Part shown: positions 1 to 64,000 of the stretch, in pieces
Layout of the letters: each line of letters starts with the position of its first letter
Numbering within the stretch: the stretch's first letter is position 1
Source of the DNA: Xanthomonas arboricola
GTDB taxonomy: Bacteria; Pseudomonadota; Gammaproteobacteria; Xanthomonadales; Xanthomonadaceae
Assembly (NCBI RefSeq): GCF_003353015.1
Contig: NZ_QREM01000007.1
Location: 806,044-870,043 of the forward strand
Direction of reading: 5' to 3'
Length of the DNA: 64,000 bases
Notes under the pieces: generated by a model
What the model saw: only the letters and a program-made list of their open reading frames with translations
Told to the model about the DNA's origin: nothing
Databases searched by the model: none
Translations under genes and position numbers: made by a program

Positions 1-18
1 GATGTGTATAAGAGACAG
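1..18. other. Nextera transposon-end adapter (sequencing artefact)
   Basis: The first 18 bases match the Tn5 mosaic-end adapter used in Nextera libraries, minus its first A (GATGTGTATAAGAGACAG). This is not genomic sequence. It marks the contig edge, so the true DNA downstream of gumN is unknown. Confidence 0.95.
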
Positions 19-82
19 GGCGGCGCTCAGCCGCTCACCACCTCGTTCCAGCCGACGATTGCCACGCACGCGCGCCCACGTT

Positions 83-1102
83 TCAGGGCGCTTCCACCGC
101 GTACCCCAGCGCCTGCAAGCGCGCCAGATAGCCATCGGTCGCGGTCAGCCGGCTGATCGGCAGCACCGCGAAGGTGCTGCGATTGCGTTGCAGCGCGGTG
201 GTGGCGATGCCCAGCCAATGCTCGCGCATGCGCCGTTCCAGATCGTCGATGCCGCGCTTCCTGGCGGCGCCGGAACTGGCCATGGCGCTCATGCAGGCGG
301 CCTGCGGATCCTCGCGTGGCAACTGGCGCAGTGCCTCGATGTCGCCCACCGACCAGGCGTTGGCGCGTTCGACCATCGTCGGCAGGTCGCGCTCGACGGT
401 GACCAGGATGCTGCGAAAACACGCGGTGTCGTCCATGCCGCCGGCGCGGAACTCCCTGATGGCCTGGCGCGGGTCGGCGATCTTGTAATCCAGCGCGGTG
501 GGAGTGGGCTTGATCCCGGCGCGCTTGGCGGCACGCTCCACCACCGACCAGATCACCGGCGAGCGCGCCAGGCCGGAACGCTTGATCGCCGCCTGATACA
601 ACTCCCCGGCGGCGAGCATCGGGCGCTTGCGCTCCACCCCACGGTCATTGCCGAGATAGCGTGCCTTGGCAACCGACCAGCGCGCATACAACTCGGCCGG
701 CAGCAGCTCGCGCAGCTCGCGGCCGTCCTCGTTCTTCATCGCCTTCATCGCCGAGGGCAGCAGGGTCAGCTTGCCGAAGAATCCCATGTCCGCATCGATC
801 TGGACGGTCGGTGCCATCAGCACCTGCTGCGACTGGCCGATGATCGCTTCCACCTCGGCCGACTGCCACTGCAGCCGCTTCGGCAGCGGCGAGACCGTGC
901 CCAGGATCCACAGCACATGATCGCCCTTGCTGACCTTCCACAGGCCCGGGCCGGGCTGCACGCCACGCACCACCATCGCTTCCAGCTCGACCACGGCCGG
1001 CGGCGATGCCGCGGTCAGCTGCGGTTTGACGCCATCGCCGGCAACCGCCAGCAACGACACCAGCATCGCTCCCACGCCGCATACCGCCCGCTGGCCTCGC
1101 AT
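83..1102 (-). CDS. gumN: GumN, TraB/PrgY/GumN-family protein
   Basis: 339 aa, last gene of the gum cluster present here. Residues 7-22 are hydrophobic and look like a signal sequence or anchor. The family's first block is present as WILGTVSPLP near residue 65 and the last as a DGYLARLQALGY tail. The histidines usual in these two blocks in metal-dependent TraB/Tiki proteins are not there: the first reads GTVS and the second LPISRL. Family membership is clear from layout and position; the biochemical role is unknown and GumN is not needed for the basic xanthan pathway. The ATG at 1102 was chosen because residues upstream have no family character. A GTG immediately upstream is an alternative. 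Confidence 0.85.
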   Translation of the reverse strand: MRGQRAVCGVGAMLVSLLAVAGDGVKPQLTAASPPAVVELEAMVVRGVQPGPGLWKVSKGDHVLWILGTVSPLPKRLQWQSAEVEAIIGQSQQVLMAPTVQIDADMGFFGKLTLLPSAMKAMKNEDGRELRELLPAELYARWSVAKARYLGNDRGVERKRPMLAAGELYQAAIKRSGLARSPVIWSVVERAAKRAGIKPTPTALDYKIADPRQAIREFRAGGMDDTACFRSILVTVERDLPTMVERANAWSVGDIEALRQLPREDPQAACMSAMASSGAARKRGIDDLERRMREHWLGIATTALQRNRSTFAVLPISRLTATDGYLARLQALGYAVEAP

Positions 1103-1193
1103 CACGTCTCGCCCCCTGTGTGAGACGCGGACACTACGCCAAGCCGGCGCTGGCCGCGTTAGGGAAACGTTCGACGCCGCCGCGGCCAAGGGC

Positions 1194-1655
1194 TCAGCGT
1201 GGCTCCAGGCTGGCCAGGTGCGCCGCCAGCGGCGAGTCGCCGTCGAGCAGCGCGAACCCTTCCCAGACGAAGCCCGGCGAGACCGTGCAGCCCACCAGGG
1301 TGAAATCACCCAGCGAGCGCGCCGCCTGCCAGCACCCTGCCGGCACCACGTGCATCAGCTCGCCACGCCCGGCGGCATCCAGGATCAGGCGTTGCAGCTG
1401 CCCGCTGGCTTCGTCGTAGATCGACAGCTCCAGCGCATCGCCCTGCTGCCAATGCCAGCTTTCTTCCGCATCCACGCGATGCCAGGCGCTGGACTCGCCG
1501 GCAGCCAGCAGGAAACGGATGGCGGTCAGCGCCGGCCGCGGCTGGCCGCCATCGCTCACCTGGCGCGCGGACGCATACACACGACGGAAATGCCCACCCT
1601 CGGGATGCGGGGCGAGTTCCAGCGAACGGATCAGGGCGGCGGCGGTCGGATGCAT
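1194..1655 (-). CDS. Cupin-like DUF985 protein
   Basis: 153 aa, a single small beta-barrel domain of the DUF985/cupin_5 type. Visible family blocks are HPEGGHFRRVY (residues 17-27), AIRFLL with SSAWHRVDAEESWHW in the middle, and VSPGFVWEGF near the C terminus. The reaction is not established for this family. It lies in the same direction as gumM and gumN, 35 bases after gumM and about 90 before gumN, so it is probably co-transcribed. Nothing in it points to a direct role in xanthan synthesis. Confidence 0.85.
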   Translation of the reverse strand: MHPTAAALIRSLELAPHPEGGHFRRVYASARQVSDGGQPRPALTAIRFLLAAGESSAWHRVDAEESWHWQQGDALELSIYDEASGQLQRLILDAAGRGELMHVVPAGCWQAARSLGDFTLVGCTVSPGFVWEGFALLDGDSPLAAHLASLEPR

Positions 1656-1690
1656 GCGGACATGCTAAGCCAGCCAGCGCCGCGCGTGCA

Positions 1691-2485
1691 TCACGGCAGA
1701 TGCTTGCCCGCACGCAGGCAGGTGCGGAAGAACACCAGCAGGTCCCAGCTGTAGCGCTTGAGCAGGCGGCGCGGCTCGTTGAGCAGCCGGTACATCCATT
1801 CCATATGCACGCGCCGCACCCAATCCGGCGCACGTTTGGCGGTGCCGGACAGGAAATCCAGCAACGCGCCGACGCCGAACACCAGCGGCACGTTCAAGGC
1901 CTTGCCATGATCCAGGATCCAGCGCTCCTGCAACGGGTTGCCGAAGGCCACCAGCAGCACATCGGCGCCCGAGCGATTGATGCGCTCGGCCAGGCCCTCG
2001 CCGGCGGCGGCAAATTCGCCGTAGCCGTCGCACATGCCCACCACCTGCTGGCCCAGCGTGCCGGTCAAGGTCGCGGCAGCGGTCTTGCCCACACCCGGGC
2101 GACCGCCGAGCAGGAAGAACTTGAGCGGCTGCGCGGCTTCGCGACACAGGTACGGAATCAGGTCGGTGCCATTGAGGTTGCCGGCAAAGCGGCGGCCATG
2201 GATCAGGCGTGCCGCCAGGTCCATGCCGATGCCGTCGTTGACGATGCGCACGCTGGGCTCGCGCATGCGCAGACGCAATGCCTGGCACTGCACGATGAAG
2301 TTGGTATTGGCAAAAAACACCCGGCGTGGTTGCCGGGCGGCCAATGCGTGAAACAACTCCAGCGCAAACGCTTCCTGCGTGGTGGAAAGCACCGGAAATC
2401 CGCCCAGCGGAATCACCACGCCTTGCGGCACCGCGGTGCTGGCGGTTGCCGTCCCCTCCGTATCCACGTGCCGGCCCTGCATCAT
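1691..2485 (-). CDS. gumM: GumM, beta-1,4-glucosyltransferase
   Basis: About 264 aa, WecG/TagA/CpsF family. It adds the second glucose, beta-1,4, to undecaprenyl-PP-glucose made by GumD, giving the cellobiose backbone unit at the cytoplasmic face of the inner membrane. Family blocks include NTNFIVQCQALR, the IVNDGIGMDLAARL stretch with its acidic residue, and LLVAFGNPLQERWI. Two adjacent ATGs (2485 and 2482) are possible starts. It follows gumL after four bases, so translation is probably coupled. Confidence 0.95.
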   Translation of the reverse strand: MMQGRHVDTEGTATASTAVPQGVVIPLGGFPVLSTTQEAFALELFHALAARQPRRVFFANTNFIVQCQALRLRMREPSVRIVNDGIGMDLAARLIHGRRFAGNLNGTDLIPYLCREAAQPLKFFLLGGRPGVGKTAAATLTGTLGQQVVGMCDGYGEFAAAGEGLAERINRSGADVLLVAFGNPLQERWILDHGKALNVPLVFGVGALLDFLSGTAKRAPDWVRRVHMEWMYRLLNEPRRLLKRYSWDLLVFFRTCLRAGKHLP

Positions 2486-2489
2486 CGAT

Positions 2490-3284
2490 TCACCAAAGGT
2501 CGTAGGGAAACGCGGCCAGCAGCCCGGCCTGCAGTTTTTCCAGGTCGAAGTCGCCGTTGCCACCGAGCTGCAGACACTCTTCCACGCTGTTGCCCGAGTG
2601 CCACTGCATGCGTCCGGTGCCGTTGTAGTAGTCGTCGTACTTGAAACGATCCTCGCCGTTGCCCCAGTCCAGGTACACCGCCGGTATTCCGTACGCCTCG
2701 GCGAGAATCAGCCCGTGCAGCGAACTGCTGATCACCAGCTCGGCACCCAGCAGCGCACCCATGAACGTCGCGGGCTTGACGTTGGGAAACACCAGGTGAT
2801 CGGCGTACGCGCTGTACTTCTCGACCGGCTCGTTGAAATGCGGAACGATGGCGAAGGGGCGCTTGTTCGCCGTTCCCAGCGCATCGGCGGGGAAGAACAT
2901 CGGTGTCAGCAGGCCGGGATCGCCATACACTTCCGGCACCGCGATCCCGCGATCGAGCAGGAACTGCCGCGTCTTCGGCCCACGCACTGCACGCACGTCG
3001 AGCGTGCTGAAGGTATTGCGCTCGGCGGGAATCTTGCCGTTGATGCCGCTGCCCCAGACGGTGTCGCCGTCCTTGGCAAAATGCAGCACCGAGCCGATGG
3101 CGATCAGCTTCTTGCTGAGATCGCGTTTCTCGATCAGCGTCTTGTCCTGCAGGGAGAGCACACAGGACACAATCACCTTGGACAGATGATCGCCCATGTT
3201 GACGCCGGCATTTTTCGGCTGCCACCAGAACAAGGCACGGCGTTCCGCATGTTCGATCCATTTCTGCAGCAAAGCATTGGCCAT
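2490..3284 (-). CDS. gumL: GumL, ketal pyruvyltransferase
   Basis: 264 aa, polysaccharide pyruvyl transferase family. It transfers pyruvate from phosphoenolpyruvate to the terminal beta-mannose as a 4,6-ketal, a decoration that affects xanthan viscosity. Family features include NAGVNMGDHLS near residue 25, YGDPGLL in the middle, and SSSLHGLILAEAYGIP near residue 190, the conserved SxHG block. Length equals that of known GumL. It sits between gumK and gumM with short spacers. Confidence 0.95.
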   Translation of the reverse strand: MANALLQKWIEHAERRALFWWQPKNAGVNMGDHLSKVIVSCVLSLQDKTLIEKRDLSKKLIAIGSVLHFAKDGDTVWGSGINGKIPAERNTFSTLDVRAVRGPKTRQFLLDRGIAVPEVYGDPGLLTPMFFPADALGTANKRPFAIVPHFNEPVEKYSAYADHLVFPNVKPATFMGALLGAELVISSSLHGLILAEAYGIPAVYLDWGNGEDRFKYDDYYNGTGRMQWHSGNSVEECLQLGGNGDFDLEKLQAGLLAAFPYDLW

Positions 3285-3320
3285 AACGAGCAGTCTCCTT
3301 CTAAAGTTGGGTGCGCCGCG

Positions 3321-4520
3321 TCAGTGCGAGAGCGCGGCCTCCGAAGAAGCACGTGCGGCTGCACCATCTTGCTGCGGGTACAAACGGGTTTCCGGATACG
3401 CACCGGGATTGAGTACGCGGTCGGTGGTGTCGGACCAATTCAGGCACTGGCGGTAGCGCACCCGCGGTGCTTCCAGCGCGCGACTGATGGCCGCAACAAC
3501 GGACTCAGCATTGCCGGGAGTGTAGCCGAAACGCGATTGATACGGCCCCACGACGGCATTCGGGCACACCGCAGGCAGGCCGAAGAAATCGTATTGCAGC
3601 AACTTCATCGAACTATCGGCCAGATACACCGGCACCTGCTCGGACGCATAGGGTGCGATGCCGAACCGGGCGTGCTTGATGTAGCCGATGGTCTCGGCAT
3701 GCTTCATCTCGCCATAGACCACCACGTTGTCGCCGTAGCCGGGATGCCGGCCCATGCCCGAGCCGATCACATGGAAGGTGACCTGCGGGAACGCCTTGCT
3801 GGCCACCACGAAGAACTCCGGATCGAACAACATCGAGCCCACCGCGACTGCATGGATGCCCTCGCCATACGGCGACGGGTCGCCCAGCTGATCCAGGTTG
3901 TGGTCCACGCCGTGACCGACGTGGTACACGTTGTCGCGGCTTGCCACTTCTTCCGCCATTGCCGGCGACACCAGTGCGATCACATCCAGCCTCGGTGCAA
4001 CCCGGTCGAACTCGCGTTCGATATAGGACGCGACATTGATCGTGCTCAGGCCATCGGAGGCGCGATAGACCAGCTTGGCTGCCGGATTGACGCGCTTGGC
4101 CAGCTCGATGAACGCCACCGCGATACCGCTTTCGAACACGATCACGTCCGCCTCGCGCATCCAGTCCAGCAACTGGCGCGGCGGGTGCGCGGCATACCAC
4201 CGGAACATCGCATCCTCGACCGCGCGCAGCCAGGCGCGGCGCGTGTTGAACGGATGCACCGTCGTGCGCCACAGATAGCATTCCACGCCCTTGTGCGAGA
4301 CCACGGTATTGGCGGTGTCGTCCAGCGGCAGCCGCATGTCGCCCTTCATGCGCGACAGCCGGCTATAGCGCAGCGAGAAAAACCGCGTGGTGCCGCGCAG
4401 CGCGAGCTGGTCGGTGATGAAATGGATATTGGCGCGCCGTGGCGTGCGGTAATCGTGGGCGGACAGGACCAGATAGCAAGGCCGGCGAATGCCGGAAGCG
4501 GCGGCGGGTGTATCGCTCAT
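3321..4520 (-). CDS. gumK: GumK, beta-1,2-glucuronosyltransferase
   Basis: 399 aa, GT70 family. A membrane-associated inverting enzyme that adds glucuronic acid from UDP-GlcA to the alpha-mannose of the lipid-linked trisaccharide. The sequence is nearly collinear with the structurally characterised GumK of X. campestris. The catalytic aspartate (Asp157 there) is Asp156 here, in YRASDGLST. The donor-binding C-terminal Rossmann domain is intact. The short N-terminal leader differs from the X. campestris form by one residue. Confidence 0.97.
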
Positions 4521-4584
4521 GGGCCGTGTCCTATGAATGAGTGGGAGAAAGCATGCAGGAACGCAGGCGAAGACGAGGTCGATC

Positions 4585-6069
4585 TCATTGGCGTGCCTTG
4601 GCCTGCTTCAGCAACTTGCGGATGTTGAGGATGGCGATCACGTCGCGACGGAATGCCGGCCAGATCGCCAACGCCAGCAGGCAGACCGCCGCCATCGTGG
4701 CCGCACCGACGGCCAGTTGCTGCCATAGCGGGCCACCGACGGTGATCGAGGCGTAGTACGCGCATCCCCCCGCCACGCCATACGCAGTCATCGCGCGCAC
4801 CGCGTTGGTGAACAGCGCACCCACCGGCGCGTCGGAGATCTTGCCGACCCAGACCAGCGACAACGGCCAGGTCACCAGCAGACCGAACGAATAGCCGATT
4901 GCCACGCCCATCGCGCCCCAGCGCGAGCCGACGAAGATGCAGCCGATCAGCACGATGCGGCTGACCAGCGAGAACAGCAACTGCGCGCGCATCAGGCCCC
5001 TGGCAAGGAACACCCAGTAGGTTGCATAGGACGCCGTCTGGAAGATACCGCCCAGCGTCAGCACCTGGAACAAGGGCACGGCCTCGCGCCACTGCTCGCC
5101 GAGCACCAGCACGATCAGCGGCATGGCCAGCGCACAGGCGAAGGCGAACAGCGCCACGATCAGATGCACCATCACCGTCTGCCCGCGCAGCAGGAAGGCG
5201 CTGAAGCGTTCGCGGTCGTCCTGCAGCTGCGACAGCACCGGCAACGCCACGCTGGTGGCAGGCGCGTTGATTTGGTTCAACGGCATCATCAGCAACTGGA
5301 ACGCGCGGTTGTACAGGCCCAGTGCGTCCGGGCCGGTCCGCCACCCGATGATGACCTGGCCGACGTTGCGGCTGGCATAGCCCAGCAACTGCGCGGCCAT
5401 CAGGTTCCAGCCGAAGCTCATGAAGTCGCGCATCGGCGCCGAGCGTTGATACCCACCCGGCAACCAGCGCGCACAGCTCGCAGCGATGATGAAATTGACC
5501 ACCGCCTGCACCACCTGCTGCACCACCAGCGCCCAATAGCCCCAGCCCAGCAAGGCGGCAGCGACGGCAGCGCCCAGGCCCAGCACCTGCGATCCCACAT
5601 CGCTGAGCGCAACCTGGCCAAAACGCAGCCCGCGGCTCAGGTGCGCGCGGTATTGCGTGGTCATGCCGTTGATCAGGAAAGTCACTGCCAGCGCCTGCGA
5701 GATCGTCACCAGCGCCGGTTCCTTGTAGAAGTTGGCGATCACATGCGCGCAGGCGTACACCACCACCGACAGCGACAAGCCGATGCCGCTGTTGATCCAG
5801 AACAGGTTGTCGCGCTGCTCGCGGCTGACGTGCTTGGCCTGCACGGCAGCGGCAGACAGGCCGAAATCGCGCAGGATCTCGGCCGCGCCGACAATCGCGG
5901 TGACCATCGCCATCAGGCCATAGTCGTAAGGCGTCAGCAGCCTCGCCAGCAGGATGATGCCGCCGAACTGCACGACCATCTTGGCCGACTGGCCGATCAT
6001 GGTCACCGCTGCACCACCGGCGGCGCGCGAACCGAGGCTGCGCTGTGGCGGCGGCGTGGGGGAATTCAT
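4585..6069 (-). CDS. gumJ: GumJ, Wzx-type lipid-linked oligosaccharide flippase
   Basis: About 494 aa, polysaccharide transporter (MATE/MOP, Wzx-like) with about 12-14 hydrophobic helices along the whole length. It moves the finished undecaprenyl-PP-pentasaccharide across the inner membrane. The N terminus begins [19 protein letters not shown]. An in-frame GTG at 6090 overlaps the gumI stop (GTGA) and has a better Shine-Dalgarno (GGAG about 10 bases upstream), so a form seven residues longer is quite possible. The end of the gene is 64 bases before gumK. Confidence 0.95.
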
Positions 6070-6086
6070 CGTCGGGATCTCTGCGG

Positions 6087-7136
6087 TCACAGCGCGGCGT
6101 CTCCATCCTTGCCGAGCGCTTCCAGGTAGGTGCGGTAGTGCAGCTGTCCGATCCGTGGCCAGTCGCGTTGCGATAGATCCGGCGCCGGGCCGCGGGGCGC
6201 GGCGCGCACCTGGTCCAGCATGCCGGTCAGCAATGCCGCATCGAATTCGCCCTCGTAGAGGAACACCCACCCGGGGCCGACTTCTTCGGCGATCGCCGCA
6301 TTGGACTGGCTCCACGGCGCCAGCACCGGACGCGCCAACGACAGCGCCAGCAACAAGGTGCCGGAGTTGTGCATCTGCCGGTACGGCAGCACCACCAGCT
6401 CGGCCTCGCTGACTTCGCGTGCCAGCACCGGTTCTTCGACGTAGGCCAGCAAGGCGCTGATGCGCGGATCCTGCGTGCAGGCCTCCTCCACCAGGCTGCG
6501 CATCTGCGGCGTGGCCGGGTTGCCGACGATGCGCAGCTTCAGGCGCGGATCATCGACCTGACGCATCACCTCCAGCAGCGTCTCCACTCCCTTGTACGGG
6601 CGAATCAGGCCGAAGTGCAGCAGCCGCCCCGGCACCGGCGTGCCCTGCGGCATCGTCGCAAACCACTCGCGGTAATGGCCGTGCAGGATGGTGTCGGTGA
6701 ACGGCGGTCGCGGCGGCGTGGTTGCATTGATGCGGATCCAGCGACGCGTCAGCCGATCGATCCAGCGCAACAGGCCGCGCTCGCGCCAGCCGCGATCCTC
6801 GTGCGGTGCCAGGTTGTGCAGGGTGCGCACCACCGGCGTGCCGGTCGCCTGCAGCTTGAGCAGCAACAACGCCGCACATACCTGTTTTGCCAGGGTGCCG
6901 ACCGCACTGGGATGGCGCAGCAGGTATTCCGGCCAATGCAGATGCAGTACGTCGTAGCGCGACACCAGCGCATCGCGCATCGAAAAGAAGCGCGGCTGCA
7001 CTGCATCGGGCAGCGACGCATACAGCTGGGTCAGATACGGATTGGTGCTGGCATTGGGCTTCTCGGTAGAGAACAGCACGGTGACCTGCGGCTGCGCGGC
7101 CGCCCGCCCAGCCGTTGCCGTCGCAGGCGCGCTCAT
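6087..7136 (-). CDS. gumI: GumI, beta-mannosyltransferase
   Basis: 349 aa, GT94-type enzyme that adds the terminal beta-1,4-mannose from GDP-mannose to the glucuronic acid, completing the pentasaccharide. Visible blocks are a GT-B N-terminal domain starting VTVLFSTEKPNAS, HLHWPEYLLR near residue 80, LLHFGLIRPYKGVETLLEVM near residue 180, and a C-terminal donor site with VLPYRQMHNSGTLLLAL. Its ATG overlaps the gumH stop (ATGA), giving translational coupling. The length equals known GumI. Confidence 0.95.
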   Translation of the reverse strand: MSAPATATAGRAAAQPQVTVLFSTEKPNASTNPYLTQLYASLPDAVQPRFFSMRDALVSRYDVLHLHWPEYLLRHPSAVGTLAKQVCAALLLLKLQATGTPVVRTLHNLAPHEDRGWRERGLLRWIDRLTRRWIRINATTPPRPPFTDTILHGHYREWFATMPQGTPVPGRLLHFGLIRPYKGVETLLEVMRQVDDPRLKLRIVGNPATPQMRSLVEEACTQDPRISALLAYVEEPVLAREVSEAELVVLPYRQMHNSGTLLLALSLARPVLAPWSQSNAAIAEEVGPGWVFLYEGEFDAALLTGMLDQVRAAPRGPAPDLSQRDWPRIGQLHYRTYLEALGKDGDAAL

Positions 7137-8275
7137 CGCACTGCCCCCTGTGGACGGCGGGTGCCCAACGCGGCGTGATACTCGTCGACGTAGCGCCCGA
7201 CCACATGCTTCCAGTCGTAGCGGCTCACGTACGCCATGGACGCTGCACGACGCGTAGCGAAGTCCGCATCCGCCTGCAGCGCAAGCGCCTGCACCTGGTC
7301 TGCGGCCGCATCGATCCTGTCGCGGTTGACGATCACGCCCTGGCCCGATTCGCTGGCAAGGCGCACGAACGGCGGGATGTCGCTGAGGATGGGAATCAGG
7401 CCTGCACTCATCGCCTCGACCGCGGCGATGCCGAAGCCTTCGTGGCGCGACAGGCAGACGAAGAACTGCGCCTGTTGCATCAGGCTGCGCAGCTGTTCCT
7501 GCGACGGCGACATGCTGAGCTGCACCTTGTCCTGCAGGCCCCGCTCGGCGATCGCCTTGCGCAGGTCGGCCTCGTTCAAGTCGTATTCGCGCCCGGCAAT
7601 GATCAAGCGCCACTGCGGATCGCGCTGCAGTGCCGCCTGCAGCAGCTCCAGGGTTTCGATCAGGCCCTTGTTCACCGACCAGCGGCCGAAATACATCATG
7701 GTCCGCCCTGGCGTCGCTGCGCCCTGCCCTGCGTACTTCTCCACGTCCACGCCGTTTTCGATCACCCGCAAACGCGCCGGCGACACCACCTTGGCGAACA
7801 GCTCGCCGTCGTTCTCGCTGGTGGCGATCACCCGCGCATACGCCAACGCAGAGGCGCGCGTGAGCGTCTGAAACCATAGCTGCTTCATCCGCGAGGCATA
7901 CGCGGTGTGGAAGAAGCCGCCGTGCGTGGACACCACCATCGGCTTGCCATGCAGCGGCTTGGTCAGCGCCAGATAGTCGTAGAAAAAATCGATACCATGC
8001 AGGTGGACCAGGTCGGCCGAGCGGATCGCGCCCAGCACGGACGGCGCCAACGGATAACGCGAGGAACCGCGATACCCGATGCGCCGGATCGGCAGGCCCT
8101 GGTGCGTCTCCTGCGCCGCGAGCTGTGCACCCGGATCGGTGAACACCCGGTCCAGGGTCACGACCTCCACCGTATCGGCACTGGTGGCCTGGTGTTGACG
8201 GGCCACATTCAGAACGACTTCCTCCATGCCTCCGATCGAAGGATGGAATTGGCGGACGACATGCACCACTTTCAT
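7133..8275 (-). CDS. gumH: GumH, alpha-1,3-mannosyltransferase
   Basis: 380 aa, GT4-family retaining glycosyltransferase. It transfers mannose from GDP-mannose to the glucose next to the reducing end of lipid-linked cellobiose. Blocks are VRQFHPSIGGMEEVV at the N terminus (glycine-rich acceptor loop), STHGGFFHT near residue 120, YFGRWSVNKGLIETLELL near residue 200, and the E-x7-E donor motif in SRHEGFGIAAVEAMSAG. Overlaps gumI by four bases. Length equals the family reference. Confidence 0.97.
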   Translation of the reverse strand: MKVVHVVRQFHPSIGGMEEVVLNVARQHQATSADTVEVVTLDRVFTDPGAQLAAQETHQGLPIRRIGYRGSSRYPLAPSVLGAIRSADLVHLHGIDFFYDYLALTKPLHGKPMVVSTHGGFFHTAYASRMKQLWFQTLTRASALAYARVIATSENDGELFAKVVSPARLRVIENGVDVEKYAGQGAATPGRTMMYFGRWSVNKGLIETLELLQAALQRDPQWRLIIAGREYDLNEADLRKAIAERGLQDKVQLSMSPSQEQLRSLMQQAQFFVCLSRHEGFGIAAVEAMSAGLIPILSDIPPFVRLASESGQGVIVNRDRIDAAADQVQALALQADADFATRRAASMAYVSRYDWKHVVGRYVDEYHAALGTRRPQGAVR

Positions 8276-8342
8276 TACGCCAATCTCCTGTGCCAGCGAC
8301 GCAGACGCATCTGCATGCGCGGCTGCTCATTCTGGAAGCTCG

Positions 8343-9431
8343 TCATATACGTTTCAATCCCAACATCCACGGCGCAACGCGCACCAGCGCAGCACGCATC
8401 GGCACACTGGCCGCCACCGCAAACGCGCTCAGGCTCATCGCCCAGGGCGGTGTACCGATCAGGCTGCGCGCGATCACGCCCGTTCGTGCCACCACACTGG
8501 TGAGCACCAGAAACACCAGTGTGTGCGTGCACAGGATCAGCAAGGTATTGCCACCGATCCACTGCAGCCAACGCCACTGCCGAATGAAATACGCCACGCA
8601 CAAGGTCATCGCGGTGCCCAGCAGGCTGACCAGCAGGAACACCACAGCGGAGTGCCCGAACTGCAGATTGTTCACATCCACCTGCCCGTTCCAGCCGGCC
8701 AGCCACCACCACGCGGCCACCAGCACCGGCAGTGCCAACGCCCACACCGCGGCGCCAAGCGCGCGCAGTGCATCGGCGTAGCGCGACAGCCACCCGCCAA
8801 CGGCGATGAAGAACAGCGCGACCGGCAGCACATCCAGTGCGAACGGAAGCCGCAGGTGCATTGATGGAAACCAGCCCGCCCATGCCAAGGCGAGCAACAG
8901 GCTGGCTGCAGTCACGGCCGCGGTCGTCAGGCGCATACGCAAGGCCAGGTAGGCCAGCGTGGTGACGAACAAGGCCGGCAGGAACCACAACGCCGGCAGC
9001 ACGTACAGACGCGTGCCATTGGCCCAGAACAGACCGATGAACGGATCCCACCACGGCAGGACATGCGATGGATGCGGCGCGCGGCTGGTCACTCCCATCA
9101 GCAACCAGCAGGCGTAGGCCACCAGGAAAAACGCCAGATAGGGAACCAGCAAGGTGCGCGCCAGCTTCCCGATCGTCGCCGGCGTCAGGGTGCGGTGGCC
9201 GAAACGCTCGCCCACCCAGCCGGACAGCACGAAAAACAGCGGCACATGAAAACTGTAGGCGAACAATTTGTAGGCGGCCGGCATGCCGTTGGCATGCCCC
9301 AACACCACCAGCACGATGGCCAGCGCCTTCGCGGCATCGATCTGCCAATCGCGGGTCAAGGCCGGCGCCGGGGCGACCCTGGCTTCCAGGTCGCGGTGCC
9401 CGGCAGCGCCGGAAGACGCTGCGGCGGTCAT
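8343..9431 (-). CDS. gumG: GumG, xanthan O-acetyltransferase (external mannose)
   Basis: 362 aa, acyltransferase-3 family membrane protein with about 10 hydrophobic helices. It acetylates the terminal beta-mannose when that is not pyruvylated. Family blocks are WQIDAAKALAIVLVVLGHA (catalytic-type His) and YSFHVPLFFVLSGWVG. It is clearly paralogous to the adjacent GumF. The start was placed at MTAAASSGAAG, 14 bases before the gumF stop, because upstream codons have no family character. Confidence 0.95.
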   Translation of the reverse strand: MTAAASSGAAGHRDLEARVAPAPALTRDWQIDAAKALAIVLVVLGHANGMPAAYKLFAYSFHVPLFFVLSGWVGERFGHRTLTPATIGKLARTLLVPYLAFFLVAYACWLLMGVTSRAPHPSHVLPWWDPFIGLFWANGTRLYVLPALWFLPALFVTTLAYLALRMRLTTAAVTAASLLLALAWAGWFPSMHLRLPFALDVLPVALFFIAVGGWLSRYADALRALGAAVWALALPVLVAAWWWLAGWNGQVDVNNLQFGHSAVVFLLVSLLGTAMTLCVAYFIRQWRWLQWIGGNTLLILCTHTLVFLVLTSVVARTGVIARSLIGTPPWAMSLSAFAVAASVPMRAALVRVAPWMLGLKRI

Positions 9432-9444
9432 GGCGCAGTACCGC

Positions 9445-10521
9445 TCATGCCGCCACCGCGCGGGCGCCCAGGGTCCACGGCGCAAACCGCATCAGCACCC
9501 AGCGCAACGGCACGCATGCCAGCAGCGCAAACACCGTCACGAACAACGCCCACCCCAGGCCAGGGCGCGCGGCACCGAATCCGCCGGCCAGCGCCGCGAC
9601 ACCGGAGAGCACGAAGAACACCAGCATGTGGGTGCACAGGATCAGCAAGGTATTGCGGCCGATCCACTGTATCCAGGCCCAGCCCTGCACCAGCCGTGCG
9701 GCACAGATCACCATCAACGAGCCGAGTACGGCGCTGGCCACGAACCCGGCGTGGCTGCGACCGAATTGCAGCATGTTGACGTCGATGCGGCCATTACGAT
9801 CGGCCAGCCAGGCCACCGGCAACGCCAGCAGCAGCGTCGCCAGCGCGCTCATCGTCAAGGAGGTCGGCAGACGCGCGGAAACATGGATCAGCAAGGCCCC
9901 CAGCGCGTAGAAGCACAGCGACACCGGTAGTACGTCGAGGCCGAAGAAAAGTCGCAGCTGCTGGCCCGGGAACCAGTGCATCCAGTACCCGGCCAGGATC
10001 AACGACACCAGCGCGATCACCACCGGCGACATCCAGCGGCGCAGCACCACATAGCTCACCACCGTCACCAGCATCACCGGCAGGAACCACAGCGGCGGCT
10101 GCACGTACAGATCGGGGCCAATACCGGTGAACATCGCCACGATCGGCTCCCACCACGGGTGGCTGCCCCACCGCGCCGCCTTCTCGCCGATATTGCGCGT
10201 CAGCAACCAGTACGCGTATCCGAGCAGATAGAACGTCACATACGGCAGCAGCAGACTGCGCGCCTGCTTGCTGATCGTCTGCGACAACCCGGTGGTGCGC
10301 GACGCATAGCCGGATGCCAGCCAGCCGGACACCATGAAAAACAGCGGCACATGAAAGCTGTAGGCAAACAAGGTCATCGCATGCGGCACGCCCTTGGCGT
10401 GACAGAACACCACCAGCAGGATCGCCAGCGCCTTGGCGGCATCGATCCGCGGATCGCGGCTGCGCCCGCTGCGGGCAACCGGCGCGACCGATGGCGGCGC
10501 CGGCGTTGCCGCCACACTCAC
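9445..10521 (-). CDS. gumF: GumF, xanthan O-acetyltransferase (internal mannose)
   Basis: About 358 aa, acyltransferase-3 family integral membrane protein that acetylates the internal alpha-mannose at O-6. It opens with DPRIDAAKALAILLVVFCHA and YSFHVPLFFMVSGWLA, the same two blocks as GumG, showing tandem duplication and divergence. The proposed GTG at 10521 overlaps the gumE stop (GTGA), which fits translational coupling. Frames further upstream run through gumE and were not used. Confidence 0.93.
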   Translation of the reverse strand: MSVAATPAPPSVAPVARSGRSRDPRIDAAKALAILLVVFCHAKGVPHAMTLFAYSFHVPLFFMVSGWLASGYASRTTGLSQTISKQARSLLLPYVTFYLLGYAYWLLTRNIGEKAARWGSHPWWEPIVAMFTGIGPDLYVQPPLWFLPVMLVTVVSYVVLRRWMSPVVIALVSLILAGYWMHWFPGQQLRLFFGLDVLPVSLCFYALGALLIHVSARLPTSLTMSALATLLLALPVAWLADRNGRIDVNMLQFGRSHAGFVASAVLGSLMVICAARLVQGWAWIQWIGRNTLLILCTHMLVFFVLSGVAALAGGFGAARPGLGWALFVTVFALLACVPLRWVLMRFAPWTLGARAVAA

Positions 10522-11816
10522 CGCGTGCCTCCTGCGGGGAGTGGCAATGGCGCCTGGTCGCCGGCTGGAGCCTGTGTGGGCAGCCGCGCAGCGGTTGCAG
10601 CGGACCAGGTCGGCAGCATGTGCCACATGCAGCCGCAGACGAACCACCACAACGCCGATGTCTTGATCGAGAAATAGCCGTTGGACACCAGCAGACTCAG
10701 CGCGAACGCAAAGATCGCCAGGTTCTTGAACAGCTGCCCTTCCTTGCTCGGCATCAACAACAGGAACGAATACGACAGCAGGAACGCGAGCACGCCCACG
10801 ATCGACTGCGAGGCGATGAAGTAGGCGATGCCGCTGTCGAAGTAACGGTAGGCCTGCGCGAAATCCAGGCCCATCCACGAGTTGAAGGACAGGTTGTTCA
10901 TCGAGTAGACGGTGAAGAAGACCCGGCCCATGGTGTTGTCCTGATAGGCAGTGATCCCGGTGATCCACACCAGCAGCCACGCGGTCATGATCACGACCAG
11001 GAAAATCAGGAAGGCCAGGCGTTGATCCAGGCGTTTCAACAGCGGCGACAGCAGCACCATCAGCACGCAGGTGCCCGCCGCAAGTCGTCCGTCGGAGGCC
11101 ACGACCATGAACCCGATCAGGCCGACCGAGAGAACCAGCATCGCCGGCCGCATCCAGCGCCAGAACACCAGCACGATCGCGGTAAAGAAGCAGATGTAGT
11201 TGCCCATCGTCACCGGCTCGATGAACATCGAGGAGGCGCGCGGCAGATTGGAGCCCGGCAGGAAGTTGCGCTCGCCCGGTCGCGTGGCACTGACGAACAG
11301 GTTGCTGTCTTCGTTCCAGAACCCTTCCGCGCTCATGCCACGTGCGTTGACGAAGAAACTCTTCGGGTTGACCAGGTCGCCATAGGCGCTGGGCATCGCC
11401 AACTCGAATGCCGCCACCAGCGAGACGATGATGGTCATGCGCACGAACAGCTTGGGCACCGAGCCGGTGTAGGCCGAACCGAGCACCACGAACGCGAACA
11501 CCACCAGCGCATCGCGGAAGAACTTCGGATCGATCTGCCAGTTCACCAGGAAGCGCACGAACATCAGGGTGACGATCAGCCCCAGCCCGCTGATGATCAG
11601 CGCAATGCGCTTGCGGCTCATCGAGCCCAGGCCGAGCAGAAAGCACGCGGCATAGACCATGAACTCGACGGCGTAGGTGATCACCGGACGGACGGTGAAC
11701 ACGTTCGCGTTGATCAGCGCCAGCACAAGGTTGTAACCGACGCCGACCAGCAGCGTCAGTTCGATCAGCAGGTTGTGCCAGCGAACGCGGGCCTGGTCGC
11801 TCATTCGGATCAGCAT
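10518..11816 (-). CDS. gumE: GumE, Wzy-type xanthan polymerase
   Basis: 432 aa, integral membrane protein with about 12 hydrophobic helices and a long periplasmic loop in the middle, near residues 170-220 (NARGMSAEGFWNEDSN region). It is required for polymerising repeat units at the periplasmic face and is taken as the Wzy of the pathway. Start at MLIRMSDQARVRWHN gives exactly the known GumE length. It is separated from gumD by 82 bases that contain a strong hairpin. Confidence 0.95.
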   Translation of the reverse strand: MLIRMSDQARVRWHNLLIELTLLVGVGYNLVLALINANVFTVRPVITYAVEFMVYAACFLLGLGSMSRKRIALIISGLGLIVTLMFVRFLVNWQIDPKFFRDALVVFAFVVLGSAYTGSVPKLFVRMTIIVSLVAAFELAMPSAYGDLVNPKSFFVNARGMSAEGFWNEDSNLFVSATRPGERNFLPGSNLPRASSMFIEPVTMGNYICFFTAIVLVFWRWMRPAMLVLSVGLIGFMVVASDGRLAAGTCVLMVLLSPLLKRLDQRLAFLIFLVVIMTAWLLVWITGITAYQDNTMGRVFFTVYSMNNLSFNSWMGLDFAQAYRYFDSGIAYFIASQSIVGVLAFLLSYSFLLLMPSKEGQLFKNLAIFAFALSLLVSNGYFSIKTSALWWFVCGCMWHMLPTWSAATAARLPTQAPAGDQAPLPLPAGGTR

Positions 11817-11835
11817 GCAGACGCCTGCTTGAGAG

Positions 11836-11858
11836 GGGCGGCTGCGATGCAGCCGCCC
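11836..11858 (-). promoter_or_regulatory. Hairpin between gumD and gumE
   Basis: A perfect 10-bp stem (GGGCGGCTGC / GCAGCCGCCC) with a 3-base loop sits in the 82-bp gumD-gumE gap. No T-run follows on the minus strand, so it is not a classical terminator. It may act in mRNA processing or stability and so set the ratio of gumBCD to downstream products. Confidence 0.5.
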
Positions 11859-11898
11859 GCGGCGCGTGAAGCGCCAGGTCGCACACTCCCCGCCATCA

Positions 11899-13353
11899 TC
11901 AGTACGCGGTCTTCTGTCCGAGCACACGTACTGCGGTCAGCACGATGATGCGGATATCCAGCCACAGCGACCAGCGACGGATGTAGTCCAGGTCGTACTG
12001 GATGCGCTTCTTCATCGTCCGCAGCTCCGGGGTTTCGCCACGGAATCCATTGACCTGCGCCCAGCCGGTGATGCCCGGCTTGACGTAATGGCGCTGCATG
12101 TAGTGATTGATCAGCTTTTCGTAATGGGTGTTGTGCTGCGCGGCATGCGGACGCGGCCCCACGATCGACATGCTGCCGCCGAGCACGTTGAAGATCTGCG
12201 GCAACTCGTCCAGGCTGCTGCGACGCAGGAACGCACCGAAACGGGTGATACGGCTGTCGTTCCTGGTCGCCTGCTGGATGGTGGTGCCGTGGTCGTCATG
12301 CACACGCATCGAGCGGAACTTGAACATGTAGAACTCGCGACCGCCCAGGCCATGCCGACGCTGGCGGAAGAACACCGGTCCCGGCGAACTCATCTTCACG
12401 CCGACCGCAATCGCTGCCATCAGCGGCCACAGGCCCATCAGCGCGATCACGGCCAGGATCTTGTCCTGCAGTGCCTTGGCCACCACGAAGTAATTGTCAC
12501 GGTCCACACCACCCTGGCGCAGGTTGATCACCGGCACGTTGCCGATCTGCTCGCCGGACTGGTTCAACAGGCCGAAGTCGAACAGGTCCGGCACCAGCTT
12601 CACGTTGATCGGGTAGCGGTCCAGGCGCTGCAGCAGCTGCTTGATATGGTCACGCTCGCCCAACGGCAGCGAGATCCACACCTGCTCGACCTGGTTGTCC
12701 TGCAGGTATTCGATCAGCGCATCCGGATCGCCCAGGCACGGCAGCGACTGGCGCTGCTCGGTCACCGCGATGTCGTACGGCGTGCGGAAGTAGCCGACCA
12801 GGTTCATGCCGACCCAGGGATTGCGGCTGAGGTAGTGGTTGATCTTCATCACCGGATGGCGCAGACCCACCACCACCACGCGTTGCACGTCCACACCCTG
12901 GGTGCGCAGGTGATTGAGGAAACCACGCAGCACCGTGCGCGCCGCCACCAGCGAGGCCAGGCCACCGACGAACCACAGCCCGATCCAGCCGCGCGAGACC
13001 TGCTCGCCAACCTGCACGATCAGTGCGTGCACCGCGAACAGCGCGAACACGCCGCCGAATGCACCGCCCAGCACCATCAGCTCGCTCAACAACCCGCGCC
13101 CGCGCCAGCTGCGATACAGCGGGAACAGCGCAAAGCAGATCACCGAATACAGCAGCGTGGTGGCAATGGCAACCCGGTACGGCGCCGCAGGCACCCAGGA
13201 GCCGAAGACGATGCGATAGGCGATCAGCCCGGAGACCACGACCATGGTCAGGTCGAAGACGCGCAGGACCAGATCGGCCGCAGCCGAATACTTGGACAAC
13301 AATCGCGGCGAGGATGTCGTGTAAGTCGCGCTACTCAAGTCTGCCAAAAGCAT
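11899..13353 (-). CDS. gumD: GumD, undecaprenyl-phosphate glucose-1-phosphate transferase
   Basis: 484 aa, polyprenyl-phosphate hexose-1-P transferase (WbaP/WcaJ type). It starts xanthan synthesis by transferring glucose-1-P from UDP-glucose to undecaprenyl phosphate. The N-terminal half has four to five membrane helices and a CoA-binding-like domain. The C-terminal catalytic domain begins near residue 290 with [16 protein letters not shown], then [24 protein letters not shown] and SIVGPRPH. Start at [11 protein letters not shown] gives the known GumD length. There is a 244-bp gap before it after gumC. Confidence 0.97.
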
Positions 13354-13597
13354 GGGGATGTCCTCCAAACTCGATACGGTGCATGCGGGGGAACATACGA
13401 ATCGCACGCGAGCTTTCAATCATCTCCGTCGAGCGATCACCGCGGTAATACCTACCGACCCCAGATCGCACGACAGCCCTTTGTTTCAACAGAGACAAAC
13501 TTTCAAACGAAGGAGCCCGAAACATACGGGATCCAACCTTTTCCACGCTGAATCAGTTGTCACTTCAATTAACCCATCGTTGTGCAACACCACGATG
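13354..13597. other. gumC-gumD intergenic stretch
   Basis: 244 bp, more AT-rich than the genes on either side. No convincing ORF is seen: a minus-strand frame at 13331-13546 overlaps the gumD start and has no recognisable composition. No strong terminator is visible. A local promoter or processing signal for gumD cannot be excluded. Confidence 0.5.
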
Positions 13598-15022
13598 TCA
13601 GTCCAACCGCGTCTGCGCTGGCGCGCCTCGCAGGAAGTAGCGCACCAGAGCCACAGCCACGCCCAGGAATACGCCAAAGATGAAGCCCAAAGCGAGGTTC
13701 AATTTGAGTTTCGGCGAAGTCTTCGACGTAGGCACGTCTGCGGTGTCGACGATGGTCACGTTGTTGGCGCCGACGTTGCTCGCCACGCCGATTTCCTTGT
13801 AGCGCTGCAGGAGCGCATCGTAGAGCTGGCGATTGGTATCGACGTCGCGCTTGAGCATGTTGTAGCGGATGCTGCGGCTCTGCAGATCCAGCTCGTCGCT
13901 TCGCAAACCGGCGATGCGCTGGGTGAGCAACTGCTCCTGATGCACCGACGCCTCATACGCCGCCTTCAGCGACTGGCGGATATTGATGACCTCGCCGTTG
14001 ATCTGGCGGCGCGACTCTTCGATCTGCGCCTTCAGGCGCTGCATTTCCGGATAGTCCGGCTTGAAGGTCGACAGCTTCTGCTGGTACTCGGTGTTCAGGC
14101 GGATCTGCTCGCCACGCAGACTCTGGATCAGCGGGTTACTCAGCACCTGCGGCAGTGCCATCGCGTCGCCGCTGCTGACCTGGCGCCAGGCTGCCTCCGC
14201 CTTGATGCGGGTGTCCTGCGCCGATGCCAGCATTGCATTGAGGTCGCTCAGGTTCTGCGCCGGAAGCGACGGCTTGTCGTCGCCCACCGACACGATCTGC
14301 TCGTCGGTGGAATACGACACCAGACTCTTTTCCGAATCTTCCACCTTGTCGCGCAACTGCTCCAGACGCTCGGCCAGGAACTTGGTCGCAAACGAAGACG
14401 CCTTGATGCGGCGTTCCTGCGTGCTGACGATGAAGACCTTGGTGTAGGTGTTGGCGATCTTGGCAGCCAGCACCGGGTCCGGCGAGTCGTAATTGACGTA
14501 GACCAGGCGCGAGTTGAGGATCGGCTCGACCACCAGCCCGGCCAGCAGCGTGTCGGTCAGGCTGCGCTCGATGATGGCCTGGCGCGAGTCGACCGACTTG
14601 CCGGCTTCCGGGTTCTTGGCAGCGGCCTTCTCCAGTGCTTCCTCGACCTGCTGCTTGAAGGCAGGCTCCTGGTCGAGCCTGGCCTCGCGAATCACCGCAC
14701 GCGCCAGCGAGCGGCTCTGCAGCAGCTGGTACTGGGTCTGGTAGAAGTCGCGATCCTGCGGCGACTCCACCGGCATCAGATTGTCGACGTTCACCACGTT
14801 GAGCGAGTCGCGCTCGATCTGCAGCGTGCTGGTGGCGCGGTACTTTTCCGGCATCAGCAGGGTGACGCCAAACGCCAGCGCCACCGCCGCGATGGTGATC
14901 AGGATGATCAGCCAGCGCTGCGATACCAATGCGCGCCAGTAGTCGAGCAGGCCGACGTCAGCCAGCTCAAGATGCCCATGACGATGAGACGGGGAAGAAC
15001 GATTGTCTGAATTCATACTCAT
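13598..15022 (-). CDS. gumC: GumC, polysaccharide co-polymerase
   Basis: About 474 aa, Wzz/PCP-2a family without the tyrosine-kinase domain. It is anchored in the inner membrane and works with GumB in chain-length control and export. One membrane helix near residues 40-60 (LIILITIAAVALAFGVTLL), a long coiled-coil periplasmic domain, and a second helix near the C terminus (LNLALGFIFGVFLGVAVAL). The ATG at 15022 overlaps the gumB stop (ATGA). A GTG at 15037 would add five residues and gives the 479-aa form. Confidence 0.95.
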   Translation of the reverse strand: MSMNSDNRSSPSHRHGHLELADVGLLDYWRALVSQRWLIILITIAAVALAFGVTLLMPEKYRATSTLQIERDSLNVVNVDNLMPVESPQDRDFYQTQYQLLQSRSLARAVIREARLDQEPAFKQQVEEALEKAAAKNPEAGKSVDSRQAIIERSLTDTLLAGLVVEPILNSRLVYVNYDSPDPVLAAKIANTYTKVFIVSTQERRIKASSFATKFLAERLEQLRDKVEDSEKSLVSYSTDEQIVSVGDDKPSLPAQNLSDLNAMLASAQDTRIKAEAAWRQVSSGDAMALPQVLSNPLIQSLRGEQIRLNTEYQQKLSTFKPDYPEMQRLKAQIEESRRQINGEVINIRQSLKAAYEASVHQEQLLTQRIAGLRSDELDLQSRSIRYNMLKRDVDTNRQLYDALLQRYKEIGVASNVGANNVTIVDTADVPTSKTSPKLKLNLALGFIFGVFLGVAVALVRYFLRGAPAQTRLD

Positions 15023-15717
15023 CGGTAAGCGCGCCACACCATCACGAGGGGGGTCAGTTCCAGCATGGTGCGCAGCCAGACGCGTGCGTCCGAGCGGTAC
15101 ACCACAACGATGTCGCCGCCGTAGATCTCCGGGTCCGGGTTGGTCCCCTTCTCGATCTCGGTCAGATCGAATCTGGCGATCATCTTTTGCCCGTTGACGG
15201 TGCGGAACACGATGACGTTGCCGCGGCTGGCCACCGTGCTGACACCCTTGGCCTGCGCGATGGCCTGCTGCAGGGTCAGGTTGGCGCCGATCACCGGATA
15301 GATGCCCGGCTCGTCAACCGCACCGGTCACCGTGACCCGGCGACCATTGGACTCCTGCACGAACACCGACACCTGCGGATGCTGCAGATACCCGGCGGCG
15401 TAGCGTTCCGCCACCAGCTTTTCCAGCTCGCCGACGCCCAGACCGGCCGCCTTGACGTCGCCGATCAACGGCAGCGAGATGTGGCCGTTCTGATCGATGC
15501 GGACCTGCCGCTCCAGATCGTCGACCTGGAACACCTTGAACAACAGCAGGTCGCCTGGGGCGAGTCGATACTCCGGTTGCACTGCCGACATTGCGAGCGG
15601 ATCCGGAAGCGGCAGGGAATCTGCCATCTTCGGACCGGTGCTGCATGCGCCCAGTGCCATCGAGCAGATCAACGCCAGGCTGAGGCCTTGGCAGAATCGT
15701 CCGATCAGTTTTTTCAT
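15019..15717 (-). CDS. gumB: GumB, outer-membrane polysaccharide export lipoprotein
   Basis: 232 aa, Wza/OPX family, first gene of the gum operon. The signal peptide ends in the lipobox ALGAC (Cys near residue 25), so it is probably lipidated and placed in the outer membrane. The export domain follows (YRLAPGDLLLFKVFQ, then a SLBB-like region with VTVTGAVDEPGIYPV). With GumC it forms the secretion channel. It is shorter than Wza and lacks its long C-terminal region, as is usual for GumB. Start chosen to put the signal peptide at the N terminus. Confidence 0.97.
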   Translation of the reverse strand: MKKLIGRFCQGLSLALICSMALGACSTGPKMADSLPLPDPLAMSAVQPEYRLAPGDLLLFKVFQVDDLERQVRIDQNGHISLPLIGDVKAAGLGVGELEKLVAERYAAGYLQHPQVSVFVQESNGRRVTVTGAVDEPGIYPVIGANLTLQQAIAQAKGVSTVASRGNVIVFRTVNGQKMIARFDLTEIEKGTNPDPEIYGGDIVVVYRSDARVWLRTMLELTPLVMVWRAYR

Positions 15718-16151
15718 GCGTGTGGCTGGCTGCCTCGGTTGGGTGGGACAGGACCTCGCGCAGCATTCAACCGGCCAACACGCCAGCAAGAACGTACGAC
15801 AGAGAAATTCATCCCAAGACGCTCGGGATCACGACAGGTGTGACGTGTTGCAGTGCACTATGGCATAGAACCAAGGCATCGCAAGACGCTGTTCGCCATT
15901 TTTTTGACGGCGTTGGCCTATTGATTCAAGTTCGTCGTTACGACGTTAACAAAACGTGATCCAGTTACTGATCCAGCGCTAATGTTTCGGAGCATTTTCG
16001 GATACTTAGCACCATAGCGTGATCCAGGTCCATACGAGCGGAACCGCAAACGAGCGGACTCGACCAGGCCTTCCATGCTGCCCTGCAGTATGCCGATGTG
16101 CATATCGCGACGCCCCCATGAAGCGCCGCCGAACGCATGTTGCGGCGCAAC
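15718..16151. promoter_or_regulatory. gum operon promoter region
   Basis: About 430 bp without a gene. In X. campestris the main gum promoter lies roughly 150-160 bp before gumB (established), which corresponds here to about 15870. An inverted repeat CGTCGT-T-ACGACG is at 15933-15945, next to an AT-rich stretch with GTTAAC. It is a possible operator. Other minus-strand frames here have no coding character. Confidence 0.6.
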
Positions 16152-16182
16152 AAAAAAGCCCATGTCCGTGAAGACATGGGCT
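16152..16182 (-). terminator. Rho-independent terminator after tRNA-Pro
   Basis: A 10-bp stem AGCCCATGTC / GACATGGGCT followed on the minus strand by six T. It lies 8 bases after the tRNA-Pro 3' end and isolates the tRNA from the gum region. Confidence 0.9.
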
Positions 16183-16189
16183 CGGTGTT

Positions 16190-16266
16190 TGGTCGGGGTA
16201 GCCGGATTCGAACCGACGACCACTAGTCCCCCAGACTAGTGCGCTACCAGGCTGCGCTATACCCCG
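16190..16266 (-). tRNA. tRNA-Pro (GGG)
   Basis: 77 nt on the minus strand. Acceptor CGGGGTA pairs with TACCCCG, followed by ACCA encoded in the DNA. The anticodon arm CTAGT-CTGGGGG-ACTAG gives anticodon GGG. The T arm contains GGTTCGAATCC. It is a well-formed cloverleaf. Confidence 0.95.
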
Positions 16267-16326
16267 AAGATGTTGCATCCGCCACGAGGGCGGCCTGCGA
16301 TTATAGCGGCTTTGTGACGCGTTTTC

Positions 16327-16683
16327 CTAGCGGCGCAGCAATTGCAGAACCTCTTCCAGCTCCATGCGCACCTGCTTGATGATCTGGTTGCTGAGTGCCG
16401 ACTCGCTCTTGGCGCCATCGCCTTCCAGACGCAGACGTGCGCCGCCGATGGTATAGCCCTGCTCGTACAGCAGGCCGCGGATCTGCCGCACCATCAATAC
16501 GTCGTGGCGCTGGTAGTAGCGCCGGTTGCCGCGCCGCTTGACCGGTTCCAGGCTGGGAAATTCGGTTTCCCAATAGCGCAGCACATGCGGCTTGACGTCG
16601 CACAGCTCGCTGACTTCGCCGATGGTGAAGTAGCGCTTGGCCGGGATTGGCGGTAGTTCACGATTACTGCCCGGATCCAGCAT
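16327..16683 (-). CDS. MerR-family transcriptional regulator
   Basis: 118 aa. The N-terminal winged helix-turn-helix is complete: [20 protein letters not shown] (about residues 18-37), then [20 protein letters not shown] and [14 protein letters not shown]. The C-terminal part is short and has no cysteine cluster, so metal sensing is unlikely. It overlaps the 3' end of ihfA by 20 bases and is thus the last gene of the phe-ihfA operon. This pairing of ihfA with a MerR-like gene is common in gammaproteobacteria. The effector is unknown. Confidence 0.9.
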
Positions 16684-16963
16684 AAGCCTCCACCCGCTCC
16701 TTGAGCTTCTGGCCCGGACGGAAGGTCACCACCGTGCGCGCCGAGATCGGAATTTCCTCGCCGGTCTTGGGATTGCGACCGGGCCGTTGATTCTTGCGCC
16801 GCAGATCGAAGTTGCCGAAACCGGACAGCTTCACCTGACGGCCCTGCTCCAGCGCATCGCGCAGCACATCGAAGAACGCGTCGACAAATTCCTTCGCCTC
16901 GCGCTTGTTCAGACCGACCTCGTCGAACAGACGTTCGGCCATCTCCGCTTTCGTCAATGCCAT
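16664..16963 (-). CDS. ihfA: Integration host factor subunit alpha
   Basis: 99 aa, full length. DNA-bending HU/IHF fold with the arm block [20 protein letters not shown]. It pairs with IhfB and acts in transcription, recombination and replication. The start [20 protein letters not shown] is typical. It sits between pheT and the MerR gene, the classical pheST-ihfA order. Confidence 0.98.
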
Positions 16964-16984
16964 GCCAATCCCCTGGTTACCGCC

Positions 16985-19363
16985 TCAACTCCGGATCCGG
17001 GCGCGGTGCTCGCGCTCGATCACGGCCACCACATCGGCAACGACTGCGTCGACGTCCCGGTCGGTGAGAGTGCGCGAGTTATCCTGCAAAATCAAGCCCA
17101 TAGCCAGACTCTTGAAACCTGGCTCGACCCCCTGCCCGACGTAGCGGTCGAACAGCTGCACCTCGCGCAACAACGGCCCGACGGTGGTGCGCACGCTGGC
17201 CGACAGGGCCGCCCAGCTGATCTCATCCGGCACCAGGAAGGCCAGGTCGCGACGGACCGAAGGGAACCGCGACAGGTCGCCGGCACGCGGCAACGTGCGT
17301 TGGACCAACGCGGTCAGTTGCAGTTCAAACGCGATCACGTCCACGTCGATGTCCAACGCCTTGGCCAGGCGCGGATGCACCTGCCCGATCCAGCCGATGC
17401 AAACGCCGTCGCGATGGATGTCGGCCGAGCGCCCCGGATGCCCGAAGGGCTGGGCGGATGGCTGGAAGTCCAGCACCGCGCCGCTGGCCGCGGCCAGCGC
17501 CATCAGGTCGCCCTTCAGGTCGTGGAAGTCCACCTTGCGCGCCGGCTCGCCCCACTGCAGCGCCAGGGCATCGCCACACACGGCCGCGGCGACATGCTGC
17601 GACTCCTGCGGGGCAGCGCCGGCATCGGAAGCGGCCGCGAACACCTTGCCCAGCTCGAACAGGCGCACGCGCCCGGCCTGGCGGGCGGCATTGCGGCCCA
17701 GCGTCGCCACCAGGCCCGGCAGCAGGCGCGGACGCATGATCGCCAGCTCGGCGCTGAGCGGATTGGCCAACGGCACCAGGCCGTCGGTCAGCTGCCAGCG
17801 CTCCAGCAAGGTGGCGTCGACGAAGGCGTAATTGATGGTTTCCTGCAGCTCGCGGGCCACCAGCTGGCGCCGCACGCTGAGCTCATCAAGCTGGGTTTCG
17901 CTCGGCATCGCAATCCGGCTTGCCCCGCCCGGCAACGTGGTCGGCACGCGGTCGTAGCCATGGATACGCGCCAGCTCTTCGATCAGATCCTCTTCGATGG
18001 CGATATCGAAGCGACGGCTCGGCGCCATCACCTGCCAGCCTTCGGCAACCGCCTCCAGCCGCATGCCGAGCGCGCCCAGGATGCGCACGACCTCGGCATC
18101 GTCGATCCGGATACCGAGCACGCGCACGATCCGCGCACGCCGCAGCAGGATCCGCGCCGGCTGCGGCAGATGCTGCGGCAGTTGCGCATGCACGACCGGG
18201 CCCGGCGTGCCACCGGCCAGCTCCAGCACCAGCCGCGTCGCCACCTCGATCGCCTGCGGCGGCAGCGCAGGATCCACGCCGCGCTCGAAGCGATGACCGG
18301 CATCGGTATGCAGGCCGAGCTTGCGGCCACGGCCCATGATCGCAGCCGGATCGAAATACGCCGACTCCAGGAACACATTGCGCGTGGTCTCGGTGACGCG
18401 CGTGTCCAGCCCGCCCATCAGGCCGGCCAGTGCCACCGGGCGGTCGGCGTCGGTGATGGCCAGGAAGCTGTCGTCCAGCGTCACCTGCCGGCCATCCAGC
18501 AACGCCAGCTGCTCGCCGCTGCGCGAACGGCGCACGCCGATCGGGCCCTGCAGCGTGTCCAGATCGAACGCATGCATCGGCTGGCCGAGTTCCAGCATCA
18601 CGTACTGGGTGATGTCCACCAGCAGCGAGACCGGACGCACGCCGCTGCGGCGCAGCCGCTCGGCCAGCCACACCGGCGTTTTCGCGGCAGGGTCGATACC
18701 TTCGATCACGCGCCCGCAATAGCGCGGCGCCTCGCTGCCGGCCTGCAATTCCACCGCCAGCGTGCGCGTTGACACCGGCGCTACCGCACCGGCATCGAAG
18801 GCCACCACTTCGCTGGCGCATGCGGCCGCCACGTCGAAGGCGATGCCGCGCACGCTGAAACAGTCGGCGCGGTTGGGCGTCAACTTGATCTCGATACTGG
18901 CATCGGGCAGCCCCAGATACTCGGCCAGGGCCTGGCCCACCGGCGCATCGTCGGGCAGTTCGAACAGGCCGGACGCATCGCTGTCCAGACCCAGTTCCTT
19001 GGCCGAGCACAGCATGCCGTTGGACGCGACCCCGCGCAGCCTGGCCGCGGTGATGGTCAGTTCGCCGATCTTTGCACCGACCAGCGCCAACGGCGCCACC
19101 AGACCGGCACGCGCGTTGGGCGCGCCACACACGATCTGCAGCAGCTCGCCCTGCCCTGCATCGACGCTGCAGACCTGCAGACGATCGGCTTCCGGATGAC
19201 GTACCGCCTCGACGATACGCGCCACCACCACCTGCCCCAGCGCCTGGCCCAGCGGCGTGACCTCTTCGACCTCCAGACCGATCGCCGTCAGCGTCGCGGC
19301 AAGCTCGTCACGGCTCGCCTGGGTGGGAACGTGACTGCGCAGCCAATTTTCAGAGAATTTCAT
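16985..19363 (-). CDS. pheT: Phenylalanyl-tRNA synthetase beta subunit
   Basis: 792 aa, full length for the bacterial beta subunit. An N-terminal tRNA-binding OB domain (about 40-150), B3/B4 editing region, B5 domain, catalytic-like core and the C-terminal ferredoxin-fold anticodon-binding domain (FPSVRRDLAFLVPDE near 705) are all visible. Forms the alpha2-beta2 enzyme with PheS. It follows pheS after 115 bases that hold an inverted pair of GGGATTGGGGATT-type repeats. Confidence 0.98.
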   Translation of the reverse strand: MKFSENWLRSHVPTQASRDELAATLTAIGLEVEEVTPLGQALGQVVVARIVEAVRHPEADRLQVCSVDAGQGELLQIVCGAPNARAGLVAPLALVGAKIGELTITAARLRGVASNGMLCSAKELGLDSDASGLFELPDDAPVGQALAEYLGLPDASIEIKLTPNRADCFSVRGIAFDVAAACASEVVAFDAGAVAPVSTRTLAVELQAGSEAPRYCGRVIEGIDPAAKTPVWLAERLRRSGVRPVSLLVDITQYVMLELGQPMHAFDLDTLQGPIGVRRSRSGEQLALLDGRQVTLDDSFLAITDADRPVALAGLMGGLDTRVTETTRNVFLESAYFDPAAIMGRGRKLGLHTDAGHRFERGVDPALPPQAIEVATRLVLELAGGTPGPVVHAQLPQHLPQPARILLRRARIVRVLGIRIDDAEVVRILGALGMRLEAVAEGWQVMAPSRRFDIAIEEDLIEELARIHGYDRVPTTLPGGASRIAMPSETQLDELSVRRQLVARELQETINYAFVDATLLERWQLTDGLVPLANPLSAELAIMRPRLLPGLVATLGRNAARQAGRVRLFELGKVFAAASDAGAAPQESQHVAAAVCGDALALQWGEPARKVDFHDLKGDLMALAAASGAVLDFQPSAQPFGHPGRSADIHRDGVCIGWIGQVHPRLAKALDIDVDVIAFELQLTALVQRTLPRAGDLSRFPSVRRDLAFLVPDEISWAALSASVRTTVGPLLREVQLFDRYVGQGVEPGFKSLAMGLILQDNSRTLTDRDVDAVVADVVAVIEREHRARIRS

Positions 19364-19380
19364 GAGGAGCCGGGATTCAG

Positions 19381-19464
19381 GATTCGGGATTGGGGATTAG
19401 CAAAAACGCGTCGACGGAGTCCGGGGCGGACCGGGGCGCTGTTGCAAATCCCCAATCCCGAATC
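19381..19464. repeat. Inverted GGATTCGGGATTGGGG-type repeat pair
   Basis: GATTCGGGATTGGGGATT at 19381-19398 is exactly reverse-complementary to 19447-19464. Each arm is 18 bases and the spacer is 48. Simple G/A/T-rich runs of this type are scattered in Xanthomonas intergenic DNA. Lying between pheS and pheT, the transcript could fold into a long hairpin. Confidence 0.8.
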
Positions 19465-19478
19465 CCCAATCCCCGCCG

Positions 19479-20486
<1,008 letters not shown>

Positions 20487-20591
20487 TCAACTGCGTCAAC
20501 CGAACGGTGTTTCCGGATGCACCGGAACGCATTGCCACCCAAATTTCGTGCCACCAGGCATCCAGTCAACGATGCCGGTCACCTAGAACGC

Positions 20592-20619
20592 AAAAGGGGA
20601 AGGACTCGCGCCCTTCCCC
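20592..20619 (-). terminator. Stem-loop terminator between rplT and pheS
   Basis: Stem GGGGAAGG / CCTTCCCC with an 8-base loop, followed on the minus strand by TTTT. It lies in the 263-bp rplT-pheS gap. It could end part of the infC-rpmI-rplT transcripts or act as an attenuator for pheST; no Phe-rich leader peptide was seen. Confidence 0.65.
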
Positions 20620-20691
20620 CCTGCATATCTGCCTGCCCTCGTCAGAGGCCTGCACACGAATGCGCAAACCCCGACAAGAAACTACCCTTTC

Positions 20692-20716
20692 AAAAGTCCG
20701 CACATGGATGTGCGGG
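20692..20716 (-). terminator. Stem-loop terminator after rplT
   Basis: CCGCACAT / ATGTGCGG stem with a 2-base centre, followed on the minus strand by ACTTTTG. It is 22 bases after the rplT stop and is the first of two hairpins between rplT and pheS. Confidence 0.6.
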
Positions 20717-20737
20717 CTCTTGCAGAGGGACCTGCAT

Positions 20738-21097
20738 TTACGCCGCCAGCGCGCCCTTGGCCTTCTCGGCCAGCGCGGCAAAGCCTGCGGCGTCGTGCAC
20801 GGCGATATCGGCCAGCACCTTGCGGTCCAGGGTGATACCCGCCTTGAGCAGGCCGTTCATGAAACGACTGTAGCTCAAGCCGTTGATGCGGGCAGCCGCG
20901 TTGATGCGGGTGATCCACAGCGAACGGAAATTGCGCTTCTTCTGCTTGCGGCCGATGTAGGCGTACTGCTGCGCCTTGATGACTGCCTGCTTGGCAACGC
21001 GGAAGACCTTGCGGCGAGCGTTGTAGTAACCCTTCGCCAGGGTCAGAATTTTCTTGTGGCGGCGACGCGCCTGTACGCCACGCTTTACTCGTGCCAT
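20738..21097 (-). CDS. rplT: 50S ribosomal protein L20
   Basis: 119 aa, full length. Starts [20 protein letters not shown], the typical basic N terminus, with [20 protein letters not shown] in the globular domain. It is an early 23S rRNA assembly protein and in other bacteria a translational repressor of its own operon. Ten bases after rpmI. Confidence 0.99.
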
Positions 21098-21107
21098 GGG
21101 TCAGTCC

Positions 21108-21305
21108 TCAGAGGTAGGGAAGCATACGATCGAGACGGCCAGCGTCCTCGGCACGGACGTGATTCGTCTGCCGCAGGTTGCGCTTCCGCTTGGTCGCTTT
21201 CTTCGTGAGGATATGGCTACGGTTGGCGTGGCCGCACTTGTACTTGCCGGAGGCGGTCTTGCGGAAACGCTTGGCCGCCGCCCGGTTGGTCTTGATCTTG
21301 GGCAT
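21108..21305 (-). CDS. rpmI: 50S ribosomal protein L35
   Basis: 65 aa, full length, with the typical [17 protein letters not shown] start and [17 protein letters not shown] block. It is part of the infC-rpmI-rplT operon. Confidence 0.99.
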
Positions 21306-21544
21306 TGCTATGTCCTTGATGGTGTTTTGTCACTGACCCGGGCGGCAGTCTTGCGACCACGCTTTCCATCCTTGCCCTTGCCTGCTTGTAAGTCCTTGAT
21401 CGAACACGATCCGGACAGGTCCTGTACCGCGTGTGCGGCGCCCCGGCAAAACCGGGCCGCGCAGTCTACCCGTTGCCGGGAATTCTTGCAAATGGATGCC
21501 GTCTCCGGCCAGGCGGGCCCTACCGGGCCCGTCCCAGCGCGGGA
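21306..21544. other. infC-rpmI gap with hairpin
   Basis: 239 bp without a gene. A 7-bp stem CGGGCCC / GGGCCCG with a 4-base loop is at 21514-21531, just after the infC stop. In E. coli and B. subtilis L20 binds leader RNA before rpmI (established); an equivalent site here is possible but cannot be proved by eye. Confidence 0.4.
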
Positions 21545-22072
21545 TCAGATCTTCTTCTTCGGCGCGATCATCATGACCATCTGGCGCCCTTCCAGGCGCG
21601 GACGCGACTCGATGACGATATCGTCGCCCAGGTCGGCCTCGATCCGCGACGCCATCTCGCGCCCCAGCTCCTGGTGGCTCATTTCACGGCCACGGAAGCG
21701 GATGTTGACCTTGACCTTGTCGCCCTCTTCCAGGAAGCGGCGCATGTTGCGCAGCTTGATCTGGTAGTCGCCCTCGTCCGTGACCGGACGGAACTTGAGT
21801 TCCTTGATCTCGACCTGCTTGGTCTTCTTCTTGGCCTCGTTGGCCTTTTTCTGCTGCTCGAACTTGAACTTGCCGAAATCCATGATCTTGCAGACCGGCG
21901 GATCGGCCTGCGGCTGGATTTCGACCAGATCCAGGCCTTCTTCCTCGGCCTTGGCGAGCGCTTCGTCGCGCGACAACACGCCGACCATCTCACCGTCACT
22001 GCCGATCACGCGGACGCGCGGCACACGGATTTCTTGGTTCTTGCGGTTCTGTTTGTTGTCAGGGGTACTGAT
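21545..22072 (-). CDS. infC: Translation initiation factor IF-3, AUC start
   Basis: 175 aa. The first standard start is GTG at 22024, but the frame stays open upstream and encodes the typical IF3 N terminus ([20 protein letters not shown]). No ATG, GTG or TTG lies in the right place. An ATC codon at 22072 sits 8 bases after GGGAG, so AUC is the likely start. infC of E. coli uses AUU, which lets IF3 repress its own synthesis. N domain, linker ([13 protein letters not shown]) and C domain are complete. Confidence 0.9.
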
Positions 22073-22135
22073 ATTGCAATCTCCCAGGGGAATCGAACCG
22101 GCGCATCCGGATCATCCAGACCGGCCGGGGTTGGC

Positions 22136-24040
22136 TCACGCTGCCTGCTCTGCCTGCAGACGCTCGATGAAGGCCGAAACCGTCATGGTTCCAAGATCCT
22201 CCCCCGATCGCGTCCGCACGGCAACCGCGCCATTTTCCTTCTCACGGTCGCCGACCACGAGCAAATAGGGCACGCGTTGCAGCGTATGCTCGCGAATCTT
22301 ATAACCGATCTTCTCGTTACGCAAATCGGCGCTGACACGGAAGCCTTGATTTGCAAGGGTTTTCCGAACCGAGTCGACATAGTCTGCCTGGGCATCGGTG
22401 ATATTTGCGACAACGACCTGGACCGGGGCCAGCCAGGAGGGGAAGGCGCCAGCGTGGTGTTCGATCAGAATGCCGATGAAACGCTCCATCGAACCGACGA
22501 TCGCCCGGTGCAGCATGACCGGATGCTTCTTCTGGCTGTGCTCGTCCACGTACTCGGCGCCGAGGCGGCCCGGCATCATGAAATCGACCTGCATGGTGCC
22601 CAGCTGCCAGGTGCGGCCGATGGCGTCCTTGAGGTGGTACTCGATCTTGGGACCGTAGAAGGCGCCCTCGCCCGGCAGCTCCTGCCACTCCACCCCGCAC
22701 ACGCCCAGCGCGCTGCGCAGCGCGGCTTCGGCCTTGTCCCAGGTCACGTCGTCGCCCAGGCGCTTTTCCGGGCGCAGCGCGATCTTGATCTCGATGTCCT
22801 CGAAGCCGAACGCGGTGTAGACCGCCAGTGCCTGCTGATGGAAGGCAGTGACTTCGGCTTCGATCTGCGATTCCAGGCAGAACACATGCCCGTCGTCCTG
22901 GGTAAAGCCGCGGACGCGCAGGATGCCGTGCAGCGCGCCGGACGGCTCGTTGCGGTGACAGGCGCCGAACTCGCCGTAGCGGATCGGCAGGTCGCGGTAG
23001 CTGTGCAGGCCCTGGTTGAACACCTGCACGTGGCCGGGGCAGTTCATCGGCTTGACCGCGTAGGTACGCTTTTCCGACTCGGTGAAGAACATCGCGTCCT
23101 GGTAGTTGTCCCAGTGGCCGGATTTCTGCCACAGCGACACGTCCAGGATCTGCGGGCAACGCACCTCGCCGTAGCCGCTGTCGCGATAGACCTTGCGCAT
23201 GTACTGCTCGACCACCTGCCACAGCGACCAGCCCTTGGGATGCCAGAACACCAGGCCGGGCGCCTCTTCCTGCAGATGGAACAGGTCCTGCTGCTTGCCG
23301 ATGCGGCGATGGTCGCGCTTGTCGGCCTCTTCCATGCGCAGGATGTAGGCGTCCAGCTGCTTCTTGTCGGCCCAGGCGGTGCCGTAGATGCGCTGCAGCT
23401 GCTCGTTCTTGGCATCGCCACGCCAGTAGGCGCCGGAAATGCGGGTCAGCTTGAAGGCCTTGAGGAAGCGCGTGTTGGGCACGTGCGGGCCGCGGCACAT
23501 GTCCACGTATTCCTGGTGGTAGTACAGGCCCATCGCGGTGATGTCGGCGGACATGTCCTCGATCAGGCGCAGCTTGTACTCCTCGCCGCGCTGGGTGAAT
23601 ACCTCGATCACCTCGGCGCGCGGAGTGACCTTCTTGATCACGTCATAGTCCTGCGCGATCAATTCCTGCATGCGCTGCTCGATCGCGGCCATGTCGTCCG
23701 GCGTGAACGGGCGCTCGCTGTAGATGTCGTAGTAGAAGCCTTCGGCGATGACCGGGCCAATCACCATCTTGACCTCCGGGTACAGCTGCTTGACCGCATG
23801 CCCGACCAGATGCGCGCAGGAGTGGCGGATGATCTCCACGCCTTCGGGGTCCTTGGCGGTGATGATGCGCAGGCTGGCATCGTGGTCGATGACGTCGCTG
23901 GCATCGACCAGCTGGCCGTCGACCTGGCCGGCGATGGTGGCCTTGGCCAGGCCGGCGCCGATCGACTGGGCGACCTGCATCACCGAGACGGGGGATTCGA
24001 ATTCGCGGCGGCTGCCGTCGGGGAGCGTGATGTTGATCAT
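22136..24040 (-). CDS. thrS: Threonyl-tRNA synthetase
   Basis: 634 aa, full length. N-terminal TGS domain ([17 protein letters not shown]), editing domain with [13 protein letters not shown] near residue 73, class II core ([30 protein letters not shown]; motif 3 near [11 protein letters not shown]) and C-terminal HGTP anticodon domain. Start at 24040 matches the standard MINITLPDG; an ATG two codons upstream is in frame. First gene before infC, as is usual. Confidence 0.98.
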
Positions 24041-24365
24041 GGGCAAGAATGAGGTCTGTGCTGGCTGCAGCGCGGCGGCTGCAAGGGAGATCTGCCCGTG
24101 GCGGGACAGGCTCGGATAAGGGTATGGCGAGAGGTGGGGCAGAACGAACGCCGTGCGGGCGCCTTGCGGACTGGCGCGGCCGGAATCAGCGGTGGGCGGT
24201 GGTAGTGCTCATGTCGCACGCTGGGCCGGCGCGGGGCGCGGGCCACCTTCTCGCAAGGGGTCTTGGAAGCGAATGGTAAACCAATCAGCCCGCTGTTGCG
24301 CATGCCGGCACGGGGCCGGCGGGCGCGTGGCATGATGCCGGCCACCTGTGCTGCCAGTGCCGACC
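24041..24365. promoter_or_regulatory. thrS/lacI divergent upstream region
   Basis: 325 bp between the starts of thrS (minus) and the LacI-family gene (plus). It must hold both promoters. No copy of the TGMATACGTATKCA palindrome found elsewhere in the sugar locus is present, so the regulator does not appear to control itself through that site. Short frames here are not convincing. Confidence 0.5.
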
Positions 24366-25490
24366 ATGACCATCAAGGGTAAAGCCACCTCGCTGGATAT
24401 CGCCTACCTGGCCGGCGTCTCGCAGCCGACCGTGTCGCGCGCCCTGCGCGGCAGCCCGATGGTCAACGAAGAAACCCGCAAGCGCATCCTGCGCATCGCC
24501 AAGGAGTTGAACTACAAGGTCGACAAGAACGCCTCGTCGCTGCGGCTGCGCAATGCCGGCACGCTGGCGCTGCTGTTCTTCGAAGACCCCACCGCCGACG
24601 ATTCGCTGATCAACCCGTTCTTCCATTCGATGCTGGGCTCGATCACCCGCGCCTGCGCGCTGCAGGGCTACGACCTGCTGGTGTCCTTCCAGCAGCTGTC
24701 CAAGGACTGGCAGGCCGATTACGAAGACAGCAACAAGGCCGACGGCATCATCCTGCTCGGCTACGGCGATTACCAGCAATCGCGCCAGCGGCTGCAGCTG
24801 CTGGTCGAGCAAGGCACGCATTTCGTGCGCTGGGGCGCGGCGCTGCCGGGGCAGCCGGGCATTTCGATCGGCAGCGACAATTACCAGGGCGGGCTGGATA
24901 TCACCGACCATCTGCTGGCGCAGGGCTGTCGCCGCATCGCCTTTCTCGGCCACGCGTCCAACCACTATCCCGAATTCGAAGAGCGCTACCGCGGCTACGT
25001 GGCTGCGCTGAAGCAGCAGGGTCTGGTGGCCGATCGCGCGCTGCAGTTCGACGCGATCACCACCGAGTCGTCCGGCCATGCCGCGTGCCTGGAGCTGCTC
25101 GACAGCGGCAAGGCATTCGATGCGGTGTGTGCAGCCAGCGACCTGATTGCGATCGGCGCCATGCGCGCCTTGCGCGAGCGCGGCCTGCGGGTGCCGCAGG
25201 ATGTGGCGGTGAGCGGCTTCGACGATATCGCCCTGGCGGCGTCGGTGGCGCCGGCGCTGTCGACGGTGCAGCAGGACACCAAGCAGGCCGGCACGCTGCT
25301 GGTGGAAAGCCTGGTGGCGCTGATCCGCGGCGAAGCGGCGCAAAGCCGCACGATCCCGGTGAAGCTGGCAGTACGCGACTCCTCGCGTAGCAGCGGCCTG
25401 CAACCGCCGTTGGGCTGGACGCCATCGCCGGCAACGGCGTCCGGCGATGTGGTGTGCGCACAGGCGGCCAGCGGGGTTGCCGGACGCTGA
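24366..25490 (+). CDS. LacI-family transcriptional regulator of the sugar locus
   Basis: 374 aa. N-terminal HTH: ATSLDIAYLAGVSQPTVSRA (residues 6-25) and hinge region NYKVDKNASSLR, followed by a periplasmic-binding-type effector domain (about 65-340). It has an alanine-rich C-terminal tail of about 35 residues. It lies convergent to the GH13-MFS-glycosidase operon. As the only specific regulator in the locus, it is the natural reader of the palindromes at 31242, 33589 and 39190. Effector unknown, probably a maltodextrin or glucose derivative. Start at MTIKGKA; an upstream in-frame start six codons earlier is weaker. Confidence 0.9.
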   Translation: MTIKGKATSLDIAYLAGVSQPTVSRALRGSPMVNEETRKRILRIAKELNYKVDKNASSLRLRNAGTLALLFFEDPTADDSLINPFFHSMLGSITRACALQGYDLLVSFQQLSKDWQADYEDSNKADGIILLGYGDYQQSRQRLQLLVEQGTHFVRWGAALPGQPGISIGSDNYQGGLDITDHLLAQGCRRIAFLGHASNHYPEFEERYRGYVAALKQQGLVADRALQFDAITTESSGHAACLELLDSGKAFDAVCAASDLIAIGAMRALRERGLRVPQDVAVSGFDDIALAASVAPALSTVQQDTKQAGTLLVESLVALIRGEAAQSRTIPVKLAVRDSSRSSGLQPPLGWTPSPATASGDVVCAQAASGVAGR

Positions 25491-25583
25491 GACTGGAGAC
25501 TGGAGAATGGGGAATGGGGAATGGGGAATCGTTAGAGCATGCATGGCTGCCTGCAGCATGGATCGCGCCCCGCCGAATCCTTT

Positions 25584-25651
25584 GTAGGAGCGCGCTTGCG
25601 CGCGATGAAGCACTACCGGTAACGCCCCATCGCGCGCCAGCGCGCTCCTAC
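25584..25651. repeat. REP pair (BIME-like), copy 1
   Basis: Two inverted REP units, 25584-25607 (GTAGGAGCGCGCTTGCGCGC core) and 25628-25651 (its near reverse complement ending GCGCTCCTAC). It is typical of Xanthomonas intergenic REP elements. It lies between the convergent LacI and GH13 genes. Confidence 0.85.
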
Positions 25652-25704
25652 CGGTTGCGAGGGTCACGCGCAGCCTTGCTCGGTCCCGCCCCATCAAGCG
25701 CTTC

Positions 25705-25771
25705 GTAGGAGCGCACCCGGGCGCGACGGAGCATTACCGGCAAGCCCTGTCGCGCCCGGGTGTGCTCCTAC
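25705..25771. repeat. REP pair (BIME-like), copy 2, overlapping a stop codon
   Basis: The same arrangement as the preceding copy, 121 bases further on, with GTAGGAGCGCACCCGGGCGC and its inverted partner. The TAG stop of the GH13 gene (25768-25770) lies within the outer arm. Sequence after both copies is also related, which indicates an old tandem duplication. Confidence 0.85.
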
Positions 25772-27438
25772 CGGTTGCGGGCGTCGCGTGCGGCTTGCTC
25801 GGCCATCTGCGCATCGAGCTGCTTGCGCAAGGCCGGATCGGTCACCGGCGCATCCGAGAGCAGCACGCGCACGCCGTGCGCGGGCACCGCAGCCAGCAGC
25901 CGACGTTGCACCTGCACCTGCTCGCCGCTGATCGCATCGCGCCAGGTGCCGGGCTGCAGAAACCGCGTCACTGCGATGGTCGCCGCTGCATCGCCCTTGT
26001 TGAGCAGCACCAACGCCGTCTGGTTGGCGCCCGCATGCTGATAGACCCGCAAAAACGCCGCCTGATCCCCGCGTAGCAGCACATCCACCTGTACGCCGCG
26101 CTGCAATGCCGGCGTATCGCGGCGCAGCCGCGCGATCTGCTGCAGCGGGCCGAAGATCGGGCTGTGCGGTGCAGTACGGATGCGCTCGGCACCGAAGTAA
26201 TTGCGGTTGCCTGCATGTTCGGCGCGCCCGCGCATGAAGCCGGTTTCCGAGCCGTAGTAGATCACCGGGATGCCGCGCGCGGTAAACAGCCAGTTGTGCG
26301 CGTCGATAAAACCGGTGTCGCTGGCATCCAGGCGCGCCATGTCGTGGTTGTCGTAGAAGCTCATCAGCTCGTACGGATTGGCATACGGCCCCTGGCGCAG
26401 AAACAACGGCGCGGCGAGCTTTTCGAACCCGGCCTGCTCATGGCCGAAGACAGCGGAAAGTTGCTGCTTCAACGGGAAATCCAGCACGCTGACGCCGGCA
26501 TTGCGCGCCCAGGTATGCCCGGCAATCGTGTTGGCGTCGTAATCGAAGGCCTCGCCGAACATGAAGAACCCGGGACGTTTTTCGCGGATGCGTGCCACGA
26601 ACGCATGCCAGAAGCGGTCAGGCATCCAGCCGATGGTGTCGATACGGAACACGTCGGCGCCCTGCTCCATCCACTGCAGATACGCGCCGGCCAGGTAATC
26701 GAGTACTGCAGGATTGTTTTCGTTGAGATCGGACAGCTCGGCCAGGCCGCCGCCGGTGTTGTAGAACGCATGCAGCGGAGTGTGCTGCGGATCCAGCTGC
26801 GCAGGCGGCAGATTCTGGTGGTCGGCGACCAGGCGACCAGCGGCGTCGTACAGCAGGCCGAAGCCAGGCTGCGCCACCGGCATGGTATAGGCCGGCGATC
26901 CATGATTGCCCACGATATCCAGTACCACTTTCAACTGGTGGGCATGCATGGCGCGGGTGAAGCCGGCAAAGTCCAGGCCCGGGCTGGGCAGATGCTCATC
27001 GAGCTTGTAGAAGTTCACGCCCCAGTAGCCGTGATAGCCGGTCTTGCCGTGGTCGCTGAGCGTACTGCCGCAGCTGATCGGCTTGCCGCCGGTGAAGGCC
27101 TGATCCGGATTGTCGACAATCGGCGTGATCCAGACCGCGCCGAATCCCATGTCGCGGATGTAGTCGGCATGGTCGACGATGCCCTTGAAATCGCCCCCCA
27201 GATAACCGATGTTGTCGCCGACGCCATCGGCACACGGCGTCGGCACATCGAAGCTGCGATGCGCACCGCCCTGCTCACGTTGATCGTTGCCGGGGTCGCC
27301 ATTGACGAAACGGTCGGTGACCACGAAATACACCGCGTCGGCGGCAAACGGCTCCAGCGTGCCGTAGTAATCGCCAGGTGCAGCCGCTGCATTCGCCGCG
27401 CCTGCACACATCATCACTCCAGCCATCATCACACGCAT
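25768..27438 (-). CDS. GH13 alpha-amylase-family enzyme (secreted; possible CGTase/amylase)
   Basis: 556 aa with an N-terminal signal peptide (AGVMMCAGAANAAAA). The GH13 barrel is complete: nucleophile Asp267 in VFRIDTIGW, acid/base Glu296 in FMFGEAFDY, third Asp366 in FYDNHDMARL. The N-terminal stretch AVYFVVTDRFVNGDPGND resembles cyclomaltodextrin glucanotransferases and related amylases, but the starch-binding C-terminal domains of true CGTases are absent. Probably cuts or rearranges maltodextrins in the periplasm. The ATG overlaps the MFS stop by one base. The gene ends inside a REP element. Confidence 0.9.
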   Translation of the reverse strand: MRVMMAGVMMCAGAANAAAAPGDYYGTLEPFAADAVYFVVTDRFVNGDPGNDQREQGGAHRSFDVPTPCADGVGDNIGYLGGDFKGIVDHADYIRDMGFGAVWITPIVDNPDQAFTGGKPISCGSTLSDHGKTGYHGYWGVNFYKLDEHLPSPGLDFAGFTRAMHAHQLKVVLDIVGNHGSPAYTMPVAQPGFGLLYDAAGRLVADHQNLPPAQLDPQHTPLHAFYNTGGGLAELSDLNENNPAVLDYLAGAYLQWMEQGADVFRIDTIGWMPDRFWHAFVARIREKRPGFFMFGEAFDYDANTIAGHTWARNAGVSVLDFPLKQQLSAVFGHEQAGFEKLAAPLFLRQGPYANPYELMSFYDNHDMARLDASDTGFIDAHNWLFTARGIPVIYYGSETGFMRGRAEHAGNRNYFGAERIRTAPHSPIFGPLQQIARLRRDTPALQRGVQVDVLLRGDQAAFLRVYQHAGANQTALVLLNKGDAAATIAVTRFLQPGTWRDAISGEQVQVQRRLLAAVPAHGVRVLLSDAPVTDPALRKQLDAQMAEQAARDARNR

Positions 27439-28916
27439 CACTGCCCTCCCGAGGCCACTGGAACCCGCACCACGCACACGCCGGCAATGAGCAAGCTGGC
27501 GCCGCCGATGGCCAGCGCATAGATCGGCTGACCGTCGAGCCAGACGCGCAACACGAAGCCCAGCGCGCTGGCCGCGACCAGCTGCGGAATCACGATGAAG
27601 AAATTGAAGATGCCCATGTACACGCCCATCTTGGCCGCGAGCACGCTGTCGGACAGCAGGGCGTAGGGCAGCGACAGGATCGAGGCCCAGGCAAAGCCCA
27701 CGCCCAGCATCGACAGCAACAGCCACTGCGGGTCACGGATCACCAGCATCGACAGCAGCCCGGCAGCGCCGAGCCACAGATTGCACAGATGACTCCAGCG
27801 CAGGCCGATCGCACGCACCAGCAGTGGAATGACCAAGGCCGCCAACGCCGCAAACCCGTTGTAGGCCCCAAACAGCACGCCCACCCAGTTCGCGCCGTCG
27901 TTATAGGCGGCCGATGCGGTGTCGTTCGCACCGAAGTGCACCTGGGTCACCGCTGCGGTGGTGTAGATCCACATCGCAAACAGCGCAAACCAGGAGAAGA
28001 ACTGCACCCAGGCCAGGCGCCGCATCGTCAGCGGCATGCTGCGCACGTCCTGCACGATCGTCACCAACATGCTGGTGGATGGCAGCACGCGCGCCAATGC
28101 AAGCAACGCACCGTAGGCGACGCACAAGCCGGCCAGCACGTAGAGCATGCGGTCGCCGTGCTGCCAGGCGATCGCAGCGGCAAGCAGCACACCAATGCCG
28201 CACCAGAGCACACCTGCACGCGGCGACGGCAAGCTGCCGGCGATTGCCGCAGTGGCGACAGGCGGATGTGCATCGTCGAAGCTTGCCAGCTGCTGCGGGC
28301 TGTATTCGCGCGTACGCAACACCGTCCAGCTGATCGACAGAAACAGCACCGCCGCACCAAGGTAAAAAGCGTAGCGCACGCTGTCGGGCACCTGTCCCGG
28401 CGGCGCGGTATTGGCCACGCCCCAGTGGGTGAGCAACCATGGCAGGAAGCTCGCCACGATGGCACCGACGCCGATGAAGAAGCTCTGCATCGCATAGCCG
28501 ACGGGCCGCTGCGCAGGCGGCAGCTGGTCGCCGACCAGGGCGCGGAATGGCTCCATCGAGATGTTGATCGAGGCATCCAGCACCCACAACGTGCCGGCGG
28601 CAATCCACAGCATCGGCGCGTTGGGCATCACCAGCAAGGCCAGTGTGGTGAACACCGCGCCGACCATGAAATACGGGCGCCGGCGGCCCCAGCGGGTCCA
28701 GGTGCGATCCGACAGGTAGCCGATGATGGGCTGCACGATCAAGCCGGTCAGCGGTGCGGCGATCCACAAGCCGGGCACGTCGTCGACCTGGGCACCCAGG
28801 GTCTGGAAGATGCGGCTGGCGTTGGCGTTCTGCAGCGCGAAGCCGAACTGGATGCCGAGAAAGCCGAAGCACATGTTCCAGATCTGCCAGAAACTCAGGC
28901 GCGGCCTGGCGGTCAT
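27438..28916 (-). CDS. MFS sugar transporter (maltose/sucrose type)
   Basis: 492 aa, about 12 membrane helices. It belongs to the glycoside-pentoside-hexuronide/SucT-like group: signature regions SDRTWTRWGRRRPYFMVGA (residues 66-84) and LQNANASRIFQTLGAQ near residue 30. It probably imports maltose or short maltodextrins across the inner membrane. It lies between the six-hairpin glycosidase and the GH13 enzyme with start/stop overlaps on both sides, so the three form one operon. Confidence 0.9.
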   Translation of the reverse strand: MTARPRLSFWQIWNMCFGFLGIQFGFALQNANASRIFQTLGAQVDDVPGLWIAAPLTGLIVQPIIGYLSDRTWTRWGRRRPYFMVGAVFTTLALLVMPNAPMLWIAAGTLWVLDASINISMEPFRALVGDQLPPAQRPVGYAMQSFFIGVGAIVASFLPWLLTHWGVANTAPPGQVPDSVRYAFYLGAAVLFLSISWTVLRTREYSPQQLASFDDAHPPVATAAIAGSLPSPRAGVLWCGIGVLLAAAIAWQHGDRMLYVLAGLCVAYGALLALARVLPSTSMLVTIVQDVRSMPLTMRRLAWVQFFSWFALFAMWIYTTAAVTQVHFGANDTASAAYNDGANWVGVLFGAYNGFAALAALVIPLLVRAIGLRWSHLCNLWLGAAGLLSMLVIRDPQWLLLSMLGVGFAWASILSLPYALLSDSVLAAKMGVYMGIFNFFIVIPQLVAASALGFVLRVWLDGQPIYALAIGGASLLIAGVCVVRVPVASGGQ

Positions 28917-31099
28917 TGCGCAGCCTCCGTGCCCGCCGCAGGTCCGACCAGCAGCGCGCTCACCTGCGCGGTGTTGACCACGCCATCGCGACCGCCGCGG
29001 CCGCCGTTGTACTGCGCAAAATGCGCCAGCGCACTCATGTTGAAGCCATCTTCCAGCCGGAACCGGCATGGCTGCCCGGCCACCGCAGTAAAGCTGACCT
29101 GCGTGGACAATTGCTCGCCCACGCTATGCGGCATCACCACGACCTGCGCTTGCAGTGCCTGCCCGGGGCATTCCAGCACCAGCCGCTTGACCGCCGCAGT
29201 GACGCCGGTATTGATCGGGCCGTTGGCGTTGCGATAACGCAGCGTTACGCGATGCCGGCCCGCGCGCGTGGGAGTCCAGGCCCAGACCCGGCTACCCGCG
29301 ACTTCCTGCAACGGGCCGAGCGTCACCGATGGACTGTGCAGCGACTCCAGGCCATCGGCACGACGGGTCAGGCTGAGCACATGCACCAGGCCATCGTCGT
29401 GCAGATCCCAGTGCCGCGTGGCGTCCAGTGCCTGCCCATCCATGTACAACGTCGTCCCTTCCGGAACCGCGATGCGGTAGCCGTCGCCCTGCCGTTGCAC
29501 GACAGGCGCATCGGGCGTGCCGGGTGCGAACACCTGGTCTGGCTGCGGTGGAACCGTGGTGTCGGCGTTGCGGCCGACCAGATGCACCAGCGTGGTCTGG
29601 CCTTGTTGCTCGACCTGCCCCGCCACCAGCAACTCGCCTGCATCCGCCGTCGGCCGCTGCAGCACATACCGGCGGGCACCCTGTTCAAGCACGATCTGCT
29701 GGCGCTCGCCGAACAACGACGGCAGCAACGGACGCGGCAGTTTCGGAGCGACGCTGCCATCGGCGCCCACGCCGAACACGCCTTCCAGCACGGCGGAGAG
29801 ATAACCGGCAACCGACCACAACTGCCGCGGCGAATTCACCACCGGGCCGCTGCGGGCGCCCTCCTCCACGTGCACGGCCAGGCTCTGCATCTCGTAGTTT
29901 TCCATGTTGGAGCCGGCCAACGCGCTGCCGCGCATCAACGACTGCAGCTCCAGCGCAATGCGCGGCGCATCGTCCAGCTGGCGTGCGGCGCGCAGCGCAT
30001 ACGCGCTGACGAAGGGCCAGACGGCACGGTTGTGGTAGATCGGCTGCTCGGCTTCCTGCGGCCACACCACCGGGCTGCCGCCGGCAACCAGCGGATACCT
30101 GCGCAGTGCGATACGCGCGCGGTCTTTCGGAAAGACATCGGCCAGCACGCCGAGCGACACGCCGAGCAGATCGACCTTGGCGTAGCGCACCGGGTGTGCG
30201 GCATTGCCCAGGTAGCTCACGTACTGCTTGCTGCGCGCATCCCAGAAGCGCGCAGCGATGGCCTGGCGCAAGGTATCCGCCCACTGGGCGTACTGGTCTG
30301 CGCGCGCATCGCCATGCTGGCGCGCCAGTTGCTCGGCCAGACGCAGGGCCTGGTAGTGCAATACGTTGGTGGACAGGGCGAAGGACTCGGCAATGAAGCG
30401 CACATCCTGGCGCGTCCACTCTGGGTAAGTCTGCTCGCGCCAATCCAGAAACGAGGTTTCGCCGCGGTAGAGGCCGATCTGCGCATCGAAGACCGCGTCA
30501 CGATCCTGCGCGAGGGTGGCCTGCAACGCCTCCCAGACGTCTTCAGCGAACGCCTTGTCATCCAGCAGGCTGCGCGCGGCAAGAAACCACACCACGCGGT
30601 CGCTGCTGATCGGCCAGCTGCCACCGGAGCCGGTGTCCTGCGCAACAAACCCCCCCGCCGTCTGCCCATCGCGCGCCGCCGACAGCTTGAAGCGCAGCGC
30701 AGTGCGCGTGCGCTCCGGCTCCAACCGCGCCAACGCCAGATCGGCGGCGAAGCTGACATCGCGCGTCCACACATAAGGCCAGCGCTCACCGGTTTCGAAA
30801 CAGGCGCAAGGCACCGGCTTGCCGTCGTTGAAAGCCGGATCGCGGATCGCCTCGACACGGTCGTCGGCCATTTCCTGCTGCGCCATGGCGAACAGGGCGT
30901 CGAATAACGGACTGGCGGTATGGGTGCGCATCGGCTGCGGCCCGATGCGGCGCTCGCCCTGCGGCCAGCGCAACACGAAACCGCCGTCTTCTAGCGCCTG
31001 CGCTTGCGCACGGCGGCCCTGGAATTCCAGCTCATCGGCCAACACCGGCGAGCTTGCCGCAACGCCGAGCGTTGCAGCCATGCAGATCATCTTCAGCAT
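28913..31099 (-). CDS. Six-hairpin-fold glycoside hydrolase, exported
   Basis: 728 aa with a signal peptide (MICMAATLGVAASSPVLA). The middle (about residues 75-430) has the alternating-helix pattern of (alpha/alpha)6 glucoamylase/debranching-like enzymes: RWPYVWTRDVSFAADLALAR, GSGGSWPISSDRVVWFLAAR and YHNRAVWPFVSAYALR. The C-terminal third is beta-rich. Exact family and substrate are not clear by eye; in this setting a maltodextrin-acting exo-glycosidase is likely. First gene of its operon and divergent to the GH97 gene, with the shared palindrome about 145 bp upstream. Confidence 0.75.
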   Translation of the reverse strand: MLKMICMAATLGVAASSPVLADELEFQGRRAQAQALEDGGFVLRWPQGERRIGPQPMRTHTASPLFDALFAMAQQEMADDRVEAIRDPAFNDGKPVPCACFETGERWPYVWTRDVSFAADLALARLEPERTRTALRFKLSAARDGQTAGGFVAQDTGSGGSWPISSDRVVWFLAARSLLDDKAFAEDVWEALQATLAQDRDAVFDAQIGLYRGETSFLDWREQTYPEWTRQDVRFIAESFALSTNVLHYQALRLAEQLARQHGDARADQYAQWADTLRQAIAARFWDARSKQYVSYLGNAAHPVRYAKVDLLGVSLGVLADVFPKDRARIALRRYPLVAGGSPVVWPQEAEQPIYHNRAVWPFVSAYALRAARQLDDAPRIALELQSLMRGSALAGSNMENYEMQSLAVHVEEGARSGPVVNSPRQLWSVAGYLSAVLEGVFGVGADGSVAPKLPRPLLPSLFGERQQIVLEQGARRYVLQRPTADAGELLVAGQVEQQGQTTLVHLVGRNADTTVPPQPDQVFAPGTPDAPVVQRQGDGYRIAVPEGTTLYMDGQALDATRHWDLHDDGLVHVLSLTRRADGLESLHSPSVTLGPLQEVAGSRVWAWTPTRAGRHRVTLRYRNANGPINTGVTAAVKRLVLECPGQALQAQVVVMPHSVGEQLSTQVSFTAVAGQPCRFRLEDGFNMSALAHFAQYNGGRGGRDGVVNTAQVSALLVGPAAGTEAAQ

Positions 31100-31341
31100 C
31101 GAAGCGGCCAGACGGCTTGCACCGTCGGCCTCCCTCCCTCGTTGCACGCGTTGTAGTGCGCGGCACTGGCGTGCCACGGGCGCGGACCCTCCCAGGTGCC
31201 GTGACGCCATGGTAGACGCGCGCTCAGCGGTTCCGCATCAATGCATACGTATTCATGGCAATGGCTGCAGTGCAGCATGGTCCATCCACGCCACAGCGCT
31301 GCATAGTCGCCGCTGACGCAACGGCCGCCTTGGGAGGGGAT
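31100..31341. promoter_or_regulatory. Divergent promoter region with LacI-type operator
   Basis: 242 bp between the glycosidase-MFS-GH13 operon (minus) and the GH97 gene (plus). Palindrome TGCATACGTATTCA is at 31242-31255, placed to control both directions. Frames crossing this region are not coding. Confidence 0.7.
31242..31255. promoter_or_regulatory. Putative LacI-family operator 1
   Basis: TGCATACGTATTCA, a near-perfect 14-bp palindrome. The same motif occurs before the TonB receptor and before the GH13 alpha-glucosidase. A central CG and TA-rich arms are typical of LacI-family sites. Confidence 0.75.
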
Positions 31342-33420
31342 ATGCCGCTGGTTCCACATCGCGTGCGTTCGATAGCGCGCGCCGCATGCAGTGCGCGACT
31401 GCTTGTCCTGTTGCTTGGCAGTCTTGCGGGCATCGCGCAGGCCGAGCGCATCGCCATCAGTGCCGATTCGCCCGGCAACATCCTGCAGGTCACGCTGGAA
31501 GTGAACGGCGGCACGCCCTACTACCGCGTGCAACGCCTGGGCCAGCCAGTGCTGGAACGCTCGCGCCTGGGTTTCCAGTTGCGCGACGGGCGGCTGGACC
31601 GCGGCCTGGTCGTCCTCTCGCAAGCACGCCAAGCCCATGACGATACCTGGGAACAACCCTGGGGCGAGACGCGCCTGGTGCGCAACCACTACAACGAACT
31701 AAGCGTCAGCCTGGGCGAACGCAGCGGCGCGCAACGCCGCTTCGATGTGATCTTGCGCGTGTACGACGATGGCATCGGCCTGCGCTATCACTTTCCCGAG
31801 CAGGCGGGATTGCGCGAAGCCATCATCGACGAAGAAGTCACCGAATTCGCCATCGCGCAACCGTCCGAGGCATGGTGGATTCCGGCAGGCGAGCCGATCC
31901 ACTACGAATACCTGTATCAGCGCACGCCGTTGAACCAGGTCGCGCTGGCACATACGCCGCTCACCTTGCGCACCGAGAGCGGACTGCATGTCGCGCTGCA
32001 TGAGGCGGCGCTAGTCGACTACGCCGGCATGTGGCTGCGCCGTACCGAAGGCCAGCGCCTGCGCGCGCAGCTGTCGCCCGCCGCCGAAGGCTGGAAGGTG
32101 CGGCGCAAGCTGCCGTTCGATACGCCGTGGCGCACGCTGCAGATCGCCGACCAGGCCACCGGGCTGGTGGAATCCAACCTGATCCTCAACCTCAACGCGC
32201 CCAACGCCTTGGGCGACGTGAGCTGGGTCAAGCCGTCCAAGTATGTCGGGGTGTGGTGGTCCATGCATCTCAACCAGCAGACCTGGGCAACCGGGCCGAC
32301 CCACGGCGCCACCACCGCCAACACCAGGCGCTACATCGATTTTGCCGCGGCGCACGGCTTTCGTGGCGTGCTGGTGGAAGGCTGGAATCCGGGCTGGAAC
32401 GGCGAATGGTTCGGCAACGGCGGCAGTTTCGATTTCACCCGGCCGACGCCGGATTTCGACCTGCCCGCACTGAGCCACTACGCCGCCGGCAAGGGCGTGC
32501 ATCTGATCGGCCATCATGAAACGGGGTGCGCAGTGGATCATTACGAAGACCAGATCGCCGAAGCGATGGACCTGTACGCCCGCTTCGGCGTGGACTCGGT
32601 CAAGACCGGTTATGTCTGCGACGACGGCCAGGTGGAGCGTCGCAATCCCGCAGGCGGCACGCCGTTGCGCGAATGGCATGACGGCCAATGGATGGCGCGC
32701 CATCATCTGCGCGTGGTGCGCGAGGCCGCCGAGCGGCATCTCGCCGTCAACGCGCACGAGCCGATCAAGGACACCGGCCTGCGCCGCACCTATCCCAACT
32801 GGATCTCGCGCGAAGGCGCGCGCGGCATGGAGTACAACGCCTGGGGCCAGCCACCGAATCCGCCCGAGCACGAGGTCAACCTGGTGTTCACCCGCCTGCT
32901 GGCCGGGCCGATGGATTACACGCCGGGCATCGTCAGCCTGAAAGGCCGCGACGGCCAGGCGATTCCCAGCACGCTCGCACGCCAGCTGGCGCTGTACGTG
33001 ACGCTTTACAGCCCGATCCAGATGGCCGCCGATCTGCCCGAGCATTACCTGCAGCACCGTGACGCCTTCCGCTTCATCGAGGACGTGGCGGTGGATTGGG
33101 ACCAGACCCGTGCCTTGAATGGCGAAGTCGGCGACTACGTCACCATCGCGCGCAAGGACCGGCATAGCCGCGACTGGTTCCTGGGCAGCATCACCGACGA
33201 GCATGGCCGGCTGCTGCAGGTGCCGCTCGGGTTTCTCGAGCCCGGCGTGCGTTACACCGCGCAGATCTACCGCGACGGTGACGATGCGGACTATGTCGGC
33301 AACCCGTTCGCCTTTGTGCGCGAACAACGCCAGGTCAGCAGCGTTGACACGCTGGAACTGCGTCTTGCGCCAGGCGGTGGGCAGGCGATTCGCTTCGTGC
33401 CGATGGATGGGAAGCGCTGA
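31342..33420 (+). CDS. GH97 alpha-glucosidase (SusB-like)
   Basis: 692 aa from the ATG at 31342, exported (signal region LLVLLLGSLAGIAQA). N-terminal beta-sandwich, then a catalytic barrel with LVEGWNPGWNGEW (about residues 345-357), GHHETGCAVDHYEDQI, FGVDSVKTGYV, NAHEPIKDTGLRRTYPNW and SREGARGMEYNAWG, the usual GH97 blocks, and a C-terminal beta domain. GH97 enzymes cleave alpha-glucosides or alpha-galactosides; the HETG and SREG glutamates fit the SusB-type inverting group (inference). Upstream in-frame codons to 31255 overlap the operator and were excluded. Confidence 0.9.
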   Translation: MPLVPHRVRSIARAACSARLLVLLLGSLAGIAQAERIAISADSPGNILQVTLEVNGGTPYYRVQRLGQPVLERSRLGFQLRDGRLDRGLVVLSQARQAHDDTWEQPWGETRLVRNHYNELSVSLGERSGAQRRFDVILRVYDDGIGLRYHFPEQAGLREAIIDEEVTEFAIAQPSEAWWIPAGEPIHYEYLYQRTPLNQVALAHTPLTLRTESGLHVALHEAALVDYAGMWLRRTEGQRLRAQLSPAAEGWKVRRKLPFDTPWRTLQIADQATGLVESNLILNLNAPNALGDVSWVKPSKYVGVWWSMHLNQQTWATGPTHGATTANTRRYIDFAAAHGFRGVLVEGWNPGWNGEWFGNGGSFDFTRPTPDFDLPALSHYAAGKGVHLIGHHETGCAVDHYEDQIAEAMDLYARFGVDSVKTGYVCDDGQVERRNPAGGTPLREWHDGQWMARHHLRVVREAAERHLAVNAHEPIKDTGLRRTYPNWISREGARGMEYNAWGQPPNPPEHEVNLVFTRLLAGPMDYTPGIVSLKGRDGQAIPSTLARQLALYVTLYSPIQMAADLPEHYLQHRDAFRFIEDVAVDWDQTRALNGEVGDYVTIARKDRHSRDWFLGSITDEHGRLLQVPLGFLEPGVRYTAQIYRDGDDADYVGNPFAFVREQRQVSSVDTLELRLAPGGGQAIRFVPMDGKR

Positions 33421-33734
33421 CTTGCTGGCGACGGCGCGCCCAGGCCGCTTGCAACGGGCTCGATTGCATCACGCAGCGGCACTGCAGCCGCTGCGGATCG
33501 CGCAATGACGTTGCCTCACGCCGGGCGCATGTCGTACCGCGCTGCAGCGGAGCTTGCGTGGAATCGATTCCAGCGCAATCGGCCGGATTGAATACGTATG
33601 CAGTGCCCGTTTGCATGCAGGTGCGGTGTCTACCATACGTCGCAGTCGTGATGCCGGTAGTGGCGTGCGATGCAATGCATCCAGGCGTCTGCCGGATCGA
33701 AAATCGAAGAACAACATGTACCTGGGAGGGGAAA
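33421..33734. promoter_or_regulatory. GH97-TonB receptor intergenic region
   Basis: 314 bp. It has a GC hairpin (GCAGCGGC / GCCGCTGC, 33473-33494) without a T-run after the GH97 stop, and the palindrome at 33589. The receptor's Shine-Dalgarno is GGGAGGGG just before its ATG. The in-frame codons from 33558 include the operator and are not treated as coding. Confidence 0.6.
33589..33602. promoter_or_regulatory. Putative LacI-family operator 2
   Basis: TGAATACGTATGCA, the reverse complement of operators 1 and 3. It lies 133 bp before the TonB receptor ATG. Confidence 0.75.
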
Positions 33735-36509
33735 ATGTTGAAGCACAAGCGCTCCGCGCTGAGTATCGCCCTGGCCGTTGCCATGGCACCGACGTTGGCG
33801 GCCGCGCAATCGGCGGCGCCGGCGCAAGCAGCCGACACCGAACAGACTGCTTCCGAAAACACCGCCGGCACGGTGACCGAGCTGGACAAGGTCCAGGTCA
33901 CCGGCCTGCGCCGCGCGATCGAGGGCGCCATCTCGGTCAAGCGGGATTCCACCTCGATCGTGGAAGCCATCTCCGCCGAAGACATCGGCCGCCTGCCGGA
34001 CGTGAGCATTGCCGAATCGCTGGCGCGCCTGCCCGGCCTGGCCGCGCAACGTGTCGCCGGTCGCGCGCAGGTGATCAGCGTGCGAGGCCTGTCGCCGGAC
34101 TTTTCCACCACCCTGCTCAACGGCCGCGAAGTGGTGAGCACCGGCGACAACCGCAGCGTGGAATTCGACCAATACCCGTCCGAACTGGTCAGCGGCGTCA
34201 CCGTCTACAAGACGCCCGATGCCGGCCTGGTCGGCCAGGGTTTGTCCGGCACCGTCGACATGCAGACCGCACGCCCGCTCAGCTACCAAGAACGTGTGAT
34301 CGCCATCGGTGGCCGCTACCAGCGCAACTCACTGGGCAAGGCTGCCAACGTCGATCCATACGGCAACCGCTTCAATGTCAGCTACATCGACCAGTTCGCC
34401 GACCGCACCATCGGCCTGACCATCGGCTACGCCCACACCGACATGCCGCTGCAGGAAAACCAGGTGGGTCTGTACGAACCCTGGCAACCGGTCAATGCAC
34501 GGCGCCCGCGCCCAGGCGTGGCCGATGGCGTGTACTTTTCCGATGGCATCAAGGCATTGCGCCGCACCGGCAACCAGAAGCGCGACGGCGTCATGGCCAC
34601 GTTGCAGTACCGCCCGTCCAACGCCTGGACCAGCACGCTCGACGCCTTCCACACCGAAGCCGAGCAGATCGACACCGCCAACCAGTTCGAGCTCAACCTG
34701 AGCAACTACAACGGTGGCTATACGCCGGGGCTGAACATCACCGGTGTGCGGGTCAACGACAACGGCAGCTTCGTCGGCGGCACCGCCAGCGGCGTCTACC
34801 CACTGGTGCGGGGCATGTACAACAAGCGCGAAGACACCATCGACGCATTCGGCTGGAACAACGAAATCGCCGCCGGCGCGGTCAGGATCGTCGCCGACCT
34901 GAACTACTCCAAGGCCACCCGCGACGAATTGAACCTGGAGAACAATCTCCAGCGCGCTCCCATGCCACAGCTGGACACCGTGGGCGTGTCGGTCGTCGGC
35001 AACGGCTTCTCGCAGCTGGCGCCAGGCATGAACTATTCCAATCCGGGTGAGCTGTTCCTGACCAACACCATCTATGGCTCCGGCTACGGCAAGGTGCCCA
35101 GCGTGGAAGACGTGCTGAAAGGTGCGCGCCTGCAGGCCAGCTTTCCGATGCCCGAAGCGCTGAGCTGGTTCTCGGATCTGGATGTGGGCGTCAACTACGC
35201 CAATCGCGAAAAGCAGAAGACCCAGCCGGAAGGCAACATCACCCTGGGCGCGCAGGGTGAATCCACCATCGCGCCGGACCTGCAATACGCGCCGGTCAAC
35301 CTGGGCTTTGCCGGCATCGGCGCCCTGCCCGCGTGGAACGTGCCGGCAGTGGTGTCGCGCTACATGCTGTTCAACCCTAGCGACGACGCCTCGTTCCTGG
35401 TGTCCAAGGCCTGGACGGTCGAAGAGAAGATCACCACCGCCTGGGTGCGTGCCAATCTCGATACCGCATGGGGCGATGTGGGCGTGCGCGGCAATTTCGG
35501 CGTGCAGCTGCAGAGCGCCGATCAATCCTCGCGCGCGAACTACTGGGATGCCTCGCAACCGGTGGGCAGTGAAGTGCGCCCGATCGACGACGGCAAGACT
35601 TATCGCGACTGGTTGCCCAGCCTGAATCTTGCGTTTCAGTTCCCGTACGAGCAGACCTTGCGTTTTGCGATGGCAAAGCAGGTTGCACGCCCGCGCGTGG
35701 ATCAGCTGCGCGCCTCGCTGGAATTCGGTGTCGACACCTCCACCGGCCGCCCCGGTGCCAGCGGCGGCAACCCGATGCTCGATCCCTGGCGCGCGAACGC
35801 CATCGATCTTTCCTACGAAAAATATTTTGCCGAGCGCGCCTACGTGGCCGCGGCGTTCTTCTACAAGGACCTGAAGAGCTACATCTACACCCAGAGCCGC
35901 GACAACTACGATTTTTCCGCATTGGTCGCCGGCTACGTACCGCCGCCGGGCTCGGCGCCGGTGCTGACCACCGGTACCTTCAGCGCCCCGTTCAACGGCA
36001 AGGGCGGCACGCTGCGCGGCGTCGAACTCACTGCATCGCTGCCGCTGGATCTGCTGTTTGCGCCACTGGAAGGCTTCGGCATCCAGGCCAGCGCCACCTT
36101 CAACGACAGCGACGTCAAGATCCGTGACCCGGAAAGCGCCTCCAGTGTCGGCGATGGCGAGATCAGCCTGCCCGGCCTGTCCGAACGCGTCTACAACCTC
36201 ACCGCCTATTACGAGCACAAGGGCTTCGAGGCACGCGTCAGCCAGCGTCGCCGCTCGGACTTCATCGGCGAGATCGGCAACTTCAACGGCAACCGCACGC
36301 TGCGCTACGTAGTCGGCGAAAACATCACCGACGCGCAGATCAGCTACAACTTCAGCGAAGGCAGCAGCCTGTCCGGCCTGACCCTGCTGCTGCAGGCCAG
36401 CAACCTCAGCAACTCGCCCTACCGCACCTACGCCGAAACCAGGGACCGTCCACTGGAATACATCGAATGGGGCCGCACCTTCGTGCTGGGCGTCAATTAC
36501 AAGTTTTGA
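33735..36509 (+). CDS. TonB-dependent receptor, probable maltodextrin transporter
   Basis: 924 aa. Signal peptide (ALSIALAVAMAPTLAAAQ), TonB-box-like segment LDKVQVTG near residue 58, plug domain (EAISAEDIGRLPDVSIAESLARLPG; VRGLSPDFSTTLLNGREV; GLSGTVDMQT) and a long beta-barrel ending in a terminal aromatic strand (EWGRTFVLGVNYKF). The plug type is that of Xanthomonas receptors found in carbohydrate-utilisation (CUT) loci. It would take maltodextrins through the outer membrane using TonB energy. Start at MLKHKRSALS with a strong Shine-Dalgarno. Confidence 0.95.
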   Translation: MLKHKRSALSIALAVAMAPTLAAAQSAAPAQAADTEQTASENTAGTVTELDKVQVTGLRRAIEGAISVKRDSTSIVEAISAEDIGRLPDVSIAESLARLPGLAAQRVAGRAQVISVRGLSPDFSTTLLNGREVVSTGDNRSVEFDQYPSELVSGVTVYKTPDAGLVGQGLSGTVDMQTARPLSYQERVIAIGGRYQRNSLGKAANVDPYGNRFNVSYIDQFADRTIGLTIGYAHTDMPLQENQVGLYEPWQPVNARRPRPGVADGVYFSDGIKALRRTGNQKRDGVMATLQYRPSNAWTSTLDAFHTEAEQIDTANQFELNLSNYNGGYTPGLNITGVRVNDNGSFVGGTASGVYPLVRGMYNKREDTIDAFGWNNEIAAGAVRIVADLNYSKATRDELNLENNLQRAPMPQLDTVGVSVVGNGFSQLAPGMNYSNPGELFLTNTIYGSGYGKVPSVEDVLKGARLQASFPMPEALSWFSDLDVGVNYANREKQKTQPEGNITLGAQGESTIAPDLQYAPVNLGFAGIGALPAWNVPAVVSRYMLFNPSDDASFLVSKAWTVEEKITTAWVRANLDTAWGDVGVRGNFGVQLQSADQSSRANYWDASQPVGSEVRPIDDGKTYRDWLPSLNLAFQFPYEQTLRFAMAKQVARPRVDQLRASLEFGVDTSTGRPGASGGNPMLDPWRANAIDLSYEKYFAERAYVAAAFFYKDLKSYIYTQSRDNYDFSALVAGYVPPPGSAPVLTTGTFSAPFNGKGGTLRGVELTASLPLDLLFAPLEGFGIQASATFNDSDVKIRDPESASSVGDGEISLPGLSERVYNLTAYYEHKGFEARVSQRRRSDFIGEIGNFNGNRTLRYVVGENITDAQISYNFSEGSSLSGLTLLLQASNLSNSPYRTYAETRDRPLEYIEWGRTFVLGVNYKF

Positions 36510-36540
36510 CGGGATGTGAGCTGCAAGCGATGCGCTGATT

Positions 36541-36830
36541 GGCTACATCCTTAGTTGTGGCTACATCGTTACCTTTGGCTACATCGTTACCTGTAGCCGC
36601 AGCGTCACCTGTGGCTGCATCGCTACCTGTAGCTACAGCGTCACCTGTAGCTACAGCGTCACCTGTAGCTACAGCGTCACCTGTGGCTGCAGCGTCACCT
36701 GTGGCTGCAGCGTCACTTGTGGCTATCGTGGCCCCTAGCTACAGCGTTACTTGAGGCTGCATCATTATCTGTAGCTGACTCACTGCCTGTAGCTGACTAG
36801 TTGCCTGTGGCTGCAGCGTTCCCTGCGTGC
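36541..36830. repeat. 18-bp tandem repeat (minisatellite), about 16 copies
   Basis: Degenerate direct repeats with consensus TGTAGCTACAGCGTCACC; three central copies are identical and the outer ones diverge. Each unit contains a short palindrome (GTAGCTAC or similar). The repeats keep one frame open (six-residue period VATASP), but it starts with TTG and lacks a ribosome site, so it is judged non-coding. Confidence 0.9.
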
Positions 36831-36876
36831 AAGTGAGCTGACCGCCCACGGCCAGCCCTCTGCACCAGGAGCACCA

Positions 36877-36915
36877 AAGCCCCTCTCCCACTGGGAGAGG
36901 GGTTGGGGTGAGGGT
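36877..36915. repeat. REP-like element CCCCTCTCCC...GGGAGAGGGG
   Basis: The hairpin CCCCTCTCCC / GGGAGAGGGG followed by TTGGGGTGAGGGT is a repeat found many times in Xanthomonas and related genomes, usually between genes. Confidence 0.8.
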
Positions 36916-37044
36916 ACGGCGCAAGCGCAGCGTGCACCCACGCAGTGCCCAGCGTTGCCCCATGCGCCGTCACTCAGGAGGCAGCCCTGCTGAGCAATAA
37001 ACAACGAACACTTTTTCTGATCAGACCGGCGCCATCAACCAAAA

Positions 37045-37081
37045 GAAACCCGCCGACGTGATGTCGGCGGGTTTCTTTTTT
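37045..37081. terminator. Strong bidirectional terminator
   Basis: A perfect 13-bp stem (GAAACCCGCCGAC and complement) with a 5-base loop, followed by T6 on the plus strand; on the minus strand it is followed by TTTT. It is more than 530 bases after the receptor stop and 400 after the next gene's end, so it may belong to an unannotated small RNA. Confidence 0.9.
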
Positions 37082-37482
37082 CCAGGCTTTCCACCAGAAC
37101 CTGCACCCACTTCTAGAGACCGCCCAAGGTAAACAGACGATCACGGCATTACCGGACATAAAAGCGGCACGCTGCGCAGGGCATCCGCCTGCCGCATCGT
37201 GATAGCGCCAAGACCGCCCACGACACAGCCATCCACGCAGTCGATCACCATAGAGCTGCACTTACCGGTGGGTACACTCCGGACGTCTGCAAGGCACTAC
37301 CGCATGCAGCGTCCACACAGCAGCCGGGTAATCTATCGAGCGATATCGCACAGCCGGCGTCGCACCGCAGGCACTCAGCGAATCAAGCACCGGCGAGGTA
37401 GTAAAAGTGAGGCAGCCTGTCAGGAATGCCTCGCTACGTTTCAAGCGATCACGCAAGCACGACGACCGCCCGCGATGCCGCA

Positions 37483-39099
37483 TCAACCATCCCCGATCGC
37501 ACACACAACCGCATGCCCGGCAAGGCGCAGCTGTCCCTGTGCGATTGTTCCATGCTCCACGCCGGGCACACTGACCTGCTCCCACGTGCCCGCCGGCAGC
37601 CCAAGTTCGGCTACGTCGGCCGACAGATTGAATGCAAGCAACAGCACCTGGCCGGCATGCTCGCGCCGGAACATCAGCACAGGCTCAGCGGTGTCGTAGA
37701 ACGTGATCGCCCCCTCGCGCAACGCAGGCTCGCCCTTGCGCCAGGCCAGGAACTGGCGCACCGCACTGAGCACGGACAACGGATCGTCCTGCTGCACACT
37801 CACCGCGTTCGCACGATGCGCATCAAACAGCGGCAGCCACGGCTTGCCACTCGTGAATCCCGCTGACGGCGCAGCCGTCCACGGCATCGGCGTGCGGCAG
37901 CCATCGCGCCCCTTGAAGGTTGGCCAGAAGGTGATGCCGTACGGATCGCGCAGATCCTCGTACGCCACGTCCGCCTCGCCCAGGCCCAGCTCTTCGCCCT
38001 GATACAGACAGATCGACCCGCGCAGCGAACACAGCATCGCCACCACCATCCGCGCGAATGCCGGCGATGCGTCGGCACCGCCCCAGCGCGTCACCGCGCG
38101 CACCACGTCGTGGTTGGAAATGGCCCAGCACGGCCAACCCTCCAACATCGTGGCCTCGAGCCTACTCACCGTCTCGCGGATATAGGCCGCGCTGTAGTCC
38201 TGCACCAGCAGCTCGAAACTGTAGCCCATATGCAGACGGCCGTGAGCGGTGTACTCGGCAGTGGTCGCCAACGAGTCTTCCGACGAGATTTCGCCAAGAC
38301 TCACCGCATTCGGATACCGATCCAGCAGCCGGCGCAAGCGCTCCAGGAACGCCAGATTTTCCGGCTGCGTATTGTTGAAGTAGTGGTACTGATACGCGTA
38401 CGGATTGTCCGCACTGAACCCGCGCCCCACCCGCTTGTCGGCCGGCTTGGCCGGATTGTCGCGCAGCTGCGCATCGTGGAAGCAGAAGTTGATGGCATCC
38501 AGGCGGAACCCATCCACCCCGCGATCCAGCCAGAAGCGGACGTTATCCAGCGTCGCCTGCTGCACCTCGACGTTATGGAAATTGAGGTCCGGCTGGTCAA
38601 CGAGGAAGTTGTGCAGGTAGTACTGCTCGCGCCGCGGCTCCCATTGCCACGCAACCCCACCGAACAGCGACAACCAATTGTTGGGCGGCGCCCCGTCCTC
38701 ACGCGGATCGGCCCACACGTACCAATCGGCTTTCGCGTTGGTCCGGTCCTGCCGGCTCTCCTGGAACCAGGCATGCGCGATCGAGGTATGACTCAACACC
38801 TGATCGATCATCACCTTCAAGCCGAGTCCATGCGCCTTGTCGAGCAGACGATCGAAGTCGTCCAGAGTGCCGAACAAGGGATCCACCCCACGGTAGTCCG
38901 CGATGTCGTAGCCAAAATCGGCCATCGGCGACTTGAAGAACGGCGAAATCCAGATCGCATCCACGCCGAGTCCGGCGATGTAGTCGAGCTTGGCGATGAT
39001 ACCGGGCAGATCGCCCACCCCATCACCATTGGAATCCAGAAAACTCCGCGGATAAATCTGATAGATGACGGCCCCGCGCCACCATGGTGTCTGCGACAT
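37483..39099 (-). CDS. xgtA: GH13 alpha-glucosidase (XgtA-like)
   Basis: 538 aa, no signal peptide, so cytoplasmic. GH13 oligo-1,6-glucosidase/alpha-glucosidase group: VIYQIYPRSFLDSNGDG at the N terminus, Asp201 nucleophile in FRLDAINF, Glu270 acid/base in SLGEISSED, Asp331 in SNHDVVR. Length and catalytic positions agree with XgtA, the transglucosylating alpha-glucosidase of X. campestris WU-9701. It hydrolyses imported maltose and short maltodextrins. Its own promoter carries operator 3 about 91 bp upstream of the ATG. Confidence 0.92.
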   Translation of the reverse strand: MSQTPWWRGAVIYQIYPRSFLDSNGDGVGDLPGIIAKLDYIAGLGVDAIWISPFFKSPMADFGYDIADYRGVDPLFGTLDDFDRLLDKAHGLGLKVMIDQVLSHTSIAHAWFQESRQDRTNAKADWYVWADPREDGAPPNNWLSLFGGVAWQWEPRREQYYLHNFLVDQPDLNFHNVEVQQATLDNVRFWLDRGVDGFRLDAINFCFHDAQLRDNPAKPADKRVGRGFSADNPYAYQYHYFNNTQPENLAFLERLRRLLDRYPNAVSLGEISSEDSLATTAEYTAHGRLHMGYSFELLVQDYSAAYIRETVSRLEATMLEGWPCWAISNHDVVRAVTRWGGADASPAFARMVVAMLCSLRGSICLYQGEELGLGEADVAYEDLRDPYGITFWPTFKGRDGCRTPMPWTAAPSAGFTSGKPWLPLFDAHRANAVSVQQDDPLSVLSAVRQFLAWRKGEPALREGAITFYDTAEPVLMFRREHAGQVLLLAFNLSADVAELGLPAGTWEQVSVPGVEHGTIAQGQLRLAGHAVVCAIGDG

Positions 39100-39471
39100 G
39101 TACGCCCCTCCCGGGCCATTGCGGGCGCTAGAACAAGCGCCTAACCAAGGCCGTTAGCGTAGCGGCGCACGCAGCACGCAGCGCACTTGTGCATACGTAT
39201 TCATGTCGCCGGGCGGCGACGACGCGATAGCTCAGAAAGCTCCATTACGATCCGCAGCATCTCACCGGTCGCCAAGAGGGCGCGGCATGAAAAAGACTTC
39301 AGACTCAAGCGCATCGAAGCATCGCTTGTAAAAATTCCTTTCGGCAACTGAAACTGGCGGCTGATGAGCCGACACTAAAAAGCGACCCATCACGAAGCTG
39401 CCAGTAACAACCGCCTCGCCCGTCCGGTAATCTGCAACGGGCTTTAAAACACTACGGATACTGACTTGAGA
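39100..39471. promoter_or_regulatory. Junction between the sugar locus and the VirB cluster
   Basis: 372 bp between the alpha-glucosidase start and the virB4 stop. It carries operator 3 (39190-39203). No virB5, virB6 or effector/immunity gene or clear fragment of one is seen, although those genes normally follow virB4 in related strains. No strong terminator for the vir operon is visible. Confidence 0.6.
39190..39203. promoter_or_regulatory. Putative LacI-family operator 3
   Basis: TGCATACGTATTCA, identical to operator 1, 91 bp before the alpha-glucosidase ATG. Confidence 0.75.
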
Positions 39472-41928
39472 TTATGCGTGATCCTCAAGATCGGCGCCTT
39501 TGGCGTGCTTGCGCTTACCTGAGCCTTTTCGGTTCGCATAGAAGTCTTCCAGCCACTGCTCTGGCGTCAACTGGTCTACGCTTACACCCAACTTGTCGGC
39601 TTTGCGCGACAAAATTTGATGCATGATTTCAATGTTATCGGTCGAGGATGAAATCACCGAAAGAGCATCATCCATCCCACGCAGATTGAGCTGACACACC
39701 GCTGAGGCGTGGCCCTGCTTGACCAAGAAGCAACGCGAGCGTTCGTCCAGCGATACCACCACTTGGTATTCGGCATCAGTGAGCTTGAGCCCTTCGATGT
39801 AGTCGTCGCGGCTGGCACTGGGATTGGGCAGCAGGATCATGGTTGCAGTCTGTTCGATCAACGCCGCTGCGATGTCGCTGGCCAGTGCGTCTTCCGGACT
39901 TTGGGTAGCGAAAATTCCCAGGCCATTCTGCTTACGGATGGTCTTCTGCTTGTTCTTGGCGAAGTCCTTCAGGCCGCCCTTGCCGTCCAGGATCTTCCAG
40001 AACTCGTCCATGACATAGATCAATGGGCGGCCGTCGATCAGCGCTTCCAGGCGATGCAGTAGATAGTTGATCACCGGCACGCGCACTTCGGCGTTGTCGA
40101 TCACGTCGGTATAGTCGAAACCGATGATCGATGCGCGCGTCAGGTCGACGGTGTCCACTGGGTTGTCAAACACCCAGCCCAGCGAATTGCCGGCGGTCCA
40201 TCGGCGCAGGCGTGCATACAGCCCGTCGTCGCCCATATTGGGCAGGCTCTTGCGGAAGTTGCTCATGCTGCGCAGGTGCATCGGCGTATCCAGCATGCCT
40301 TCCACCGCGCGATAGATATCTTCTTCCTCGCGTGCGCTGTACTCGGTCTTGCCGCCCAGCACCTTGATCAGCTCGGCCAGAAATTGCGTGTTGGCCTCAT
40401 TGCGTTCGCACTGGAACGGATTAAATCCCGTCGGCGCGCCGTTTTCCAACGCCAGATAGTTGCCGCCGCAGGCACGCACGAAGATCTCCGCGCCACGATC
40501 CTTGTCGAAAAAGAAAATTGTCGGAATGGGGTCGAATTTCTGCACCTGGCTCAACAGGAAGTTGATCAATGCCGTCTTGCCGGTACCGGACTTGCCGATC
40601 ACCATGGTGTTGCCGATCGCCTTCTCGCCCAACGAGTTCTCAGCCGGGTGCGTGGCATGGAAATTGAAGTAGTAAGGTTGACCGTTGGTGGTCTGCAACG
40701 TGGTGACGCAATCGCCCCACGGATTGTTGTGCAGCTTGCCTTGGGCAAAATTGTGCAGCGGCGACAGGCCCAGGAAATTGAGCGAACTCAGATTGGCAAT
40801 GCGCGTACGGAAGCGCCAGTTGCCAGGCAGCTGCGCGTAAAACGACGAGGCGATTGCCAGGTCTTCCTTTGATGAGACGAAACCGGCGTTGGAGAGCTCA
40901 GCGCGCGTGGTCGCGATTTGCCGGGCAAGTTTTTCCTGGCTGTCGGCGTACACCGCAACGGTGAAGTGATACTCGCCCAGCACGAAGTTGCCTGAGGCCA
41001 CGTCGTCCATCGCCAGATCCAGATCACGGATCTGGCTGGAAGATTTGTCGCCCGATGAAATCATCATGCCTTTGGTACGCTCCAGCACCTTCAGTGCGTC
41101 GTGGCGACCAACAGGGCTGAAGGAGTGAGTGACCACATACTCGAAGTCCAGGTACTTCAAGCCATTGAGGATGCCGGGATAGGTGCCATCGGCGTATTCC
41201 TTGACGTTTAGGATGGCCCCGAAATGGTTGATGCCGTCCGGCGTGCGAATGACAAAGTCACCAGTCTTGTTGGCGAACATGTGCTTGCTGACGGGCAGGT
41301 ACGCTGGAACCGGCGCCTGCAGCACAGGAACCGGCTCGTCAATCCGGTTCAATAGATAGCCAAGAAATTCCAGCGTCTCGGAGAAAACGATCCCATTCTT
41401 TGCCTCGTACATTCCAAGGCGATAGGGCGAATAGTCTTTTAGCACCGCTTCCACGTTGGTCGCCAGCTCGATCACCTTCGCAATCGCCTGTTCTTCTTCG
41501 ACTCGAACCCTGTCAGGATCACTGGATTTTTCGACCAACCGACGCCCGGTAACCACAGGGCGATAAATCATGCTGAAATACAATTCATTCTGCATGATCT
41601 TCTGGGACGACAGCGCTGCGTAGTACTCATTGGACAGCGACTGATTGAACGCCTGCTTGAAACGGCCGGAGTTGCTGATCTTGCGCCGACGTCGAACATC
41701 ATGTGCCCAGAACGCAACGTTTGCGAAATCCGGCGCGCGCAGGGTTTGGACAAGACGGTTGAACGTGTTGTGCCGCTGCTCCAGCTCAAACTCGTCACGT
41801 CCAACGAAAGGCAGGCCTGCAAGATGCCAGATCAACAGATAGTCACCACCGGTCGTCTTTAGAACGGACGGTGCGACGTGCGTCGAAACGGAGACGAATT
41901 CGCTGATCGGACTATCTGGGCTGAACAT
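39472..41928 (-). CDS. virB4: VirB4, T4SS ATPase
   Basis: 818 aa, full-length VirB4. N-terminal membrane-proximal domain (CagE/TrbE/VirB family) and a C-terminal RecA-like domain with Walker A GKSGTGKT near residue 440, Walker B-type IYVMDEFW, and the FATQSPEDAL block. It energises pilus and translocation-channel function at the inner membrane. The C terminus has a short basic tail. Last gene of the vir operon here. It is separated from virB3 by 100 bases holding a hairpin. Confidence 0.97.
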   Translation of the reverse strand: MFSPDSPISEFVSVSTHVAPSVLKTTGGDYLLIWHLAGLPFVGRDEFELEQRHNTFNRLVQTLRAPDFANVAFWAHDVRRRRKISNSGRFKQAFNQSLSNEYYAALSSQKIMQNELYFSMIYRPVVTGRRLVEKSSDPDRVRVEEEQAIAKVIELATNVEAVLKDYSPYRLGMYEAKNGIVFSETLEFLGYLLNRIDEPVPVLQAPVPAYLPVSKHMFANKTGDFVIRTPDGINHFGAILNVKEYADGTYPGILNGLKYLDFEYVVTHSFSPVGRHDALKVLERTKGMMISSGDKSSSQIRDLDLAMDDVASGNFVLGEYHFTVAVYADSQEKLARQIATTRAELSNAGFVSSKEDLAIASSFYAQLPGNWRFRTRIANLSSLNFLGLSPLHNFAQGKLHNNPWGDCVTTLQTTNGQPYYFNFHATHPAENSLGEKAIGNTMVIGKSGTGKTALINFLLSQVQKFDPIPTIFFFDKDRGAEIFVRACGGNYLALENGAPTGFNPFQCERNEANTQFLAELIKVLGGKTEYSAREEEDIYRAVEGMLDTPMHLRSMSNFRKSLPNMGDDGLYARLRRWTAGNSLGWVFDNPVDTVDLTRASIIGFDYTDVIDNAEVRVPVINYLLHRLEALIDGRPLIYVMDEFWKILDGKGGLKDFAKNKQKTIRKQNGLGIFATQSPEDALASDIAAALIEQTATMILLPNPSASRDDYIEGLKLTDAEYQVVVSLDERSRCFLVKQGHASAVCQLNLRGMDDALSVISSSTDNIEIMHQILSRKADKLGVSVDQLTPEQWLEDFYANRKGSGKRKHAKGADLEDHA

Positions 41929-41978
41929 GGCCTTACCAATTTAAGAGGAAGCATCATGGTGATGCAGTCGTGCAAAAC

Positions 41979-42013
41979 ACCAACCCCACGCGACTTGCGG
42001 GCGTGGGGTTGGT
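41979..42013 (-). terminator. Hairpin between virB3 and virB4 (possible attenuator)
   Basis: A perfect 13-bp stem ACCAACCCCACGC / GCGTGGGGTTGGT with a 9-base loop, followed on the minus strand by GTTTTGC. Placed inside the vir operon, it could partly stop transcription before virB4. Confidence 0.55.
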
Positions 42014-42028
42014 TAGCGGCCTACGTGC

Positions 42029-42340
42029 CTACTGACGTTTTCCTGTGGGGTTCTTGCGGTACTCATTGGGACTGAATACCCACATTCCCGAGTAACGCTG
42101 GGCATTTCGCACACGCATGCGAAACAACCATCGCAGTCCCAACAGCCTGAAGATCATCTCGTCTCGCTTTGCCACTTGCTGCATGGCAAAAATGATGACT
42201 GGGATTGTCAACAGGTACCAAAGATCGAAATACATTCCCAGCAGCAGGCCACTGCCGGCTCCGATGAAAAACGGGATATAAGGCACTCCCAGGAACATCG
42301 CCGGACGGGTACACCCACGGAAGAGAACGTCTTTATGCAT
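42029..42340 (-). CDS. virB3: VirB3, inner-membrane T4SS subunit
   Basis: 103 aa. Starts MHKDVLFRGCTRPAMFLGVP, followed by one or two hydrophobic helices (PYIPFFIGAGSGLLLGMYF and LWYLLTIPVIIFAM), the usual VirB3 pattern. It works with VirB4 in pilus and channel assembly. The start overlaps the virB2 end by 8 bases. Codons upstream of this ATG lie inside virB2 and were not used. Confidence 0.93.
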   Translation of the reverse strand: MHKDVLFRGCTRPAMFLGVPYIPFFIGAGSGLLLGMYFDLWYLLTIPVIIFAMQQVAKRDEMIFRLLGLRWLFRMRVRNAQRYSGMWVFSPNEYRKNPTGKRQ

Positions 42341-42737
42341 AATACTGAGCGATGTGAAGCAGCGTGATCGACGCAGTGGTGCAATCCTGACCACCACCTT
42401 CCTTACCGATCACCATGTTGGCAATCTGGGCAGCGGCACCGATCAGAACACCACCGATCAAAATCGGGGAAACTTCGGAAATTCGCTTGTGAGCAAATGC
42501 AATCTGGTAGCCGGCAATGATCACAGCGATCGTGACAACGAGCGCTGAGCCCATGTTCAACAGACCATTGACGTTTTCAAGGAAGCCGCACATCTTTTCG
42601 CCGGTCTCTCCGAGACCGCCTTCTGCCGAGGCCCCACCCGCAACTAGTAGTAACGAAGTGAATGCCAACGCTTTCAGGGCCTGGGCTCCAATCATTTTGG
42701 CGTCAGCGGCCGTCTTCTTGTTAATTTCAAACTTCAT
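42333..42737 (-). CDS. virB2: VirB2, T4SS major pilin
   Basis: 134 aa. Long signal peptide (LKALAFTSLLLVAGGASA), then a mature pilin with two hydrophobic helices (GSALVVTIAVIIAGYQIAFA and ISPILIGGVLIGAA-like region) separated by the basic loop HKRISE. Mature size is about 95 residues. It forms the pilus. Confidence 0.93.
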   Translation of the reverse strand: MKFEINKKTAADAKMIGAQALKALAFTSLLLVAGGASAEGGLGETGEKMCGFLENVNGLLNMGSALVVTIAVIIAGYQIAFAHKRISEVSPILIGGVLIGAAAQIANMVIGKEGGGQDCTTASITLLHIAQYYA

Positions 42738-42798
42738 ATCAATCTCCTTGGGAACGGGGGGGTGTAATAGCCAATCCGTGGCAGGTTTTCCTTCCTGG

Positions 42799-43635
42799 TT
42801 AAAAAACGAATGCGGTATCTATCTGCTGTGTCGCAGGCACCGGTCGGGCAGGAACGGCGCTGGCTGGCGCTTGGTTTGTCACCGTTGGGGCTTGCGGCAC
42901 GCCGCCGGCAGGTAGGGCAACACCCCGCCCCTGTCCAGTTGCCTTGACCACATATAGTTCGTTGTCGGCCGTACTGGCCTGGGATACCTGGGGCGGTGGC
43001 AGCTGTGCAGGCGTGGGCGATGCAATCATAGGACCCTGCTGTGAAGCTTCTGTGCGCCCGGGACTTGCGAGATCCTGAATTCGACGCGCCACGATTGCAT
43101 CAGCCAGCTCGGCGGCTGCCTGACGCAAGGGATTTTCGACACGGACCTTGATCGGGCGATTCGGAATCACGGCGATCGGCTCGGCCCCCGAAGATGCCAC
43201 CGACTGACGAATGGAGGCATAGATCTTCTGGACATACCCATGCTTGAAGCCGGTTTCGAAGTTGCCAGAGTAGTAGCAACTGAACGACTTGCCCCAGTTG
43301 GCGCCGGATCGCGAGTGGCACTCGGCCAGGATCCTGGATGCAGCAACCAGGTTGGGACACTTGGCAAAGGCCATTTCATAACTGCTCAGCCCGTACTTCT
43401 GCAGGTTGTAGCGATTGACCTGACCAAGTCCCAGGGAGAAATTGTAACCCTTCTGTTCCAGCATCTTGGCCGTGGCTACCGCTTCTTCGAGCCCGCGCGG
43501 TTCGCGTGCAAGGCGGCCACCGACTACGCCGATGGCGTACGGATTGCGCGAAGACTCAACGCGAACGACGTGCTGCATGACCTCGCCGGGGACAGCAAGT
43601 CCAGTACATCCCATCAATTCCATGCCGGGCAGCAT
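42799..43635 (-). CDS. virB1: VirB1, lytic transglycosylase
   Basis: 278 aa. SLT domain in the first 160 residues, with the catalytic glutamate in VVRVESSRNPYAIG and downstream LGLGQVNRYNL and AECHSRSGANW. It opens peptidoglycan for assembly of the secretion apparatus. The C-terminal 110 residues are Pro/Ala/Gln-rich. No clear N-terminal signal peptide is present, so export may need another route or the domain may be recruited differently. Shine-Dalgarno AAGGAG is 6 bases before the ATG. Confidence 0.9.
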   Translation of the reverse strand: MLPGMELMGCTGLAVPGEVMQHVVRVESSRNPYAIGVVGGRLAREPRGLEEAVATAKMLEQKGYNFSLGLGQVNRYNLQKYGLSSYEMAFAKCPNLVAASRILAECHSRSGANWGKSFSCYYSGNFETGFKHGYVQKIYASIRQSVASSGAEPIAVIPNRPIKVRVENPLRQAAAELADAIVARRIQDLASPGRTEASQQGPMIASPTPAQLPPPQVSQASTADNELYVVKATGQGRGVALPAGGVPQAPTVTNQAPASAVPARPVPATQQIDTAFVF

Positions 43636-43680
43636 AACGGTCTCCTTGAAACTGGATCGACGTCAATCATTGGCGGCCGG

Positions 43681-44739
43681 TCAACCACCACGCAGGGTTC
43701 TTGCCGGATCGAAATCGATCCCGGTAATAAAGCGGCGCCCAGCGTGCGCCTTGATGTGCACCACGATATCGATGGTCATACGCAGCAGGCGTTTGATCAC
43801 CTCGAATTCCAGCCCGGAGCCTTCGTTGGACGCCTTCACCATGAGCGCAAGCTGGTCCCAGGTCTGTTCAACGCTGCCGGCATGGCAGCTGGTGATCGAA
43901 CCAGGATGGCCAGATGCGCAATTACGGATGAAATAAAACGATTCATCGCCACGCAACTCGGCCAGGATGATTCGATCCGGCTTCATGCGCAGGCAAGCCT
44001 CCATACAACTCTTGGCAGTCACATTACTCGCACTCTGGCCGCCTTTCGAGTACAGCAGGTGCACCGAATTGGGCTGACTGATGAAGAGCTCGCGTGCGTC
44101 TTCAATGGTGACCAGGCGTTCCTCGTTCGGAATGTGATTGACCAAGGCCTTCATGAAGGTGGTCTTGCCGCTACCGGTTGCACCGGCAACCACAACGTTC
44201 TTCTTGTAAAGCACTGCTTTCTTGAAGAACTCCGAGTACTCCTTGTTGCGACGCAACTCGAGTAGTTCGCGATCGTGATCGCTGACATCGGCAGCCTGCT
44301 CGAGCACCTGATCAAAAAATCCGTCGCTGGTGTACTGCTCGAGGGTCTTGGTGTGTTTGGAGGGCAGGCGAATCGTGATCGAGACCTTGCCGGCATCGCA
44401 GGCAGGCGGAATGACGAACTGCGCGCGCTGTCCCGTTGGAAAGGTCAGAGAGACCACCGGATCAGCATCGGTGATGCGCTGCCCGGTGTTGCTTTCGTTG
44501 ACGACCGCCGTACAGAACTGCCTGGCCCGATCAAAGGTCAGCGACGGCACATCCATGCGTTGCCAGCCATTGATTGTCTCCAGATACAGCTCGCCGGGAC
44601 GATTGATGCAAATTTCCGTGACTTCGGGCGAATTCAAGTAGTCCAGGATCCCCAGGACGGAATACTGGTAATCCAGGAAATCATTCGAGATCCGCGCAGT
44701 CGGAGAATCGTCGATCGTCGTGGCGGTCGTCGCGCTCAC
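43681..44739 (-). CDS. virB11: VirB11, T4SS traffic ATPase
   Basis: 352 aa, hexameric VirB11/PulE-type ATPase. N-terminal domain, then Walker A VAGATGSGKTTFMKAL near residue 180, Asp box LVTIEDARELF, Walker B LRGDESFYFIRNC and His box SCHAGSVEQTWDQL. It energises substrate transfer and pilus dynamics at the cytoplasmic face of the inner membrane. Overlaps the virB10 stop by four bases. Confidence 0.97.
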   Translation of the reverse strand: MSATTATTIDDSPTARISNDFLDYQYSVLGILDYLNSPEVTEICINRPGELYLETINGWQRMDVPSLTFDRARQFCTAVVNESNTGQRITDADPVVSLTFPTGQRAQFVIPPACDAGKVSITIRLPSKHTKTLEQYTSDGFFDQVLEQAADVSDHDRELLELRRNKEYSEFFKKAVLYKKNVVVAGATGSGKTTFMKALVNHIPNEERLVTIEDARELFISQPNSVHLLYSKGGQSASNVTAKSCMEACLRMKPDRIILAELRGDESFYFIRNCASGHPGSITSCHAGSVEQTWDQLALMVKASNEGSGLEFEVIKRLLRMTIDIVVHIKAHAGRRFITGIDFDPARTLRGG

Positions 44740-45926
44740 TTAGGCAGCACCGCAGAGAAATCGACGTCCTTCGCAACATACACGTTCAGGACCGTTCCTT
44801 GATTGATCGTCAGCGTTGCAGGGCGACGTCCCGATTTTTCCACCGCCTGTTGCGCGAGTTGCTGCACGCTCTGGGCGGTATTGCTCTCGAATGGCTGCTG
44901 CGTGATGATCCCGGAGCCCACACCGATGGTGGTGGTCTCCGGACCGTACTCCGCAGCCGCGTACTTGAAAGCGTCGCTTAAAAGGCTGATGAACAACGCC
45001 GAGGCAATCTTGTTACCCCAGTGAGCGTCGTACTGGCCAGGATGACCAGCACTGCCGAGCGTGTCGATACCCGGGCCAACCAGAGTGACATCGAGCCCGG
45101 TAGGAGTAGTCACGCGATCCCAGACAACCTGCAGGCGCCGGGTAGTTGGTTCGCCTGCACCGTACTGACCCAGCATCTTCGAACCCTTCGGCAGCAGCAG
45201 ATTGTGCCCGTTAATCGAATAAACAGGTTCGGTCACGATGCAGGAGGTATAGCCGCCGAAGTCGGAAATGATCCGCGTTTCCAGAATGCAGCGGATATAG
45301 GTACCGCGCACGAGCAAACCGTCAGGATTGCTGATCGGCTTTGCCAGCGTCACCTGCTCATCTTCTCGTGCTCCAGGCTGTGCGCCAGTCTGACCCGCCA
45401 TCCCGGGAACGCCCGCAGCGCTACCGCCAGCTGCAGCGGACTGCTCAGCAAGAATGCGTCGTTCCAGCAAGGTAGGCGCGCGCGGACGCTCTGGAGCGGC
45501 GGAGGGCATGCTGTCGTTATCGTCGACAGGCATGGGCGGCAGTGGCGGCAAACTCGGTTGTTGCACAAGAGGCACCGGAGCCGTCTCGACGGGTGCTGTC
45601 ATATTTTGTGGAAGCGCAGGCGCCACAACCGTCTCGGCACGCTGCTTCACCGGCGCAGAATCGTCAGAATCCTGCTTTGCCAACCAGAAAATGGCCAAAA
45701 GCAACAAGCCGGCAACCAGTGCGAGAAAAACTAGCGCCTTCCGATTCAACCGCTTGATGTCGCTGGACCGCAACACAGGCTCGTTCGAATCCAGATCCGG
45801 CTCCGCAGCTGCTTGCTGGCGTGCGAAATACGGATTACTGCGCTCGTCGTACTCGTTGGTCGCAGGCTCATCCGATCGATTGTCCCGGGAGCGCTCATCA
45901 GGACTGTTTGGAATATTCGAGTTCAC
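44736..45926 (-). CDS. virB10: VirB10, T4SS core-complex protein
   Basis: 396 aa. Short cytoplasmic N terminus, one inner-membrane helix (ALVFLALVAGLLLLAIFWLA, about residues 65-84), a proline-rich periplasmic linker, and the TrbI/VirB10 C-terminal domain (IRCILETRIISDFGGYTSC; LLLPKGSKMLGQYG) that reaches the outer membrane. Start GTG overlaps the virB9 region boundary in the usual GTGA manner. It spans both membranes and relays ATPase signals. Confidence 0.97.
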   Translation of the reverse strand: MNSNIPNSPDERSRDNRSDEPATNEYDERSNPYFARQQAAAEPDLDSNEPVLRSSDIKRLNRKALVFLALVAGLLLLAIFWLAKQDSDDSAPVKQRAETVVAPALPQNMTAPVETAPVPLVQQPSLPPLPPMPVDDNDSMPSAAPERPRAPTLLERRILAEQSAAAGGSAAGVPGMAGQTGAQPGAREDEQVTLAKPISNPDGLLVRGTYIRCILETRIISDFGGYTSCIVTEPVYSINGHNLLLPKGSKMLGQYGAGEPTTRRLQVVWDRVTTPTGLDVTLVGPGIDTLGSAGHPGQYDAHWGNKIASALFISLLSDAFKYAAAEYGPETTTIGVGSGIITQQPFESNTAQSVQQLAQQAVEKSGRRPATLTINQGTVLNVYVAKDVDFSAVLPK

Positions 45927-46690
45927 TTTTGCTTGTTCCTTCGCAGACCGACGACATTATCGCCATGACGAACTACCAGGAAGGGGTAAGTTCCATGAAC
46001 GATCAAGGTATTACCCTCAACGGTCGTATTCACGAGAAAGTCCTCGCTATGCTCTTTCTCACGAGCAAACACCGCCGGAAAGTTACCCGTAGGAAATCGT
46101 GTTAAATCCATATTGATGTAAGTGAACTTACCATCATCGTAGACCCGGCTCGGAATCAACCAGGACTTCTTGGTTCGCGTAGCATAGTCATAGTCATAAT
46201 AGTAGCGACGATCCTTGAGAATCTTCGCATTCAATAGAGGACCATCCTTAGCAGCCGCAGCATCCTCGACATTATTGAAGCTCGTATCCTTTGGGTAACT
46301 GAATACGACTTTATACTGCACACCTGCCTGCTTGGCCTGCTCCAGGCGCTGCCAATCGGTCGCAACGACCTTTAGCTCGAGAATATAAGAATGCGTCGCG
46401 GTACGAATCATCATGTTCGTATCGACATCGACATTCTTGGGCTTCAAATAGAAGACATTTTCACGACGTGTCAGCTCCCAGCCTCCGGTGAAACCCGTGC
46501 TGTAGTCAAGAATCTTTTCATTGGGACTGAGTTCGATCTGGGTGGTGATGCCCAGTCCGGTACGCACCTGATAGATACGGTCGGGTGCGTACTCATATTC
46601 TTGAACGACCTGGGCAGCAGCCGAGAATGCGCACAGTACAAGTGGCAGTGCTGCAGCCAATGCCGCCCTGTAGGGGTTAGAGGGTTTCAT
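45923..46690 (-). CDS. virB9: VirB9, T4SS outer-membrane complex protein
   Basis: 255 aa. Signal peptide (LAAALPLVLCAFSAAAQ), N-terminal domain (YAPDRIYQVRTGLGITTQIE) and C-terminal beta-sandwich (RVYDDGKFTYINMDLTRFP; TLIVHGTYPFLVVRHGDNVV). It binds VirB7 and VirB10 to form the ring layer. Overlaps virB8 by four bases. Confidence 0.97.
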   Translation of the reverse strand: MKPSNPYRAALAAALPLVLCAFSAAAQVVQEYEYAPDRIYQVRTGLGITTQIELSPNEKILDYSTGFTGGWELTRRENVFYLKPKNVDVDTNMMIRTATHSYILELKVVATDWQRLEQAKQAGVQYKVVFSYPKDTSFNNVEDAAAAKDGPLLNAKILKDRRYYYDYDYATRTKKSWLIPSRVYDDGKFTYINMDLTRFPTGNFPAVFAREKEHSEDFLVNTTVEGNTLIVHGTYPFLVVRHGDNVVGLRRNKQK

Positions 46691-47727
46691 CGACCGCTTG
46701 CTCCATTGACATTGTTCGGCATCCCTTGGGGTTGAATCGTGGGCTGGACTTGAATTTGACCGGCCGGCTGGGGCTGTGCCTGACCTGGGTATCCCGGCTG
46801 CTGCTGGACCGGGACACTACCTGGCGCTGCCGGCGTGCCCTGCTGCAACGGAACACCGGCTGGCGCTGCAGCGCCAGCTGCATTGGGATCAACCACGCCA
46901 GGGGTCATCGGTTGCTGGTAGGCCGGGGCCTGTGGTGCTGCCTGCGCTTGCGTGCTGATCGCGGACGGCGCGGCGGGCAATGCCGAATAATCGTTATCGA
47001 CACGGTAATCAGTTACCCGAAAACCCAGGGGATTCTCCACCCTGAGGCTGTCATTCATCTCAAGATTATCCTGGTAAGCAAACCCCAGCGTCGCGATCTT
47101 GTTGTCCAGGAGCGTGGTTACAGTGGATGTCTTGTCGTAGACATTCCGCTGAAAGCGTACAGTCGCACCAGTATAAGCCTTACCCTTGCCACCAATAAGG
47201 GTAATGCTAAGGATGTTGATGCGGATTGCCCGCAATCTGCCATAGGTATTGAAAGGTCTCGCTGGGTTGTTGCCGGCATGCAACGTGCGATATTCGGAAA
47301 GCACATTCGTCGCTGCCATCGCGGCAACTGTGTTCCAATCACGATCACCAATCGTGGACGCATCAAATGACTCGCGCGCCAGAATGAAACGCGCGATATT
47401 GCTGCGTGCCAATGCTTCACTAGTACTGATAGTGCGTCCGCCGTAATTCGCTTCGAGCTTGGCGATGGTACTGGTACCCGAATAAGCATCTGCCATGACC
47501 AGGTACGGCACCTTCTCCTTCAGCGGCAACATGTAGTAATAGCCGCCTGCAGTCATGACAGTCACCAACATTGACAAACTGGCCACCGTCCATGCGCGCT
47601 TTTCACTGCGGCGTGCGAGATCGGCGATGCTGACCTCGTAGTTCACCGCTTTCTGGACGGCCGCACCAACCTGGGCGGAACCGTCCTTTTCACTCACCTT
47701 CTTACGCAACATGTCGAGATCCGTCAC
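46687..47727 (-). CDS. virB8: VirB8, T4SS inner-membrane assembly protein
   Basis: 346 aa. Cytoplasmic N terminus, one membrane helix near residues 48-65 (ASLSMLVTVMTAGGYYYML) and the NTF2-like periplasmic domain up to about residue 240. After that comes an unusually long Pro/Gln/Ala-rich tail of about 95 residues (PQAPAYQQPMTPG ... QPTIQPQGMPN), which is probably disordered. VirB8 nucleates assembly. It is separated from virB7 by 111 bases. Confidence 0.95.
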   Translation of the reverse strand: MTDLDMLRKKVSEKDGSAQVGAAVQKAVNYEVSIADLARRSEKRAWTVASLSMLVTVMTAGGYYYMLPLKEKVPYLVMADAYSGTSTIAKLEANYGGRTISTSEALARSNIARFILARESFDASTIGDRDWNTVAAMAATNVLSEYRTLHAGNNPARPFNTYGRLRAIRINILSITLIGGKGKAYTGATVRFQRNVYDKTSTVTTLLDNKIATLGFAYQDNLEMNDSLRVENPLGFRVTDYRVDNDYSALPAAPSAISTQAQAAPQAPAYQQPMTPGVVDPNAAGAAAPAGVPLQQGTPAAPGSVPVQQQPGYPGQAQPQPAGQIQVQPTIQPQGMPNNVNGASGR

Positions 47728-47838
47728 CGTGAGGCCTTGTCAGGCCTGAAACTATCGCCGCGACAAGCGCGGACACATGGGAGGTGTGAACTGGCTCGCC
47801 GCCCGGATACCTGAGCGTACCGGATCAGCAATCAGCCC

Positions 47839-48258
47839 TTAGAGCTTGGCTCCAGCCGATACCGGTACCGGCTGTACCAGCAGCTTGTTGGCGGAGACCG
47901 AAACCGACACGCCTTGCGCGGCGTACACCGCGCTGAGCTCCGTGGCAGCTTGCTGCACACTGGTGGTGCTGATACTGGAAACCGGGCCGATCAGGGTGTA
48001 ATCCGAAGGCAGGTTGTAGGACAGCTGCATGTTGGAATCGGCGGCCCACCGTTCCAGCATCGTCTTCAACGTGCCATCCATCGGCGTGGCCTGGTACGTG
48101 TAGGAGGTGTAGAGCGGAATTTCAGTCGGGGCTTCGTCAAAGTGATTGACGTGCTTCCAACGTCCACCAAAATCGGGAGCGGGCTTGGTCGCGCAGGCCC
48201 CGACCAAGGCAGCGACTACCAAGACCAGCGACAGCTTGGACACATACATCGGATTCAC
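47839..48258 (-). CDS. virB7: VirB7, outer-membrane lipoprotein with N0-like domain
   Basis: 139 aa, long for VirB7. Lipobox LVGAC (Cys near residue 22), a VirB9-binding segment (KPAPDFGGRWKHVNHFDEA) and then a C-terminal globular domain of about 80 residues. In X. citri VirB7 this domain is an N0 fold like those of secretins (established), and the sequence here is collinear. The GTG start at 48258 has GGAG 8 bases upstream; an ATG three codons on is the alternative. Confidence 0.93.
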   Translation of the reverse strand: MNPMYVSKLSLVLVVAALVGACATKPAPDFGGRWKHVNHFDEAPTEIPLYTSYTYQATPMDGTLKTMLERWAADSNMQLSYNLPSDYTLIGPVSSISTTSVQQAATELSAVYAAQGVSVSVSANKLLVQPVPVSAGAKL

Positions 48259-48455
48259 TCTGACTTCTCCAACTCATGAGATTTCGGGCTTGAGACAGAT
48301 AGCACGACGACCCCGCTCACCTTTGGGTGGCGGAGGGAATCTGCCTTCGATGACTCGGTCGAGCACGCATGCCCGCCCGAACCAGTCCACACAGGCCGGT
48401 GGGCGTCCCGCATACGGGCAACGGATAAAAATGAATACGCAGAAGAACCATCCAT
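48255..48455 (-). CDS. Small uncharacterised ORF coupled to virB7
   Basis: 66 codons. ATG at 48455 with AGGAG 7 bases upstream, and its TGA overlaps the virB7 GTG as GTGA. Residues are Ser/Arg-rich (MDGSSAYSFLSVARMRD start, KSHELEKSE end) with no recognisable domain or membrane segment. Good translation signals and coupling suggest it is translated, perhaps as a leader ORF for virB7. Lack of any family match by eye keeps confidence modest. Confidence 0.4.
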   Translation of the reverse strand: MDGSSAYSFLSVARMRDAHRPVWTGSGGHACSTESSKADSLRHPKVSGVVVLSVSSPKSHELEKSE

Positions 48456-48597
48456 AGCCTTACTCCTGTACGACCCCGTCCGGCGCCGCCCCCTTAACAA
48501 AAAATCAACAATGCGCAAATTCTCGGCCACTTTGCCCTTAACGAGCACATGAGTCAAGAATTACCCGCCCCTCTGCCAAGTCGTAATGTGACAGTCA
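48259..48597. promoter_or_regulatory. virB operon promoter region
   Basis: 339 bp between virD4 and virB7. It contains the small ORF (48255-48455), a TTGACT hexamer on the minus strand at 48557-48552 that could serve as a -35, and a CRP/Clp-type site at its upstream edge. No repeat matching the CpxR box (GTAAA-N5-GTAAA) was seen. Confidence 0.55.
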
Positions 48598-48602
48598 TCA
48601 CA
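48587..48602. promoter_or_regulatory. Perfect CRP/Clp-type site TGTGA-N6-TCACA
   Basis: TGTGACAGTCATCACA matches the CRP-family consensus at all ten defined bases. It overlaps the virD4 stop and lies about 40 bp before the TTGACT hexamer of the virB7 promoter region. Clp, the Xanthomonas CRP homologue that responds to cyclic di-GMP, uses such sites. Confidence 0.6.
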
Positions 48603-50271
48603 CCATGATAGCGAGCGTTTTCACGTCGGTCTTTGGCAGCAAACGCGCGGTGAAATATCGATCTTCGTAGTAGCGGATCTTGTCGCATTTGACCGGGTGC
48701 GGGATGCCCTCGTACAGGAACACCTCCTTTTCGTTGCCCATCGCCTTCAGCTCCTGCGGAAGCATCAGCGCACGTCGCTCCTCGGAAATACTTCGGGTCG
48801 TTTCCCTGCCTCGGGTGACGTTCTTCTTCTTGATGGTGGTGTAGCCCAACATCTCGGAGTAGTCGTTCGCGTCCTGCTGCTCTCGTGGCGCATACAGGAT
48901 CTGCAGCGCATGGTTGGTGATGATGGTGCGCGACAGGTCCTTGCCGTAGGTCGCGTCCAGCTGCGCCATGCTCTGGATGATGGGCAGTAGACGCAGGTTG
49001 TAACCCGCCATGTAGGCGACTGCGGTGGCAATGATGTCGACCTTGCCGATCGAGGTGAATTCGTCCATCAACAGCAGGCACTGGTATTTCAGCTCCGGGT
49101 TGGACTTCGGCAGCTCGCGCGTGTTGAGGTTGATGATCTGGCTGAAGAGCAGATTGATGATGAGCCGGCTTTCGGCCAGCTTGTTGGGCTGGATGCCGAT
49201 GTAGATCGTCATCTTCTTCTTGCGCAGATCGGTGAGCAGGAAATCATCCGCGCTGGTCGCCGCATCCAGGACCGGATTGATCCACGCGTTGAGCGGCTCC
49301 TTCAGGGTGCCCATGATGGACGCAAACGTCTCGTCGGCCTGTGACAGCATGTTGGCGAATGCCGAGCGTGCATTGCCGCTGAGGAACCGGCGCTCGGAGA
49401 GCGACTTGAGGTACTTCTTGAGGTCTGTGCCATCTCCGGACGAGAGGCGGTAGATGCCGCCAAGCGTGGGAGCCCCTGCCCCACCCGGGAAGCCGAGCGA
49501 CACCTCTTCGTCCTGGTTTTCGAACAGATACAGGGCAAACGCCATGAACGCGTTCCGCGCCTGACTGACCCAGAATTTCTGGTCGTCCGATCCATCCGGA
49601 TACAGCATGGCGGCGATGCTCATCAGATCCGACACCCGGAACGCCGGATCGCTGGACACATAGGTCAGCGGATTCCAGCGATGGGTACGACGATCCTCCG
49701 CAAAGGGATTGAAGAGGAACACCTCATGCCCCTGACTGGCGCGCCAACCGCTGGTGAGGTCGAAGTTCTCCTGCTTGATGTCCAGGACCACCACCGACTC
49801 CTGATACTCGAGCAGGTTGGGAATGACCACGCCCACGCCCTTGCCGGAGCGCGTCGGCGCGGCGAGGATCACGAACTGCTGCCCGCTCAGCCGTACAAGC
49901 TTGCCGTTGAACTTGCCCACGACAATGCCATTGCCACTCGGCTTGAACAGACCGTGCTTGGAAAGGTCTGCCGCCCCGGCAAAGCGCGCATCACCATGCA
50001 GCGCCCGTGCCTTCGGCTTGACCAGGAGCACGACCGTGATGGCCCAGATGATCCCGGGCAGACCAAAGCCGAGAATGCCGGACATCTTGATCTTGGTTGC
50101 GTAAGGCGCCACTTCCGGTAAGCCCAGCGCCTTGACGTAGCGGTAGTAGGTATCCCACGCGTACAGCCCGGTATCGAGCCGCAACAACAGCAGCGTCAGA
50201 TATCCGGACAGAAAATACCCGACAAGCAATGTCACCAAGGTGGCGATTGCGATTACTTTGGCTTTGGACAC
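48598..50271 (-). CDS. virD4: VirD4, T4SS coupling protein
   Basis: 557 aa. Two N-terminal membrane helices (residues 6-30 and about 64-85), then the TraG/VirD4 ATPase domain with Walker A APTRSGKGVG near residue 139 and Walker B LLMDEFTSIG. The all-alpha domain between them in X. citri binds XVIPCD-bearing effectors. No effector gene is in this window. GTG start (MSKAKVIAI). Confidence 0.97.
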   Translation of the reverse strand: MSKAKVIAIATLVTLLVGYFLSGYLTLLLLRLDTGLYAWDTYYRYVKALGLPEVAPYATKIKMSGILGFGLPGIIWAITVVLLVKPKARALHGDARFAGAADLSKHGLFKPSGNGIVVGKFNGKLVRLSGQQFVILAAPTRSGKGVGVVIPNLLEYQESVVVLDIKQENFDLTSGWRASQGHEVFLFNPFAEDRRTHRWNPLTYVSSDPAFRVSDLMSIAAMLYPDGSDDQKFWVSQARNAFMAFALYLFENQDEEVSLGFPGGAGAPTLGGIYRLSSGDGTDLKKYLKSLSERRFLSGNARSAFANMLSQADETFASIMGTLKEPLNAWINPVLDAATSADDFLLTDLRKKKMTIYIGIQPNKLAESRLIINLLFSQIINLNTRELPKSNPELKYQCLLLMDEFTSIGKVDIIATAVAYMAGYNLRLLPIIQSMAQLDATYGKDLSRTIITNHALQILYAPREQQDANDYSEMLGYTTIKKKNVTRGRETTRSISEERRALMLPQELKAMGNEKEVFLYEGIPHPVKCDKIRYYEDRYFTARLLPKTDVKTLAIMV

Positions 50272-50306
50272 GCGCCCCTTCTCCCTGGCTTGTTTTTCGA
50301 CGGTAC

Positions 50307-50549
50307 TTAGCGACGGACGACGGGCTTGTGGTCAACCAGATCAGACTTGCGTCCACCACTCTCGCTCTCGACGAGCGAGTCGATCCAGACCCTGGCTTGA
50401 TCCAGCGACAGGTCCGGCGTGATCCGAGTACCAGCGTCCGTCACGACGGCATAGGCCACCACGGCGTCTGGCGCGTAGGTGTCCTCCCGGGTGATTGCCA
50501 CGACACGGTACCCGCCCCTGGTCAGCACGGTGTGCTGATACTCGTCCAT
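50307..50549 (-). CDS. Hypothetical protein upstream of virD4
   Basis: 80 aa, starts MDEYQHTVLTRGGYRVVAI. It is acidic, with a predicted beta-beta-beta-alpha pattern (GYRVVAITR, VVAYAVVTDAGTR, LDQARVWIDSLVE) and a charged tail. I do not recognise a family. It ends 35 bases before virD4 in the same direction, so it may be the first gene of that transcript. Confidence 0.65.
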   Translation of the reverse strand: MDEYQHTVLTRGGYRVVAITREDTYAPDAVVAYAVVTDAGTRITPDLSLDQARVWIDSLVESESGGRKSDLVDHKPVVRR

Positions 50550-51084
50550 CGCCAGCCTTCCTTTTCGTCAGCGCGGAGGCGATGCTAAAGCATGCCGTGT
50601 GATGGAGAAAGCGGTTTCGGCGAAGCCGGCACAACAAGGCCTGCATTCGACGCAAGGCGAGGATCGGGATGTGTCAGTGCTGGCGGAATTCGGTTGGCAC
50701 TTGAATGCTTTCAAAGCCACACACATGCGTGGCGATGACAACTCGCCTTTATGGATGAGGTGCCCAGCTATGGGTGCGGTGCCCAGCGCCGCGACGAAAC
50801 AAGGTTGAACAGCGACCCGAGCCTGACCTAGGAATCTTGCCGCACGGGCGCAAAAGCACCCGGCCTGCCAGGCCGGCGTGCAGCCGCGCGTGACGCCTAG
50901 CCGCTGCACGATGTTCGATTCAATGCACTTGGGGACGCCAAGGATGCAAGCGAAAGCGATCATCGAAGACCTGGCAAAGGACGCACGGACGCTGCAAGCG
51001 CAAATGCATGAGCCAACCTGGGATCCGCGGCAGCAGTCGCTGCCGATGTTGAAGCCACTCAAGTCGCCATGCCGTCTGGACTTG
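50550..51084. other. Gene-free stretch before the mobile element
   Basis: 535 bp. Two frames cross it (50568-51062 minus, 50878-51117 plus), but both have atypical composition and the second runs into the tRNA-derived repeat. Before integration this sequence lay directly downstream of tRNA-Val. Nothing else is visible. Confidence 0.6.
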
Positions 51085-51132
51085 GAGTGGTGGGCGGTAC
51101 AGGGTTCGAACCTGTGACCCCTACCATGTCAA
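51085..51132. repeat. attL: 48-bp repeat of the tRNA-Val 3' end
   Basis: Identical to 61678-61725. It contains the last 46 bases of tRNA-Val, including the T arm and CCA, in minus orientation. Identity stops exactly at 51084/51133. Confidence 0.95.
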
Positions 51133-51166
51133 CGGGATTCTAGGGGTAGCTGTAGCAAGGGAATAA

Positions 51167-51247
51167 CCTGCAAAGCCTTGATTAAACGTCTCATTGGATG
51201 CGAGTGCGTCCATATACGTTTGCTTTTTTGCAGGAGCCTTGCAGGAC
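51167..51247. promoter_or_regulatory. Putative integrase arm sites, left end
   Basis: TTGCAGGAG at 51228-51236 and TTGCAGGAC at 51239-51247, spaced by 11 bp, plus an inverted CCTGCAA at 51167-51173. The same pair occurs at the right end (61593-61612). The last copy is just before the integrase ATG. Confidence 0.6.
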
Positions 51248-51251
51248 AGCC

Positions 51252-52397
51252 ATGCCGAAGATCAACCGCGAGCCGCTAACGCGGCGTTCCGTCGATAGCG
51301 CGAAGGCGACAGGCAAAGCCTACCGGATGCGCGATGCCACCGTCCCCGGCCTGGTGCTGCGCGTCTCCGCCACCGGCGCGCGCTGCTGGGCCATCGTCTG
51401 GGGCCGCGGGCAGGAACGCACCTTCGGCGACTACCCCGCCCTGCCGCTGGAGGCAGCACGCGAGCGCGCCAGGAAGCTCGCCGGCGAGATCGCCGCGCAC
51501 GGCGCGCCGCTGGCGGTGATCGAGGCGGCCAAGCCCAAGCCGGCCACGCTGGGCTCGTTCGTGCGTGAGCATTACGGCCCATGGGCCAAGGCCAACCAGA
51601 AGGCCGGCCAGGCCACCATCGATGCGCTCGCCGCCCACTTCACCGAGATCGTAGACAAGCCGCTCGCCGCCATCTGCGCGTTCGACCTGGAGCGGTTCAA
51701 GTCGCAGCGCTTGAAGGCCGGCATCAAGCCGGCGACGGTGAACCGCGACCTGTCCCGGATCCGCGGCGCGCTGTCCCGCGCGGTCGACTGGGGAATGCTC
51801 GAGCAGCACCCGATGCGCACCGTGAAGCAGGCCAAGGGCGCCGACGACAGCCGCGTGCGTTACCTGACACACGAGGAGGAACGCCAGCTGCGCGCCGGCC
51901 TGCAGCAGCGCGAGCACGACCGCCGCGCGCCTCACCTGCTGCCGATGGTGCTGGTGGCGCTCAACACCGGCATGCGCCGCGGCGAGCTGCTCGGCCTGGA
52001 CTGGGCAGACGTCAACCTGCCAGGCAAGCTCGTCACCGTGACGGTGGCCAACGCCAAGAGCCGCAAGGCCCGCCACATACCGCTCAACAGCGAGGCGCAC
52101 GACACGCTCGCGCGCTGGGGCGGCGGGGGCGCCGGTACCGGCCTGGTGTTCCCTTCGCCCAGGACAGGCCGGCGCATGGACAACATCAGTAGCAGCTGGG
52201 AGGAGCTGTGCGACACGATCGCCCTGCCCGGCTTCCGCTTCCACGACCTGCGGCACACCTTCGCCAGCCGCCTGGTCATGGCCGGCGTCGACCTCAACAC
52301 CGTGCGCGAGCTGCTGGGGCACTCCGACATCCGCATGACGCTGCGCTATGCACACCTGGCGCCGGACAAGCTGGCCGAGGCAGTGGCCAGGCTCTGA
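51252..52397 (+). CDS. int: Tyrosine integrase (phage/P4 type)
   Basis: 381 aa. N-terminal DUF4102-like arm-binding domain (residues 1-95, KATGKAYRMRDATVPGLVLRV), SAM-like core-binding domain (about 100-195) and catalytic domain with Arg242 (TGMRRGELLGL), Lys269, His331-x-x-Arg334 (FHDLRHTF), His357 (LLGHSD) and Tyr366 (LRYAHL). All catalytic residues are present. It would recombine the tRNA-Val att sites. It lies at the att copy farthest from the intact tRNA. Confidence 0.95.
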   Translation: MPKINREPLTRRSVDSAKATGKAYRMRDATVPGLVLRVSATGARCWAIVWGRGQERTFGDYPALPLEAARERARKLAGEIAAHGAPLAVIEAAKPKPATLGSFVREHYGPWAKANQKAGQATIDALAAHFTEIVDKPLAAICAFDLERFKSQRLKAGIKPATVNRDLSRIRGALSRAVDWGMLEQHPMRTVKQAKGADDSRVRYLTHEEERQLRAGLQQREHDRRAPHLLPMVLVALNTGMRRGELLGLDWADVNLPGKLVTVTVANAKSRKARHIPLNSEAHDTLARWGGGGAGTGLVFPSPRTGRRMDNISSSWEELCDTIALPGFRFHDLRHTFASRLVMAGVDLNTVRELLGHSDIRMTLRYAHLAPDKLAEAVARL

Positions 52398-52706
52398 CCG
52401 CATCCAACCGCCGACGGCGGACGAACCGCCTTGCTCCGTTCCGCCAGCCGTGCTCCATACGCTCCTCACATCTGAGGAGCGGTCGGTGGAATTTCCTCAA
52501 CCTGAGGAGATTCGGCGCCAGGGGCTTTTCCTCACCGTGAGGAGAAGGGGGCAAACGCCATATCTGGCGTATGGACCAACTGCCGGAATCCCGGCAGTTC
52601 CGGGTTCGAATCCCAGCCTATCCGACATACCCACCATTGGTGGAGAAGCCGAGCGGGTTCGGATCCCTCTCGCTCCGCTTTCCTGCGGTGCAGGATTCCG
52701 ACGAAA
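52398..52706. other. Inverted-repeat-rich non-coding region after int
   Basis: About 310 bp with three TCCTCA/TGAGGA palindromes (52461-52543), hairpins at 52555-52570 and 52579-52598, a T-arm-like GGGTTCGAATCCC (52603-52615), and a CCACCA-T-TGGTGG palindrome at 52631-52643. No ORF is convincing. Confidence 0.6.
52461..52543. promoter_or_regulatory. Three operator-like palindromes (TCCTCA-Nx-TGAGGA)
   Basis: Palindromes at 52461-52480 (8-bp arms), 52494-52508 and 52529-52543, with centres about 31 and 35 bp apart, roughly three helical turns. The regular spacing suggests cooperative protein binding, for example by an excisionase or repressor. Confidence 0.6.
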
Positions 52707-53315
52707 TCAACGGTTTGCAGCCGACCTGGCCGCTACAGCCTTTTGGTATGCCGCGAGCAATGGCCCCTTGTTCTCAACTCCGAGAATCTCGCGAATAGGC
52801 ACGTGCGACGGTTTTCCACCCCTCGAAGTCACTGCAATAACCTCTTCTCGGATCTTCTCCCAGCATGCGAATGCAGGCTCCCAATAGAGCCTCTGGAGTT
52901 CGTTATGGGCCTCATCGGGTGAAAGCGAGCGCGCTAGTTCGCCTTCAAGTGCGCTCGCATCTGGGAAGGTCCATACGGCCTCGCAGGTCATAGCGTCTTC
53001 AAAGGCGAGGAGTGTCGGCGCGCTCATGAAGACATGGAACAAATTGCGCGGTTCATGCGGATCGCCCGATATGCCAGCGAGCATGTCACCAATAGTGAGC
53101 CCTCCATTATCGACGTTGAAAGAGTTGAGGCCGACCTGCAAGGCCCACTCCATCGATTGGCTAAGCGAGCGGTGCTGCGCTTTTGCGAGTAGCTCCAGGC
53201 CATAGAGCAGAGACGGTCTCAAGGACAAGTTAACTCGTTTCAGTTTTTCGCCTTCCACGCGGGGCGGACGGCCACCCTTGGACCTGCTCGGCCCCTCTAA
53301 ATTTTCGCTTGACAT
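52707..53315 (-). CDS. Ribbon-helix-helix-like regulator, uncharacterised
   Basis: 202 aa. The N-terminal part (RPPRVEGEKLKRVNLSLRPS, then LLYGLELLAKAQHRSLSQSM) has the strand-helix-helix pattern of Arc/MetJ-type DNA-binding proteins. The remaining 130 residues are acidic with no family I recognise. It is divergent from the HTH gene at 53392 and separated by 76 bp carrying an inverted repeat, the usual layout of a repressor with its operator. The base composition is less GC-rich than the host's. Confidence 0.7.
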   Translation of the reverse strand: MSSENLEGPSRSKGGRPPRVEGEKLKRVNLSLRPSLLYGLELLAKAQHRSLSQSMEWALQVGLNSFNVDNGGLTIGDMLAGISGDPHEPRNLFHVFMSAPTLLAFEDAMTCEAVWTFPDASALEGELARSLSPDEAHNELQRLYWEPAFACWEKIREEVIAVTSRGGKPSHVPIREILGVENKGPLLAAYQKAVAARSAANR

Positions 53316-53335
53316 GCTTAGATTCTTCCAGTTCA

Positions 53336-53369
53336 ATGTGTTTCGTGGGTTTATTACACACAAACACAT
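53336..53369. promoter_or_regulatory. Inverted repeat between divergent regulators
   Basis: ATGTGTTT (53336-53343) and AAACACAT (53362-53369), perfect 8-bp arms 18 bp apart, inside an AT-rich divergent promoter. It is a likely operator for one or both flanking regulators. Confidence 0.6.
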
Positions 53370-53391
53370 ACAACATAAGACAGGAAGAACT

Positions 53392-53604
53392 ATGTCACAG
53401 CAGGCCCCCGTAGAGAAGCTCAGCTATACCGTCGAACAGGCCATGGGCGCCACCGGCATGAGCCGCAGCGCGTTTTACAAGGCAATCAGCAAGGCTGGAT
53501 TGGTGACCTTCAAGCTGGGCAAGCGCCGCATGGTGTCGGCGCGCGCGCTGCAGCAGTTCATCGAGGCGCAGGAGCGCGAAGCATCCCGGCGGAGTGTCGC
53601 TTGA
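53392..53604 (+). CDS. Excisionase/AlpA-like HTH protein
   Basis: 70 aa. Helix-turn-helix of the HTH_17/AlpA type: YTVEQAMGATGMSRSAFYKA (about residues 11-30), then FKLGKRRMVSARALQQFIEA. Such proteins act as excisionases or activators of integrase in satellites and prophages. Shine-Dalgarno AGGA is 8 bases before the ATG. First gene of the rightward operon. Confidence 0.8.
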   Translation: MSQQAPVEKLSYTVEQAMGATGMSRSAFYKAISKAGLVTFKLGKRRMVSARALQQFIEAQEREASRRSVA

Positions 53605-53687
53605 CCCCGCAAATAGAAACGGCCCGAGCGCGCCAACGCCCGAGCCGTAGAAGACAAGCCCGAACCCTACCAAGGAACGACCAAGCC

Positions 53688-53921
53688 ATGAGCACAACTG
53701 TACATCATCCGCGCGCTGCTGCAACCCGCAAGGCAGCGTGGTTTGGCGAATGCCCGGGGATGCAATCACACCTCGAGTTCGCCCTGCGCTTCACCCAGTG
53801 GATGCAGGCGCGCCGGCAGAAGCCGACCGTCAGCGACATGATGGAACGCTGGGGCATGAGCCGCGCCACCGCCTACCGCTACAAGGCCGCCTATCGCGCG
53901 GTGACCGGCGGTGACGCATGA
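53688..53921 (+). CDS. Small HTH-containing phage protein
   Basis: 77 aa. Its C-terminal half has a helix-turn-helix (KPTVSDMMERWGMSRATAYR). The N terminus is basic and alanine-rich. It overlaps the next gene by four bases (ATGA). Probably a regulatory or replication accessory protein; no specific family recognised. Confidence 0.65.
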   Translation: MSTTVHHPRAAATRKAAWFGECPGMQSHLEFALRFTQWMQARRQKPTVSDMMERWGMSRATAYRYKAAYRAVTGGDA

Positions 53922-54115
53922 GCGCGACTGTCCTCACCTTCCCGCCGGCGCGCATCGTCCGCCGAGCACCCCGCCCTGCCCCCAGTCGTGTCGATGCCCT
54001 CGTGGCGGTGCTGGAGCGGATCGCCAGCGATCCCAGCAGCGCATTCGCGCGGCGGCGGATGCAGCTGCTTGCCCAGGCCAACGCAACGCCAACGAGTGAG
54101 TGTGATGCCCGATGA
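53918..54115 (+). CDS. Hypothetical phage protein
   Basis: 65 aa, basic, with a helical C-terminal half (DALVAVLERIASDPSSAFAR). No domain recognised. It overlaps the genes on both sides (ATGA with the upstream gene; 11 bases with the replication gene), which supports that it is translated as part of the operon. Confidence 0.6.
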   Translation: MSATVLTFPPARIVRRAPRPAPSRVDALVAVLERIASDPSSAFARRRMQLLAQANATPTSECDAR

Positions 54116-54530
54116 ATACCGCAAGCCAATCGCGGCGAACAAGCGAGCCAAGTTCAAGGGCAGGAGCAAGGGTGCACCGTTCCTGGCGATCGAGCACCGC
54201 ATCGCTGACAGCGAGGAGTTTGGCCGCCTCTCCGGCAACGCAGTCAAGCTGCTGCTCGAACTGGCCAGACAGTACCGGCCGGGCAAGAACGGTGATCTCA
54301 GCATCCCGTGGTCGCTGCTGCAGGACCGTGGGTGGCGCAGCAAGGCGACGGTACACGCCGCGAAGCTCGAGCTACTGGAGTCTGGTTGGGTCGTCGAAAC
54401 GCGCAAAGGCGGGAAGCATCTGTGCAGCCTGTACGCCATCAGCTACTACGCGATCGATGAGTCAGAAAAGCACACAGAGCGCCCGACAACTGTGCCGCTC
54501 AATCTCTGGCAGCAAAAACGCAATGCGTAG
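54105..54530 (+). CDS. Probable replication-initiation protein with winged helix
   Basis: 141 aa. The middle (LSGNAVKLLLELARQYRPGK and IPWSLLQDRGWRSKATVHAA) looks like a winged helix-turn-helix, followed by a beta wing (SGWVVETRKGGKHLCSLYAI). Related short proteins occur in Xanthomonas/Xylella prophages and resemble plasmid Rep or Orf-type initiators. Immediately after its stop come iterons and a DnaA box, supporting a replication role (inference). Confidence 0.65.
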   Translation: MPDEYRKPIAANKRAKFKGRSKGAPFLAIEHRIADSEEFGRLSGNAVKLLLELARQYRPGKNGDLSIPWSLLQDRGWRSKATVHAAKLELLESGWVVETRKGGKHLCSLYAISYYAIDESEKHTERPTTVPLNLWQQKRNA

Positions 54531-54661
54531 TCGCTATGTGGGCCAATCAGGTCGCCATGCAGGCCAATCGACTGAGGAATTAGCCCACATACAGACCTCA
54601 GAGGTCGCTATGTGTACCAGTCGAGCGGTTATCCACAGCCGTTTGAGGTCGCTATGTGTAC
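54529..54661. other. Candidate replication origin: iterons and DnaA box
   Basis: Direct repeats of (G)AGGTCGCTATGTG: 54529-54548 and 54550-54569 (longer copies ending GGCCAATC), 54601-54618 and 54645-54661. An inverted copy is at 54586-54599 and a DnaA box TTATCCACA is at 54629-54637. GACCTC-A-GAGGTC forms a palindrome at 54594-54606. The stretch up to 54734 has no gene. Confidence 0.7.
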
Positions 54662-54734
54662 AGCTCTATAGATCTAAACCAAGCGGAGCGCATCTGCTCT
54701 GGCTTTTCGTCGGCGCCCACACACGGATACAGCC

Positions 54735-55016
54735 ATGAGCACTGAAGCACTCGCATGGGCATTCACCCAACTCGCACCCACCCCTGAATCCAAGTTGCTG
54801 CTGGTGCTGCTGGCAGACATTGCGGATCCCGAGGGCCTGGTTCATTCGCCAGACCACAACCGGCTGGCCACCTACTGCTGCACCGATGCACTCGGCGTGC
54901 AGTGCGCACTGGCAGACCTCTACTCAACCGGCCTGGCAAGCAAGCGATGGGACGGCATCTGCCTGCCTGTCCCCCCGATGGACTACGGACGTACGGCATT
55001 GCGGAGACGAGCATGA
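54735..55016 (+). CDS. Helix-turn-helix-like phage protein
   Basis: 93 aa. A helical N-terminal half (LAWAFTQLAPTPESKLLLVL) and a second block (NRLATYCCTDALGVQCALAD) typical of small winged-helix proteins that follow the Rep gene in such elements. Function unknown. Its end overlaps the next gene (ATGA). Confidence 0.65.
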   Translation: MSTEALAWAFTQLAPTPESKLLLVLLADIADPEGLVHSPDHNRLATYCCTDALGVQCALADLYSTGLASKRWDGICLPVPPMDYGRTALRRRA

Positions 55017-55339
55017 GCACCAGCACCCACACACCAACTGACAGAGCCGCATGGTTGGACACGGCCGCACGCGGTGCCCTGACGGCATACCTGGAGCGCA
55101 CTGGCGCCAACAGCGAAGCACGCGAGGAAGTCGCAACGCTACCCATCGCCACGGTGCTGCTGAGGCTCCCACGCGCCATGCGTTCGATCGTGGCCGCGGC
55201 GAGCCTGCTGCACTACGGCGAGCTGGTGCATCCCGGACTGGCTGAGCCGGAGCCCAGCCATTGGCGAGCACCGCGCCGCACCGCGAAGACCAGCCATCGA
55301 CGCGCCGGCAAGGTCGCCGCGTGCGGACCTGATCGATGA
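55013..55339 (+). CDS. Hypothetical phage protein
   Basis: 108 aa, helical throughout the middle (AREEVATLPIATVLLRLPRA; IVAAASLLHYGELVHPG), with a basic C-terminal tail. No domain recognised. It is coupled to the preceding gene by a four-base overlap. Confidence 0.6.
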   Translation: MSTSTHTPTDRAAWLDTAARGALTAYLERTGANSEAREEVATLPIATVLLRLPRAMRSIVAAASLLHYGELVHPGLAEPEPSHWRAPRRTAKTSHRRAGKVAACGPDR

Positions 55340-55344
55340 CAGCC

Positions 55345-55420
55345 GAGCGGCCCCGGGGGGGCGTGCGAAAAATAGAAATCGCCCCCACCGGACACCGGCC
55401 GCTCAGCCAAATTTTCGCAC
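55345..55420. promoter_or_regulatory. Interleaved inverted repeats before the packaging genes
   Basis: Arm 1 GAGCGGCC (55345-55352) pairs with 55397-55404; arm 2 GTGCGAAAAAT (55363-55373) pairs with 55411-55420 with one bulged base. The arms alternate, so the folded form would be pseudoknot-like. Its position before a Nu1-like gene is where a packaging (cos/pac) site could lie; this is inference. Confidence 0.4.
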
Positions 55421-55477
55421 CGTCAAAATTAGCTTTTGAAAATATCGGGAGGCACTTTGGACCCTGAGAGGCCCACC

Positions 55478-55888
55478 ATGCATGGGGTTCCGCTTGACCG
55501 GGCCGCGGCCGAGCTAGGCATTCCCACGGGAACGCTGCGGCGCTGGGTGCGGCAAGGCTGTCCGGTTGTCCACCGGGGCCACCGCGGGCGCGGCCATGCG
55601 GCGCTGGTCGATCCCGCACAGGTGCTGCAGTGGCGGGAGGCCGGCGCCCGCCAGCAGATTTACCTTGAGCTCGCCAGCGCGGTACCCACCGTAATCGCGC
55701 ACGCGGCATGCAATTCAATGCGCCTCGCCAATGGGATCGACAAGAAACGGCTCGCAGGTGTGCAGGCGGCGACCTGGTACGTGGCGACCAACGCTGTGCT
55801 GGATCACCTGCGCGAGCGCTGCCCCGCAGTGCCGGAACTGGCCGTAGTGCCGGACGAAATCGAGCAGCTCCGTAAAATCGCACGATAG
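55478..55888 (+). CDS. Nu1-like DNA-packaging/terminase small subunit candidate
   Basis: 136 aa. N-terminal winged helix-turn-helix of the Nu1/MerR-like type (VPLDRAAAELGIPTGTLRRW) followed by a helical region (ARQQIYLELASAVPTVIAHA) that could mediate oligomerisation. In lambda-type phages such proteins bind cos and recruit the large terminase. No large-subunit gene follows. Start at ATG 55478 with GAGAGG upstream; a TTG at 55436 is a poorer alternative. Confidence 0.6.
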   Translation: MHGVPLDRAAAELGIPTGTLRRWVRQGCPVVHRGHRGRGHAALVDPAQVLQWREAGARQQIYLELASAVPTVIAHAACNSMRLANGIDKKRLAGVQAATWYVATNAVLDHLRERCPAVPELAVVPDEIEQLRKIAR

Positions 55889-55946
55889 CGATTGATTTTA
55901 GGCGGTCTCGGTACGGTGTTCCCATCAACCACCGGAGACGCCCCAG

Positions 55947-56939
55947 ATGGACCCCATGCAGCATGCTGCACTTTCCCGCGCCCGCACTGCTCTCGACGTG
56001 GCGATAGCCAACGAATGCAGCTCTGCTAAGGCGAAGGCTTTCGTTGAAATTGCTCTGGGCATGATGCTCAACGGCAAGAACTTCCGCGCCGCCATCGCCT
56101 CTCATCCATCTGCGCTGGTCCAGAAGGCTGTGGCGGAATCCACCTTCGGCGAGGTATGGCAGACCCCAAATGCTGCGGCGCTGGCGGCCAGCTACATCGG
56201 TAGCATCGCCGAGGGCTCGCTGCTCGACCAGATCATCACCTATGGTTCCTTGCTACCGCTCAACGTCCCCGGTGTGCTGGTCGGCAGCGGTTACAGCGCC
56301 AACGTCACTAAGGAAGGCGACCCGAAGGTCGTCAAGAACTTGGAGCTCAGCACGACCGACGTGGAGCTGCACAAGGCCGCTGCGATCGTGGTGATGACGC
56401 AGGAGCTTGTTCGCGCAATCGGCGGGCAGGCCATTTTCGAGAGCGAGCTCCGCAAGAGCGTCACGCGCGCTGTCAATTCATCGGTGCTGGCCCAGTTGCT
56501 GGACAGCGCGCCGAAGTATGTCGCGCCGAGCGACGACGCTCTGGTCAACCTCCGTGCCGGCATGTTTGCTGCTGGACCATCCGAAGGGTACGTAGTCGCC
56601 GCGCCGGCGATCGAGGTTATAGACCTGGCCACGCGACTGGAAAATCGCGGCGGCATGGGCCTGCGCGGCGGCACCTTCATCCCAGGAGTTCAAGTCGTCG
56701 CCATGGACGAAATCTCGGACATGTACGTCATCCCCGCTTCGCGTATCGCCGTCCGCGATCAGGGGCTCGAGGTGCGCAGCGCAGGGCATGCAACGGTCAA
56801 CATGGTCGATACGCCCACCAGCCCCTCGCAATTGGTGTCGCTGTTCCAGACCAACAGCATTGGCCTGCTCGCAGAGAGAAATTTCCACCTGGCGGCCGCT
56901 TCGCCCATGGTGGTTGTTGGCGAGGATCCGAACCCATGA
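55947..56939 (+). CDS. HK97-type major capsid protein
   Basis: 330 aa. Phage_capsid family pattern: KAVAESTFGEVWQTPNAAAL, QIITYGSLLPLNVPGVLVGS (N-arm/E-loop region), TTDVELHKAAAIVVMTQELV (spine helix region) and ALVNLRAGMFAAG. It lacks the long N-terminal delta domain of HK97 and no prohead protease is nearby, so assembly without cleavage is expected. It precedes the portal gene, opposite to the usual order. Shine-Dalgarno GGAG upstream. Confidence 0.8.
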   Translation: MDPMQHAALSRARTALDVAIANECSSAKAKAFVEIALGMMLNGKNFRAAIASHPSALVQKAVAESTFGEVWQTPNAAALAASYIGSIAEGSLLDQIITYGSLLPLNVPGVLVGSGYSANVTKEGDPKVVKNLELSTTDVELHKAAAIVVMTQELVRAIGGQAIFESELRKSVTRAVNSSVLAQLLDSAPKYVAPSDDALVNLRAGMFAAGPSEGYVVAAPAIEVIDLATRLENRGGMGLRGGTFIPGVQVVAMDEISDMYVIPASRIAVRDQGLEVRSAGHATVNMVDTPTSPSQLVSLFQTNSIGLLAERNFHLAAASPMVVVGEDPNP

Positions 56940-57262
56940 GCATCGGGACTGCCTACCAGGAGGCGCTGAAAGCGTTGGCTGAGCAGGTTGCCCGCGCATA
57001 CCGCGAGGACTGCTGCAGCTTCCACGTGTCCGCCGGACTGATTCAAGGCAACACCATGATCGCGGTCACTGCCACGTTCGATGCAACTGGCACAGAGTGT
57101 TGGGTGCCACTGGCTTTGGGCGGCGATCCCTGGACGGATGAAAGGCGCGCGCGCATCGAACACGATGCTCGGGCGGTGATCTCCCAGCGGCTCAGCATCG
57201 AAGAGGGTGCTGCTTACATCGTTCGTCAGTGCATGCGTGAGGTGCTCGATGGGTATCGCTGA
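56936..57262 (+). CDS. Hypothetical protein between capsid and portal
   Basis: 108 aa. A helical N terminus (YQEALKALAEQVARAYRED) and a beta-rich middle (VSAGLIQGNTMIAVTATFDA). No family recognised. It overlaps the capsid stop by four bases and the portal start by 14, so it belongs to the same transcript. Confidence 0.65.
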   Translation: MSIGTAYQEALKALAEQVARAYREDCCSFHVSAGLIQGNTMIAVTATFDATGTECWVPLALGGDPWTDERRARIEHDARAVISQRLSIEEGAAYIVRQCMREVLDGYR

Positions 57263-58712
57263 TCGACTGATGTCGCTGATCACTCGACGCGCGCCGGAAG
57301 CTGCAACAGCGGTCGAGTCTCCTGGCGGTGGTGGGTGGCGGAATATCCTCGAACCGTTCACCGGCGCTTGGCAGCGCAACCAGTCGATCGCCGCACCCAG
57401 AGAGCTGGAGACGTACAGCACGGTCTACGCATGCATGTCGCGCATTTCCAGCGATATCGGCAAGCTGCCTTTCACGCTCAAACGGCGCGATGCAAACGGC
57501 CTTTGGGGCGCTGACCGGCACCAGACCATCACCCCGTTGCTACGGCGGCAGAATGCCTACCAGACGCCCGCGCAGTTCCGCGAGGCCTGGATCCTATCCA
57601 AGCTTAGCCACGGCAACACCTACGTGCTGAAAGGCAGGAACAGCAGCGGTGCTGTTACGCATCTGTGGGTGCTAGATCCCAATCGCGTTGAATCGATGAT
57701 CGCCCCAGAGGGCGACGTCTTCTACCGGCTGCGATATGGCCGGCCGGAGAACCTGCTGCCCGCAAAGTATTCGGGCGATGAGCTGATCGTGCCCGCCAGC
57801 GAGATCATCCACGATCGAGAGATGGCGCTTTTCCATCAGCTGATTGGTGTGGGCCCGTTGGATGCTGCCACCCTGGCTGCAAACAAGAACATCCGCATCC
57901 AGCAAGATGCCACCAAATTTTTCACGAACGGAGCGAACCCGGGCGGCATCCTGACGGCACCCGCGGGCATGACGGAAACCGACGCACAGGCGGTCAAGGA
58001 ATACTGGAACACCAACTTCCAAGGAGCGAATGCTGGCAAGGTCGCGGTCATCGGCGCCGACATGAAGTTCACGGCCTTCGCGTTCAAGGCGATCGACTCG
58101 CAGATGGTGGAGCAGCTGCGCTATTCCGATGAGCAGATTGCGCATGCCTTCGGCATTCCCCCGTTTAAGGTGGGCATCGGCAGTATCCCCGCCGGCATGA
58201 AGGTCGACGACCTCAACCAGATGTATTACGCCGACGCGCTGCAGGCGCGCATCGAGGCGATGGAGGACTGCCTGGATCAGGCGCTAGGCCTGGGGGATGA
58301 GATCGGTGTGGAGCTCAATCTGGAGCCGCTCCTGCGCATGGATCTCGGCAAGCAGGCAGAAGTGCATGCAGCGCTCACCGGCGCTGGCATCGAAGCGCCC
58401 AACGAAGCACGCCGCCGTTTCGGACTCTCTCCGCTCACTGGCGGCGACAGCGTCTACCTGCAGCAGCAGAACTACAGCCTAGAGGCCCTCGCGCGCCGCG
58501 ACAGCTCACCCGATCCGTTTGCCACCGGTGGCACTGGTGAGCGCGGCCTGAGCCCTGCCAGCTTCCTCACCAGGGAGCTGCCGAGAGGCCAGCCCAAGCA
58601 ACGCGCCAAGTTCAACCACGACGATGGTAGCTGGGATGTGGAGATTGCTCCCAATCGCTGGCTGCATCGCATCCACTCCGCTCAATTCGAAAATTCGGAG
58701 CCGGCACGATGA
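57249..58712 (+). CDS. HK97-family portal protein
   Basis: 487 aa, full length. Family blocks are STVYACMSRISSDIGKLPF near residue 57, FREAWILSKLSHGNTYVLK, the clip/stem region VGPLDAATLAANKNIRIQQD, YSDEQIAHAFGIPPFKVGIG and LEPLLRMDLGKQAEV. The portal forms the dodecameric DNA gate and docks terminase. An intact portal without a large terminase in the element implies use of one from elsewhere, or loss. Confidence 0.92.
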   Translation: MGIADRLMSLITRRAPEAATAVESPGGGGWRNILEPFTGAWQRNQSIAAPRELETYSTVYACMSRISSDIGKLPFTLKRRDANGLWGADRHQTITPLLRRQNAYQTPAQFREAWILSKLSHGNTYVLKGRNSSGAVTHLWVLDPNRVESMIAPEGDVFYRLRYGRPENLLPAKYSGDELIVPASEIIHDREMALFHQLIGVGPLDAATLAANKNIRIQQDATKFFTNGANPGGILTAPAGMTETDAQAVKEYWNTNFQGANAGKVAVIGADMKFTAFAFKAIDSQMVEQLRYSDEQIAHAFGIPPFKVGIGSIPAGMKVDDLNQMYYADALQARIEAMEDCLDQALGLGDEIGVELNLEPLLRMDLGKQAEVHAALTGAGIEAPNEARRRFGLSPLTGGDSVYLQQQNYSLEALARRDSSPDPFATGGTGERGLSPASFLTRELPRGQPKQRAKFNHDDGSWDVEIAPNRWLHRIHSAQFENSEPAR

Positions 58713-59305
58713 TGGAGATTCCAAAGGTACGTACTGTCCGCCTCTACGGCGTGCTGCGCGCCAAGTTCGGCAAGGAGTTCCGGCTGGCAGTGGCATCGGC
58801 AGCCGAGGCCATCCGCGCGCTGTCGGTGCAGCTGCCAGGCTTCCAGGCATTCCTGATGGGAGCCAAGGACCGCGGCCTGACATTCGCCGTGTTCAACGGC
58901 CGGCGCAACCTTGCCGAGGATCAGCTACATGACCCGCCTGGAGATGACGCAATCCGCATCGCGCCGGTGCTGCAGGGTTCCAAGCGCGGTGGCGTGCTGC
59001 AGACCATCGTCGGGACGGTCTTGGTCGTCGCCGGAGCAGTTCTAACTGCGTACGGCATCGGGTTAATTGGTATTCCCCTGGTCAACGCCGGAGCAGCAAT
59101 GGTGATCGGCGGAGTGGTGCAGATGCTCTCCCCGACGCAGAAGGGCTTGGGCACGCAGGACAGCCCGGACAACCGCCCGAGCTACGCATTCAATGGGCCG
59201 GTGAACGTGCAGGCGCAAGGTAATCCCGTGCCACTCGCTTACGGCCGGTGCTGGATAGGATCGGCTGTCATCAGCGGAGGCATCTTCGCAGAGGATCAAA
59301 CCTGA
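58709..59305 (+). CDS. Tail assembly protein, lambda TapI-like
   Basis: 198 aa. N-terminal ubiquitin-like domain (TVRLYGVLRAKFGKEFRLAV), a glycine-rich hydrophobic stretch (about residues 96-145, GGVLQTIVGTVLVVAGAVLT) and the C-terminal PVALTYGR-like block (NPVPLAYGRCWIGSAVIS). In lambda, gpI acts with K and J in tail-tip assembly; neither K nor J is present here. Overlaps the portal stop and the next start. Confidence 0.85.
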   Translation: MMEIPKVRTVRLYGVLRAKFGKEFRLAVASAAEAIRALSVQLPGFQAFLMGAKDRGLTFAVFNGRRNLAEDQLHDPPGDDAIRIAPVLQGSKRGGVLQTIVGTVLVVAGAVLTAYGIGLIGIPLVNAGAAMVIGGVVQMLSPTQKGLGTQDSPDNRPSYAFNGPVNVQAQGNPVPLAYGRCWIGSAVISGGIFAEDQT

Positions 59306-61578
59306 TGGGTACGGCCGGAAGTATTGTCGTTGATTTACTCATGCGGACCGGCTCGTTCGAGACCGACACCGATCGCGCGAGCAAGCAGGTGCGCAAGTTC
59401 GGCAAGGACTCACAGAACGCCGCCGTCGACGTCGGTGCGGCATTCGGCAAGATCGGTGGCGCGGTGGTGGGCGGCCTGGCCGTGGCCGGTACTGCGATCC
59501 TCAACTGGACGCGCCAGCTGGCCACCGCTTCCGGGGAGATCGAGCGCTTCGCCCGCCTGTCCGGCACCAGCGAGCAGACGTTCCAGCGGCTCGCCGCTGG
59601 CGCGTCGACGGTCGGCATCCAGCAGGACAAGCTAGCCGACATCTTCAAGGACACCCAGGAAAAGGTCGGGCAGTTCCTACAAACCGGTGGAGGCGAGCTC
59701 CAGGACTTCTTTACGAAGATCGCGCCCAAGGTCGGGCTGACGGCCAAGGAGTTCCGTAACCTCAGCGGTCCGGAGGCGCTGGGCAAGTATTACAGCGCGC
59801 TCGAAAAGGCCGGCGTGCCGCAAGCCGACATGGTGACCTACCTTGAGGCGATCGCGAACGATGCAACGCTACTCGCGCCACTGCTGGCCCAGAACGGCGA
59901 TGGCTTTCGCAAGTGGGGTGACGAGGCCGAGAGGCTCGGCGTCGTGCTCGACGCACAAACCATGAAGTCCATGAAGGAGTTGCGCACCCAGACTGCCGAG
60001 ATGGATCTGGCCTTCCAGGGTCTGAAGAATCAGGTAGGTGCCGAGCTACTGCCACAAGTCCAGGAGCTGACGGCATTCATGAGCAGCGACAGCACCAAGA
60101 CCGCAATCGTCAACCTGACGATGTGGATAGGTGGCCTGACCGCCGAAATGGCAAACGGCACCATCATGCTGGTGAACTATACTGGGAAGCTAAGCGAGCT
60201 GCGCGCACTGGACACCGGTAGCGCGCTGGGCGACGCCAGCACGCAGGGTTTGAACGACCAGTTAGCGCGGGTGCAAGAGCGGCTGAACAATGCCCGCAGC
60301 CGAACTACCGGTAGTTTCGGCCTACCGCTGACCGACGGGCAGGAGGTAAAGCGGCAGCAGCAAATCAACGATCTCGTCGCCGAGCGCGTGCGGCTACAGC
60401 GCGAGATCACTAGGCGCAATCGGCCCGAGGTCAAGCTATTGGAGAACGGCGCGCTGCCCGACGACGCGGCGCTGGTGCGACCCGCCAAGACAGCGAGCTT
60501 CGAATACACAGACAAGGAAGCAGGCAAGGCTGCGGCTGAGCTGCAGAAGACCTATACCGCGATGTCGGCGGAGCTGGCCAAGCAACTGGCGCTCACCGGC
60601 CAGAACACCGAATACGCCAAGGTGCTGTACGAGCTGCAGAGCGGATCGCTTAAGGGCATCACCGGCGCGCAGGCGCAGAGCCTGCTGCAGCTGGCAGAGA
60701 TCAAGGACGTCAACGAGGACATCGCGGCGATCTACGGGGCGACCGACGAGAAGGTCAACAGCTACCTCGCGAGCCTGGAACGGGAACTGGCGCTGCACGG
60801 GCAGATCGGCGAGGCGGCCAAGGTTGCCTATGACATCCGCACCGGCGCGTTCGGCGCGCTGAGCGAGGAGCAGGCCCGGCTGCTGGAGAGCTACGCTCAG
60901 ACCAAAGACGCCATGGACGACTTCGCCGCGATCTACGGCGAGGGCTACGAAAGCATGATCGCCAAGACCAAGGAAGGCAGCGACATGATGAAGGAGTTCG
61001 GTCTGGAGGCCGCCCGCAGCATGCAGGGCGCGTTCTCCGACTTCCTGTTCGACCCGTTCGATGAGGGGCTGGGTGGCATGGTTGAGGGCTTCGCCAAGAC
61101 CATACAGCGGATGATGGCGGATCTCGCGGCTTCGCAGCTGCTGAAAGCACTCGGCAGCATGGCGGCCAGTTCCGGCAACAGCTGGGTAGCTGCGATCGGT
61201 GGCGCCATCGCCGGCGGCCGCGCGGGCGGCGGCCCTGTCGCTGCTGGTTCGATCTACGAGGTGGGCGAAGGCGGCAGGCCGGAGATGTACGAAGCCGGCG
61301 GCAGGACCTACATGATCCCGGGCAACCAGGGCGGCCGCGTGGTGCCGATCACCGCAGGCCGCACGGTCGGCGACGTGACAGCCGGCGCGGCTGGTGGGGT
61401 TTCGGTCAACATCACCAATGTGATCAACAGCGACGGAACCACAACAACTACCACCGAGACTGACGAGAACGCGATGATGCGCGCGCTGACGCAGATGATT
61501 CAGCCGGTGGTGGTGCGCGTGCTCCAGCAGCAGATGCGACCGGGAGGCATCTTCTCGCCCGGCGGCGCTCGCGGATGA
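59305..61578 (+). CDS. Tail tape-measure protein
   Basis: 757 aa. Starts MGTAGSIVVDLLMRTGSFET, with a hydrophobic stretch (GGAVVGGLAVAGTAILNW, about residues 50-67), long helical repeats, and a lambda-type C-terminal domain (EAARSMQGAFSDFLFDPFDE; MMADLAASQLLKALG) followed by a glycine-rich tail. It would set tail length. Without tail-tube and tube-terminator genes here, a tail could form only with a partner phage. Confidence 0.88.
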   Translation: MGTAGSIVVDLLMRTGSFETDTDRASKQVRKFGKDSQNAAVDVGAAFGKIGGAVVGGLAVAGTAILNWTRQLATASGEIERFARLSGTSEQTFQRLAAGASTVGIQQDKLADIFKDTQEKVGQFLQTGGGELQDFFTKIAPKVGLTAKEFRNLSGPEALGKYYSALEKAGVPQADMVTYLEAIANDATLLAPLLAQNGDGFRKWGDEAERLGVVLDAQTMKSMKELRTQTAEMDLAFQGLKNQVGAELLPQVQELTAFMSSDSTKTAIVNLTMWIGGLTAEMANGTIMLVNYTGKLSELRALDTGSALGDASTQGLNDQLARVQERLNNARSRTTGSFGLPLTDGQEVKRQQQINDLVAERVRLQREITRRNRPEVKLLENGALPDDAALVRPAKTASFEYTDKEAGKAAAELQKTYTAMSAELAKQLALTGQNTEYAKVLYELQSGSLKGITGAQAQSLLQLAEIKDVNEDIAAIYGATDEKVNSYLASLERELALHGQIGEAAKVAYDIRTGAFGALSEEQARLLESYAQTKDAMDDFAAIYGEGYESMIAKTKEGSDMMKEFGLEAARSMQGAFSDFLFDPFDEGLGGMVEGFAKTIQRMMADLAASQLLKALGSMAASSGNSWVAAIGGAIAGGRAGGGPVAAGSIYEVGEGGRPEMYEAGGRTYMIPGNQGGRVVPITAGRTVGDVTAGAAGGVSVNITNVINSDGTTTTTTETDENAMMRALTQMIQPVVVRVLQQQMRPGGIFSPGGARG

Positions 61579-61592
61579 CGCGCTTTTGCGGT

Positions 61593-61612
61593 TTGCAGGA
61601 CGATTGCAGGAC
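61593..61612. promoter_or_regulatory. Putative integrase arm sites, right end
   Basis: TTGCAGGAC at 61593-61601 and 61604-61612, spaced 11 bp, same orientation. They mirror the pair next to the integrase start. Confidence 0.6.
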
Positions 61613-61641
61613 AACAAAAAAGCCGGCTCAGGGCCGGCTTT
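61613..61641. terminator. Terminator between tape measure and tRNA-Val
   Basis: AAAGCCGGC / GCCGGCTTT stem with a 5-base loop. On the minus strand it is followed by seven T and terminates tRNA-Val; on the plus strand it follows the tape-measure gene. It lies inside the element, so the tRNA now uses a terminator supplied by it. Confidence 0.85.
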
Positions 61642-61677
61642 CTTCACGTCCACTTTTTGCCCGAATTTCAGGGGCTT

Positions 61678-61725
61678 GAGTGGTGGGCGGTACAGGGTTC
61701 GAACCTGTGACCCCTACCATGTCAA
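61678..61725. repeat. attR: 48-bp repeat within tRNA-Val
   Basis: Second copy of the 48-bp direct repeat; it covers the 3' part of the intact tRNA-Val gene. Confidence 0.95.
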
Positions 61726-61755
61726 GGTAGTGCTCTACCGCTGAGCTAACCGCCC
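61681..61755 (-). tRNA. tRNA-Val (GAC)
   Basis: 75 nt on the minus strand. Acceptor GGGCGGT pairs with ACCGCCC, followed by ACCA encoded in DNA. The anticodon arm CTACC-TTGACAT-GGTAG gives GAC. The T arm contains GGTTCGAACCC. Intact, so integration left it functional. Confidence 0.96.
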
Positions 61756-61859
61756 GTTTCCTGCGTCAGCATTGCGCTGTGCAGGGCGCGCATTCTAGCG
61801 CAGGGTTTGGATCGCCACAAGCCCTCCCTGCACACTAAGTGCAACGCCGTCGCCCTGCC

Positions 61860-63881
61860 CTACGCCAGGCTGGCAGCTTTCAGTTTCTGGATCTGGTCGC
61901 GAATCTGCGCGGCCGCCTCGAACTCCAGGTCCTTGGCGTGCTGGTACATCTGCTGCTCCAGGCTCTTGAGCTTGCCGGCAATCTGGGCGGGCCCCATCGC
62001 ACGGTAATCGGGCATCTCCTCTGCCACCTGGCGCGACTTCGCGCGTCCCTTGCCGGCCTTCTTTTCTGCGGCGTCCTCGCGCGCACCTTCCATGATGTCG
62101 GAGATCGGACGCGCCACCGACTTGGGCGTGATGCCATGTTCCAGGTTGTACTCGACCTGCTTCTCGCGGCGGCGGTCGGTTTCGTCGATCGCGGCCTGCA
62201 TCGAGCGCGTCATCTTGTCGGCATACAGAATGGCCTTGCCGCGCAGGTTGCGCGCGGCGCGACCGATGGTCTGGATCAGCGAGCCGGTCGAACGCAGGAA
62301 GCCTTCCTTGTCCGCATCCAGGATCGCCACCAGCGACACCTCCGGCATATCCAGGCCTTCGCGCAACAGATTGATGCCGACCAGAACGTCGAACTTGCCA
62401 AGGCGCAGGTCGCGGATGATTTCCACGCGCTCCACGGTGTCGATATCCGAGTGCAGGTAGCGCACGCGAATGCCATGCTCGCCCAGGTATTCGGTGAGAT
62501 TTTCGGCCATGCGCTTGGTCAGCGTGGTGACCAGCACGCGGTCGCCAAGCTTGATGCGCTCGTGCACCTCGGACATCAGGTCGTCGACCTGCGTCCCCAC
62601 CGGGCGGATCTCGACCACCGGATCGATCAGGCCGGTCGGGCGCACCACCAGTTCAGTGATCTCGCCCGCGGACTCGCGCAGCTCGTAGGGGCCTGGCGTG
62701 GCCGAGACATAGATGCTGCGTGGCGAACGCGCCTCCCATTCCTCGAAACGCAGCGGACGGTTGTCCAGCGCCGACGGCAGCCGGAACCCGAACTCCACCA
62801 GTGTCTCCTTGCGCGAGCGGTCACCCTTGTACATCGCGCCGATCTGCGGAATGGTCACATGCGACTCGTCGATGACCAGTAGCGCGTCCGGCGGCAGGTA
62901 GTCGAACAAGGTCGGCGGCGGCTCGCCGGGCGCCTTGCCGGTGAGATGCCGCGAATAGTTCTCGATGCCGTTGCAGAAGCCGACTTCGGCCATCATCTCC
63001 AGATCGAACTGGGTGCGCTGCGCCAGGCGCTGCGCTTCAACCAACTTGTTCTGCGAGTACAGCTGCTCCAGGCGCTCCTTCAATTCCTCCTTGATCGTAT
63101 CCACCGCACTCAGCGTGCGCTCGCGCGTGGTCGCGTAGTGCGTCTTGGGGTACACGGTGTAGCGCTGCAGCTTGCGCAGCGTTTCGCCGGTCAGCGGATC
63201 GAACAGGGTCAGCCGCTCGATGTCGCCATCGAACAACTCGATCCGCAACGCTTCGGTGTCGGATTCGGCCGGGAACACGTCCAGCACCTCGCCACGCACG
63301 CGGAACGCGCCGCGGGTCAGCTCGAATTCATTGCGGGTGTACTGCAGGTCGGTGAGATGGCGGATCAACTGGCGTTGGTCGATGTGCTCGCCCACCGACA
63401 GGATCAGGCGCAGCGACAGATAGTCTTCCGGCGCGCCCAGGCCATAGATCGCCGACACCGTGGCCACCACCAGCGAATCGCGACGCGACAGCAGGGTCTT
63501 GGTCGCCGACAGACGCATCTGCTCGATGTGCTCGTTGATCGAACTGTCCTTCTCGATGAAGGTGTCCGACGACGGCACATAGGCCTCGGGCTGGTAGTAG
63601 TCGTAGTAGCTGACGAAGTACTCCACCGCGTTGTGCGGAAAGAACGACTTGAACTCGCCGTACAACTGCGCCGCCAGCGTCTTGTTGGGCGCCATCACCA
63701 GGGTCGGCTTCTGCACCTGCTGGATCACGTTGGCAATGGTGTAGGTCTTGCCGGAGCCGGTCACGCCCAACAGGGTCTGCTTGGCCAAGCCGGCCTCGAA
63801 GCTGGCGACCAGCTTGTCGATGGCGGCAGGCTGATCGCCGGCTGGGGAGTACGGGGATACGAGCTGAAAACGGTCGGTCAT
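61860..63881 (-). CDS. uvrB: Excinuclease ABC subunit B
   Basis: 673 aa, full length. Walker [15 protein letters not shown] near residue 40, beta-hairpin region [29 protein letters not shown], helicase motif [11 protein letters not shown], and the C-terminal UVR domain ([20 protein letters not shown]) that binds UvrC. It acts in nucleotide-excision repair. Start at [13 protein letters not shown] is the standard one; longer upstream frames were rejected. Minus strand, converging toward the tRNA-Val end of the element. Confidence 0.98.
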
Positions 63882-64000
63882 GGAGCGGGTCTCGGGGAAG
63901 GACTGCACGAACGGCGGATGCCACTTTCGGTAAAAGTCCGACACCCCATCACTGAGAGCCGGCCTTACCTGGGCCATAGACGCCGTAGAGACTGCTTGCT

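Follow-up and report, generated by a model that had tools for sequence, protein, structure and literature searches.

The window, by which we mean the whole stretch of 64,000 nucleotides that was analysed, contains an element of 10,593 bp that is flanked by perfect 48-bp direct repeats in tRNA-Val and holds six morphogenesis genes. From left to right its features are:

51085-51132, no strand: attL, 48-bp direct repeat, 100% identical to 61678-61725
51198-52397, plus strand: tyrosine integrase (Phage_integrase 5.4e-31; dN/dS 0.05-0.12), probable start ATG 51252
52707-53369, minus strand: Arc/RHH-like regulator, a weak assignment (RHH_5 0.057; phrog_3431 Arc-like 0.019), likely start ~53309
53278-53604, plus strand: HTH_17 excisionase/AlpA-type regulator (HTH_17 5e-6; phrog_66 1.4e-4)
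53988-54530, plus strand: probable replication protein, DnaD/O-like winged helix, a weak match (phrog_186 0.011)
54735-55016, plus strand: short replication-initiation ORF matching the N-terminal quarter of its family (phrog_1032 4.3e-7; dN/dS 0.30-0.37)
55351-55442, plus strand: candidate cos-like packaging site, comprising a G-run (55355-55361), ~30 nt, GGACACCGGCCGCTCAG and TTTTCGCACCGTCAAAATT
55436-55888, plus strand: Nu1-like winged-HTH protein, TerS-like or Rpp-like (phrog_57 7.7e-7, DNA-binding domain only)
55947-56939, plus strand: HK97-fold major capsid protein, 330 aa, with a short N-terminal leader (profile, alignment and fold search; dN/dS 0.11-0.13)
56936-57262, plus strand: orf108, between capsid and portal (conserved at 83-95%; dN/dS 0.07-0.13)
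57249-58712, plus strand: portal protein (Pfam Phage_portal, PF04860, 2.1e-75)
58709-59305, plus strand: TapI, tail assembly protein I (phrog_32 5.7e-71, over the full length)
59305-61578, plus strand: tail tape measure protein, 757 aa (phrog_2854 2e-92)
61678-61725, no strand: attR, 48-bp direct repeat, overlapping tRNA-Val(gac) at 61681-61755 on the minus strand

The morphogenesis genes run in the order Nu1-like, capsid, orf108, portal, TapI and tape measure, with the reading frames described in a first-pass annotation of this DNA. That annotation took the frames to be intact and tightly overlapping, which it held to argue against random decay. The window copy indeed shows no stops and no relaxed selection, and the Ka/Ks analysis it had proposed gave dN/dS values of 0.03-0.16, indicating purifying selection throughout the set of six. 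Neighbouring genes overlap by 1-14 bases at four of the five junctions; at the other, a gap of 58 bases separates the Nu1-like and capsid genes. The element's own integrase, also claimed there, is borne out by its family match.

The Arc/RHH-like regulator is transcribed opposite to all other genes of the element, and a related element, L005, has a clear Arc-family regulator at the equivalent position. The ORF at 53988-54530 is also present in the X. hortorum element. The replication module looks partly reduced at 54735-55016, where the ORF may be a remnant, and no primase was seen in the element. A 145-aa frame at 54902-55339 is probably not a gene, as the aligned frame in the related island G029 has a stop codon. 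The minus-strand and shadow ORFs that were scanned held no hidden phage genes, PADLOC detected no defence genes among five proteins of the element, and megablast with the whole element returned no match.

The same 48-bp repeat flanks the X. hortorum and G029 elements. Among 35 Xanthomonas genomes, taken by species, the att target is present in one copy (empty) in 32 and in two copies in 3. The element is thus integrated, has defined ends and has empty sites, as in the broad definition of a phage satellite, and we infer that it can excise.

A single-sequence HMM search with the capsid protein gave a weak match (phrog_617, E=0.01); profile, fold search and alignment with ~30 phage capsids made its identity clear. 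Its structure model reached a pLDDT of 62, modest but usable, from a 37-sequence alignment, and 31 from a 4-sequence alignment. There was no match in tblastn of the capsid against phages or in distant blastn of capsid-portal against plasmids. The orf108 product matched no protein family, and a homologue at 41% occupies the equivalent position in an element from another genus (G356). The portal shares 59-60% identity with prophage portals, and the capsid 26% with its counterpart in the prophage L033. That capsid precedes portal had been listed as an oddity, but PAJU2, SOVA965 and the ordinary siphoprophages L033 and L038 natively carry capsid, small ORF(s) and portal in this order. The sole departure from the order in these phages is TapI upstream of the tape measure.

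Just upstream of the Nu1-like gene lies a sequence that matches a cos site of the D3/HK97 type. Its core (55389-55442) shares 94% identity with the 54-bp stretch preceding terS in L033/L038, its geometry is common to the record ends of D3, PAJU2, HK022 and SOVA965, and 0.03 such sites are expected by chance per 64 kb. We infer that cosN would fall at ~55397-55406, within the GGACACCGGCCGCTCAG part. The Nu1-like gene ends at 55888, and its uncertain start is at 55436, 55457 or 55478, with TTG 55457 or ATG 55478 the probable one. Its product, which was also placed in a five-member alignment, matches lambda TerS chains in the PDB with E 0.004, the match being confined to the DNA-binding domain. 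Gram-negative PICIs have a helper-like cos and, after it, an rpp-type winged-HTH gene; this layout is found here, with a putative rpp role. Because no Nu1-like gene adjoins the cos-like sites of G356 and G029, and in G433 a P27 TerS is present besides the Nu1-like protein, this protein may serve the capsid operon, not packaging.

Among the element's ORFs that were scanned, on both strands, none matched a family of TerL, S78 protease, connectors, tail tube, tail tip or lysis proteins, confirming the absence of large terminase, protease, tail tube, tip and lysis genes that the first-pass annotation had reported; nor did any HNH family match in the element. An S78/ClpP-family maturation protease was found in none of the scanned ORFs, and among the relatives it was seen only in G433. 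L005 has one gp10-like neck protein. The missing TerL, tail and lysis genes, together with the helper-type cos site, point to dependence on a helper. No phrog_2 or L033-type TerL match was found anywhere in the draft genome, searched piecewise. No resident helper came to light in the proposed search of this draft genome for helper prophages, which used the portal, the tape measure, the TerL family and the TerL of L033. Siphoprophages of the L033/L038 type, with full TerS-TerL-protease-capsid-portal-tail sets, are the likely helpers. The element's own integrase, putative repressor, replication gene, capsid and portal would fit a minimal phage that lives autonomously and packages its DNA with host functions; the lack of TerL, tail tube, tail tip and lysis genes, and of any TerL match in the genome, leaves that reading a negligible probability.

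The closest relatives also lack the missing phage genes, and none was found to carry them at the same place, as would be expected had an ordinary prophage recently lost them. In the X. hortorum copy a transposase gene lies within portal, a loss limited to that copy. The search for the same gene order that had been suggested recovered the Nu1-capsid-orf108-portal block in another genus (G356), at tRNA-Thr, with a different integrase and without terL or protease. The absence of most phage genes, and a capsid-orf-portal order as in ordinary phages, might be read as a decayed, grounded prophage from which terminase, protease and tail genes were deleted. We regard this as very improbable, because the six genes are intact and under the constraint given above, an equal reduced block exists in another genus with a different integrase and tRNA, the exact att repeats and the cos-like site are retained while most species have empty sites, and no close relative has terL and tail genes between the same flanks.

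The two tail genes have a different affinity from the head genes. TapI is 85-89% identical to prophage TapI, and the tape measure is 84% identical, over its full length, to those of L033/L038; both are as close to these prophages as to other satellites, whereas the head proteins stand well apart (capsid 26%, portal 60%). A separate satellite branch appeared in 0% of 200 bootstrap trees for TapI and in 12% for the tape measure. By these comparisons, TapI and the tape measure share a gene pool with the putative helpers, prophages of the L033/L038 type. The suggestion that the element sets tail length is doubtful in its wording, because its tape measure hardly differs in length from that of ordinary prophages (757 aa versus 749 aa). 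The idea that a shorter tape measure yields shorter tails came from the longer tape measures of G005 and G009 and was dropped, the L033/L038 proteins being of the same length. L005 has no tape measure, and therefore this gene is not essential to the satellite family.

TapI and the tape measure could instead act against the helper, as decoys that jam or reroute tail assembly or as defence, and not be parts of the satellite particle. Satellites and prophages do carry tail-assembly inhibitors (PMC11364771; PLE11 Rta, PMC12987554), and a tape measure so near the helper's could compete with it. However, both proteins are full length and strongly constrained relative to the prophage alleles (dN/dS 0.13-0.16), as for working tail parts, and tmp deletion in PLEs reduces satellite transfer (PMC12987554). 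We consider an anti-helper role quite unlikely.

It is highly likely that the element is a helper-dependent phage satellite of the cos type, intact and 10.6 kb long, that encodes a capsid and a portal of its own. Its spread is very probably that of a parasite, which uses the motor and most of the tail of another phage. The first-pass annotation had offered either an element that makes its own heads and borrows the rest or a new minimal prophage lineage; what we retain is a mobile element, intact and under selection, that has an integrase and head genes of its own and has to borrow the rest, but the autonomous lineage is set aside, as there is no TerL. Three points go beyond that annotation: the cos-like site, a likely lineage of helpers, and the membership of TapI and the tape measure in the helper gene pool. 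The outline as a whole, a cos-type satellite with its own shell and portal that borrows motor, protease and tail body and supplies tape measure and TapI, seems probable.

In such a cycle, once an L033-type helper is induced or infects, the element would excise and replicate. The Nu1-like protein, as TerS or as an Rpp-like adaptor, would guide the helper large terminase to the satellite cos, where the enzyme would cut satellite DNA and pump it into procapsids of satellite capsid protein assembled on the satellite portal. Protease, neck and tail body would be the helper's, satellite tape measure and TapI would join or initiate tail assembly to give chimeric tails, and the helper would lyse the cell. 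We lean towards a shell built chiefly of the satellite capsid protein, and rate the chances of chimeric tails as even.

Alternatively, the satellite capsid protein might remodel helper capsids in the manner of SaPIbov5 Ccm, filling special positions (e.g. pentamers) and shrinking the shell, while portal and tape measure replace helper parts piecemeal. The 26% identity to the L033 capsid is similar to the 24% between Ccm and its helper capsid, no protease is known for SaPIbov5 (PMC8569155) and the window element likewise has none, and the related islands G029, G197, G344 and G286 have a capsid with no portal seen. Nevertheless, the window element and G356 do have a portal, the head nucleator, co-conserved with the capsid, which a self-made procapsid fits better; we hold the remodelling scheme to be unlikely.

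These findings suggest that satellites can possess a container without a motor, and show that a capsid-bearing, terL-less state is a lasting strategy, not decay. Tail-assembly genes may move piecemeal between satellite and helper, and the recent idea of a satellite-encoded tape measure now reaches Xanthomonas, with identifiable putative helpers. The checkable prediction is of chimeric heads and tails and fixed cos ends. More tentatively, and with slightly less than even confidence, we propose a distinct satellite class between cos-PICIs and cf-PICIs in Xanthomonadaceae and allied families. Its members would make their own shell and portal, recruit the helper motor via a copied cos, and repeatedly swap in tail-interface genes from circulating helpers (one member having tape measure/TapI, a second gp10/TapI and a third no such gene), giving particles chimeric in head machinery and tail.

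Among known systems, the Gram-negative cos-type PICIs share with the window element a cos-like site that hardly differs from the one in the putative helper, with a winged-HTH TerS-like gene of 136-150 aa immediately behind it (the cos-rpp layout, PMC9026076), as well as the int-regulator-replication layout and a size of ~10 kb. For the AlpA/MerR regulator and pri-rep part of this comparison, the HTH_17 match stands at 5e-6 and the O/DnaD-like matches are weak. PICIs have been described as without structural genes (PMC6092414, there of Gram-positive PICIs), whereas the window element encodes a capsid, a portal, TapI and a tape measure. The cf-PICIs are, like it, integrated satellites with their own capsid and portal and with tails from a helper, and some have putative tmp genes (PMC12987554, Extended Data Fig. 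10b); however, descriptions of them also include a protease, connectors, the two terminase subunits and HNH (PMC10690885), and the window element, without protease, connectors, TerL and HNH, resembles cf-PICIs yet falls outside their definition. SaPIbov5 similarly combines a diverged helper-capsid homologue (Ccm) with no known protease, but its host belongs to a different phylum, and only the window element of the two has its own portal and tail genes. The PLEs of Vibrio cholerae, likened here by description, likewise pair a satellite tape measure with a tail-assembly partner gene. Their tape measures enter chimeric tails (PMC12987554); in the window element the gene is present and under selection, and its product may do the same. 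The PLE tmp-tac pair comes from a system with contractile tails, and it is helper capsids that PLEs remodel, whereas the window element pairs its tape measure with TapI and has a capsid gene of its own. Finally, in the HK97/D3-like L033, L038, PAJU2 and SOVA965, cos, (terS), capsid, small ORF(s) and portal follow one another as they do here. L033 and L038 differ in having the packaging, head and tail genes missing from the window element and other integrases; they are separate elements and likely helpers, with a tape measure and TapI 84-89% identical to its own.

The six morphogenesis genes occupy the right half of an element in the Xanthomonas chromosome (G000:C1:806044-870043) that is bounded by perfect 48-bp att direct repeats:

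51085-51132, left att repeat
61678-61725, right att repeat, overlapping tRNA-Val

The repeat-to-repeat unit is 10,593 bp. From the left it contains an integrase, followed by an Arc/RHH-like regulator in divergent orientation, an HTH_17 regulator, a small HTH ORF and several short ORFs for replication; the Nu1-like gene comes next, and after it the capsid, orf108, portal, TapI and tape measure genes. The att target was present in all 35 Xanthomonas genomes searched, as a single copy in 32 and doubled in three: the window genome, G029, and X. hortorum, the nearest named relative with the same element. The element is therefore mobile, and empty sites are common. Just left of attL, the minus strand carries a putative cluster of type IV secretion genes (43681-50271), named by eye from translations as VirB11, VirB10, VirB9, VirB8, a VirB7-like lipoprotein and a VirD4-like ATPase.

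The six-gene block is not a product of decay. When the window copy was compared with X. hortorum and with L005, an IMG/VR relative, dN/dS was 0.03-0.16 across the six genes, bearing out the first-pass view that they are intact. The X. hortorum portal contains a transposase gene that reads as IS5-like (L004:11936-13086) and leaves two portal halves; this interruption is peculiar to that copy.

Family models make the portal, TapI and tape measure identities secure. The capsid is weak from a single sequence (E=0.01); it aligns over its length with ~30 phage capsids, its profile matches solved capsids (Bxb1 best, 2.5e-19; HK97, 0.003), and a structural model of moderate confidence (pLDDT 62) retrieves HK97-fold capsids with E down to 1.8e-10. 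The leader before the conserved domain is ~60 residues, versus roughly 130-150 in related phages, with a conserved lysine at the boundary, and this shortened leader may still be cleavable by a helper protease. The Nu1-like protein resembles lambda TerS in the winged-HTH domain only. That an island in genome G433 has both a Nu1-like gene and a P27 TerS suggests that the former may not be a simple TerS; there, these two genes and an S78-like protease lie together (L163:10775-14472).

A comparison of non-genic DNA between satellites and prophages yielded one strong match. Window positions 55389-55442 are 94% identical to the 54 bp immediately upstream of terS in L033 and L038, two 43-kb IMG/VR prophages, and the site is kept in all three satellites, immediately upstream of the Nu1-like gene. 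Taken together with the G-run ahead of it, the site has the pattern G-run, ~30 nt and then GGACACCG, which related phages also show upstream of terS; by chance 0.03 matches per 64 kb are expected, and the sole match in the window is this site. A G-run also precedes the genome end by 40-48 nt in the records of PAJU2, SOVA965 and HK022, and the D3 record end reads ...GGACACCGCGCCCCCA|GGTC. If these four record ends are taken as physical cos ends, the site is probably a cos site.

The same prophages point to the source of the tail genes. Over its full length the window tape measure is 84% identical to theirs, and TapI is 85-89% identical; capsid and portal, by contrast, share 26% and 60% identity with the prophages' and 86-98% among the three satellites. 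Synonymous divergence of the tape measure is 0.61-0.72 between satellite and prophage, equal to that between the two satellites (0.70), and likewise for TapI. The three satellite copies of TapI form one branch in 0 of 200 bootstrap trees; for the tape measure the satellite copies do so in 12%. Between satellites, dS is 0.14-0.27 for the integrase and Nu1-like gene versus 0.69-0.94 for tail genes. On the simplest reading of these sequences, the satellite owns its head genes and exchanges its tail genes with a helper pool. L005 fits this reading: it has no tape measure, and its gp10-like neck protein shares 68% identity with that of the prophages. Prophages of the L033/L038 type are likely the helper lineage. 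Neither an L033-type TerL nor a phrog_2 terminase was found in the window genome, a 24-contig draft searched with a terminase model that misses some TerL, and therefore no resident helper is evident. In an ordinary prophage of another Xanthomonas genome (G005), TapI (L138:12001-12603) shares 87-88% identity with the satellite protein, and the match of the 1135-aa tape measure frame is confined to the C-terminus.

The first-pass annotation had treated capsid preceding portal as an oddity. This argument carries no weight, because the order is normal in comparison phages: terS, terL, fused protease-capsid, two small ORFs and portal as annotated in PAJU2; protease, capsid, small ORFs and portal in SOVA965; and terS, terL, S78 protease, capsid, a 94-aa ORF, portal, neck genes, tail tube, tape measure, tail-tip genes and TapI in L033/L038 (the neck and tip genes were assigned from their position and by visual inspection). 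Unlike in these four, TapI lies upstream of the tape measure in the element. With the gene-order argument removed, the earlier interpretation holds in part: the element is real, intact, mobile, and helper-dependent by gene content. To it we add the packaging site and the likely helper lineage.

A capsid profile search over a sample of 398 Xanthomonadales genomes matched 10 of them. In G356, of a different genus, the element spans 9.2 kb at tRNA-Thr, between exact repeats of 46 bp, and has a different integrase; its identity to the window is 63% for Nu1, 59% for capsid, 41% for orf108 and 61% for portal, and it has no match to TerL, protease, TapI or tape measure. In G433, Nu1, capsid, S78-like protease and P27 TerS adjoin tRNA-Ala. 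G029 shares the window's integrase and att, with a different capsid and no portal. Diverged capsids occur in G197, G286, G344 and G368, with P27 TerS in two of the four and flanking repeats at tRNA-Ser in G286 and G344. Small capsid-bearing, terL-less islands are thus recurrent in the sampled Xanthomonadales. Similar cos-like sites lie after the portal in G356, upstream of P27 terS in G433 and after the capsid in G029. In the G029 element (L135:1201-10640) the integrase is frameshifted; a toxin-antitoxin-like pair, a phrog_10 capsid of 473 aa, an anti-repressor and the cos-like site are present, and portal and tail genes are absent. A right-end minus-strand gene, probably cargo, with the product sequence MAELxSGIDWGSVADWVSGIG..., occurs in two elements (L005:8963-9604, 213 aa; L135:9926-10489, 187 aa). 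The G197 capsid/TerS island encodes an OLD-family-like ATPase (L101:11817-13337; best PADLOC matches AriA and GajA, among others), possibly an anti-phage cargo gene.

Sequence establishes the ends of the element, that its genes are intact and under selection, the presence of a cos-like site, the identity of capsid and portal, tail genes of helper type, and the absence of the other genes. Upon helper induction, the element would excise and replicate, and helper TerL would cut its DNA. The shell would be built of satellite protein, with protease and tail body from the helper, and satellite tape measure and TapI would initiate the tail. The main rival for the capsid is that it acts as SaPIbov5 Ccm does (PMC8569155). 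Multimers might also be packaged in full-size heads, because four element copies (42.4 kb) about equal the helper genome (43.5 kb), but the element's own capsid and portal favor small heads.

We found no Xanthomonas satellite in the open-access literature searched, which is weak evidence as most subscription literature lies outside that search. PICIs are described as having no structural genes (PMC6092414). In Gram-negative PICIs, Rpp binds the TerS of the helper and directs TerL; the element shares their cos-rpp layout, its cos-like site preceding a winged-HTH gene of 136-150 aa (PMC9026076). For chimeric tails PLEs provide a precedent from experiments, and some cf-PICIs are shown with putative tmp genes (PMC12987554). 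cf-PICIs are described as encoding all head and packaging functions themselves (PMC10690885); we looked for TerL, protease, connectors and HNH in the element and found none of them, and it is therefore not classed as a cf-PICI, although as regards the shell it would work like one.
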